Positions 1 through 40,406 of a stretch of 40,406 nt of DNA are shown in pieces. The translations under genes were made by a program, and so were the position numbers. This DNA comes from Myxococcota bacterium (GTDB lineage Bacteria; Myxococcota_A; Polyangia; HGW-17): contig JAHJMN010000094.1 of the NCBI GenBank assembly GCA_018821305.1, forward strand, positions 1 through 40,406, in the 5' to 3' direction. Each line of letters opens with the position of its first letter. The stretch's first letter is position 1. The notes beneath the pieces are model-generated. The model saw only the letters and a program-made list of their open reading frames with translations. It had not been told where the DNA came from and made no database searches.

Positions 1-655
1 GCATCCAGAGATTTCCCTGCCCCCATAGATTGAAGGGCTCTAAAGCATTTGCAAAATTCGGAGCCGCTACCATCCAGTCGTTACCAAAGCGGATGTCGAC
101 GTTTTTGTTTTTCAATGCTGCATAAGCAAGGCGCATACGGAACTGGCTCTGGCGAATGGATGTTCCGCTGTCCGGGAGGTTGCCATAAAAATCACCTTCA
201 ATTACACCGTAGGGCGTAAAACCTGAAACTTCAGGAGCTGTAGCAGTGAACTTGAGTCTGGAAAAGCGGGCGGAAAAACTCAGGCTTTTCTCACGAAATT
301 CCGTTGCGGACTCTGGATAAGCAAACATGGGGCTGTCAATCATGAACACGCGACCGAGATTATATGTAGCATCTCCGCGCATGAAACCGTTGATTGAAAG
401 TTTCCACCCAGACTGACTTGCTTTTTTCGCTGGGACAGCATCCGGAGCCTTAACGACTTTTGCTTCCGGTTCGATCTTCGCGATTGGTTTTGCTGGTTCT
501 TCTGCGGGTTTTGCCGGCTCCGCAGGTTTTGCTGTTTCTGCAGGCTGTGCTGCACCTTCAGCGGGTTTTGCAGCACCTTCCGGTGGGTCTGCAAAAGACA
601 CCGTAGCTGTGGTCATAACGGCAATAATAATGGCCAATTTAAAAATAGATTTCAT
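1..655 (-). CDS. Outer-membrane porin-like protein, 3' end beyond window
   Basis: The reading frame is open from an ATG at 655 to the window edge, so about 218 N-terminal residues are visible. A strong ribosome site (AAGGAGGA) precedes the ATG. The protein starts with a signal peptide (MKSIFKLAIIIAVMTTATVSFA), followed by a Pro/Ala/Lys/Glu-rich low-complexity linker to about residue 70. It then changes to alternating hydrophobic/polar beta-strand character with motifs such as SRLKF, GVIEGDFYG, RMRLAYA and NLWGQGNLW. These resemble bacterial trimeric porins of the DcaP/phosphate-selective type, in which an Arg-rich strand and a GQ..LW segment are common. The likely role is passive solute uptake across the outer membrane, substrate unknown. 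The Ala/Pro/Lys linker may reach through the periplasm. The family call is by motif resemblance only and the C-terminus is not visible. Confidence 0.7.
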   Translation of the reverse strand, partial: MKSIFKLAIIIAVMTTATVSFADPPEGAAKPAEGAAQPAETAKPAEPAKPAEEPAKPIAKIEPEAKVVKAPDAVPAKKASQSGWKLSINGFMRGDATYNLGRVFMIDSPMFAYPESATEFREKSLSFSARFSRLKFTATAPEVSGFTPYGVIEGDFYGNLPDSGTSIRQSQFRMRLAYAALKNKNVDIRFGNDWMVAAPNFANALEPFNLWGQGNLWM

Positions 656-894
656 TGAGTCCTCCTTACCGGTTTCAGTCCGGTATTAATTGTAAAAAGA
701 CAATTTTAAGCGATTGTCCAGTTTTCAGACGGTAATCAGGAAAATCGGCAGTAAACACACTTTTCTTGAAGAATATTTGTGAAAATAGTGAAAAAGAAAT
801 TGTTTTCACTTAACAAAAATGAGATTCAGGCTATGCTTTGATGTTGAAAAGTTGAAATTCACGAAGCACTGGACTAACCAGGCAGGGTCTATAT

Positions 895-1347
895 ATGAGA
901 AAAGTGAGCAACATGTTACTAAAGAAAGCTACGAAAAACAAAGTTAAATATCCTTCATTGAAAGCATTTTCAACATTTATTGTCGGGGTCTCTTTAACTG
1001 TTTCACCATCATGTGCAACCAATGAAAATAACGACAGCTCCACCGTTACAGTACCGTCTCACAGAAAAGGGGATATTGATAAAAATCAGAAGCAAACACC
1101 ACCGCATTTGGATTCTGATGGGGACGGTATTTCGGATAACGTCGACAAATGTCCTGACATGCCAGAGGACAAAGATGGATTTCAGGATGAAGACGGTTGC
1201 CCGGATTTAGATAACGACGGGGATGGCATACCTGATACTGAAGATGCCTGCCCTAACGAGAAAGGGGAGAGAAATTCCTACAAAAAAATTAATGGTTGCC
1301 CACTGGCTGTGAGAACCGCCGGAGTGCAGATGCCAAATGTACCTTGA
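895..1347 (+). CDS. Exported protein with thrombospondin type-3 repeats, C-terminally truncated
   Basis: This 150-residue frame has an N-terminal basic and hydrophobic segment ([19 protein letters not shown]) that could be a signal peptide; the Cys is only a weak lipobox. Two calcium-binding thrombospondin type-3 repeats follow at about residues 70-140 ([33 protein letters not shown]). Such repeats usually form the stalk of OmpA-family proteins and are followed by a peptidoglycan-binding OmpA domain of about 110 residues. Here the frame stops 13 residues after the last NGCP, and no OmpA sequence is seen downstream. A better start may be the ATG at 913, preceded by AAGTGAG. The last 70 bases run antisense to the tail of the broken GGDEF gene, suggesting that a deletion joined two convergent gene ends. 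It may be a pseudogene fragment or a short secreted calcium-binding protein. Confidence 0.55.
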
Positions 1348-1990
1348 TCTGAGTTATCAATACTGTAGATTATTACTTTTTTATCGGAGTATTTTTTTGC
1401 GCGGTACATGCAGGTATCGGCTCGCTGGAGGAGGGTGTCCCAGTCGGTGCCGTCTCTCGGGCACATTGTGACACCAATACTTGCGCCGACTTCCAGGTTA
1501 TTTGAACCAACAGGGAAGGGTTGTGCCACAGCATTCAGTATCTTTTCAATTACAGTAGTAATTTCAGACATGGTATTGATACAGTCCGCCAGTATAACAA
1601 ATTCATCACCACCAAGACGTGCTACTGTATCAACGGATCTTGTACTTGACACCAGTTTTTTTGAAAACTGAATTAGTACTTCATCTCCGGCTTTATGTCC
1701 ATAGTTGTCATTTATTGGTTTGAATTTATCAAGATCGACATAGATCACCGCAAATCCGGTTCCATGCCTTTTCCATGCTTCGACTGCGCGGCGGCCGTTT
1801 TCATAGAGTAAGACCCTGTTGGCAAGTCCTGTGAGGGTGTCATGGGTAGCATTCCAGATGCTTTCAATGAAAAGCTCCTGTTCACATTTTCTGGCCCTGA
1901 CTTTTTCAACAATTTAAAATCCCTAAGATTTCGTTTAAATGACCTCAAAATTGCTTGCTCATCGTCAACAATCAGTATTTATGCTCTCAT
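1278..1990 (-). pseudogene. Broken REC-GGDEF response regulator (diguanylate cyclase)
   Basis: A good ribosome site (AAAAGGAG) precedes an ATG at 1990, but codon 4 is TAA (MRA*). The same frame then continues as ILIVDDEQAILRSFKRNLRD, an unmistakable receiver N-terminus, so TAA probably replaced AAA. After about 30 codons the receiver sequence ends and a different frame continues with ARKCEQELFIESIWNATHD then TLTGLANR, the start of a GGDEF domain. About 85-100 receiver residues are missing and there is a frame change. The GGDEF domain itself is intact (HDTLTGLANR, YVDLDKFK, ARLGGDEF, MYRAKK), and the product-inhibition site RxxD is present as RSVD five residues before GGDEF. It was the third gene of the operon with the two response regulators upstream. 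It would have made cyclic di-GMP. Whether the catalytic part is still made from an internal start is unknown; no convincing one was seen. Confidence 0.8.
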
Positions 1991-2056
1991 TACTTCTCCT
2001 TTTCTGTTAGTGCCCGTTTGAAAAAATAGGGCATTTTCGATTGAGAAACCAGAACG

Positions 2057-3196
2057 TCATTTCGATTTCATTATTGATACTGTTGTTTGCGAAATCTTTC
2101 GGTTTTCTGCGAGAAGGCGGATTTTCATGGCTAAAAGTTCTGTAATCTGCTGGCCCCGGCTGACTAAAAGCACACCGCTGTCTGTTCGCAGTTCTTCAAC
2201 GAAAATATCCCCGGTATTAATTTGAGTAATTGATACTTGAGATATAGAGAGTTTGCTTTCGATACCGCTGACGGTCTGAAGGGCGCCTAATATCGTGGGA
2301 TCATATTTTCCATTCCTATTTAAAAGTCTATCAAGGGTTTTCTTAGTATCTTTTTCTCTTCTTGAGTAACGATCAAAATCATTTACTACTCTAAGAATTC
2401 GGCTTTCAATGGGGATGTCAAGACCACTGATGTTTTCTCTGGGAAACCCGGAACCATCAAAATTTTTCTCCTGATACTTTATAATGTTGGCGATATGATT
2501 CATGCGCGGGATTTTGGCAATCATGGAAGATGTGGTCTGGCAGTGAGTGCTGAAATATTCCGCTTCGATTTCATCAAGGTCGTCGCCACGGAGCCATTTC
2601 TCAACGAGCTCCTGACTTACTGTGATTGTGCCGATGAGGGAAAGCATGGCAGCTGTTTCGATCTTCCAGATGTCGTCAAGTTTCATGGTTCGACCAAGCA
2701 TGGCGGCAATACGTTTTGAACGACTGGAGCGGCCAAAAACCTCTGGATTAATCAAAGCATTGAGATCGGACAAGACGCTTATGGAGCCCCGGAGAGTTTC
2801 TTCCAGAAGTTCCCTTTCAGCTATCACCAGTTTATGGAGCCTCAGTGCTTCATAAAGGGCGCGTGTCAGGGCGACGGAGGACACTGGTTTTGTAAGAAAT
2901 CGGAAGATTTCACCATCGTTGATAGCCTGAATTGCACTTGTGACATCCGCATTGCCAGTAAGCATTATCCTGATTATATCGGGGTTCGTGGCCTTTACTT
3001 TTGAGAGAAATTGAATCCCGTCGAGTCCCGGCATTCGCAGATCACTGACAATTACAGCCCAATCTCCGGATTTTAGTTTCTCAAGGCCTTCCATGGGGCC
3101 ACAGGCTGTATCCAGATCAAACGATTTACGATACTGCCTGCGGAATGAATCCAGAATTGCCTGCTCATCATCAACAAATAATATTTTTTCACTCAT
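2057..3196 (-). CDS. Response regulator with degenerate HD-GYP-like output domain
   Basis: Start chosen at the ATG at 3196 (MSEKILFVDDEQ), preceded by GGAGAAG; an upstream in-frame ATG at 3241 would add 15 unconvincing residues. The protein has 379 residues. Residues 1-120 are an intact receiver (acidic DDE, phospho-acceptor in VSDLRMP, Thr in MLTG, Lys in LTKP). The rest, about 150-320, follows the HD-GYP phosphodiesterase fold: YQEKNFDGSGFP matches the family's HHE..DGSGYP and IESRILRVVNDFD matches the helix after it. The metal-binding HD is replaced (AAMLSLIGTI) and the HH pair reads YQ, so cyclic di-GMP hydrolysis is unlikely. It overlaps the stop of the preceding REC-HDOD gene by 8 bases, indicating translational coupling. 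It may act as a cyclic-di-GMP or protein-binding regulator controlled by phosphorylation. Confidence 0.8.
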   Translation of the reverse strand: MSEKILFVDDEQAILDSFRRQYRKSFDLDTACGPMEGLEKLKSGDWAVIVSDLRMPGLDGIQFLSKVKATNPDIIRIMLTGNADVTSAIQAINDGEIFRFLTKPVSSVALTRALYEALRLHKLVIAERELLEETLRGSISVLSDLNALINPEVFGRSSRSKRIAAMLGRTMKLDDIWKIETAAMLSLIGTITVSQELVEKWLRGDDLDEIEAEYFSTHCQTTSSMIAKIPRMNHIANIIKYQEKNFDGSGFPRENISGLDIPIESRILRVVNDFDRYSRREKDTKKTLDRLLNRNGKYDPTILGALQTVSGIESKLSISQVSITQINTGDIFVEELRTDSGVLLVSRGQQITELLAMKIRLLAENRKISQTTVSIMKSK

Positions 3197-4397
3197 GGGC
3201 TTCTCCAAAAATTCTCTGCGCAATTTTGCGGTAATCGTCAATTTTCTCTGTTAGATTAACAATTTTTAAATAATTCATGTCGAATTCCGGTATTAAAACA
3301 TCCTTATCTGAGCAGGAGATTTCCTGTTCAAGAATATTTGCAATATATACGGAAGTTAGCGGTCGTGGTTCAACTGATGGATAATAGGGGGCATGATGGA
3401 AAGCAATTGCTTCAACAACAGGCTCTGCTAACCCCCATAAACCTAAAAGATATGCACCGACTTCTGCGTGAGTAGTGCCTATTACTTCCACCTCAAGGTC
3501 CCATATAGGCCTCGAATCGGCCCGCAATCGATTCAAAATGATCGCATATTGGGCTGTCAGATTTGTAGCTAGAATAAGCTTTCCGAGATCGTGAAGCATG
3601 CCTGCAATAAATGCATCTTCTGATATTTTACTATCCTGAGTCATCGTATCCATTATTGCCCGGGAAATTCGAGCTACATTAAGGGAATGCTCCCAAATCT
3701 GTTCAAATTTAAAATTTTTCAATGTGGAATTCTGATAAATAGTAAAAATATGCTCATATAAGATTACACTTCGGAGGATATTTAGCCCAAGAAGATTTAC
3801 TGCCTGTTCAGCACTTGAAATGTGTCTTGCAAAACCGAAGAATGAAGAATTTACTAACTTTAGAATTTTTGCAGTCATTCCCAGATCTTCAGCAATTATT
3901 TTCCCAATCTCCTTCATGGAGCATTCCTGCTTTTGAAGCTCATTTATAACTGCATTGTAAACTTGAGGGAGGACGGGGAGGCTCTCAGTACGGGAAATGA
4001 GTTTTTTAACTGTTTCATTTGTAATTATTTTGCTCATGTTAAGAGCCCGATAAACAACTTCTTTGAGCTTTTCAGGTTCACAAGGTTTGGATAGATACTG
4101 ATGGGCTGGAAGAACTGATTTTAAAACCAGTTCGATATCACTGTGGCCGCTCAGCACTATACGAACAGTTTCAGGGTGATGCTCCATCACTTTAGTAAGG
4201 AGTTCAGCTCCGTTCATTTCGGGCATTCTCATATCGGATACAATGACATCTACCCTCATAAGATTCATTATTTTAAGGGCCTGCTCACCGCTGCCGGCAA
4301 AGGACATTTCCCATTCATCCTTCATGGTTCTGAGCATCCTACGGAGGCCAGTCAATATGTTAGGGTCGTCATCAACAAAAAGAATTCGCGGACTCAT
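3189..4397 (-). CDS. REC-HDOD response regulator, copy 1
   Basis: Start chosen at the ATG at 4397 (MSPRILFVDDDP) with AAAGGAAC upstream; the paralogue at 18096 begins with the same MSPR. The product has 402 residues. The receiver (1-120) keeps the acidic cluster DDD, phospho-acceptor in VSDMRMPEM, Ser in VLSG and Lys in LSKPC. An HDOD domain follows (about 135-345) with AGMLHDLGKLI, HAEVGAYLLGLWG and AIAFHHAP, all typical. HDOD proteins are HD-superfamily signalling proteins that usually lack demonstrated enzymatic activity and act through protein contacts in motility, stress or surface behaviour. This is the first gene of a three-gene minus operon (HDOD, degenerate HD-GYP, broken GGDEF), divergent from a sensor kinase at 4699, its plausible but unproven partner. 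It is a close paralogue of the gene at 16894-18096. Confidence 0.88.
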   Translation of the reverse strand: MSPRILFVDDDPNILTGLRRMLRTMKDEWEMSFAGSGEQALKIMNLMRVDVIVSDMRMPEMNGAELLTKVMEHHPETVRIVLSGHSDIELVLKSVLPAHQYLSKPCEPEKLKEVVYRALNMSKIITNETVKKLISRTESLPVLPQVYNAVINELQKQECSMKEIGKIIAEDLGMTAKILKLVNSSFFGFARHISSAEQAVNLLGLNILRSVILYEHIFTIYQNSTLKNFKFEQIWEHSLNVARISRAIMDTMTQDSKISEDAFIAGMLHDLGKLILATNLTAQYAIILNRLRADSRPIWDLEVEVIGTTHAEVGAYLLGLWGLAEPVVEAIAFHHAPYYPSVEPRPLTSVYIANILEQEISCSDKDVLIPEFDMNYLKIVNLTEKIDDYRKIAQRIFGEAHE

Positions 4398-4698
4398 ATT
4401 GGTTCCTTTCAAATCAGCGAAATACTCTTCTGAGGAATTTCAGATCTGCTTAATGTAAGTATCGACCGGATCCCGGAGAAGTTTATGGAAAAGAATTAAA
4501 AAAGGCGGACAAATTTTTTATCTTAAAGAAATGGTCTTTTGTTAAGAAAAACTAAGATGGTCTGTCTGACAGAGTAAGAATTTCATTCGAAATATCGATT
4601 CAGGCGGATTCTCAAAAAAAAAGAATACCATTTATTTCAGTTATGGTATATTAATTTCCTGTTAAGAAAAAATCAGCCTGACCTGAAATGGAGCTGTA
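4398..4698. other. Divergent intergenic region
   Basis: About 300 bases between the HDOD operon (leftwards) and the triple-PAS kinase (rightwards). It must hold promoters for both. It is AT-rich, and a TATATT-like box lies near 4647, but no paired -35 element of convincing sequence was found. The small palindrome ATTTCATTCGAAAT near 4581 is a possible operator. No RNA gene or terminator was recognised. Confidence 0.4.
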
Positions 4699-7158
4699 AT
4701 GGACCGCATTGATAAAACTGATGATGGGTTACAGTTGGATCAGCTTGAGAAAATGTCCGAGGATATTTCCCGGTTGACTATTGAAAATTCCCGCTTAAGG
4801 GAGTCAGCGGAAATTTATGAATCAAGAATTGAAGAAATGAACAGGTTACTGTCTCATCAGGCAGCCTATATTGATCTTCTCTTCGAAAGTGCTTTTGATG
4901 CACGAATGATTCTTTCCTCTCCGGACTGGAAATTTACGGCAGTAAATTCCAGACTTCTGGAAATATTCAAGGTGGATTCTAAAGCAGATTTTCTCAGGTT
5001 ATCTCCATGGGATATTTCGCCACCTTTTCAGCCCGACGGTGAAAAATCAGATATTAAAGCTCTAGAAATGATTGAGAAAGCACTTGCACAGGAGCAATGG
5101 ACATTTTCATGGATCCATAAGCGTCTAAACGGCGATTTATTCTCATCAACAGTAAAGCTTATAAAGGTTGGTGACGGTACTTCAGCTTTACTTATTGCAG
5201 ACGTCAGAGATAACACTGAACTTGAGAAAACTCATGCAGCACTCCTCGAATCCGAGAGATTGGTTGCGAGTTTGATAAAAAATATTCCGGGGTTTTTCTA
5301 CCGATGCCGGAATTCCCCTGATTGGCCTATGCTTTTTATTTCTGAGGGTTGTTTTTCAGTGACAGGCTATGTGGCTGATGATTTCATTAACGGGAGAGTC
5401 AAGTTTGGTGAATTAGTCCATCCTGATTACCGGGACACATTATGGCATTCCTGGCAGAACTCCATTGAAATGAACTTTCCTCTGGAAATTGAATACCCCA
5501 TTGTAACAAAATCTGGAAGCACAAGGTGGATTTGGGAGCGTGGCAGGAGTGTTAAAAAGAGCAAAAGAGGCCCTTGTTATCTTGAAGGGTTTATTACTGA
5601 TATAACCGAACGGAAACGGAACGAGGAAAAACTTAAACAATCGGAAGAATTCCGACAACGGATTTTTGATTCTTCCATCCTGCCCATTGTTGTAATGGAT
5701 GGTAAGTCGTACTGTTTCATTGATTGCAATGATGCTGCCGTCAAGATATATGGCTATCGTGATAAGGCTGAAACTCTTGGGAAGACTCCAGCGGATGTAT
5801 CAGCTCCGGAGCAATATGATGGTTCCCATACTGGTGAAAAAGCTACTGAATTTATTGAAAAAGCAAAACGCTTTGGTTATTCAGTTTTCGAATGGTTACA
5901 CCAGCGACCGGACGGTACCAAATGGGATGCAGAAGTGCATCTAATGTCGTTTTTTTCCAACGGAAAGCAATTACTTCAGTTTTCACTGATTGATATAACT
6001 GAAAAGAAAAAATCTGCAAAAGAGACTCTTATGCTTCAGGATCAGCTTAATCAGGCACAAAAAATGGACTCAATCGGAAGACTTGCCGGTGGTGTTGCCC
6101 ACGATTATAACAATATGCTCAGTGTAATTATTGGTTACACTGAAATGGCCATAAGCGATCTTGACGCGGACAATCCTGTCAGGGCGGATCTAGGGGAGGT
6201 TTTAAAAGCAGCCAACATGTCTTCTGAAATTACCCGCCAGTTGCTTGCTTTTGCCAGAAAACAACCCGGTATACCACAAAATATTGATTTAAATAAAACA
6301 ATTGGATCACTGGTTAAAATGCTTTCACACCTGATTGGTGAAAATATTATGCTTAACTGGATTCCGGGAAAAGATATATCAGTTGCAAGCATTGACCCTC
6401 TTCATATTGAACAAATTCTTGTGAATCTTTGTATAAATGCTCGGGACGCAATTGCGCCTTTGGGACAAGGGGCAATTACTATTAAAACCTCTCTAAGAAG
6501 AAATAACAAAAGTGTTGATACTATTGAGCCAAATGTTGATATTGATGGTTTTTTTATTGAAGTGTCAGATAACGGTGAGGGTATGGATGAAGACACGAAA
6601 AATAAAATTTTTGAACCATTTTTTACAACAAAGGGACGGGAGAAAGGTACCGGACTAGGTCTCTCAGTAGTTTATGGACTTGTTAATCAAAACAACGGCT
6701 ATATAGAGGTTCAATCTCAGCGTGGGGTTGGTACCACATTCCGACTTTTTTTCCCATGTGAAGTCTCAAATGTTTGTCAGGATATTGCTCAATTACCAGA
6801 AAAAGAGATTTTACAGATACTTATATATGATCCTTATCCATTTACCAGAAAAGTGATCCTTAAAATTCTGGAGAAATTAGGTTATCGAGCGATAGTTGTT
6901 GATTCGTTTATCTCGGCAGCTGAATGTATTTCAGACACTGATTCGATTGGGCTTATTATTGTAAATGAAGATGAGATGGATGACACTTGTGAACGAATTG
7001 TCAGAGAAATGTCTGACTTGAGAAAAATAATTATCAGTTCTGGTTTAAATGAGTGTACTAAAACCCTGCCCCCAAATGCGTTTTTACTGACCAAACCCTT
7101 CACCGTGATCGAATTTGAAGAAAAATTGAACCAGTGTCTGAGTATTAAAACTAAGTGA
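4699..7158 (+). CDS. Multi-PAS sensor histidine kinase with C-terminal pseudo-receiver
   Basis: 819 residues with no transmembrane segment, so cytosolic. The N-terminus is a coiled coil (about 10-55). Three PAS domains follow (about 60-180, 190-305, 320-435), two closing with DITE(R/K)K. Then come a HisKA dimerisation domain with the phosphorylated His at 468 (GGVAHDYNNML) and an HATPase domain (about 540-690) with N box NLCINARDA, G1 DNGEGM, F box FFTTK and G2 GTGLGLS. A receiver-like domain fills 700-815, but the phospho-acceptor is Asn756 (LIIVNEDEM) and the acidic pair is YD; the switch Ser and the Lys of LTKPF remain. The kinase should be active while the receiver cannot be phosphorylated normally. 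It lies divergent from the HDOD operon and 10 bases before a small gene it may be co-translated with. PAS ligands are unknown. Confidence 0.93.
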   Translation: MDRIDKTDDGLQLDQLEKMSEDISRLTIENSRLRESAEIYESRIEEMNRLLSHQAAYIDLLFESAFDARMILSSPDWKFTAVNSRLLEIFKVDSKADFLRLSPWDISPPFQPDGEKSDIKALEMIEKALAQEQWTFSWIHKRLNGDLFSSTVKLIKVGDGTSALLIADVRDNTELEKTHAALLESERLVASLIKNIPGFFYRCRNSPDWPMLFISEGCFSVTGYVADDFINGRVKFGELVHPDYRDTLWHSWQNSIEMNFPLEIEYPIVTKSGSTRWIWERGRSVKKSKRGPCYLEGFITDITERKRNEEKLKQSEEFRQRIFDSSILPIVVMDGKSYCFIDCNDAAVKIYGYRDKAETLGKTPADVSAPEQYDGSHTGEKATEFIEKAKRFGYSVFEWLHQRPDGTKWDAEVHLMSFFSNGKQLLQFSLIDITEKKKSAKETLMLQDQLNQAQKMDSIGRLAGGVAHDYNNMLSVIIGYTEMAISDLDADNPVRADLGEVLKAANMSSEITRQLLAFARKQPGIPQNIDLNKTIGSLVKMLSHLIGENIMLNWIPGKDISVASIDPLHIEQILVNLCINARDAIAPLGQGAITIKTSLRRNNKSVDTIEPNVDIDGFFIEVSDNGEGMDEDTKNKIFEPFFTTKGREKGTGLGLSVVYGLVNQNNGYIEVQSQRGVGTTFRLFFPCEVSNVCQDIAQLPEKEILQILIYDPYPFTRKVILKILEKLGYRAIVVDSFISAAECISDTDSIGLIIVNEDEMDDTCERIVREMSDLRKIIISSGLNECTKTLPPNAFLLTKPFTVIEFEEKLNQCLSIKTK

Positions 7159-7168
7159 GGTACTTTTT

Positions 7169-7402
7169 ATGGAGTTTATTGTCGGGATAACAAATGACAG
7201 TGAAAATAAGAAAAAATACTGGACTGAAAAAAAGGGCAGAATTTTCAACTGGCAGGTGATTGCAAGAGATCTTTCCATTGAAGAGGCGTTCAATACACAG
7301 TTGGAAATTTGCAGTATTCTGGATTGTTCTCCTGCTGCGTTATCTGAAAAAGCAAATACACGGCATGAATGGTGCGTATATTGTTTTGATTATGAAAACT
7401 GA
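7169..7402 (+). CDS. Small protein of unknown function downstream of kinase
   Basis: 77 residues. The ATG lies 10 bases after the kinase stop, and GTGAGGT overlapping that stop is a suitable ribosome site, so co-translation is likely. The sequence is mixed alpha/beta and acidic at the C-terminus (WCVYCFDYEN), with three Cys and four Trp/Tyr near the end. There is no signal peptide or membrane segment and no family was recognised. Its position suggests an accessory to the kinase, for example an inhibitor or a partner of the pseudo-receiver, but this is inference. A chance frame cannot be excluded at this length. Confidence 0.5.
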   Translation: MEFIVGITNDSENKKKYWTEKKGRIFNWQVIARDLSIEEAFNTQLEICSILDCSPAALSEKANTRHEWCVYCFDYEN

Positions 7403-7410
7403 ATCTGACT

Positions 7411-7538
7411 AATTCATTCGTGAAGGTTTTTATTAAAAATCCTGACAGGCCACTACTAGTAAATTCAACACCTTGCGGTCACTGTCCTGAGTTAAAATCG
7501 GCGAAAAGTTTGAAAAACTTTATTTCAGGACAGTGATT
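7411..7538. repeat. Dispersed composite hairpin element, copy A
   Basis: Two modules joined by a conserved linker. Module 1 is a degenerate hairpin around the loop ATTA (AGGTTTTTATTAAAAATCCT, 7424-7443) followed by CAGGCCACTA. The linker CAACACCTTGCGG is shared with the copies at 15061 and 30193. Module 2 has perfect 12-base arms, TCACTGTCCTGA and TCAGGACAGTGA, enclosing a smaller hairpin AAAGTTT-GAA-AAACTTT (7505-7521). Relative to copies B and C the second arm base is changed in both arms (C with G here, T with A there), which preserves pairing. It lies between two plus-strand kinase units. Confidence 0.8.
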
Positions 7539-7666
7539 AATTCTGCTCTGCAATTTATTTTATTCAAAATGTTCCTAATATTTCCAATTAAAATGACGAT
7601 AATATATAGAACAGCCCTTATGTTCGAGGATAATGTTTCACTTTATATTTATTTAAAGGTTTTTAA

Positions 7667-9628
7667 ATGACTGATAAATCCAAAGATAATTCAGATGGTC
7701 CAATATCAGTAACAGTTCCGATTGAATTTAATCCGGTTTTTAAAAAAGCAGAGGATGCTGTGTCAGCGTATTTCGATGACATTCGTTTTGAACCATCACT
7801 TGCTTCAATTTTTGTATCAGGGGAGAGATACCTGCTAGTACGGGCTGACTCGATTTCAAGGGAATTCACTGATCTTGTTGCGAATTTGTATAATGAGAGG
7901 GGAGCAGTTGAAGCAAATAATGTTGCAAGAGATTTGTTATTTGATTATGCTCATGCTCTTGGTAAAGCAGATGCCAAGGCATTTCATAAAAAAATGAATT
8001 TAAATGATCCGGTATCAAAATTATCCGCTGGTCCAATCCATTTTGCATATTCAGGGTGGGCTTACGTAAAAATTTTACCTGGTTGTCATCCTGTTCCCGG
8101 TGATGATTTTCTTCTTCTGTATGAGCATCCGCATTCTTTCGAAGCTGACTCTTGGATTGAAAGTGGAAAACAACCGATCAGTCCAGTTTGTGTGATGAAT
8201 GCCGGATATTCATCAGGATGGTGCGAAGAAAGCTTTTCAACTGGTCTTGTTTCGGTGGAATTGAGTTGTAGAGGCATGGGACATGAAACATGCAGTTTTG
8301 TTATGGCACCACCAGACCGCATTGAAAATTATGTTAAAGACTTAGGCTTAAGTAATAAGAGCTATATGCAGAATGCTCATATACCCCGAATCCCAGAATT
8401 CTTCCAGAGAAAGCGCAATGAGGAAGAATTGAAAGAAGAGAAGGATTTTATCAGTACGATTCTGGAGACTATCAGGAATATAGTAATTGTACTGGACAGG
8501 ACCGGGAAAATTGTAAGGGCCAACAAAGAATGTATTGAAGTGACAGGATATTCAGAATCGGAATTGATAGGCCTCAATGTGCTTCACACATTTATTCCGG
8601 TTGAGGAAAAAGATAAGGTTGTAAAAGTTTTTAAAGAGCTTTTACTTTCTGCTGATACTAACGAGTTTGAAAACCACTGGATAGTTAAGGATGGATCCAG
8701 AAGACTCATCTCCTGGAGCAATTCAATTATTCGTCGTGATGGCCAGCTGGAATATATTATTGCATCGGGGATTGATATAACAGATAAAAAAAATCTTGAA
8801 ATCCAGTTACTTAATGCTCAGAAACTTGAATCAATTGGCAGGCTTGCAGCGGGTATTGCACACGAACTCAATACTCCGGCTCAGTACATTTCGGATAATC
8901 TCAGTTTTATTAACGATTCGATTAAAGGTCTTGCAGAGTCAGTCAGATTTATTTTAAATCAGGTGGAGACTGAAAAAAGGAATTGTGTCGCTTGTACTAT
9001 CTCAGCGAAAGTGGATAAAATAATTGAGGATAATGACCTTGACTTTATTCTTGATGAGCTTCCATCATCTATAGATCAGGCCAGAGAAGGGATAGAGCGT
9101 ATATCAATTATTGTAAAAGCGATGAAGGAGTTTTCACACCCGGGTCTTTCAGAAATGGTTTTGTCTGATGTTAATCATATCATTGAAAATGCTATTATTA
9201 TTTCGCGAAATGAGTGGAAGTACGTTTCTGAGATTGAATCAATTTTAGGGGTTGAACTCCAACCATGTTTATGCCATCCTTCAAAAATAGGGCAGGTAAT
9301 TATAAATTTGATAGTCAATGCTGCCCATGCGATATCAGAGCGGTTTCAAGGTACTTCCGTGTTGAAGGGCATAATCCGCATTTCAACAGAACAGTCTGAC
9401 AAGCATGTAATAATTAAAATTGAAGATAATGGTAATGGAATTCCAGAGGATATTAAAAATCTGATATTCGATCCTTTTTTTACAACTAAAGAAGTGGGGA
9501 AAGGAACCGGTCAGGGCCTGTCTGTTTCAAGGTCAATAATTGTGGAGACACATAAAGGTGATATCAGTGTGTTCAGCAAACAGGGAGTTGGGACCACTTT
9601 TGTGATTAAGCTCCCATTTAATCAATGA
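7667..9628 (+). CDS. V4R-PAS sensor histidine kinase
   Basis: 653 residues, cytosolic. Residues about 10-135 resemble the XylR N-terminal sensor domain and 140-222 a V4R (4-vinyl reductase) small-molecule domain, with SGWCEESF.TGLVSVELSC and GHETCSFVMAPPDRIE as landmarks. A PAS domain follows (about 250-370, ending IDITDKK). The phosphorylated His is 399 within GIAHELNTPAQYISDN, and the HATPase domain ends the protein (NLIVNAAHA, DNGNGIP, FFTTKEVGKGTGQGLS). V4R domains in this arrangement bind small, often aromatic, ligands. The C-terminal half matches the kinases at 9646 and 18093 closely. Start: the ATG at 7667 with AAAGG nearby; the first residues (MTDKS) match those of the hybrid at 15324. 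No dedicated response regulator adjoins it. It is convergent with the next gene, with a 17-base gap. Confidence 0.9.
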   Translation: MTDKSKDNSDGPISVTVPIEFNPVFKKAEDAVSAYFDDIRFEPSLASIFVSGERYLLVRADSISREFTDLVANLYNERGAVEANNVARDLLFDYAHALGKADAKAFHKKMNLNDPVSKLSAGPIHFAYSGWAYVKILPGCHPVPGDDFLLLYEHPHSFEADSWIESGKQPISPVCVMNAGYSSGWCEESFSTGLVSVELSCRGMGHETCSFVMAPPDRIENYVKDLGLSNKSYMQNAHIPRIPEFFQRKRNEEELKEEKDFISTILETIRNIVIVLDRTGKIVRANKECIEVTGYSESELIGLNVLHTFIPVEEKDKVVKVFKELLLSADTNEFENHWIVKDGSRRLISWSNSIIRRDGQLEYIIASGIDITDKKNLEIQLLNAQKLESIGRLAAGIAHELNTPAQYISDNLSFINDSIKGLAESVRFILNQVETEKRNCVACTISAKVDKIIEDNDLDFILDELPSSIDQAREGIERISIIVKAMKEFSHPGLSEMVLSDVNHIIENAIIISRNEWKYVSEIESILGVELQPCLCHPSKIGQVIINLIVNAAHAISERFQGTSVLKGIIRISTEQSDKHVIIKIEDNGNGIPEDIKNLIFDPFFTTKEVGKGTGQGLSVSRSIIVETHKGDISVFSKQGVGTTFVIKLPFNQ

Positions 9629-9645
9629 AAATCTTTTAAATGAAT

Positions 9646-11388
9646 TCAGTTGGAGAAGGGAAGGGATATTTTAAATTCGCACCAGTTGCCTGGATCACTT
9701 TTAACCTCAACTTTGCCCTTGTGTCTTGAAGTAATAATTGAATATGCAATTGCAAGTCCTTGACCGCTTCCATCACCAGGCGGTTTGGTAGTGAAAAACG
9801 GATCATAGATTTTACTTATTATTTCAGAGGGGATACCGCCTCCGTTATCTTTTATTGATATTATATAAAAGTTTGTACTGTTTTCGGATTGAATTGATAT
9901 TATGCCTTTTCGCCCATCTGGACAAGAGTTGATAGATTGAACTGAATTAACAATCATGTTTATAAAGACCTGACAAAGTTCATTTGGAGCACCCATTAAA
10001 GACCCTGCCGGTTCAGAAAGATCCTGATTAATAGTGCAATTGTACTTCCATTCGTTTTTTGTAATGGTAATTGCATCGTCAAGAATTCTGCCAATGTCAA
10101 TAATTCGGTCTTCCATTTGAGATTCAGGGTGAGCAAACTGCTTCATTGCTTTTACAATTGTGCTTATTTTATTGATGCCATCAAGGGATTGACCGAGAGC
10201 CTCAGGGATTTCTGACAGGAGGTAACTGACATCAAATTGATTTTTAAGGGCTTCAATTCGATCCAATATGTTGTTCAGTTCGTCCTTTTTTTCACTTATA
10301 AGTGTGTCTCCTTGAGAAATATAATCGGTGAGATCTTTAAAACTGGATTTTAAAAACTCCAGATTATCCTGAATGTACTGACTTGGAGTGTTCAATTCAT
10401 GAGCAATTCCAGATGCGAGTTGACCAATCGCTTCGAGTTTTTGCTTATTCAGGGCAAGGTGCTCAAGTGCTTTTTGAGACGAAATATCAAGGAAAATATA
10501 GCCACAAAGATCTGAATTTCCAAAGAAGTCACATTTATGTGAAATGATCACTGGAACTTTAGTATGGTCGGGCAGAACAATGAATGATTCTTCGAGTTCT
10601 GATTCTTTTTCCTGATTCTGTGAGTATCTGCCTGTTGAAGTAAAATGAAGGAAATCATTAATTGTTCTTGAATAAGCATCAGTCTTGCTGATTTTAAAAA
10701 TGTTCTCTACAATTGAATTTATATAGACAATATTGGATGAGGATTTTTCATAGACAATCATTCCAATCTGGAACAAAGAACTTATGTACTTTGCGAACTT
10801 ATCTTTTTTTACCAGAAAATCATAATTTTGCTCAAGTTCACGAGTTCTGGCCTGTAGTTCCTGGGTTCTAAGCCGAACCTTTTCTTCAAGTTGATTATTC
10901 AGTTCATCAAGTTGATTTAACGCTTCCCATGATCGGAGAGCCGCAATAAGGGAAGTAATAAGTCTCTGAGCTGAAAGTTCTGTTTTCTCACGATAGTCAT
11001 TAATGTCGTAATTGATCATTACGCTGTTTTCCGGTGCTTCTCCCGGTTGACCAGTTCTTAATATTATCCTCACAAGTTGGTTATTTGCAGTTGTCCGGAT
11101 CCAGTTTACAAGGTCAAGTCCTGCATGGGAATGCTCCATGACCACATCAAGGAAGATGACTGCAATATCTGGATTTTGGGTCAGTATTTCTTCTGCCTGA
11201 GAACCGGAGTAAGCATGAAGAAATTCCAGAGTGCGGCCTTTATAGGAAAATGATTTTAGAACAAGTTCTGTAACCGTATGGACCTGTGGGTCATCATCCA
11301 CTAGAAGTACAATCCATGGTACAAAAGTGGTGTCAATCTTTTCGTCCGATTCCTCTTCAAATACAATAAAATCATCATCATCACTCAT
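9646..11388 (-). CDS. REC-PAS hybrid sensor histidine kinase
   Basis: 580 residues. An acidic N-terminal tail (DDDDFIVFEEESDE) precedes a receiver at about 20-155 with VDDDP, the phospho-acceptor in IFLDVVME and Lys in YREKTELS. This receiver is of the kind found with DUF3369-type proteins (RTGQPGEAPE, YDINDYREKTEL). A coiled coil (about 160-195), a PAS-like domain (about 200-310) and the DHp/ATPase pair follow, with His330 in GIAHELNTPSQYIQDN and the G2 box GDGSGQGLA. The receiver-first layout implies that it receives phosphate or a signal from another kinase before using its own catalytic core. It starts 4 bases after the SSS-kinase stop with AGGAG inside that gene's end, so the two form one operon and may act in sequence. 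Confidence 0.9.
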   Translation of the reverse strand: MSDDDDFIVFEEESDEKIDTTFVPWIVLLVDDDPQVHTVTELVLKSFSYKGRTLEFLHAYSGSQAEEILTQNPDIAVIFLDVVMEHSHAGLDLVNWIRTTANNQLVRIILRTGQPGEAPENSVMINYDINDYREKTELSAQRLITSLIAALRSWEALNQLDELNNQLEEKVRLRTQELQARTRELEQNYDFLVKKDKFAKYISSLFQIGMIVYEKSSSNIVYINSIVENIFKISKTDAYSRTINDFLHFTSTGRYSQNQEKESELEESFIVLPDHTKVPVIISHKCDFFGNSDLCGYIFLDISSQKALEHLALNKQKLEAIGQLASGIAHELNTPSQYIQDNLEFLKSSFKDLTDYISQGDTLISEKKDELNNILDRIEALKNQFDVSYLLSEIPEALGQSLDGINKISTIVKAMKQFAHPESQMEDRIIDIGRILDDAITITKNEWKYNCTINQDLSEPAGSLMGAPNELCQVFINMIVNSVQSINSCPDGRKGIISIQSENSTNFYIISIKDNGGGIPSEIISKIYDPFFTTKPPGDGSGQGLAIAYSIITSRHKGKVEVKSDPGNWCEFKISLPFSN

Positions 11389-11391
11389 AAT

Positions 11392-14300
11392 TTAATCTCC
11401 TGCATATTCCATTTTAGGGCTGAAAAGGATTCGGAATTCAGTTCCACCTTCGGGCGGACATGAAAAATCCAGAGTTCCTTTGAGTTTTCCTGTGATAAGG
11501 TTGTAGACTATCGCAAGCCCAAGACCACTTCCACCTTCTCCTCGTCTGGTTGTGAAAAACGGGTCGAAGATTTTTCGATGAATTTCATCAGGGATTCCTG
11601 AACCGTCATCCTTAACAAAAATTAACAGTTCCGAATTCTCTATTAACGAAAAAATTTCCACAGTCCCATCCTTCTTATGATCAAATCCATGGATAATTGC
11701 ATTCATAATGAGATTAGAGAGGATCTGATATATTGCTCCGGCGTCAGCTGTAATAAAGATATTTTTATCCACTTTATTTAAGACACTGTGCCCAGCTTTT
11801 TTAAATTGAGGGCGTAGACTGATGATTATACTGTCCACGTATTCTGCCAGATTGAATCTGCGCTCTTCTGAGATGCTCTGATCAACAGCGATTTTTTTAA
11901 ACCCATTGATCAGTCTCGCGGCATTTTCCAGATTCGTTATCAGTATCTCTACAGTTTCACGAATTTCATTAATGAAATCTGTTATTTCGCTCTTCCTGAT
12001 TTTTCCCGATTCTAGAAGAGAAGAAAAATTGGCCTCAAGTCCAGATAAAAATGTGATTGCAGTAATGCTAACTCCGACAGGTGTGTTGATTTCATGAGCA
12101 ACTCCGGCAACAAGATCCCCGAGGGCTGCCATTTTTTCTTTTTCAATAAGTCGGTTTTGAGTTGAAGTAAGATCTTCAAGTAATTTTTCAAGTTGTTCAG
12201 TTCGTTCCAATACTTTCGCTTCAAGGTTTTTATTCAGGATTTCCAACTGTTCGCGATATTCTTCTATTTTTGTTATGTCAACAATAATCCCTCTGTAACC
12301 ATCTCCAGATTCCATCCGAGTACAGTACATAAGCCCTTTTAAAGAGCCCGAGATCTGGCTTATTGAAACAGTGGCCGGGCCAGGGATACTTAAATTGTTT
12401 TCGGGGTTGTCTTTATTGGCCGTCCCAGTATCCATATCTATAAAATCATAAATATTTCCGGAAATAAACGGATCATTGACCGAGAAATTGAATACAAGTC
12501 GGCCATGTCTATTTAAAAACAGGAAATCACCGTTTTCATCAATCTCAAATACTACCTGAGGTAATAATTCCGTTAGGTTATAAAACCGGGTTGTTGATTC
12601 TTTAAGTTTCGCCTCAATTTGAAGCCTGGTAGCGACTTCATCATTAAGTTCTTTGATTTTTACCTCCATCAATTCCGAATTTTTTTTGAGAATTTCCTCT
12701 TTTTCTTCTAGATAATTTATTTTTCGAAACATTTCCTCTGGATTATCCGCCATTCTAAGGACTATTTCTCGGTATAAAATTTTCAGTTCTTCTTTTTCAC
12801 CATCGGAAAGGAAGACTTTCATTGGAGCGATTTTTTGGGAAACAGCACTACCTACTCGGAGTGAAATCTGTTTTTGTACTTCCTTTATAAGTTCGAACCA
12901 TTTTCTTGAGGAAATGAACTCCTTATTCTGTGTTCCAGTATTAACCAGTGTGTATCGAATTATTTCAGTCAATTCCTTTTCGTCAAATTGGATTTTTAGT
13001 ACGGCTCTTATTTTTTCTGTTTTTTCCTTCACTGACAGGTTTTCCACATTTCTCGCAAATGAAAGCAATTCCTGAGAGTTGTTGTAGTCCTGAGTAATTC
13101 TTTCAGGAAAGATTTTGGATAAAATTATTATTACTCCCCCATTAAAAAATAGCGACCAAAACAGGAAATTAGTAAGTGGTTCGAGAGATGTCCCAAAAAG
13201 ACTCTCAGGTTTAAAAATGCCCATTCCTAAAGGCCCTGAGGTAAGGATGTCACCAGATAACCAACCGGATCTGATTATTGCCGGGACTAACATAGTCCAT
13301 GCCCATACAGTAAATCCGAGTAAAAGCCCTGAGATAACAATAAAAGGCTGTTTTCGTCCGGTTAGAGTTGTGAAAATTACGCCAGGAGAAAATTGAATAA
13401 CTGCTGCAAAACTGATTATACCCATTTTGACAAGTACATGGGAGTTTCCCAGTATTTGATCAAATAGAAGCCCCCCGGATAGAATTAAAACAGCAGCAAG
13501 CCAACGGGAAGATAGGAGGTACTTGTGCCCCTGGTTACTCTTTCCGGAGATGACCAACGGGAAGACCAGATTATTTGAGACCATGACGCTTAACGTTACC
13601 GTGGAAACAATAAGCATCGCAAAAGCGGCACTCATTCCACCGAGAAAGACAATCATTGCAAGACTATTTGAATTTTTAACAAGAGGAACTAAAAGAGTAT
13701 AACTATCTGCTTTGGAAAGAGGAATGCCAAGATTGAAGCCAGCTGTAGCAATAATCGGAATAGCAAGAGAAATAAGGAACATGTAAACAACAAACCAGAC
13801 TACAGCTTTACGAAATCCATCGGTTTTCAGTTTTGTCATTACAAGTACTGTAAATTGCCTTGGAAGAAACACTATTGCAGACATTGAAAGCACCATTAAA
13901 ACTGTGAAATTTTCAGCATTCATTCCTGAAGAAGGTTGAGAATGTAGAGTGTTGAAGTCATTAACAAAAACCGATGGTTTTCCAAATACTGCAAATAATG
14001 CCCATATTGCAAGGAATAATAGAACTGCAAGTTTTACTATCGAAAAAAGGACAATTGAGAAAACAAATCCTTTTTCGCCTTCTTTCCCTGAAAGAGATCT
14101 GTGCGCAAAAAATATAGTGAAAATTCCAGCAAATAAAACCGTCATAATAGCCGAGTATAATGAGTATCCTCTACTCCCGGTTAATTCAACAAAAGATTGA
14201 GATACAGCCTTTATTTGTAGAGCAGTATATGGAATGATCCCAACACAAGCCAAAATTGTAATTACTGCGCCAGCATGACCTGTGCCCCCGAAAGTAAAAT

Positions 14301-14613
14301 CAGCATAATCCCCGAATGTTCTCAGATTATTCTTCTGACAGACAGATCGCATTTTTGAGATAAAAGGAAAAAACGCCATTAATGCAACACTGGGTCCGAT
14401 GTAGAATGCTAGCCAGGTATAAGTGTTTTTTGCGGCAAGCCCTATGCAGCCGTAAAATGTCCAAGCGGTAGCATAAATTCCTAATAAAAGTGCAAGAATA
14501 ACAGGCATCTTTAAAATTCGATCACTATTTTTCATTTCAATGTAAAATGCGGCGAAGAAGACTATAGATAAGAAAAAAATTGCAATAATAGAAGCCTGCA
14601 AAGGACCGATCAT
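11392..14613 (-). CDS. SSS symporter-fused sensor histidine kinase (CbrA-like)
   Basis: 1073 residues. The first roughly 475 form a sodium:solute symporter (SSS/PutP) domain with about 13 membrane segments. A cytosolic helical linker, perhaps a STAC domain, spans about 500-630. A coiled coil and a PAS domain (about 650-770) lead to the DHp domain with His840 (GVAHEINTPVG) and an HATPase domain (NLIMNAIIHGF, DDGSGIPDE, FFTTRRGEGGSGLGLA). In known relatives such as CbrA the transporter part binds or carries a nutrient such as an amino acid, coupling uptake to phosphorylation. Here the solute is unknown. The ATG overlaps the stop of the small membrane protein upstream (ATGA), and the REC-PAS kinase follows directly, forming a three-gene operon. 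Confidence 0.93.
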   Translation of the reverse strand: MIGPLQASIIAIFFLSIVFFAAFYIEMKNSDRILKMPVILALLLGIYATAWTFYGCIGLAAKNTYTWLAFYIGPSVALMAFFPFISKMRSVCQKNNLRTFGDYADFTFGGTGHAGAVITILACVGIIPYTALQIKAVSQSFVELTGSRGYSLYSAIMTVLFAGIFTIFFAHRSLSGKEGEKGFVFSIVLFSIVKLAVLLFLAIWALFAVFGKPSVFVNDFNTLHSQPSSGMNAENFTVLMVLSMSAIVFLPRQFTVLVMTKLKTDGFRKAVVWFVVYMFLISLAIPIIATAGFNLGIPLSKADSYTLLVPLVKNSNSLAMIVFLGGMSAAFAMLIVSTVTLSVMVSNNLVFPLVISGKSNQGHKYLLSSRWLAAVLILSGGLLFDQILGNSHVLVKMGIISFAAVIQFSPGVIFTTLTGRKQPFIVISGLLLGFTVWAWTMLVPAIIRSGWLSGDILTSGPLGMGIFKPESLFGTSLEPLTNFLFWSLFFNGGVIIILSKIFPERITQDYNNSQELLSFARNVENLSVKEKTEKIRAVLKIQFDEKELTEIIRYTLVNTGTQNKEFISSRKWFELIKEVQKQISLRVGSAVSQKIAPMKVFLSDGEKEELKILYREIVLRMADNPEEMFRKINYLEEKEEILKKNSELMEVKIKELNDEVATRLQIEAKLKESTTRFYNLTELLPQVVFEIDENGDFLFLNRHGRLVFNFSVNDPFISGNIYDFIDMDTGTANKDNPENNLSIPGPATVSISQISGSLKGLMYCTRMESGDGYRGIIVDITKIEEYREQLEILNKNLEAKVLERTEQLEKLLEDLTSTQNRLIEKEKMAALGDLVAGVAHEINTPVGVSITAITFLSGLEANFSSLLESGKIRKSEITDFINEIRETVEILITNLENAARLINGFKKIAVDQSISEERRFNLAEYVDSIIISLRPQFKKAGHSVLNKVDKNIFITADAGAIYQILSNLIMNAIIHGFDHKKDGTVEIFSLIENSELLIFVKDDGSGIPDEIHRKIFDPFFTTRRGEGGSGLGLAIVYNLITGKLKGTLDFSCPPEGGTEFRILFSPKMEYAGD

Positions 14614-14804
14614 TTTTTGCCTGCCTTGTTTTCCATTATAAAAGACAGAAGTATTAGAAATCCCCAGAAAATAAGAATAAAAGCAAGTCCATTAAAAGGA
14701 GTGAGATTTTTAAAAGATGTAGAAACAGGCCATGAACATAAGAAAAACAGGGCCGTTCCCAAAATAATCAAGATATCTTTGTTTAGTTTATTCTTTTTTT
14801 GCAT
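14610..14804 (-). CDS. Small two-helix membrane protein, symporter partner
   Basis: Start chosen at the ATG at 14804, preceded by AAAGGGAC at good spacing, giving 64 residues; an in-frame ATG at 14834 would add ten polar residues. Two hydrophobic helices are evident (ILIILGTALFFLCSWPVSTS and GLAFILIFWGFLILLSFIM), flanked by Lys-rich ends. SSS-family transporters are often encoded after a small membrane protein (for example DUF4212 or DUF3311 types); this gene's ATGA overlap with the SSS-kinase gene fits that pattern. The likely role is as an accessory subunit in folding or sensing. The exact family was not recognised. Confidence 0.75.
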   Translation of the reverse strand: MQKKNKLNKDILIILGTALFFLCSWPVSTSFKNLTPFNGLAFILIFWGFLILLSFIMENKAGKK

Positions 14805-14888
14805 GTTTGTGTCCCTTTTGTATCTATCGGACAAACAGAAAGAAAACTTAAAACAAAAAAAGGAGATAAGTAGAATAAAACAAGAGGT

Positions 14889-14951
14889 GGGTGTTCCGGA
14901 TCTGAGAAGTTAAAAGCATTCTGCAGAAATGGATGGTTTCCCGGAACACCC
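14889..14951. repeat. Inverted repeat with 11-base arms
   Basis: GGGTGTTCCGG and its exact reverse complement are separated by 41 bases, upstream of the small membrane protein gene. It could be the binding site of a dimeric regulator with looping, or a transcribed hairpin. The arms share TGTCCGG/TGTTCCGG-like content with the nearby dispersed element but are not the same sequence. Confidence 0.65.
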
Positions 14952-15060
14952 GGAGTCATTACTTAACCGTTCAGGAAAAAAAAGCAATAGTAAAAAGTGT
15001 GAATAAAGAAATATTCTGGATTGCAGACAAATAAAACATCAAAAGCCTTTTTTCGATATT

Positions 15061-15192
15061 TAGTTCGTGTCCGGATAGAATTTTATTAAAAATTCTATCC
15101 GGACACTATTAATATTTTCAACACCTTGCGGTTACTGTCCTGAGCAAAAAATCGACGAAAAATTTGGTTTCCGGTATTTCAGGACAGTAACT
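15061..15192. repeat. Dispersed composite hairpin element, copy B
   Basis: The best-preserved copy. Module 1 is a perfect 18-base-pair stem with loop ATTA (15067-15084 with 15089-15106, arm GTGTCCGGATAGAATTTT). The linker TTTTCAACACCTTGCGG follows. Module 2 has perfect 12-base arms TTACTGTCCTGA and TCAGGACAGTAA around a 37-base loop containing ATCGACGAAAAA. The left flank TTAGTTCGTGTCC is shared with the copy at 30193. The copy lies about 130 bases before the hybrid kinase start, as copy A does before its kinase. Confidence 0.88.
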
Positions 15193-15323
15193 ATTCGGCA
15201 TATGACTTGAAAGAGTGCAGCATTCAAAAAAAAATAAAAAAGGGGTTGAAATTTTATTTTTACTGCGCATAAAGAACGATACTAAAAATATTTTTTGTTT
15301 TTAAGCAGGACAAGGAAGATACA

Positions 15324-16874
15324 ATGACCGACAAATCAGACAATTCCCGTTCAGATACTCTGGTAACCATAGTCAGAGACGGTGAAAAACTCACTGTTCC
15401 GCACATCGAACCTCAAAATCTGGAAAAAATAATGGAGGGCAGGGAATCAATCATGTTTGTTGCCGACCCTGCGGGAAAGATAAGATTTTGCAGCAGGACG
15501 TTTTCTGCAATAACCAACATCTTAGCAGGGGATTCAAGTGATATATTATTCGGAACTCTTCTGACCCGGCAGGCCCGCTGTCGGGTTTATGACGGTTATC
15601 AGGAAATTATCGAAACTGATTTTGTCGTTAATAATTCAATTGTTACACTGCTTATTACCCTGCTGCCTTTTGAAACGAACGATGAAATTCATCTTCTAGG
15701 AATTGGAAAAGACCTCACTGAAAAGCGGAAGCTCGAGCAATTGAACCGTGAGTATGAACGTCTGTGGGATCTGGCTACCCTTGCAGGGAAACTTGCTCAC
15801 GAACTGAATAATCCATTATCATACATGCTTTACAATATGGATGTATTGGGTAAGGAAATCCCCAATGTGATTGAGATTGCCCAGTCTGTTGGTTCGGGTA
15901 ATCTTAAAGTATTGGAAACAATTCCTTTTGCGCTATCGGACAGTCTTTTAGGGTTAAACCAGATAAAAGAAACGGTTCAAAGCCTGAGTATGTATTCTCA
16001 TTTTGGAAAAGAAACTTCTCTGGCGGTAAATGTCAATTATATAATTGATATGGCTCTCACAATGGCCCGGCCTGATCTGAAATACCGCATGAAAGTGGTA
16101 CGGCAATACGGTAGTCAGAAGTTGGTTTCAGGTGCCGAGGGTCAACTGTATCATATTTTTTTGAATCTCATTCTTTTTGCTTCCCGACAGGTTCCCGAAG
16201 GCAATGCCAAATCAAATATCCTGATCGTCGAGAGCAGCGACCTTGATTATTTCGTAAGTCTTAGTGTTTCTTTTCCCTTTACGACAGAAACAGAGATTTT
16301 AGAAGAATTACTTTTTAATCCCCTATCAGTATTTAATACTTCGCACAGAATAAACACTCCAGCCCTGAGTGCTTTTCTTCTGGAAAAATCCGGAGGTAAA
16401 CTCAAGTTCAACGTGGTGGAAAACAGGGGAGTTTTTACGGTTCTTCTTCCGGAATACAGGGATAAAAAAGCCAGGGTTATGACTCATGAGTTCTGCAGTC
16501 CTGAAGGTTTAAAAATGCGAATTCTTGTGGTTGATGATAATCCTGCAATAAGAAACCTGTTCGAAAAGATGCTGGAAAACTGCATTATCACCACATGTGA
16601 ATCAGGTGAATCTGCGCTCAAGTTACTTGAAAGCGGGAATGTATTTGACCTTGTGGTTTGTGACGTTCTGATGCCGGAAATGAATGGAAAAGAACTTCAT
16701 GAGCGTGTCTCAGGTAAGTATCCGGGGCTTGGGAGCCGATTCATAATGGTTTCCGGGGGGTTATTTTCACCGGAAATCCACGAATATATATATAAACTTG
16801 GGATTCCCCTCCTGGAAAAACCTCTGGAAGTTGAAAAATTGAAAAAAATGATCCTTGAAACGGTTATGCGTTGA
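15324..16874 (+). CDS. Hybrid sensor protein with degenerate ATPase and intact receiver
   Basis: 516 residues, cytosolic. A PAS-like domain fills about 35-135 (ADPAGKIRFCSRTF, LGIGKDLTEKRK). The DHp helix keeps His159 in KLAHELNNPLSYM. The ATPase domain is eroded: the N box reads FLNLILFASR, with Phe where the ATP-binding Asn belongs, and the G1 DxGxG, F and G2 boxes are missing, though the last strand (GVFTVLLPE) remains. A complete receiver follows (398-512) with VDDNP, Asp447 in VVCDVLMPEM, Ser in MVSGG and Lys in LLEKPL. It probably cannot phosphorylate itself, but could accept phosphate on His159 or Asp447 from another kinase, perhaps in a heterodimer. Ribosome site AAGGAAG precedes the ATG. 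It is convergent with the REC-HDOD gene, 19 bases apart. Confidence 0.88.
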   Translation: MTDKSDNSRSDTLVTIVRDGEKLTVPHIEPQNLEKIMEGRESIMFVADPAGKIRFCSRTFSAITNILAGDSSDILFGTLLTRQARCRVYDGYQEIIETDFVVNNSIVTLLITLLPFETNDEIHLLGIGKDLTEKRKLEQLNREYERLWDLATLAGKLAHELNNPLSYMLYNMDVLGKEIPNVIEIAQSVGSGNLKVLETIPFALSDSLLGLNQIKETVQSLSMYSHFGKETSLAVNVNYIIDMALTMARPDLKYRMKVVRQYGSQKLVSGAEGQLYHIFLNLILFASRQVPEGNAKSNILIVESSDLDYFVSLSVSFPFTTETEILEELLFNPLSVFNTSHRINTPALSAFLLEKSGGKLKFNVVENRGVFTVLLPEYRDKKARVMTHEFCSPEGLKMRILVVDDNPAIRNLFEKMLENCIITTCESGESALKLLESGNVFDLVVCDVLMPEMNGKELHERVSGKYPGLGSRFIMVSGGLFSPEIHEYIYKLGIPLLEKPLEVEKLKKMILETVMR

Positions 16875-16893
16875 ATTGATTTCAGGGTTCAGA

Positions 16894-18096
16894 CTACTGC
16901 CCGAGGATGGTTGCAGTTTCTTTTCGGTATTTGTCAATCATAGTTGAAAGACCGAGTTTTGAAAAATAGTCTGCATTGAATGGTAATAATGCAACATTAA
17001 TTTGAGTTTCCTCCCTCTCAAAATAATCCGCCGCGTACACTACCGCAAGAGGTCTTATTTCCGATGTAGTTGCCATGGGGGAATGATGAAAAGCAATGGC
17101 TTCAACAATTGGTTCTGATGTTCCCCAGAGACCGAGGAGATAGGCTCCTACCTCCGCATGAGTAGTGCCGATTTCTTCAAGTTCCAATTCTTCCATGGAT
17201 AGTTTCTCGGTTTTTATTCTATTATGAATGTGTATGTAAGTATCATGAAAATTTGCTCCAAGAATAATTTTTCCAACATCGTGCAGCATACCCGCAATGA
17301 AAGCCTCTTCGGAGAGCTGTTTATCTCCCGTTGTCTGAGGAGTGATTTCTATAAGCCGTTTAGCAATTCGGCCTACATTTATAGAGTGCTCCCATACTCT
17401 TTCCAGTTTCAAATTCTTCAGGGTTGATGCTTCACATACATTAAAAATATTCTCATAAAGGATAATTGCCTTCATGACATTGAGTCCAATGAGATTAACC
17501 GCCTGTTCCGTACTGCCGATGTGCCTTGCAAACCCGAAGAACGATGAGTTTACAAGTTTAAGAATTTTAGCGCTCATTCCCACATCCCGGGAAATGATTC
17601 GACCGATTTCTGGGAGGGAGCATTCCGGTTTGTTGATTTCATTCATTAGTTCCTGGTAGACTCCGGGCAAAACAGGAAGCGTTTCAATTTTTGTAACGAT
17701 TTCTTTGACTTTCTCATTACTTATTATTTTACTCATGTTAAGTGCGCGCTCAACCACATCCCGTAGTTTTTCCGGCTCACAGGGCTTGGAAATATACTGA
17801 TGAGCCGGGAGAATTGATTTAAGCACCAGTTCAATATCACTATACCCGGACAGGACAATTCGAACCGTTTCCGGGTGTTTTTCCATTACTCTGGTAAGGA
17901 GCTCAGCTCCGCTCATTTCAGGCATGCGCATGTCTGAAATGATAACGTCAAACTTCATAAGATCCATGAGTTTAAGAGCCTGCTCGCCACTGCTTGCAAA
18001 GGACATTTCCCAGGAATCCCGCATACTGCGAAGCATTCGCCTGAGACCCGCGAGAACATGTGGTTCATCGTCGACAAAAATTATGCGGGGACTCAT
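16894..18096 (-). CDS. REC-HDOD response regulator, copy 2
   Basis: 400 residues, clearly paralogous to the gene ending at 3189: both begin MSPRI.FVDD and share VMSPEM-type receiver and HDOD landmarks throughout, diverging mainly in the last 50 residues. Receiver 1-120 has phospho-acceptor in ISDMRMPEM, Ser in VLSG and Lys in ISKPC. HDOD domain, about 135-340: GMLHDVGKII, HAEVGAYLLGLWG, AIAFHHSP. The start ATG overlaps the stop of the REC-PAS-PAS kinase (ATGA), so the two are co-translated. The kinase is therefore the best candidate to phosphorylate this regulator. Output is presumably by protein contact; no DNA-binding domain is present. Confidence 0.9.
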   Translation of the reverse strand: MSPRIIFVDDEPHVLAGLRRMLRSMRDSWEMSFASSGEQALKLMDLMKFDVIISDMRMPEMSGAELLTRVMEKHPETVRIVLSGYSDIELVLKSILPAHQYISKPCEPEKLRDVVERALNMSKIISNEKVKEIVTKIETLPVLPGVYQELMNEINKPECSLPEIGRIISRDVGMSAKILKLVNSSFFGFARHIGSTEQAVNLIGLNVMKAIILYENIFNVCEASTLKNLKLERVWEHSINVGRIAKRLIEITPQTTGDKQLSEEAFIAGMLHDVGKIILGANFHDTYIHIHNRIKTEKLSMEELELEEIGTTHAEVGAYLLGLWGTSEPIVEAIAFHHSPMATTSEIRPLAVVYAADYFEREETQINVALLPFNADYFSKLGLSTMIDKYRKETATILGQ

Positions 18097-20387
18097 GATG
18101 GTGCCTTTCCGTTTAAAGGGAGACTGATTGTAAATTCAGTTCCAATTCCGAGTTCTGATTTTACATCAATGGTCCCTGCGTGTTTGTTCACAATTATCTG
18201 GTATGAAATAGCCAGACCCTGACCTGTGCCTTTTCCTACCTTCTTTGTTGTAAAAAAGTGATCATAAATTTTGTTTATATTTTCCGGTGAAATGCCATTG
18301 CCATCATCCCGGATTTTAATTTCGATATCAGGACCTTTAAGTCGAGTGGATATCGCGATGTTTCCAAGGGTTGTTCCGCGACCGAACTTGTCTTCAATGG
18401 CGTGAGCTGAGTTTACAATCATATTCAGGAAAACCTGATTGAGATCACCAATATAGCAGTTGATTGTGGGGTTAGATGGTTCAAGGTCAAGTTCAAGATT
18501 CGCTACATATTTCCATTCGTTGCGACATACTGTGGATGTGCTTTCAATGGCATCGTTGATGCTTGCCGGGTTCATGTCTTCACTTCCGGGATGGGAGAAG
18601 TTCTTCATTGCCCTGACGATTTTCGTAATTCGAGAAATCCCATCTGCCCCATCTTCTAAAGCCCGGGGAATTTCATCTTTCAGATACTCCCAGTCAGCTT
18701 TCTCGGAAAGTGATTCAGCTACAGAGTTCAGGTCGGCATGGTTCGATAATAGTGTAAAAATATCGCCGATCATTTCTGCTATATCATTGAAACTGTCTTT
18801 TAAAAACTTTATATTATCGCCCACATATTGAGATGGAGTGTTTATTTCATGGGCAATTCCTGCGGCAAGATTACCAATGGATTCCATTTTCTGAGCATGA
18901 GAGAGGGATTGCTCAAGGGTTATCCGCTCGGTTATATCGATAAGAATTTCAATAATGAACTTGGAACCGATATAGTCCTGTTCAATATATTTTTTCAGTA
19001 TTGTGACTTTTGAGCCGCCTTCGAGTTCAATTTCCTGCTGGATGGGGGTTGTTGGTTCAACAATCTTTTTCCGAAGAATCATATTCTTCTCAAATTCAGT
19101 GAGCATGCAGTTTTGGCTGCTGCAGCGTGTCATTCCAGGTCCCAGTGCCGTGTATTTTGCGGCAAGGCTGTTGATATCCATAATCTCTCTGGTCTCCATG
19201 TTGAACCTGATATATCCGACTTTGAGAGAATCCATAATATGGCGCAGAAGAAACTCACTTTCCTTGAGTCTGAGTTCCGCCTGTCTTTTTTCGGAGATAT
19301 CTTCTTTAAAACCCAGATGGTGAGTAATGAATCCGCCTTTTGTTTTTAATGGAAAAAATGTGGATGATTCCCAGTATGGATCACCGTTTTTCCGGAAATT
19401 GAGTACTTCCCCCTTCCATGTTTTACCAAAGAGCAGGTCGTTTTTAACACGGGACGGAATTAAATTCTCTCTGGTACTGATGGATTTATCAGCTTCATTT
19501 TCAATTTCACTTTGAGTGTATCCTGTAATTTGAGTATAGGCTGAGTTTGTGTACTCTACTTTTCCTACGGCATCGGTAATAACCACTGCAACCGGACTTT
19601 GCTCGATTGCTTTTTCAAAAATTTCAAGTCTTTTACCTGTTTCTGTCTGTTTGAGGAAATCGCTGATTCGATCGGCAACCATACTCATGAATTCCAATAG
19701 ATCATTATCAGTTCCGGATTTCTGATCCGAGTAAATATTAATACTCCCCATTTTTGTGTCTGGAAAATAGAAATCACGTTTAAAAACAAGAGTCTGCGCC
19801 GATGTTTTCCCCGTTGTAAATCTGAAATCATGGTAATTGAGATCGACTCTCGATGAGAACCATTTATCGGTGACTTCAGAAATAAGATTAATAATTCCTT
19901 TCAGGCGAGTCTCCATTGGAACAGCGAAACTCGTGAGCAAGTGAGAAATATCCGAAAGACTGCTGAGTATTGTGATTTTTCGGGCCATGTCCTCGTTTAT
20001 AGACGAATAATGATTCATTAACTTACCGTTTCGAATTGCAAGTTCAACGGAGAATGCCACTTGATTTTTTGTGAGGGGCTTAAACAGGTAACCAAACGGA
20101 TTTACTGCTGAGGCCCGCTGAAAGGTCTCATCTTCGGTATCCCCGGTTATGAAAATGACGGGGATTCCACAGGTATTCCAGGCAAATTCTGCTTCAATTA
20201 TGCCGTCGAATTTTTGCTCGATGTTTATATCCAGAATCGCAAGATCCGGCTTGGTGTTTGAAAGATAGTTTCTGAAGTCACTGATATTATAGAAAATGTC
20301 AATTTGAGATATGTTGTCAAGCCGGAGCATTGATTGTAGAAGTCTGCAGGTCACCCTGTCATCATCAAGTATTGCCACTGTGCTCAT
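18093..20387 (-). CDS. REC-PAS-PAS hybrid sensor histidine kinase
   Basis: 764 residues, cytosolic. Receiver at 1-125 (ILDDDR, phospho-acceptor in LAILDINIEQ, Thr in FITGD, Lys in LFKPL). Residues about 130-245 look like a GAF-type domain (SDISHLLTSFAVPMETR, KMGSINIYSD). Two PAS domains follow (about 250-375, ending FKEDISEKR, and 385-490, ending ILIDITER). His513 lies in GIAHEINTPSQYVGDN, and the HATPase domain ends the protein (NMIVNSAHA, DDGNGISPE, FFTTKKVGKGTGQGLA). The catalytic half belongs to the same subfamily as the kinases at 7667 and 9646. GAGGTA precedes the ATG. It is the first gene of a two-gene operon with the REC-HDOD gene, suggesting a direct signalling pair with a receiver-controlled kinase. 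Confidence 0.92.
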   Translation of the reverse strand: MSTVAILDDDRVTCRLLQSMLRLDNISQIDIFYNISDFRNYLSNTKPDLAILDINIEQKFDGIIEAEFAWNTCGIPVIFITGDTEDETFQRASAVNPFGYLFKPLTKNQVAFSVELAIRNGKLMNHYSSINEDMARKITILSSLSDISHLLTSFAVPMETRLKGIINLISEVTDKWFSSRVDLNYHDFRFTTGKTSAQTLVFKRDFYFPDTKMGSINIYSDQKSGTDNDLLEFMSMVADRISDFLKQTETGKRLEIFEKAIEQSPVAVVITDAVGKVEYTNSAYTQITGYTQSEIENEADKSISTRENLIPSRVKNDLLFGKTWKGEVLNFRKNGDPYWESSTFFPLKTKGGFITHHLGFKEDISEKRQAELRLKESEFLLRHIMDSLKVGYIRFNMETREIMDINSLAAKYTALGPGMTRCSSQNCMLTEFEKNMILRKKIVEPTTPIQQEIELEGGSKVTILKKYIEQDYIGSKFIIEILIDITERITLEQSLSHAQKMESIGNLAAGIAHEINTPSQYVGDNIKFLKDSFNDIAEMIGDIFTLLSNHADLNSVAESLSEKADWEYLKDEIPRALEDGADGISRITKIVRAMKNFSHPGSEDMNPASINDAIESTSTVCRNEWKYVANLELDLEPSNPTINCYIGDLNQVFLNMIVNSAHAIEDKFGRGTTLGNIAISTRLKGPDIEIKIRDDGNGISPENINKIYDHFFTTKKVGKGTGQGLAISYQIIVNKHAGTIDVKSELGIGTEFTISLPLNGKAPS

Positions 20388-20492
20388 GTCTGTACCTCGG
20401 ATAGATTCATAATGACTATATATCGGCAGATCAGTTTAGAATATAAAGAAAATTTTTCACGAAGAAGAAGCAATAATGAAACATACAGGATC

Positions 20493-22310
20493 TCAGCGGA
20501 ATAGTTCGCCCATTTTTCTGCCTAGAATGCTGTTTGCGAGGAGGAGAGATATTGTGAGGAAAATCATTGACCATACACCGAGAGCGCAGGCGACAGCTAT
20601 TCCATCATCCACACGGCCTGACAGAATATAAATGGCTTTAGTAATTGGAAACGAACTGGTTTTCAAGGCAAGAATAAGGCTATCTGAAACCTCAAGCATG
20701 GCAAAACAGAACACAAGAATACCGCCAGCTACGAGGTTAGCTGTAATAAGCGGAATTGTTATTTTACTCAGGGTTTTTGCGGGAGAAACCCCAACATTAT
20801 GAGATGCTTCCTCAAGGGTGTCCGAGACCTGAGAAAACCCAGCATAGGCACTGCGGAGAATGTAGGGCAAACGACGTACACTGTAAGCTATAATGAGAAT
20901 CCACATTGCATCACGTCGGGGATCGAGGAATGTGCCGTTAAAAGAGGCGAGATATCCAAATGCTATCACGATTCCCGGCAGGGCCAACGGTAACATTGCA
21001 AGCATGTCCAGGTATTTCGCTGACGAGGACTTGCTCCGGGAAACCATCCAGGCTAAAAGTACTCCTAAAACAAGATCGATTACTGTAGCTACAGATGCGT
21101 AGATTATTGAGTTTGTAATTGATGGAACAGTTAAATCATGGGTCAGAGCAGTACTGTAATGGGCTGTAGTGAAAGTTGACGGAGCAACAGTCATGAACCA
21201 CTTCCCGGCAAATGAGGTAAGAATAACTGCAATGTGAGGCAGAATGCTTATAAATATAATGAAAATAAACATGGCACGAATCAAGTTGGCGGTTAAAAGA
21301 GAAGGTTTCCACTCCCTTGCTTTTGCACGATTTTTCGAAAGCATTGCCGTGTTGTATTTTGTGAGTAGCCCCCTGCTTGTGATATAGGCGGTAATGGAAA
21401 TCAGCATGACAATAACAACGAGAGAGAAGCCCTCGGGATTGTCAGCCATGTCGGAAATGCGATCAAAAATAAGCAGTGGCACCACTTCCCGGTATTCAAA
21501 AACGAGGGGTGTGCCAAGATCCGTAAATGCCCAGATAAACACTATAATGGCTCCGGCAAAAATTCCCGGTGCTGTCAGTGGCAGGAGAATTCGTCGGATA
21601 ATGCCAAGGGGAGGAGTTCCCATGTTTGCTGCAGCGTCTTCAAGATTGGGATCAACGTTGGCCAGAGCACTTACAATGTTCAGGTACATTATGGGAAAAA
21701 GGTGCAGTGCCTGCAAGAGGGCGACTCCCCAGAACTTGTTCTGACCAAGAAAATCAATAGGGGATGAAATAATTCCGGCATTCATGAGCATAAGATTTAC
21801 GGTGCCGAAACGGGCCAGAAGTTGCCTTGCACCGATGGCTCCCACAAAGGGGGGCAGAATCAGAGGAACAAGCAAAAGACCTGCCAGCAGAGCCTTCCCC
21901 CGGAAATCTGCTTTTACCGTAAAATAGGCCAGGGGCATCGTTAAAATGAAGCAGATTACTGTAGTCACAGTGGCCAATGACAAAGATGTGATTATAGCAT
22001 TACGTGTGATTGGATTTTTAAATACAGCAAAAATGAAATCAAGGGTGAAACGACCTTCATCCATGAACCCTTCCCTCAGTATGTATACAACAGGATAAAG
22101 AAGGAAGATTGAAAGGAAGATCAGTACAGTGTCTCGAACGATGCTGAAAACATTGCGGTCAACGGCGAGGCCGAAAGCGAAGAAAACGCCTAAAATGGCA
22201 GTTCGAGTGTAAAATGACATGCCGGGAAGAAGTGCAGATATATAAAGAACCCACCGTAAGGCATGGATATAAAAAGATGGCTTTTTAAAGATTTCAATGT
22301 AATTCATCAT
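20493..22310 (-). CDS. ABC transporter permease, two fused membrane domains (FbpB-like)
   Basis: 605 residues with about twelve membrane segments, made of two binding-protein-dependent permease domains (about 95-300 and 395-600). Each has an EAA loop: EDAAANMGTPPLGIIRRILL in the first and EEASHNVGVSPAKTLSKITI in the second. This fused layout is typical of ferric-iron permeases (FbpB/SfuB) and some thiamine or polyamine relatives. It overlaps the 3' end of the ATPase gene by 17 bases, so expression is coupled. Either of two adjacent ATG codons could start it. The protein would sit in the inner membrane and pass substrate from the binding protein to the cytosol. Confidence 0.92.
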   Translation of the reverse strand: MMNYIEIFKKPSFYIHALRWVLYISALLPGMSFYTRTAILGVFFAFGLAVDRNVFSIVRDTVLIFLSIFLLYPVVYILREGFMDEGRFTLDFIFAVFKNPITRNAIITSLSLATVTTVICFILTMPLAYFTVKADFRGKALLAGLLLVPLILPPFVGAIGARQLLARFGTVNLMLMNAGIISSPIDFLGQNKFWGVALLQALHLFPIMYLNIVSALANVDPNLEDAAANMGTPPLGIIRRILLPLTAPGIFAGAIIVFIWAFTDLGTPLVFEYREVVPLLIFDRISDMADNPEGFSLVVIVMLISITAYITSRGLLTKYNTAMLSKNRAKAREWKPSLLTANLIRAMFIFIIFISILPHIAVILTSFAGKWFMTVAPSTFTTAHYSTALTHDLTVPSITNSIIYASVATVIDLVLGVLLAWMVSRSKSSSAKYLDMLAMLPLALPGIVIAFGYLASFNGTFLDPRRDAMWILIIAYSVRRLPYILRSAYAGFSQVSDTLEEASHNVGVSPAKTLSKITIPLITANLVAGGILVFCFAMLEVSDSLILALKTSSFPITKAIYILSGRVDDGIAVACALGVWSMIFLTISLLLANSILGRKMGELFR

Positions 22311-23337
22311 GAAACACCATCAATTTACTTTCATCAATTCCGAACTCTGTGGAATTTACGATGGATGAAGAAGTCATTTTAAAAGTACCTCCATCGGATT
22401 GTATGACGTATTCCCGGTGGGAGCCATAGAAAAACTCGCTTTCCACTTGAGCTTTAAAAGAATTTTGAGACCCAGCGGACACTATGTCGTGGGGGCGGAA
22501 TGCCAGGATTACTGCATTTCCGGTGTCAAAATTCCCCGGATAAGTACTTTTAAAAGTCCCAACTTTTGTACTGATAATATGGAGATTATTTTGGGATGAG
22601 GTTATTTCGCCTTCCATTGTATTAATTCGCCCCATGAAAGAGGCGGCAAATAAAGTATCGGGTCGCGAGTAGAGATCATCGGGGGTGCCACACTGAGCAA
22701 CGGTACCGGCATTCAAAAGTGCAATACGGCTGGACATGGACATGGCTTCTTCCTGATCATGCGTTACATAGATCATTGTAAGTCCCAATTGTTCGTGAAT
22801 CCTTTTGAGTTCATAGCGCATCTCGATTCGAAGTGATGCATCAAGGTTAGATAGCGGTTCGTCCAGGAGAATTAGTGATGGATCTAAAACCAGGGCTCGA
22901 GCCAGTGCAATTCTCTGTTGTTGACCACCGCTTAATTCATTGGGGCGCCGTTTTGCGAAATCTGCCATCTGGACTCGTGCCAGAACGTCCATCGCTTTTG
23001 AATTTGCCTTTTCCTCCTTCATGCCATTTTGAACAAGACCATAAGTTACGTTTTTAAGTACTGTCATATGGGGCCACAAAGCATAGGACTGAAAAACCAT
23101 GGGCGCTGTGCGTCTCCAGGCTGGCAAGTCAGTGACATCTGTTTCGCCAATGTGGATAGTCCCCTTTTGAGGTTTCTGGCCCAGACCAGCGATAGCACGC
23201 AGGAGTGTGGTTTTTCCACAGCCACTGGGGCCAAGTAGAAAGAAAAATTCTCCGGATTCTATATCAAGGGAGAGATTATCAAGGATTTTTACATCGCCGT
23301 AGGCAATGGATAGATTGGTAATTTTTACCGAAGACAT
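22294..23337 (-). CDS. ABC transporter ATP-binding protein (FbpC/PotA type)
   Basis: 347 residues. The nucleotide-binding domain (1-235) has Walker A GPSGCGKTT, Q-loop VFQSYALWPHM, signature LSGGQQQRIALARAL, Walker B LILLDEP and the switch His in VTHDQEEA. The C-terminal part (about 240-347) is a TOBE-like regulatory domain (AFRPHDIV, VESEFFYGSHREYVI). This combination marks the CUT1/Fbp/Pot importers for iron, polyamines or sugars. It is the middle gene of the operon, 31 bases after the binding-protein gene and overlapping the permease gene. It powers transport by ATP hydrolysis on the cytosolic face. Confidence 0.94.
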   Translation of the reverse strand: MSSVKITNLSIAYGDVKILDNLSLDIESGEFFFLLGPSGCGKTTLLRAIAGLGQKPQKGTIHIGETDVTDLPAWRRTAPMVFQSYALWPHMTVLKNVTYGLVQNGMKEEKANSKAMDVLARVQMADFAKRRPNELSGGQQQRIALARALVLDPSLILLDEPLSNLDASLRIEMRYELKRIHEQLGLTMIYVTHDQEEAMSMSSRIALLNAGTVAQCGTPDDLYSRPDTLFAASFMGRINTMEGEITSSQNNLHIISTKVGTFKSTYPGNFDTGNAVILAFRPHDIVSAGSQNSFKAQVESEFFYGSHREYVIQSDGGTFKMTSSSIVNSTEFGIDESKLMVFHDELH

Positions 23338-23368
23338 ATATTCCTCATTCGTGGGTATCCCGAGTTCT

Positions 23369-24736
23369 TTATAAAACTGACTTTAACAGTTTGTAGTAAT
23401 AATTAAACCATTTCAGGCGCAAATCCGTTCTAAAGGATTTACTCTGCCGGTGAAGGTTCTTCGACAGCTCACCAAGTTCGGATTCGGTGACTGGAGGCGT
23501 ACATACTCGTTTCCAGTCTGCATCGGAGATTTTCCCTGCAAGACGACGTTTCCATGCTTTTACCACTAAGGCGTGGTTATCTAAAAAAGCGCTTCCAAGA
23601 AGGTCATTAAGAAGGTTCCAGCGAACAGATCCAAGTTTTGAGTGATACCGGAAACTGCTTTTGTACTCATAAGGATTTGCAGGAATTGTCCGGGGTCCAT
23701 CCTCATAGTAGATTTTTTTTGCAATGGGCATAACTGGTGTTTCTTTTTTTACGGGTCCCTGTGGATGACCTTTGGGGCGAATTCGCAGATATTGACCCTC
23801 TCCCAGAACGAATTCCATAAATTTTTCGGCAAGTTCCCGGTGTGGGGCATCTGCAAGCATTGAAATCGGATCGGGGTTTATAACCGTAGCATCCTCCGGC
23901 AGGATGAAAGCCAAATGTCGGGGGCTTGTTTTAATCACGCTGAGGGCATAGTAGTCGATGGTTATGCCACAGGCAATTTCGCCAAGAGCTGTATCCGCAC
24001 TGACCATGGATCCGTGACGTGAAAAATAACGTGTATTCCCCGCCATTTCCATTAATATCTGCCAACCTTTTTCCCAGCCAAGGCTTTGAAGGATGATTTC
24101 AAACAGCATGTGGGTAGAGCCGCTTTGACGAGGATCTCCACTGCCTACCCAACTTAAAAACTCTCGACGTCCAAGATCCTGCCAGCTTCGAGGCTCAGGG
24201 ATTTTGTTGAAATCAAGGACTTTTCTGTTGCAGATGATCCCGAAACCGCTCAACGCGCTGCCGTACCAGTAACCATCGCGACGCAGTTTAATGCCATTTA
24301 ATGATTCAGGAATCTGGTTTAAAATGTGTTCTGGTGGAATATATGAAGCAAGACATGATGCAGATTTGGAACCGGATTTTACGCAGTTAGAATCAGCCAG
24401 AATTTCATGGGCTTGGTCGCCTCCCCCAAAGAAAATATCATAACTTGAGTTTTTCCGGCCATCCTTTAAAAGGTTGGTAAATTCACTTCGAATAAAACGC
24501 AAAGAGGAACTTGTTCCTCCGAGATCTACCCATTCAATGCCCACCTTTCGATTGCAGCATTTTTTCATGTATCGGGCAAAACCCTCAGTAAATTCATACT
24601 TTATATCTTCGGGATGAACACTGATAACGACTATTTTTTCGTCCCAGTCCGGCGTAGCTTTGGCGGGTCGAAAAATATAGGGCAGGGCGAGGGTGATGAA
24701 AAAAAGAATTAATAGTAAAATTCGTGAAGGAGTCAT
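23369..24736 (-). CDS. ABC transporter extracellular solute-binding protein (iron-type family)
   Basis: 455 residues, first gene of the importer operon. The N-terminus is a signal peptide or signal anchor (ILLLILFFITLALPYIF). Landmarks of the family-1/iron-type binding proteins follow: VISVHPEDI near the start, FFGGGDQAHEIL, RDGYWYGSALSGFGIICN, PRSWQDLGR and SGSTHMLFEIILQSLG. The motif GITIDYYA has the adjacent Tyr pair that binds iron in FbpA proteins, which favours ferric iron, but overall length and an extra C-terminal segment (about 370-455, basic, with WKRR) are unusual. Substrate therefore remains inferred. The protein would be periplasmic and deliver ligand to the fused permease. Confidence 0.85.
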   Translation of the reverse strand: MTPSRILLLILFFITLALPYIFRPAKATPDWDEKIVVISVHPEDIKYEFTEGFARYMKKCCNRKVGIEWVDLGGTSSSLRFIRSEFTNLLKDGRKNSSYDIFFGGGDQAHEILADSNCVKSGSKSASCLASYIPPEHILNQIPESLNGIKLRRDGYWYGSALSGFGIICNRKVLDFNKIPEPRSWQDLGRREFLSWVGSGDPRQSGSTHMLFEIILQSLGWEKGWQILMEMAGNTRYFSRHGSMVSADTALGEIACGITIDYYALSVIKTSPRHLAFILPEDATVINPDPISMLADAPHRELAEKFMEFVLGEGQYLRIRPKGHPQGPVKKETPVMPIAKKIYYEDGPRTIPANPYEYKSSFRYHSKLGSVRWNLLNDLLGSAFLDNHALVVKAWKRRLAGKISDADWKRVCTPPVTESELGELSKNLHRQSKSFRTDLRLKWFNYYYKLLKSVL

Positions 24737-24855
24737 GTTCAGTCAAATGCCCTCAAAAAGATGAAAACCGTCGTCAGTTTATTCAAATTGCAGCAAAACT
24801 CACGCTTTTTTTATTCCGGATTGCGGGATATGGTCTGATCGTATTATGGTTTAGT

Positions 24856-25665
24856 TTAATTTATTGAAATGTAAATAGATTTAAAATCTCGTTTAAAACT
24901 GTATGTTGTTTCCAGATAACCGATGCCCATCCAGGAGGATACTACAACGCCAAGACGTAGAAACAGCCGGGAACTGATTTTTCGGGCAACAAAAAGCGCA
25001 GTGTAGCCGAGGGAATAGCTGTAACTGCAGTTTTCCCCACTTGTGCAGAGTTCAATTTCCCGGGATGCATTTTCCGAAATGAGGCCAATGTGCCATTTTT
25101 TGTTAAGGCGGTACGCAAGGGAAAAAGATGTGCTTCCAATGACGTTAAAATCCGTTGATGCGACGGAGGTTTCAAGTTGAAGATCAAAACGCCAGATTCT
25201 CCATCGGGCAGCAATCATGAAGCCCAGGGAGAAATAATTATCATCCGGGGAATCCACGTACCTGCCATCGGGGCCAAGTACATCCCCTTTATGCAGCATA
25301 CCTGCCTGCAGACCTAAAATAAGCGTGAAAGAGGGCCAGATAAACCGATAACCGGCATCTGCAAGATGAAGATAGTAACTGCTCACTGAAGGCTGAGCAT
25401 CCCAGTGATATGGAGTGAGGTTAGTTCCCATGCCTTCCCAGGTCATGGTGGAAAAGACCCAGTTACCCCGGTGGATGTAACCTGTGTTAACTCGCATGAA
25501 TTCCTGATTGGAGAAACTTATCATCTCCAATCCGGGCAGGGTATAACTTGTGCGTTTGTTTATTTTTACCGAAACATCAAATGGCGCAGATGCCGCGGCA
25601 ATCTTCGGCGAAAGTGCCATTAAAACAAGCAAAGTCAGAGTAAGGATAATATTGTTGTTATTCAA
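24856..25665 (-). CDS. Exported beta-barrel-like protein of unknown function
   Basis: 269 residues with a clear signal peptide (IILTLTLLVLMALSPKIAAA). The remainder alternates aromatic/hydrophobic and polar residues in strand-length stretches (SSYYLHLADAGYRFIW, GFMIAARWRIWRFDLQLETS, TSFSLAYRLNKKWHIGLIS), as in a small outer-membrane barrel. It ends in an aromatic-poor tail (YISIN), so a classical terminal Phe for barrel assembly is missing. It follows the ABC importer operon in reverse order, being upstream on the same strand with a 119-base gap. A link to substrate passage across the outer membrane is possible but unproven. No family recognised. Confidence 0.65.
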   Translation of the reverse strand: MNNNNIILTLTLLVLMALSPKIAAASAPFDVSVKINKRTSYTLPGLEMISFSNQEFMRVNTGYIHRGNWVFSTMTWEGMGTNLTPYHWDAQPSVSSYYLHLADAGYRFIWPSFTLILGLQAGMLHKGDVLGPDGRYVDSPDDNYFSLGFMIAARWRIWRFDLQLETSVASTDFNVIGSTSFSLAYRLNKKWHIGLISENASREIELCTSGENCSYSYSLGYTALFVARKISSRLFLRLGVVVSSWMGIGYLETTYSFKRDFKSIYISIN

Positions 25666-25701
25666 TCAAGGGCCCCCGTGTTTTAAAAACTGAGTCATGA
25701 A

Positions 25702-25974
25702 CTATCCTGGTTGGAAATATCTATTTTCAGAGGCTTTTTTCATTAAAAGCATAAGTTTGTCCCATGCGGCGGTATCTGTTTCCAGATTTTCCGAATTAAA
25801 AATCTTCAAAAACGTCTCGCAGTCCTCATGCCTTACATAAAGAAACTGCTTTTCTTCAGTAGCGAGAATCCTAATAACGGAATTATCCTTTATTTTCATG
25901 TTTACGAGACTGTCTATTCCAATTTCAGAAAAGGCGGTGGTTAATTCTTCAAGGCACCTATCTATAGTTTTCAT
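25702..25974 (-). CDS. Small cytosolic protein of unknown function
   Basis: 90 residues with a strong ribosome site (GGAGG) 6 bases before the ATG. Predicted alpha/beta content; acidic, with alternating helix-like segments (CLEELTTAFSEIGIDSLVNM) and a strand pair (VIRILATEEKQFLYVRH). No signal peptide, membrane helix or known motif. It is 36 bases upstream of the exported barrel-like gene and could be co-transcribed with it. The codon pattern and ribosome site favour a real gene. Confidence 0.65.
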   Translation of the reverse strand: MKTIDRCLEELTTAFSEIGIDSLVNMKIKDNSVIRILATEEKQFLYVRHEDCETFLKIFNSENLETDTAAWDKLMLLMKKASENRYFQPG

Positions 25975-26185
25975 CTATTCCTCCAATCCTCAAAGGGCTC
26001 ACAATTCTGCGCGAAAAAATGGAAACTAACCATTGGATTGAATACTATTGAAAGCGATAAAGAATTGCAATATTTTGTGTGAACAAAAGTTATCGAAAAA
26101 AAATCATTTTTAGACTCCCCGGGAATGTCATGTGTGCTATATCAAATGGAACAAGCGGTACTTCCGCATTACAGGAGGCTTTATT

Positions 26186-26881
26186 ATGAAAAAATTTATC
26201 TTACTTTCCCTTCTTTCAGTTTTATTTATCATGGGCTGTTCCGTCACTGAATCCGAAAATGTTAAAACGTCCGGTATCTGGGCTCATTACATAATTGAAG
26301 AAGACGAAATGGGCTCACTTACAGCATGGGCAATACTCCGCGTCGGTGGTGGCACCGGAACCATTATCGATCTCAGTGGTGGCGAGCATATGGAATGTAA
26401 CGGTGATGTTATGAACGAATGGGTGGAACCGATTACAAACTATCACTGGTCACGCATCATGCCCGATGAAGATCCCCAGAGACTTTATGATTTCACTTTT
26501 GTTCGAACGGACGAAGAAGTTACTACTCAGGTAGAACTGCCCTATCCCCCAATTATTACGGATATCCAGGTAGCCCTTATGGCAAATGGCGATGGCTTCA
26601 CGGTAACCTGGGATGCTTCCAATGCCGAAGACTTCGTTTCAATACAGTTTTCCGGTGAATGTATCGATACTGCAGTTGATTATGACGTTCCCGATGACGG
26701 AGAATATGTGTTCACGGATCTTGTTGTAAATCCAGCTTTTATTGGCACCGAATGCGAACTGGATGTTTGGGTTACAAGAGAAATTGAAGGCGATGTTAAT
26801 CCTTTATTCCAGGGTGGTTACACCGAAGCTCGCGCGATTGCCCACGACACTGTTACGTACACTCTTCCAGTTCTGGAATAA
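26186..26881 (+). CDS. Lipoprotein with fibronectin-like C-terminal domain
   Basis: Start chosen at the ATG at 26186, preceded by AGGAGG; a longer frame begins at 26132 but would bury the signal peptide. 231 residues. The lipoprotein signal MKKFILLSLLSVLFIMGC gives Cys18 as the lipidated residue. The mature protein is acidic. Its C-terminal half (PPIITDIQVALMANGDGFTV onwards) looks like an immunoglobulin/fibronectin-type beta sandwich with a Cys pair. It is probably anchored in the outer or inner membrane, function unknown. A second lipoprotein gene follows after about 100 bases, probably in the same unit. Confidence 0.75.
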   Translation: MKKFILLSLLSVLFIMGCSVTESENVKTSGIWAHYIIEEDEMGSLTAWAILRVGGGTGTIIDLSGGEHMECNGDVMNEWVEPITNYHWSRIMPDEDPQRLYDFTFVRTDEEVTTQVELPYPPIITDIQVALMANGDGFTVTWDASNAEDFVSIQFSGECIDTAVDYDVPDDGEYVFTDLVVNPAFIGTECELDVWVTREIEGDVNPLFQGGYTEARAIAHDTVTYTLPVLE

Positions 26882-26980
26882 TTTCCCTTTGCCCCTTGTT
26901 CCCCCTTGCTTTCCATGGTAAATTTCCGTAAACCTTCCTGTTTTTTATACAGGAAACGAACTCAATGCGACGGAGCTCAA

Positions 26981-27658
26981 ATGAAGTCGATAATTTCATT
27001 AATTTTATTCTCTGTTTTGCTTTTTTCCTGCGACGATGATCCCGGCAAGGGAACCTACGTAAACACTCCCCTTGTTTTAGAAAGTGGAGACGGCTGGACC
27101 GAGGAAACTTGCGGCCCGGATATATACCCATGCCCGCCCTATGGTACACGACAGTTTCAAACGGTACGCAATATTCCGTTTCTCCCGGGAAATGCAGCAG
27201 CTGAAGCTCTGCTTGTTGACGGCTCCCTCAGTGCTGACCTTGCAGCTTTCTATCGTATGCGCGACGACGGTTACCGGATGCTCATGATTGCAACTACCAC
27301 AGGTTGGTGCGAGCATTGTGAAGCTCAGATGGATACCATGCCCCTTTTGGTGGAGGATTACGGTTTTCTATCAGATAATCCTGAAGTTGCTTTTCTTGTA
27401 GTGGTGATGGAAGATGAAAATCTGGACTGGGCAACCCTGGAGTATTCCGGCATCTACAGTGCAGATCATGATATGGATGATCTCATCCCCGTAACAAACG
27501 ATCCCGGCAGAGCCTTTTTTCAGTTGATGACCGCCAGTGCATACCCCTTCAATCTCTATATCGACCTCAGGGACATGACTATTTTCGCCTATTCCAGTGC
27601 TCTGGAAACAGAAGAACTGTTCGGTCAGGAGCTTGAAAGCCTTCTCAATCAACTCTGA
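26981..27658 (+). CDS. Thioredoxin-like lipoprotein (WCEHC)
   Basis: Start chosen at the ATG at 26981 with GGAG upstream; 225 residues. The lipobox LLFSC places the lipid-carrying Cys at about residue 16. The central region, about 105-210, has a thioredoxin-like fold with the redox motif in TTGWCEHCEAQMDTMP, followed by a helix and a strand (VAFLVVVMEDEN), a cis-Pro-like YPFNLYIDL and a final strand. The two Cys of CEHC suggest a thiol-disulfide oxidoreductase or a peroxiredoxin/TlpA-type protein in the periplasm. Natural partners are unknown; the preceding lipoprotein has several Cys and could be a substrate. Confidence 0.75.
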   Translation: MKSIISLILFSVLLFSCDDDPGKGTYVNTPLVLESGDGWTEETCGPDIYPCPPYGTRQFQTVRNIPFLPGNAAAEALLVDGSLSADLAAFYRMRDDGYRMLMIATTTGWCEHCEAQMDTMPLLVEDYGFLSDNPEVAFLVVVMEDENLDWATLEYSGIYSADHDMDDLIPVTNDPGRAFFQLMTASAYPFNLYIDLRDMTIFAYSSALETEELFGQELESLLNQL

Positions 27659-27908
27659 TCCCCGGTTCCCCTGAAATACCACACTGCTGTAAAAAAAATC
27701 GAATCAAAAATGTTCAGGTAAATCGATGCTTTAAAACATCTGAGAAATTTTGCACGAATTCGTTTCAAATTATATTGCTGAAAACAAAAAAATCCGTATT
27801 CTATCGCCGGATGGGATGGGATAGATCCTTTACATTGATTTTTTTCCCTGATATATTCCCATCACTTTTGACACACAACTTTTTCAGTTATCTGAAAGGA
27901 GATTACAA
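27659..27908. promoter_or_regulatory. Upstream region of the glycolytic cluster
   Basis: 250 bases, AT-rich, preceding gap. It must contain the promoter of a likely highly expressed unit. TTGACA occurs at 27868-27873, but no -10 box at proper spacing was found and it lies too near the start codon, so no specific promoter is claimed. The ribosome site AAAGGAG before gap is strong. No terminator-like hairpin with a T run was seen after the lipoprotein gene. Confidence 0.35.
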
Positions 27909-28910
27909 ATGACTAAAGTAGCAATTAATGGTTTTGGAAGAATTGGTAGAGCAGTTATGAGACTTCTGGCTCAGGGTGACTCAGGCTTTGAAGTAGTTGC
28001 AATCAACGACCTTACAAGCCCCAAAGTTCTTCTTCACCTCCTCAAATATGACAGTGTTCACGGAAAATGCGAAAACGTAACCCTCGACGGCGACGTAATG
28101 GTTATCGGCAAACATCATGCAAAACTTTTAGCTGAGAAAAACCCCGAAGCTCTTCCATGGAAAGACCTCGGCGTTGACATCGTTCTAGAATGCACAGGAC
28201 TTTTCAGAAGTCTCGATTCTGCTGGCAAGCACATTACCGCCGGCGCTAAAAAAGTTATCATCAGCGCTCCCGCAAAAGCTGGCGTTGGAACCTTCGTTAT
28301 GGGCATCAACGAGCATGAATATGACAATGAAAAACATCACATAATCAGCAATGCCAGCTGTACAACCAACTGCCTTGCTCCCGTTGTGAAAGTTCTTCAT
28401 TCCAAATTCGGCGTTGTAAAAGGCCTCATGACAACAATTCACAGTTACACAAACGACCAGAGAATCCTTGATCTCCCGCACTCTGACCTCCGTAGAGCAA
28501 GAGCTGCTGCTGTATCAATGATCCCCACAACAACCGGCGCTGCTGCTGCTATCGGCCTCGTAATTCCCGATCTTCAGGGCAAAATTGACGGTTGTGCTGT
28601 ACGCGTTCCTACTCCGAACGTATCCCTCGTTGACTTTGTTGCGGAACTTAAATGCGAAACAACAAAAGAAGAAATCAATGCTGCTATCGTTGAAGCTACC
28701 AAAGACGGTCCTCTTGCAGGCAGACTCTTCGCAACTGAAGAAGAACTCGTAAGCGTTGACTTCAATGGTTCCACCGCTTCTTCCACCGTTGATCTCGGCT
28801 ACACCACCGCAATGGGTAACATGGTTAAAGTTCTTTCCTGGTACGACAATGAAGTCGGATACAGCGCAAGACTCATCGATCTCACAAATCTCGTAGCTTC
28901 CAAACTCTAA
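27909..28910 (+). CDS. gap: Glyceraldehyde-3-phosphate dehydrogenase, type I
   Basis: 333 residues, the usual length. The NAD-binding start INGFGRIGR, the active-site Cys in [13 protein letters not shown], the phosphate-binding region and the C-terminal [16 protein letters not shown] are all present. It catalyses reversible oxidative phosphorylation of glyceraldehyde 3-phosphate to 1,3-bisphosphoglycerate in glycolysis and gluconeogenesis. A strong ribosome site (AAAGGAG) precedes the ATG. Codons end in C much more often than in the kinase genes, consistent with high expression. First gene of the gap-pgk-tpiA cluster; a short perfect hairpin follows before pgk. Confidence 0.98.
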
Positions 28911-28918
28911 TCAGTTGA

Positions 28919-28937
28919 TGTCCTGAATTTCAGGACA
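28919..28937. repeat. Short TGTCCTGA palindrome between gap and pgk
   Basis: TGTCCTGA and TCAGGACA form a perfect 8-base-pair stem around ATT, followed by CGAATTT. It carries the same core as the composite elements at 7411, 15061 and 30193, whose module-2 arms contain CTGTCCTGA and TCAGGACAG. No T run follows, so it is not a typical terminator. It could act as an mRNA processing or stabilising hairpin. Confidence 0.7.
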
Positions 28938-28987
28938 CGAATTTACTCTTTCTAACTATTACCTTTTTTTCGGAAAGGTTCATACAA

Positions 28988-30169
28988 ATGAGCATACTTT
29001 CAATCAAAGAACTTCCCATTGCAGGGAAAAAAGTATTCATCCGTGTGGATTTCAACGTCCCATTGAAGGACAGCAAAGTTACAGATTCAACGAGAATTGA
29101 TGCTGCTCTGCCCACAATCAGATTCGCTCTGGAAAAAGGTGCAAAAGTTATTTTAGCTTCTCACCTCGGGCGTCCCAAAGGAAAACCGGATCCAAAATAT
29201 TCCATGGAACCCGTTGGGGCCGTTTTAGCGGAAAAACTCGGAATGGATATCATTCTTGCGGACGCACCAGTGGGTGATGGCCCCTTCAAACTCGCCAATG
29301 AGCTTAAAGACGGTCAGGTTCTCCTTTTAGAAAACCTCCGCTGGCATCCGGGTGAGGAAGGAAACGACGAATCTTTTTCAAAAGCTCTCGCTTCCATGGC
29401 TGATGTTTATGTAAACGACGCTTTCGGAACAGCTCACCGGGCTCATGCTTCCACCGCAGGGATGATTCCCCACGTTGAAGAAGCTGGTGCCGGTTTCCTC
29501 ATGGAAAAAGAAGTTAAGTTCTTCGAGAAACTTCTCAGTGCCCCGGAAAAACCCTTTGTGGCAATCCTCGGTGGTGCAAAAGTATCTGACAAAGTTGGTG
29601 TTATTAAAAACCTCATGAATCTCGTTGATAAAATCCTTATCGGCGGAGCCATGGCCAATACCTTCCTTGCCGCTCAGGGACATCACCTCGGAAACAGCAA
29701 AATCGAAGAAGATAAGCTCAATCTTTGCCGCGAACTCATTGATGGCGCCAAAGCACGTAACATTGAACTCATTCTTCCTGTTGATCTCAAATACGCAAAC
29801 AGCCTCGATGCAACCGAGACAACAACCGTTGCCGTAATCAAGGGCGTACCTTCTGATCAGATGGCCCTCGATATCGGGCCTGAATCTGCAAAAATCTTTG
29901 CAAAAGCCCTGTCCGATGCCCAGACTATTTTCTGGAACGGCCCCATGGGTGTTTTTGAAAATCCCGTTTTAGCAGAAGGCACTATGGCTGTTGCAAAAGC
30001 CGTTGCCGACAACAAAGGCATCACCGTAATCGGCGGTGGTGACAGTGTTGCCGCAATCAACAAAGCAGGCCTTTCTGATAAAATCAGCCACATTTCCACC
30101 GGTGGTGGTGCTTCCCTCGAAATGATGGAAGGCATCTCACTTCCCGGACTTGTTGCCCTTGCCCGCTGA
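28988..30169 (+). CDS. pgk: Phosphoglycerate kinase
   Basis: 393 residues, normal length. Landmarks: [78 protein letters not shown] and the final [30 protein letters not shown]. It transfers phosphate between 1,3-bisphosphoglycerate and ADP to make ATP. Ribosome site GAAAGG precedes the ATG. It follows gap after 77 bases and precedes tpiA after a 266-base spacer that holds a dispersed hairpin element. The C-ending codon preference matches that of gap. Confidence 0.98.
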
Positions 30170-30192
30170 TTTATTTCAGCTATAGGCGTTTT

Positions 30193-30410
30193 TAGTTAGT
30201 TCGTGTCCTGTAATTCGCTTCGCGAAGGATTTTATTAAAAATCCTAACAGGCCACTAGTAATATTTTTAACACCTTGCGGTTACTGTCTAAAACGTATTT
30301 CCGAAGGAAATCGTCAAAGACGACAACTGTTTTCTTTGAAAACAGTGAGAGTCCCTAGCAAAAAAATCGACGTTATTTTTGAAAAATCGTATTTCAGGAC
30401 AGTAACTAGT
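30193..30410. repeat. Dispersed composite hairpin element, copy C, expanded
   Basis: Module 1 has outer arms GTGTCCTGT and ACAGGCCAC (one mismatch) and an inner perfect 8-base stem AGGATTTT-ATTA-AAAATCCT (30226-30245). The linker AACACCTTGCGG follows. Module 2 arms TTACTGTC (30281-30288) and GACAGTAA (30398-30405) enclose an enlarged loop. In it lie three successive perfect hairpins with three-base loops: ATTTCC-GAA-GGAAAT (30297), TCGTC-AAA-GACGA (30311) and ACTGTTTTC-TTT-GAAAACAGT (30326). The element sits between pgk and tpiA, within the presumed glycolytic transcript. Confidence 0.85.
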
Positions 30411-30435
30411 CAAAATTGAACCTCAGGAGAATAAA

Positions 30436-31212
30436 ATGGCAAGAACATTCCATATATACGGAAACTGGAAACTTAATAAAAACGCATCTGAGTCTGCTCA
30501 GTTAGCCCTTGAAACCGCTCAAGCTGCCGCCGTTACAAACGGAAAAGTTAAAGTAGCAGTAGCGCCGGTTTTCACTAATATTACTACCGTTAGAAGTGCC
30601 CTTGGCAGCACTTCCCATGTAAATCTCCTTGCCCAGAACGGTTATCCGAAGGCAAGTGGCGCTTTTACGGGAGAAGTATCATTTGCGCTCCTTAAGGACG
30701 CAGGATGTGACGGGGTTATCATTGGACACAGCGAAAGACGACAGATTTTTGGCGAAACAAATGAATTCATCGCCGATAAAGTTCAAGCTGCTGCGGAGAT
30801 CGGACTTCAGGTCGTACTTTGCTGCGGTGAAACTCTCGATGAGAGAGAAGCAGGCAAAACCTGGGAAATCGTTGAAAAACAGTTAACTGTTGGTCTTTCA
30901 AAACTTCCGGAAAACCTCCGCTCTTCCGTTATAATCGCTTATGAACCCGTATGGGCTATCGGTACAGGAAAAACAGCTTCTCCGGATCAGGCACAGGAAA
31001 TTCATGCCCTTATCCGCAAACTTCTGGGCACATTATGGACCCCCAGTCAGGCCGCAGAAGTTATTATCCAGTACGGTGGCAGTGTTAATGAGAGTAACGC
31101 TCTGGAACTTTTCCGCAAGGAAGACATTGATGGAGCTTTAGTTGGTGGTGCTGCCCTCAAAGTTGACAGTTTTTCAAAAATCATCCAGGCTGCTTTCGAA
31201 GTAAGTCAATGA
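30436..31212 (+). CDS. tpiA: Triosephosphate isomerase
   Basis: 258 residues. Substrate Lys in GNWKLNK, catalytic His in IIGHSERR and catalytic Glu in AYEPVWAIGTG are all present, along with the phosphate-binding YGGSVNESNA and GALVGGAAL. It interconverts dihydroxyacetone phosphate and glyceraldehyde 3-phosphate. Ribosome site AGGAGA precedes the ATG by 7 bases. Its stop overlaps the start of tadA (ATGA), so the tRNA-modifying enzyme downstream is co-translated with this glycolytic gene. Confidence 0.98.
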   Translation: MARTFHIYGNWKLNKNASESAQLALETAQAAAVTNGKVKVAVAPVFTNITTVRSALGSTSHVNLLAQNGYPKASGAFTGEVSFALLKDAGCDGVIIGHSERRQIFGETNEFIADKVQAAAEIGLQVVLCCGETLDEREAGKTWEIVEKQLTVGLSKLPENLRSSVIIAYEPVWAIGTGKTASPDQAQEIHALIRKLLGTLWTPSQAAEVIIQYGGSVNESNALELFRKEDIDGALVGGAALKVDSFSKIIQAAFEVSQ

Positions 31213-31685
31213 CAATGCCCAAAAGTCACCGGGCTGTATTCATGGCCCGGGCCCTCGAACTGGCGCAAAAATGCCTCCTTTCCGGCGATGTTCCTATCGG
31301 CGCCGTGGTTGTATCAAACGGTAAAATTATTGGCGAAGGTTATAATACCCGGCAGCGGGACAGCGATATTAGCGGGCATGCTGAGGTTATCGCTATGAAA
31401 ATGGCCGCCGAGACTCTGGGAACCTGGAAACTTGAGGGCTGCGATCTGTATGTAACCCTTGAACCGTGCATCATGTGTGCCGGGGCCATTGTATCCGCCC
31501 GCATCGAAACTCTCATTTATGGAGCTGCAGATGAAAAAGCCGGTGGAGTTCGTTCTCTCTACGCCATTTGTGAAGACCCCCGTCTTAATCATCGGGTGAA
31601 AGTCCTCACGGGTATAAAAAGCGGGGAATGTTCTGAGTTAATCACCGGTTTCTTTAGAAATATCCGGGAACTCAAGTCATCATGA
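31209..31685 (+). CDS. tadA: tRNA-specific adenosine deaminase
   Basis: 158 residues of the cytidine/deoxycytidylate deaminase fold. Zinc ligands and catalytic Glu are in SGHAEVIAM and PCIMCAGAI. The region DVPIGAVVV and the RLNH-type segment DPRLNHRVKV are typical of TadA. It converts adenosine 34 to inosine in the tRNA-Arg(ACG) wobble position, an essential decoding step. The ATG overlaps the tpiA stop by ATGA; a second ATG two codons later is also possible. Its own stop overlaps the next gene's ATG in the same way. Confidence 0.93.
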   Translation: MTMPKSHRAVFMARALELAQKCLLSGDVPIGAVVVSNGKIIGEGYNTRQRDSDISGHAEVIAMKMAAETLGTWKLEGCDLYVTLEPCIMCAGAIVSARIETLIYGAADEKAGGVRSLYAICEDPRLNHRVKVLTGIKSGECSELITGFFRNIRELKSS

Positions 31686-32677
31686 ACCGATTTTTCCTCT
31701 TCTTCCTGATTACCTCCATCTTCATGTCCTGCAATGCAGACCCAAAGAAACTCGCGGGCAAACGGAAGAAAACTTCAAAGAAAGTTACAAAGAAAAAGGT
31801 TGAAGAACGTGGAACCGGCTTTTTCGGCAGTGAATCGAAGGATTTACGTATTGCGCTACGCCCCGTCGATGTTGATGGGATGCTGAAAAAACGGCTTCAG
31901 ATTGGGGTTTTGTACACGCGAGGGGACCATGCGCGTTCCAGTTTGCGCCTGATTGAAACATCTGAAAAATCCGATCAGGCGGCATGTGATGTTGACTGGT
32001 ATCTGGACATCTGGACTGGACATAGTTACTCGCTCCTCGAAATTATGTGGAAATGCAAACGGTTTCGGTGGAAGGGCAGCATCTGGACCATGTCAACGAG
32101 TGCTTTTAAAGCTTTCAGTTCTCTGATAACCAATGCTCGTCTGCATCCGGAGCGATGGCTTGCCATCGTCAAAGTCCCGGTAATCCATGCACCTTCGACA
32201 ATAACATCCAGTGTCCGTGAGTTTGTGGAGGAAACAATACCTTTGGAATATGACCTTACGCGCTATCCTTCTTTTAAGGTCATAACTGAATATGCCAAGC
32301 CAATGCCGCAGGATTTAAGTACACTTGATTCCGAAGTAAAGGAACTCCGCGATGTCCTCCGAAAGCGTCTTGAGGAATTCAAACTGTCTGCTCAGAAACG
32401 CTCCAGCGGTATTATCCGGCGCATTTTACCGCCGATTTCCGAAAAGGAAGTTTTCAGCCGGGAGCTGAACGCGATATGGTCCATGACCATAATCTGCAAT
32501 CTCGGCACGAATACAGACCGCATTTACTGGATGAGTCAGTTTAAAAACGTATGGGTTAAATCCATAACAATACCCACGCATTACCGAATGATGTTCGTTA
32601 AAAAAGAGCACAAAACCGGCCCCACGTTCAACGCCCGCATTTCCGCCCTCGATCTGGATCCCCCCCTCGAATACTGA
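31682..32677 (+). CDS. Lipoprotein of unknown function
   Basis: 331 residues. Signal sequence FFLFFLITSIFMSC places the lipidated Cys at about 17. A Lys-rich basic stretch (KRKKTSKKVTKKKVEE) follows, then a mixed alpha/beta body with several Trp (WKGSIWTMS, ELNAIWSMT, RIYWMSQFKNVWVK). No known domain recognised. The ATG overlaps the tadA stop (ATGA). The Lys-rich linker after the lipid anchor could contact membrane phosphates or peptidoglycan. It is the last gene of the glycolytic-tadA unit; a hairpin-rich non-coding block begins 28 bases after its stop. Confidence 0.75.
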   Translation: MNRFFLFFLITSIFMSCNADPKKLAGKRKKTSKKVTKKKVEERGTGFFGSESKDLRIALRPVDVDGMLKKRLQIGVLYTRGDHARSSLRLIETSEKSDQAACDVDWYLDIWTGHSYSLLEIMWKCKRFRWKGSIWTMSTSAFKAFSSLITNARLHPERWLAIVKVPVIHAPSTITSSVREFVEETIPLEYDLTRYPSFKVITEYAKPMPQDLSTLDSEVKELRDVLRKRLEEFKLSAQKRSSGIIRRILPPISEKEVFSRELNAIWSMTIICNLGTNTDRIYWMSQFKNVWVKSITIPTHYRMMFVKKEHKTGPTFNARISALDLDPPLEY

Positions 32678-32704
32678 GAGTCGGTGCGGATTAGCGTTTT
32701 TTGT

Positions 32705-32723
32705 GGGACACCTTCAGTGTCCC
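32705..32723. repeat. Hairpin GGGACAC-CTTCA-GTGTCCC
   Basis: A perfect 7-base-pair stem with a five-base loop, 28 bases after the lipoprotein stop and just before a larger hairpin. No U-run follows directly, but together the two hairpins could end transcription or protect the mRNA 3' end. Confidence 0.6.
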
Positions 32724-32726
32724 GGC

Positions 32727-32772
32727 CTTTTCCTCTTCCTTGCGCCTGCGGCGACGCAAGGAAGAGGAAAAG
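32727..32772. repeat. Long perfect hairpin, 18-base-pair stem
   Basis: CTTTTCCTCTTCCTTGCG (32727-32744) pairs without mismatch with 32755-32772, enclosing a GC-rich 10-base loop (CCTGCGGCGA). It lies in the non-coding block after the lipoprotein gene. One arm is pure pyrimidine for 15 bases, so the stem is a homopurine/homopyrimidine duplex. It may be a strong bidirectional transcription barrier or the stem of a small repeat element. Confidence 0.8.
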
Positions 32773-32860
32773 GGGCGGGAAGAGAACGCATAACCCAGAG
32801 CTGAAGCACTGGGCTAATTACAGGCGTTCTTGCGAACGCGGAAAATCCGACGTTTTTCAA

Positions 32861-33300
32861 TCACATAAACGTGAATGACGCCACCCGCGAATCCAAACAC
32901 GATGTTGAATCCGCGGATCATGAGCCTGTGGCCACACAGGCGAAAGTTTATCAGCCCGGCTCGTGAGAGCCGGGACGGCGTTGGGGTAATCACATAAACG
33001 TGAATGACGCCACCCGCGAATCCAAACACGATGTTGAATCCGCGGATCATGAGCCTGTGGCCACACAGGCGAAAGTTTATCAGCCCGGCTCGAGAGAGCC
33101 GGGACGGCGGCGGGGTAATCACATAAACGTGAATGACACCACCCGTGAATCCCAAACACGATGTTGAATCCGCGGATCATGAGTCCGCAAGGACGAAAGC
33201 TTTTCAGCCCGGCTCGTGAGAGCCGGGACGGCGCCGGGGTAATCACATAAACGTAAATGACGCCGCCCGTGAATCCGAACACGATGTTGAATCCGCGGAT
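32861..33300. repeat. Tandem repeat, 124-129 base units
   Basis: Units begin at 32861, 32990, 33119 and 33243 with TCACATAAACGT(G/A)AATGAC; the first two are 129 bases, the third 124, and the fourth is cut short by the hexamer array. Each full unit has GAATCCGCGGATCATGAG and the hairpin CCCGGCTC-GTGA-GAGCCGGG (GAGA in unit 2). Units 1 and 2 also have GCCTGTG-GCCA-CACAGGC, replaced in unit 3. A related diverged unit lies at 33420-33558, and a partial one before 32861 (GCGTTCTTGCGAACGCGG). Confidence 0.88.
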
Positions 33301-33381
33301 CCTGATCCTGATCCTGATCCTGATCCTGATCCTGATCCTGATCCTGATCCTGATCCTGATCCTGATCCTGATCCCGATCCT
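33298..33381. repeat. Hexamer array (GATCCT)14
   Basis: Fourteen consecutive hexamers; the thirteenth reads GATCCC, the others are exact. Each includes a GATC palindrome, so 14 potential Dam-type sites fall within 84 bases. It starts at the GGATC inside a 124-129 base unit, so it likely expanded from it by slippage. Such arrays vary in length between strains. Confidence 0.92.
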
Positions 33382-33558
33382 GTTTACCTGACTCCTGACT
33401 CCCTGTTTCCCTGTTAAAAGGCGTTTTCACGAACGCGGAAAATCCGACGTTCTGCAATCTTGTAGACGGGAATGACATCACCCGTGAATCCCAAACACGA
33501 CCCTGAATCCGCGGATCATGGGAACGGCGCTGGGTTAATCACATAGACGTGAAGGACA

Positions 33559-36500
33559 TCACTCTACTACGAGGACTCGGTCGCCGGTGGAGCGGCCGAA
33601 GGTTTCCGGGTGGTACATTTCTTCAGCTTTTGCCGGGGGAACTACGAAGTTACCGGGGGTCGTTGCTTTTGCGGTATATTCGAAGGTATGAACTCCAGCG
33701 CTCAGGAGGGACGCAAAGGCTTCCACTCTCTCATCACGGATGTTGTGGTGATCATACCAGCGTCCCCACATGCGCCACCACCAACGATAAGAACGATAAT
33801 AACCGCGGCCACCTCTGTAGCGGCTTCCGTAGCCGTAGGTGGATTTTCCCTGAGTTGCACTGGCGGGAGGGGCCCCGAGAAGTCTGGCATTTTCCGCTTC
33901 AAGACCCGCGGGAATTGCATCCACGAGGGCAACGTGATAGCGACGGGCAGGGGCGAGCATGGATAGTTTTACTTTAACCCGGGCACCAGCTTTGATTACC
34001 CAGGTTCCGTCGGGACGTCGCTGGACGTCTTTGGGATCACCCACGGCGGTATAGTGACGGGACACGGTAAATCCGTGACTTGCGGCGGGGGGGCGCAGGT
34101 CGCTCAGAGCATAATCCATGGCAATACGGTAATAGAGGCGGCCCGCACCTTCTTTGGAAAGGAGCAGTTTGCTTACTTTGCCCGGGTTGCCGAGATCCAG
34201 CATGGGGATTTTTACGAGATGACGTTCCGTTGTACGACCGATAAATTTATGGTCGCCGGCATAGCGCTCGCCAAGCCACATGCGGGAAACGAAGTTCGGT
34301 GTAACTTTTTCGTAGGTGTTAAAGTATTGATCAAGAGCCAGAAGGACCCACACACTTTCCTGAGTGTTTGCCCAGCGTCCTTTTGTTTTGTGAGCTAAAA
34401 GTCCACTGACTACTTTCGTAATGAGGTCGCTTTTTGGCTGGTCGATGATCATGGCGCTGAGTAAAAGTGCATCCACTCGGCGGTTTGAATGCAGAATCAG
34501 GTGTGCTCCGTCTGCGGCGTAGGTGATGAAGTTCGCATTACCCGCGGTCTCCGTCACACGATTCAGGAGAAGTTTCCGGATTTTTTCAAGATGGTATTTG
34601 TCTTTAGCCGCAGCAAAAACAGGATAAATCCAGCCAATACCTTCAAGATAGGGTTGCTTCTGGATAGCAAAATGCGGATAGAGTTTCTTCGCAGCAGCAA
34701 CATCCACATCCTTATTAAGGTTACGTACATAAATACTGTAAGCCTTCAGGTAGCGTTTTACCCATTCGGGATATGTTGAAGGTATGTGATTTTCAATATA
34801 ACGCAGGTAACTCATGGCTCTGGATAAAACATTTGCATTTACGGCATAACCCTTTTCTTTAGCACGTAAGAAGGCGTGAGCTACGTGGATAGTTAAAAAC
34901 GGCCAGCTTTCCTGTCCGCGAATCCAGAAACCGAATCCACCATCGTAGTTCTGCATGTTTGCAAGTTTTGTGAGATCCCGGGCCATGGCCGCTTCGATAG
35001 CATCCTTTGCGGGAAGTCCTGCCGCCTGAAACGCTGTAAGAACATCCCGGAGAGCTGCGATGGAAAGAATACGGGAAGCGAGCTGTTCAGCGCATTCATA
35101 CGGATATGAGTACAAGTAGAGAACTGCATCCGTGAGAGCCTGAAGTTGGGTGGAGGAGGTCTGAACATTGAGACCGCCGAATTCCATTACGACGTTACCG
35201 GGTACCTGCACCGGTTGAATGATGGCACCTTTGTCGATAGTCCCGTAGGTTGCAAAGCCTTCTGTTGTTGCGGGAGTCCAGACAGGAAGGGAGAAGGATG
35301 CAGCGTCCTGACCTTCGCCACTGACAGCTACAGCTTCGAATTTAGCTGTACCGGGCATATCCGTTGCAACATCAAAGCGCAGCTCACGACGATCTCCAGC
35401 GGGGACGGTTATTTTGAGGCCTTTGGGGCCTTTAAAACGCACGTTGTAGCCGCGGATAGCGACTTTAACATCCTGGGGTGAGCCCGTCTGGTTCTGAACG
35501 ACTATGGGCAGTTCAAAACGGTCACCGAAGTTAAGGAAGCGGGGCGGCGATTGTCTGAGTTGCAAAGGAAGTCTTGCGGTGACGTTGGTTTCGCTCATTC
35601 CGTATTTTGTGGCACCAGCTACGGTAACGGCCATGAGACGATAACGGGTCAGGTTATCCGGGAGTTTGAGTTCAACGGAAGCTTTTCCTTCTGCATCGGT
35701 TTTTACTTCCGGGGCAAAAAGCGCAAGTGCATCGAAATTAGTGCGTATTTCAATAGCGGGACCCTTTTGAGTATTGTCTTCATCCCGACTGTTTCTGGCC
35801 TTTCTCGGGGCTTTCTTCATTTTTGAACGCTCAGGCTTGGCTCCGGGGGCATCATCCATCTTATCAACGGACATTGCACTTCTCGGTGCGGGTGCAGCTG
35901 TTTCTGCGGCGAAGTTTTTCAAACCTTTACTTCCAAATCTTCCGCCGAGACCGCCACCACCACCGATTCCAATACCACCAGTTCTGGAGTCCTTTGAAAG
36001 CGCCTGCTGTTTTGCTTCGAATTCTTCAGCTAATTTGACGGGATCATCAAGTTGAATCATTTCGCGAAGCCACCGGGATGCCACGTATTCAATGCGCGAA
36101 GGGTGGAAAGAATTAAGTGGATTACTGAGTTTGTATCCTGTGAGGGCTAAAACTGCCTCATCAACGGCCACAAGGGCGATTTCCGCATCGGGAACGGGCT
36201 TGCCCTGATAATCCAGAACCTGAAGGTTAACAACGGTTTTTCCCCCGGGTTTGAGCTGCGAAGATACGGGCATTATTCTCAATTCAAGCTTTCTCGAATC
36301 AAGAGAAACGGGGAGATGGATGGTTCCACCGGCATACGCAGGGCGGGCAGGAGCATTTTTAACGGGAAGCCCTGCATTATCCATTCTGGCCGATGCACCG
36401 GTCAATTCCACCTGTACCTGGGTTCCCGGCATGTGCTCTTCCGTGAGTGGAACCTTAATGACCGCCGTTGGTGACGTCATGGTGAAACGCTGGGGTTTAT

Positions 36501-39500
36501 CGATACCTGCATGATTTGTAAACCACAGAACTTCCGCCGGGAAAAATGGAGACTGAATGAAGATTTCAGCTGTATCACCGGGTTTGTATGCTTTTTTATC
36601 CAGAATCATATTTACTTTTTCCCGTTCGACTTTACGTACGGGGGGCAGAGCGCCGCCGGAAACGTAGCGTGTAATGCGGGAGAAGTTCTTGCGGCCTTTG
36701 GAGTCGATGATTTCCGCGCGGATAACGTAACTTCCACCTTTTTCGGTTTTGAAAGTGCAGCGTGCGTCTTTGCTGGAGGCGGATTTTACAGAACATTTCT
36801 GGTCGGGGCCTTTTAATTTCTGATATTTCCCCATTTTATAGCGCCACTCTTCGAGATATGCAGTGACATTAACATCAGCACCATCGATTTTCTTACCGTC
36901 GATATCCACAACGACGATATCTACAACCATGGGCGTACCTTTATTTACAAAGTATTTTTTTGTTTTGAGGCCGACATAACGATCCGCCGGGTGCACAAGA
37001 ACGGTTTTGTTTGCAGTCCAGCTCTGGCGGTTTACATCGGTTACCGTTGCGTGGGCATTTACGGTGTACGGGAGTGTCGGATCCATTCCTTTGAATTCCA
37101 TGCGAACGGAGTGACGCCCGCGGGAATCCGTAGTGCCAGCAAGGGATTTTGATGTTGAAGTATTTGTATTGCTGTATGAATAGAACCACCAGCGCTGGGC
37201 CTGATCGCCAAAGGAGTATTCCCACATTTTTGGGGGTGAGAAGTAGGTTTTGGATGCAGAAGCAGACCAGCTGACTTCAGCTCCCGGCAGGCCGCCACCG
37301 GAGAAATAATTGGCGTTCAGCGTAAGGTCCGCCCGACCACCCAGAATAAATGGGCCGTCATTTGACGTTACTGAAACTTCAAACTCTGGTTTGCGGAATT
37401 CAGCTATTGTGAAGTAGTGGTTTCCGTTGTTTCCAGTGTTTGTTTTCAATTCGACTCTGCCCTGACCAAGGTTGGTGTTGTCAGGAAGGGTGAATTTCAG
37501 GTTGAAACCGCCAAGGGCATTAACGGGAACTTTACCTTCACCGATTTTATTACCCCGGGGGTCATAAACGGTGAAACTGACTTCCGTTGCCCCTTCGGGG
37601 AGTTTGAGGGTAGCGTCTTTTTCCATGCCTGCGATTCGCATGTAGCCTTTAACATTAACGGTCTCTTTTGGCTTGTAAAGTTTGCGGTCGTCAAATGTAA
37701 AGTAGATAAACCGTGTAGACGAGCGATAGCCACGGGTGTATTTGCCGTAACCCATGTAATAACTGTACATGCTTTTCGGGAGTATAGCTATATCACCGGA
37801 GGTTTTGGCCACGAGGATTTCCCCGAGGTCTTTTCCCGGATCAGAAGGAAGGCTGATAGTGGTGATACCTGTGGAATCGGTTTTGCCTGATGGGCCGCCG
37901 TGGATGTCCACAGCAGCATCGGATACAGCTTTACCATCTTTGAGGTTGGTAACAAGTGCGATCATATGAGATTTGTCCATATGAGCATCAACGGCAATTT
38001 TTGTGAACTGAAGCCAGGTTACGAAGGTTTTCCAGTTGTACTTGTTCTTTTCCGGTCGAGGAACCTGACTTACTTGAACAAAAAACTGCCCGTTTCCCTT
38101 TTTATTTACAAGTTTTTCAAGGGAAACGACGGTTTCAACCATTTCATCGGAATCCGCCGGGAAGTCGTAGACTTTTTCCATGGCGAGATTTCCGGGAGGA
38201 GGCGGCACCTGTGTGTCGTAACGATACCTGCGGGAGTATTCTTTGAAAGCCGGGTAGTCTGATGGTCCAACGCGATAGACAGCAACGCGGATCTTTGGAA
38301 TATTCATTGACTGGAAACGGATTTCCGCCTTGGAGGACGGATCTGCAACGGTCATCATTTTATAATTGCTTGACAGGGTAGGGTAAGCTTCTCTGTAATA
38401 GAATGTCCGCTCTTCTTCTTTTCCGAGGAACTGACCGTAGATGTCACCAAGTTTCGGTGAGATTTTTACAACATAATCACGTCTGCCTTTTACTTTTCCA
38501 CTGATTGACATGTAACGACCGGCAACTGTTATGTGCATATCCTCAATTTTGGGAGTGACGGTAATCATGTCCTCACGGAAGTTTTTCTCATCAATTCCGT
38601 TATTGAAACGCAGGCTCATACCATAGGGCGGACGACATTTGTATCTCTTTTCACAACTGGAATAGTCGATGGCGAGGGGGCTGTAGGTTGTGATCGAGAA
38701 TTTTTTTCCTTCTTTGGATTTAAGATTTCCTTCTTTTGAAGGGGTGCCGGGGCCGACTTCTATTGCGTAATAGCTGGCTTTTGTCAGTTCAATAGTTGGT
38801 CTGAAAACAAAATGTCTGCCTTCAAACTCTCTTTTGGCAACTTCCATGTAACTCTTGATAGTTTTATCTTTTTTCCACTCATCTTCCTTAACGAGTTTTA
38901 GAGGAATATTTGAGGAATTTGGCCCTGTCATGCTTATCGTGGCCAAAACAGCGGCAGGATCCACACGCTGATCAAACCGGATATAGAAAATGGGGTCCAG
39001 GAATTGTGGTCCACCTTGAGGATAGATTGTTTCAACGTTGATTGTCGGAGTGGTAAATTCCCACGTGTATTCTTTTTCGAGTTTGGTACCGAGGGCACTT
39101 TTTACTTCCGCCGGAACTGTCACTTTGTAATGAGTGGACTTGGGCAGACGTTCGAGATCCGATTCAAAAATGAGAGTTTTTGTACCGAGCCATCGCCATT
39201 TTCCGGGGATATTCGGCTCAATTTTAAGGGGAACGCCCTTGGCAATGGAATCCGCATGAGATGTCACGGGAATCATCGGCTGGGAAAACGTCACACTGAT
39301 GTTTGGCGCGATGTAGACATCTGTTGTGGGGCTGTGCCGGACGATGGAAAGTTTCCCGGGATCCGGTTTTTCAGCGGGGAGTGGTTTAGGTGGAGGAGGA
39401 AACGGTGTTTTAATTGTTTCACCGGTTCTTGGAGGTGGGAGTGAGCGATCCCGAAGGGCAAAGGCCTTGCGTAAATCCGCTGGTTCTTTGGCTGCCGGCA

Positions 39501-39780
39501 GCCTGCCTAAAATAGCTTTAATTTCAGCATCCGTAAGGGGCAGTCCCTTGGCATGTTTTATTCTCGCGGATGCATCGAGGGCTCCGGGGCCGGTTTCTAG
39601 AGTAAAATCGAGGCCTTTTACAATACCCGGAGGCAAGGCTGCCTGAGCGGGAGGATCGATTACTACTCGATGCTGAATCGGATCCGGCTGTTTCTTTGTT
39701 TCTTTCTTCTTTGATGATTTTCCACACCCGGCTATAAGGCCGAGAGTGACAGCGGTAATGATTAAAAATCTGGTTCTCAC
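33559..39780 (-). CDS. Bacterial alpha-2-macroglobulin, thioester type, lipoprotein
   Basis: Start chosen at GTG 39780 because AGGAGG lies just upstream and it yields a clean lipoprotein signal (MRTRFLIITAVTLGLIAGC); a longer ATG frame would add 42 unlikely residues. 2073 residues. After a Lys-rich linker come macroglobulin-like domains (for example VTFSQPMIPV, FYIRFDQRVDPAAV, DDRKLYKPKETVNVKGY). A bait region of about residues 1250-1345 is Gly-, Lys- and Ala-rich with many protease-sensitive sites. IEIRTNFDALALFAPE and RYRLMAVTVA follow. The thioester motif is CAEQ with Cys1563 and Gln1566, then the alpha/alpha barrel. It traps invading proteases by covalent capture after bait cleavage, in the periplasm. 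Many bacterial copies sit with a penicillin-binding protein 1C gene; none is here. Near the C-terminus (about 1975-2012) is an unusual Tyr/Arg/Trp-rich insertion. Confidence 0.94.
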   Translation of the reverse strand: MRTRFLIITAVTLGLIAGCGKSSKKKETKKQPDPIQHRVVIDPPAQAALPPGIVKGLDFTLETGPGALDASARIKHAKGLPLTDAEIKAILGRLPAAKEPADLRKAFALRDRSLPPPRTGETIKTPFPPPPKPLPAEKPDPGKLSIVRHSPTTDVYIAPNISVTFSQPMIPVTSHADSIAKGVPLKIEPNIPGKWRWLGTKTLIFESDLERLPKSTHYKVTVPAEVKSALGTKLEKEYTWEFTTPTINVETIYPQGGPQFLDPIFYIRFDQRVDPAAVLATISMTGPNSSNIPLKLVKEDEWKKDKTIKSYMEVAKREFEGRHFVFRPTIELTKASYYAIEVGPGTPSKEGNLKSKEGKKFSITTYSPLAIDYSSCEKRYKCRPPYGMSLRFNNGIDEKNFREDMITVTPKIEDMHITVAGRYMSISGKVKGRRDYVVKISPKLGDIYGQFLGKEEERTFYYREAYPTLSSNYKMMTVADPSSKAEIRFQSMNIPKIRVAVYRVGPSDYPAFKEYSRRYRYDTQVPPPPGNLAMEKVYDFPADSDEMVETVVSLEKLVNKKGNGQFFVQVSQVPRPEKNKYNWKTFVTWLQFTKIAVDAHMDKSHMIALVTNLKDGKAVSDAAVDIHGGPSGKTDSTGITTISLPSDPGKDLGEILVAKTSGDIAILPKSMYSYYMGYGKYTRGYRSSTRFIYFTFDDRKLYKPKETVNVKGYMRIAGMEKDATLKLPEGATEVSFTVYDPRGNKIGEGKVPVNALGGFNLKFTLPDNTNLGQGRVELKTNTGNNGNHYFTIAEFRKPEFEVSVTSNDGPFILGGRADLTLNANYFSGGGLPGAEVSWSASASKTYFSPPKMWEYSFGDQAQRWWFYSYSNTNTSTSKSLAGTTDSRGRHSVRMEFKGMDPTLPYTVNAHATVTDVNRQSWTANKTVLVHPADRYVGLKTKKYFVNKGTPMVVDIVVVDIDGKKIDGADVNVTAYLEEWRYKMGKYQKLKGPDQKCSVKSASSKDARCTFKTEKGGSYVIRAEIIDSKGRKNFSRITRYVSGGALPPVRKVEREKVNMILDKKAYKPGDTAEIFIQSPFFPAEVLWFTNHAGIDKPQRFTMTSPTAVIKVPLTEEHMPGTQVQVELTGASARMDNAGLPVKNAPARPAYAGGTIHLPVSLDSRKLELRIMPVSSQLKPGGKTVVNLQVLDYQGKPVPDAEIALVAVDEAVLALTGYKLSNPLNSFHPSRIEYVASRWLREMIQLDDPVKLAEEFEAKQQALSKDSRTGGIGIGGGGGLGGRFGSKGLKNFAAETAAPAPRSAMSVDKMDDAPGAKPERSKMKKAPRKARNSRDEDNTQKGPAIEIRTNFDALALFAPEVKTDAEGKASVELKLPDNLTRYRLMAVTVAGATKYGMSETNVTARLPLQLRQSPPRFLNFGDRFELPIVVQNQTGSPQDVKVAIRGYNVRFKGPKGLKITVPAGDRRELRFDVATDMPGTAKFEAVAVSGEGQDAASFSLPVWTPATTEGFATYGTIDKGAIIQPVQVPGNVVMEFGGLNVQTSSTQLQALTDAVLYLYSYPYECAEQLASRILSIAALRDVLTAFQAAGLPAKDAIEAAMARDLTKLANMQNYDGGFGFWIRGQESWPFLTIHVAHAFLRAKEKGYAVNANVLSRAMSYLRYIENHIPSTYPEWVKRYLKAYSIYVRNLNKDVDVAAAKKLYPHFAIQKQPYLEGIGWIYPVFAAAKDKYHLEKIRKLLLNRVTETAGNANFITYAADGAHLILHSNRRVDALLLSAMIIDQPKSDLITKVVSGLLAHKTKGRWANTQESVWVLLALDQYFNTYEKVTPNFVSRMWLGERYAGDHKFIGRTTERHLVKIPMLDLGNPGKVSKLLLSKEGAGRLYYRIAMDYALSDLRPPAASHGFTVSRHYTAVGDPKDVQRRPDGTWVIKAGARVKVKLSMLAPARRYHVALVDAIPAGLEAENARLLGAPPASATQGKSTYGYGSRYRGGRGYYRSYRWWWRMWGRWYDHHNIRDERVEAFASLLSAGVHTFEYTAKATTPGNFVVPPAKAEEMYHPETFGRSTGDRVLVVE

Positions 39781-40406
39781 GGAAAAACCTCCTGATGAAA
39801 AAAAAATAAAACTGTATCTGATGGCCACCCATAGTACATTAAAATAAAATAAGTAACAAAAGAAAAAAGTTGCTGGACTCCTGTATGAGTTATCCGAATA
39901 AATCAAAGGTCACTTTATACGCGGGAGTGATCATTTCCTGTCTCACATTTTTTGCAGGGCAGTTCGAGTAGTGTGTTCGAATTGAATTTCAGGACACGAA
40001 ACATTTACAAGACAAAGGCTCAGGTTAAAGATCCTGCTTGTCTGATCCTGCTGCTGATTACCTGTGCCCTGATTGTTTTTAACAGGAAGACAGGGAATCA
40101 GGAAACAGGCAGGCAATTTCGCGCAGCGGAATGCAAGCAGGCAGGTTCAGATCGTAACCATTTAACATCAATGTAAAATTACAAAAATGGAAAAAATATT
40201 CACTTTTGGGATTTCGATCCTTTTATTTCGTTAATGTCCTGTAATACCAAGTTTTCAAGTTTAGGCAAAATTTCTGCACAGGACATTAAGAATGAAGGTC
40301 GCTATCGGCATCTGCTACGCAGTTGCCTGTCGCCTCCGCGCTTCGCTACGCGAGAGCGCTATGCTTGAAATTATTGTAGTGTTCTGAATAGCATGTTTTC
40401 GTAAAC
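39781..40406. other. Upstream region of the macroglobulin gene and window end
   Basis: 626 bases with no supportable gene. The first 150 are AT-rich and should hold the macroglobulin promoter; no specific one could be assigned. A TTTCAGGACACGAAAC half-site of the dispersed element is at 39987-40002. CCTG-rich sequence at 40030-40115 resembles that beside the hexamer array in inverted orientation. The full palindrome at 40231-40289 and a GC-rich hairpin-like stretch near 40335-40362 (CGCGCTTCGC, GCGAGAGCGC) follow. Confidence 0.5.
40231..40289. repeat. TGTCCTG palindrome near the right edge
   Basis: TTAATGTCCTGT (40231-40242) and ACAGGACATTAA (40278-40289) are perfect 12-base arms around a 35-base AT-rich loop. 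The core TGTCCTG/CAGGACA is that of the dispersed hairpin family, but the linker CAACACCTTGCGG is missing, so it represents a reduced version. Confidence 0.75.

Follow-up and report, generated by a model that had tools for sequence, protein, structure and literature searches.

Background

The MITEs of prokaryotes (Correia, ERIC, Chunjie and others) are usually recognised as small, non-coding, intergenic elements with terminal repeats, target duplications and the ends of a resident insertion sequence (IS) (PMC10969869). Judged by its sequence, the dispersed repeat described in the current report is a MITE by these features; it shares with the known examples its short length, high copy number, terminal inverted repeats and stem-loop potential. 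It differs from them in having a sequence of its own, a 6-bp TAnnTA duplication and an ISNCY-type partner, and in being composed of two palindromic modules with related forms of 60, 153 and 207 bp. A MITE family linked to an ISNCY-type transposase is a pairing that we did not find in the literature searched, which was covered in part; the MITE in PMC11448079 is assigned to ISL3.

The IS of the ISNCY family (NCBIfam ISNCY_1), such as the ISRm17-like elements of Sinorhizobium, Microvirga and Marinobacter, appear to have inward-facing ends of a similar GT...TCC form, whereas the MITE has no gene and the resident transposase scores below the cut-off of the family model. REP and BIME elements with RAYT (PMC2817692, PMC3733652) also occur as many intergenic palindromes in one genome, but the MITE has target duplications, DDE-type ends and a larger unit. 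Hairpins maintained by template switching (PMC8794818) resemble the MITE in multi-base, apparently one-step changes that make the arms exactly complementary (here in copy B and the L104 insert); those hairpins were described for RNA genes, whereas the present ones belong to a transposon. The element is a non-autonomous DNA transposon and constitutes a new family within a known class of mobile DNA; it is not a novel RNA. It is ordinary in kind, and its remaining interest lies in its copy number, its modular build and the footprints of arm correction.

Three copies in the window

The preliminary description concerned the window, by which we mean the whole stretch of 40,406 nucleotides that was analysed, and the three intergenic copies that it recognised (here A, B and C) are present essentially where it placed them (Table 1). 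Their two-hairpin plan is exactly as described, with an ATTA-loop hairpin (module 1), a AACACCTTGCGG linker and a second hairpin with the arms GTTACTGTCCTGA and TCAGGACAGTAAC (module 2), and the double change from C-G to T-A in the module-2 arms is equally exact. The short length of copy B results from the rewriting of its module 1 into a perfect 18-bp palindrome (GTGTCCGGATAGAATTTT / AAAATTCTATCCGGACAC); this stem is a private rearrangement and not the state of the family. The "nested stem" attributed to copy C is in part the ~62-bp insert in its module 2, which is bordered by GTC on both sides (30286-30288 and 30351-30353) and recurs at the same position in other copies. Copy A retains an intact module 2 in the C-G variant, GGTCACTGTCC/GGACAGTGA.

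Table 1. Positions of MITE copies, MITE fragments and flanking hexamers in the window
Feature	Position	Strand	Remarks
Copy A, 142-bp MITE family	7410..7537	+	old, degenerate, decayed; left end lost
Copy B, left flanking hexamer (target duplication)	15057..15062	+	TATTTA
Copy B, 142-bp MITE family	15063..15191	+	129 bp long
Copy B, right flanking hexamer	15192..15197	+	TATTCG; 4/6 identical to left TATTTA
Left-end fragment	28924..28941	-	18/18 identical to positions 2-19 of 153-bp family
Copy C, left target duplication	30193..30198	+	TAGTTA
Copy C, MITE of 207-bp subfamily	30199..30406	+	in spacer between pgk (28988-30169) and tpiA (30436-31212)
Copy C, internal hairpin insert (TAAAACGTATTTCC...AAAACAGTGAGA)	30289..30350	+	~62 bp, in module 2
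Copy C, right target duplication	30407..30412	+	TAGTCA; 5/6 identical to left TAGTTA
Left-end fragment	39978..40000	-	21/21 identical to positions 2-22 of 153-bp family
Member of sister 153-bp MITE family	40230..40406	-	matches at 40230-40297 and 40365-40406; interrupted, truncated by contig end

At 4699-16874, genes for histidine kinases and response regulators are clustered (PAS, HATPase_c and Response_reg domains), and copies A and B lie a short way upstream of two of them (7667 and 15324). Elsewhere in the window, the minus strand at 33559-39906 encodes a 2115-aa bacterial alpha-2-macroglobulin-like protein (A2M, MG2, bMG10 and bait region).

Copy number and distribution

The common unit, as derived from 72 copies, is 142 bp long and reads GTTCGTGTCCTGTAATTCGCTTCGCGAAGGATTTTATTAAAAATCCTAACAGGCCACTAGTAATATTTTCAACACCTTGCGGTTACTGTCCTGAGCAAAAAATCGGCGAAAAATTTGATTTTCGGTATTTCAGGACAGTAAC, shown here with one of three module-1 haplotypes. 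It begins with GTTCGTGTCCTG and ends with CAGGACAGTAAC, terminal inverted repeats that are complementary at 10 of 12 positions. The linker motif AACACCTTGCGGTNACTGTC, with up to three mismatches allowed, is matched 271 times in the 5.22-Mb genome and the reversed pattern once, which excludes chance. A second element, 153 bp long, has the ends and duplications of the 142-bp family and a different internal sequence; its own motif is matched 161 times. The MITE comprises forms of 142, 153, 207 and ~60 bp that have no coding capacity, and from match counts multiplied by lengths the 142-bp and 153-bp families make up about 1.2% of the genome. Many contigs end inside MITEs or inside the IS described below, for example C24, C32, C58, C78, C95, C118, C182 and C170, as does the window itself at 40365-40406. 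The assembly is therefore broken by these elements, which probably explain many of the genome's contig breaks, and the true copy numbers are probably higher.

ORFs longer than 100 codons contain 84% of random points but none of 111 copies, and the orientation of the genes that flank the copies is that of the background. Scans of 59 relatives, of which one belongs to the same genus and six to the same family, gave background counts of the motif only, and the same-genus genome lacks the element between pgk and tpiA. Among the genomes compared, one per species, the amplification is restricted to a single species as far as is visible. A search of a plasmid collection with copy B gave no matches. 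Scanning of named genomes, where records of the present genome may be missing, and of viral contigs gave at least three isolated occurrences of the exact motif. These lie in a Microbacteriaceae MAG, in a planctomycete MAG and on a viral contig, each time with no other part of the element nearby, and are probably due to chance; the match in L146 falls within an ORF.

Target duplications and empty sites

Inward-facing ends were paired in 1.89 Mb, about a third of the genome, and the structural statistics given here cover that part. Exact 6-bp direct repeats flank 39 of the 68 copies of 138-146 bp, whereas 1000 shuffles of the right flanks gave 5.2 on average and never more than 13, and 17 of 36 elements in the 153-bp class have the same kind of duplication. 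Repeats of other lengths (3, 4, 5, 7 bp and longer) are exact in 0-2 cases. The target is mostly TAnnTA (TAAATA, TAATTA, TAACTA, TACATA, TAGATA and others), and because of this bias the inner two bases of the hexamer provide the fair test; they agree in 51 of 68 copies, against 10.9 on average and at most 21 after shuffling.

The joined flanks of filled sites align with uninterrupted paralogous sequence elsewhere in the genome, and these empty sites have the hexamer once. For the 153-bp element at L206:5747-5899, the empty copy in L170 (98% identical over 141 bp) has one TAAATA and the filled site has two; for the 142-bp element at L225:11800-11941, TATTGA is single in the empty sites of L174 and L093 and doubled in the filled one. 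The empty sites sit in other dispersed repeats, which are ~75-98% alike and present in many copies (flanks of L206:5747-5899, L225:11800-11941 and L066:7266-7405).

Transposition of single strands by Y1 enzymes makes no target duplication. The duplications and empty sites therefore bear directly on the proposal of a REP- or BIME-type element with a RAYT (Y1) enzyme as its mover, for which the high-copy intergenic palindromes and the presence of three Y1 (PF01797) genes in the genome might be cited. The ends of the MITE are, in addition, identical to those of a DDE insertion sequence. We regard this proposal as exceedingly improbable, and a Y1/RAYT enzyme as the mover is ruled out by the target duplications. 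The earlier characterisation of the repeat as "REP/MITE-like" is consequently upheld in its MITE half, by the terminal inverted repeats, the 6-bp duplications, the empty sites and a resident IS with the same ends, and falls in its REP/RAYT half.

The Y1 genes themselves lie in L122 (1480-1918), L121 and L123, and nothing was seen that links them to the MITE ends. A second family of palindromes, with the core GCGCCGCCnnnGGCGGCGC, occurs 12 times in 1.9 Mb (L064:11887-11905, L066:7718-7736, L074:18833-18851, L091, L097, L098, L179, L186 and others); its outer arms vary in sequence (ccccttcaggt, cccctgttttat, ccccttttact and so on) and are perfectly complementary for 8-19 further bases. Similar palindromes flank the Y1/RAYT-like gene in L122 (at about 1921-1978 and 2330-2393), so that this second family may represent the true REP elements of the genome.

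A resident insertion sequence with the ends of the MITE

A search of the genome with the NCBIfam model ISNCY_1 detected one gene, in C216 (L120), with a whole reading frame (87-1436) of 450 aa. The product scores 294 bits with ISNCY_1, by far its best family, against a curated cut-off of 325, and matches Pfam PF01609 (DDE_Tnp_1) above the cut-off (E 6e-13). By inspection, DDE-type residues are found in the motifs RMDSTT (from 148), AGDRGF (from 353) and VEGNISHLKR (from 405). Downstream of the gene, the right end of the IS reads TATTTCAGGACAGTAAC and is followed by TATTTA. C216 does not include the left end, GTTCGTGTCCTGAAAT, which is found at six other contig ends, where the reading is TATTTA or TAACTA followed by GTTCGTGTCCTGAAATTAAG...; these six contigs overlap the first 76-84 bases of C216 at 100%. 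The IS is thus a multicopy element of ~1.7 kb (about 1.68 kb) that was collapsed by the assembly, its ends being read from separate contigs.

The ends of the IS and the MITE are identical on the left and on the right and have the same asymmetry, with GTTCG... on the left and GTTAC... on the right when read inward (CG/AC). The likeness is limited to these 14-17-bp ends, which means that the MITE is not a simple internal deletion of a present IS copy. Relatives of the transposase on plasmids of Sinorhizobium, Microvirga and Marinobacter, annotated as ISNCY, are 27-31% identical over 90-99% of the length; the distant relative on the Marinobacter plasmid has the end GTGCCCATCC with TAGCTA on both sides, and the Microvirga relative has the end GTTTCCGTCC and flanks that are not identical. 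A short-peptide search of named genomes with the C216 transposase detected no relatives.

We consider it very probable that the repeat is a MITE whose ends are recognised and mobilised by the DDE transposase of this resident ISNCY-type IS. The enzyme would recognise GTTCGTGTCCTG and CAGGACAGTAAC and insert the element at TAnnTA sites with the duplication of 6 bp, and the MITE was probably moved in trans by the product of the C216 gene. It is possible that a further transposase with these ends escaped detection. That the mover was another DDE transposase whose ends were similar, since lost or unassembled, might also be suggested by the 153-bp family, which prefers a right end (GGACATTAAC) that is slightly unlike that of the IS, and by the existence of diverged IS remnants (92% identical in C154 and 87% in C116). 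Against this alternative, one intact multicopy transposase is present whose asymmetric ends are exactly those of the MITE, and the GGACAGTAAC and GGACATTAAC ends occur in both the 142-bp and the 153-bp families; we judge it to be unlikely.

Origins of the compensatory changes

In the alignment of 72 copies, the two-hairpin structure is 96.6% paired and outperforms slid versions of itself; both sides have changed in 7 of the 33 pairs, and there are 93 double-change cells compared with 34.5 in shuffles. The preliminary description had read such changes as evidence of selection on RNA or cruciform structure. The covariation does exceed that of the shuffles, but five of the seven co-varying pairs track a few shared variants: pairs 11-52, 13-50, 30-46 and 32-44 define the three module-1 haplotypes, which are freely combined with variants of the linker, and pair 85-143 is the C-G variant of copy A, common to four aligned copies. 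The other two are doubles in single copies (L064 and L088).

The rare states of pairs, also 93 in number, are mostly broken by a single change (78 cases); a further 7 are changes to G-T, 2 are broken doubles and 6 are compensated doubles, four of which are one shared variant. The compensated doubles exceed the independent expectation of about 0.3. Rare substitutions per site amount to 1.0% in the module-1 stem and 1.5% in the module-2 stem, compared with 0.8% in the unpaired part of module 1, 1.3% in the module-2 loop and 2.0% in the linker, so that the stems are no more conserved than the unpaired parts after insertion. This pattern indicates that single insertions decay without visible constraint on pairing and argues against per-site selection on an RNA or cruciform.

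The same observations weigh on the possibility that the repeat is a structured RNA or an mRNA-processing element whose fold is under selection and whose dispersal is secondary. The pairing and double-change figures would agree with such a function, as would the strong folding of copy B relative to shuffles (z -8.1, with z -3.4 for copy C and z -2.5 for copy A) and the location of copy C in the pgk-tpiA spacer, on the same strand. Against it are the predominance of pair-breaking changes, the similar rates of rare substitution in stems and unpaired parts, the lack of any Rfam family at gathering score in the window, and the absence of the element from the same-genus spacer and from all relatives. 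We find such a function highly improbable, and RNA function as the main explanation is rejected on the mutation patterns.

The covariation is real and stems mainly from the three module-1 haplotypes, modular recombination and apparent template-switch corrections such as that in copy B. Template switching at quasi-palindromes is known to yield arm-complementing changes (PMC8794818). In copy B, the left arm exactly complements the right one over 18 bp and the usual asymmetric segment is lost; in L104, four consecutive substitutions change GACGACAACTGTTTTC to GACTCTCACTGTTTTC, which complements the opposite arm exactly. Both look like the result of copying from arm to arm in a single step. Within the MITE reading, template switching at quasi-palindromes, together with recombination among copies, would have given rise to most of the compensatory changes. 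That complementarity is maintained by mutation, through template switching between the arms in replication or transposition intermediates, and not by selection is a suggestion that we make tentatively and that may well prove wrong. If it is true, this MITE population of more than 400 copies in one genome would be a natural record of quasi-palindrome correction giving rise to false "RNA covariation". Compensatory changes in dispersed hairpins, the usual mark of a functional RNA, can have origins in selfish elements, by way of source haplotypes, recombination and arm-to-arm copying, and might be read with this warning in mind.

Modular build and related forms

In each palindromic module an end sequence is joined to an inverted copy of itself, partial or complete, and for this reason the element resembles two hairpins. 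The left end and a degenerate inverted copy of it make up module 1. In module 2 the inner arm repeats the right terminal repeat in inverted orientation, so that this module matches a 60-bp element in size and shape. Within 1.9 Mb, seven elements of 60-62 bp combine both ends with near-identical hexamers at their flanks. The hexamers of the 60-bp size class as a whole are not above the shuffled control, since most such pairs of ends are module 2 inside a larger copy, and an independent mobility of these small elements is only suggested. In the 207-bp subfamily, of which copy C is a member, the ~62-bp hairpin insert always occupies one position within module 2, and L107:9090-9241 joins the left part of a 153-bp element to the module 2 of the 142-bp family. 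The compound element may have arisen by the joining of such units.

Some copies have a GC-rich segment (ATAGCGCTCTCGCGCAGCGAAGCGCGGAAGCG...) inserted at their linker (L071, minus strand, near 16300; L192:19116-19248), and the same segment occupies 40298-40364 of the window, near the equivalent relative place in the 153-bp copy; it is perhaps another nested element.
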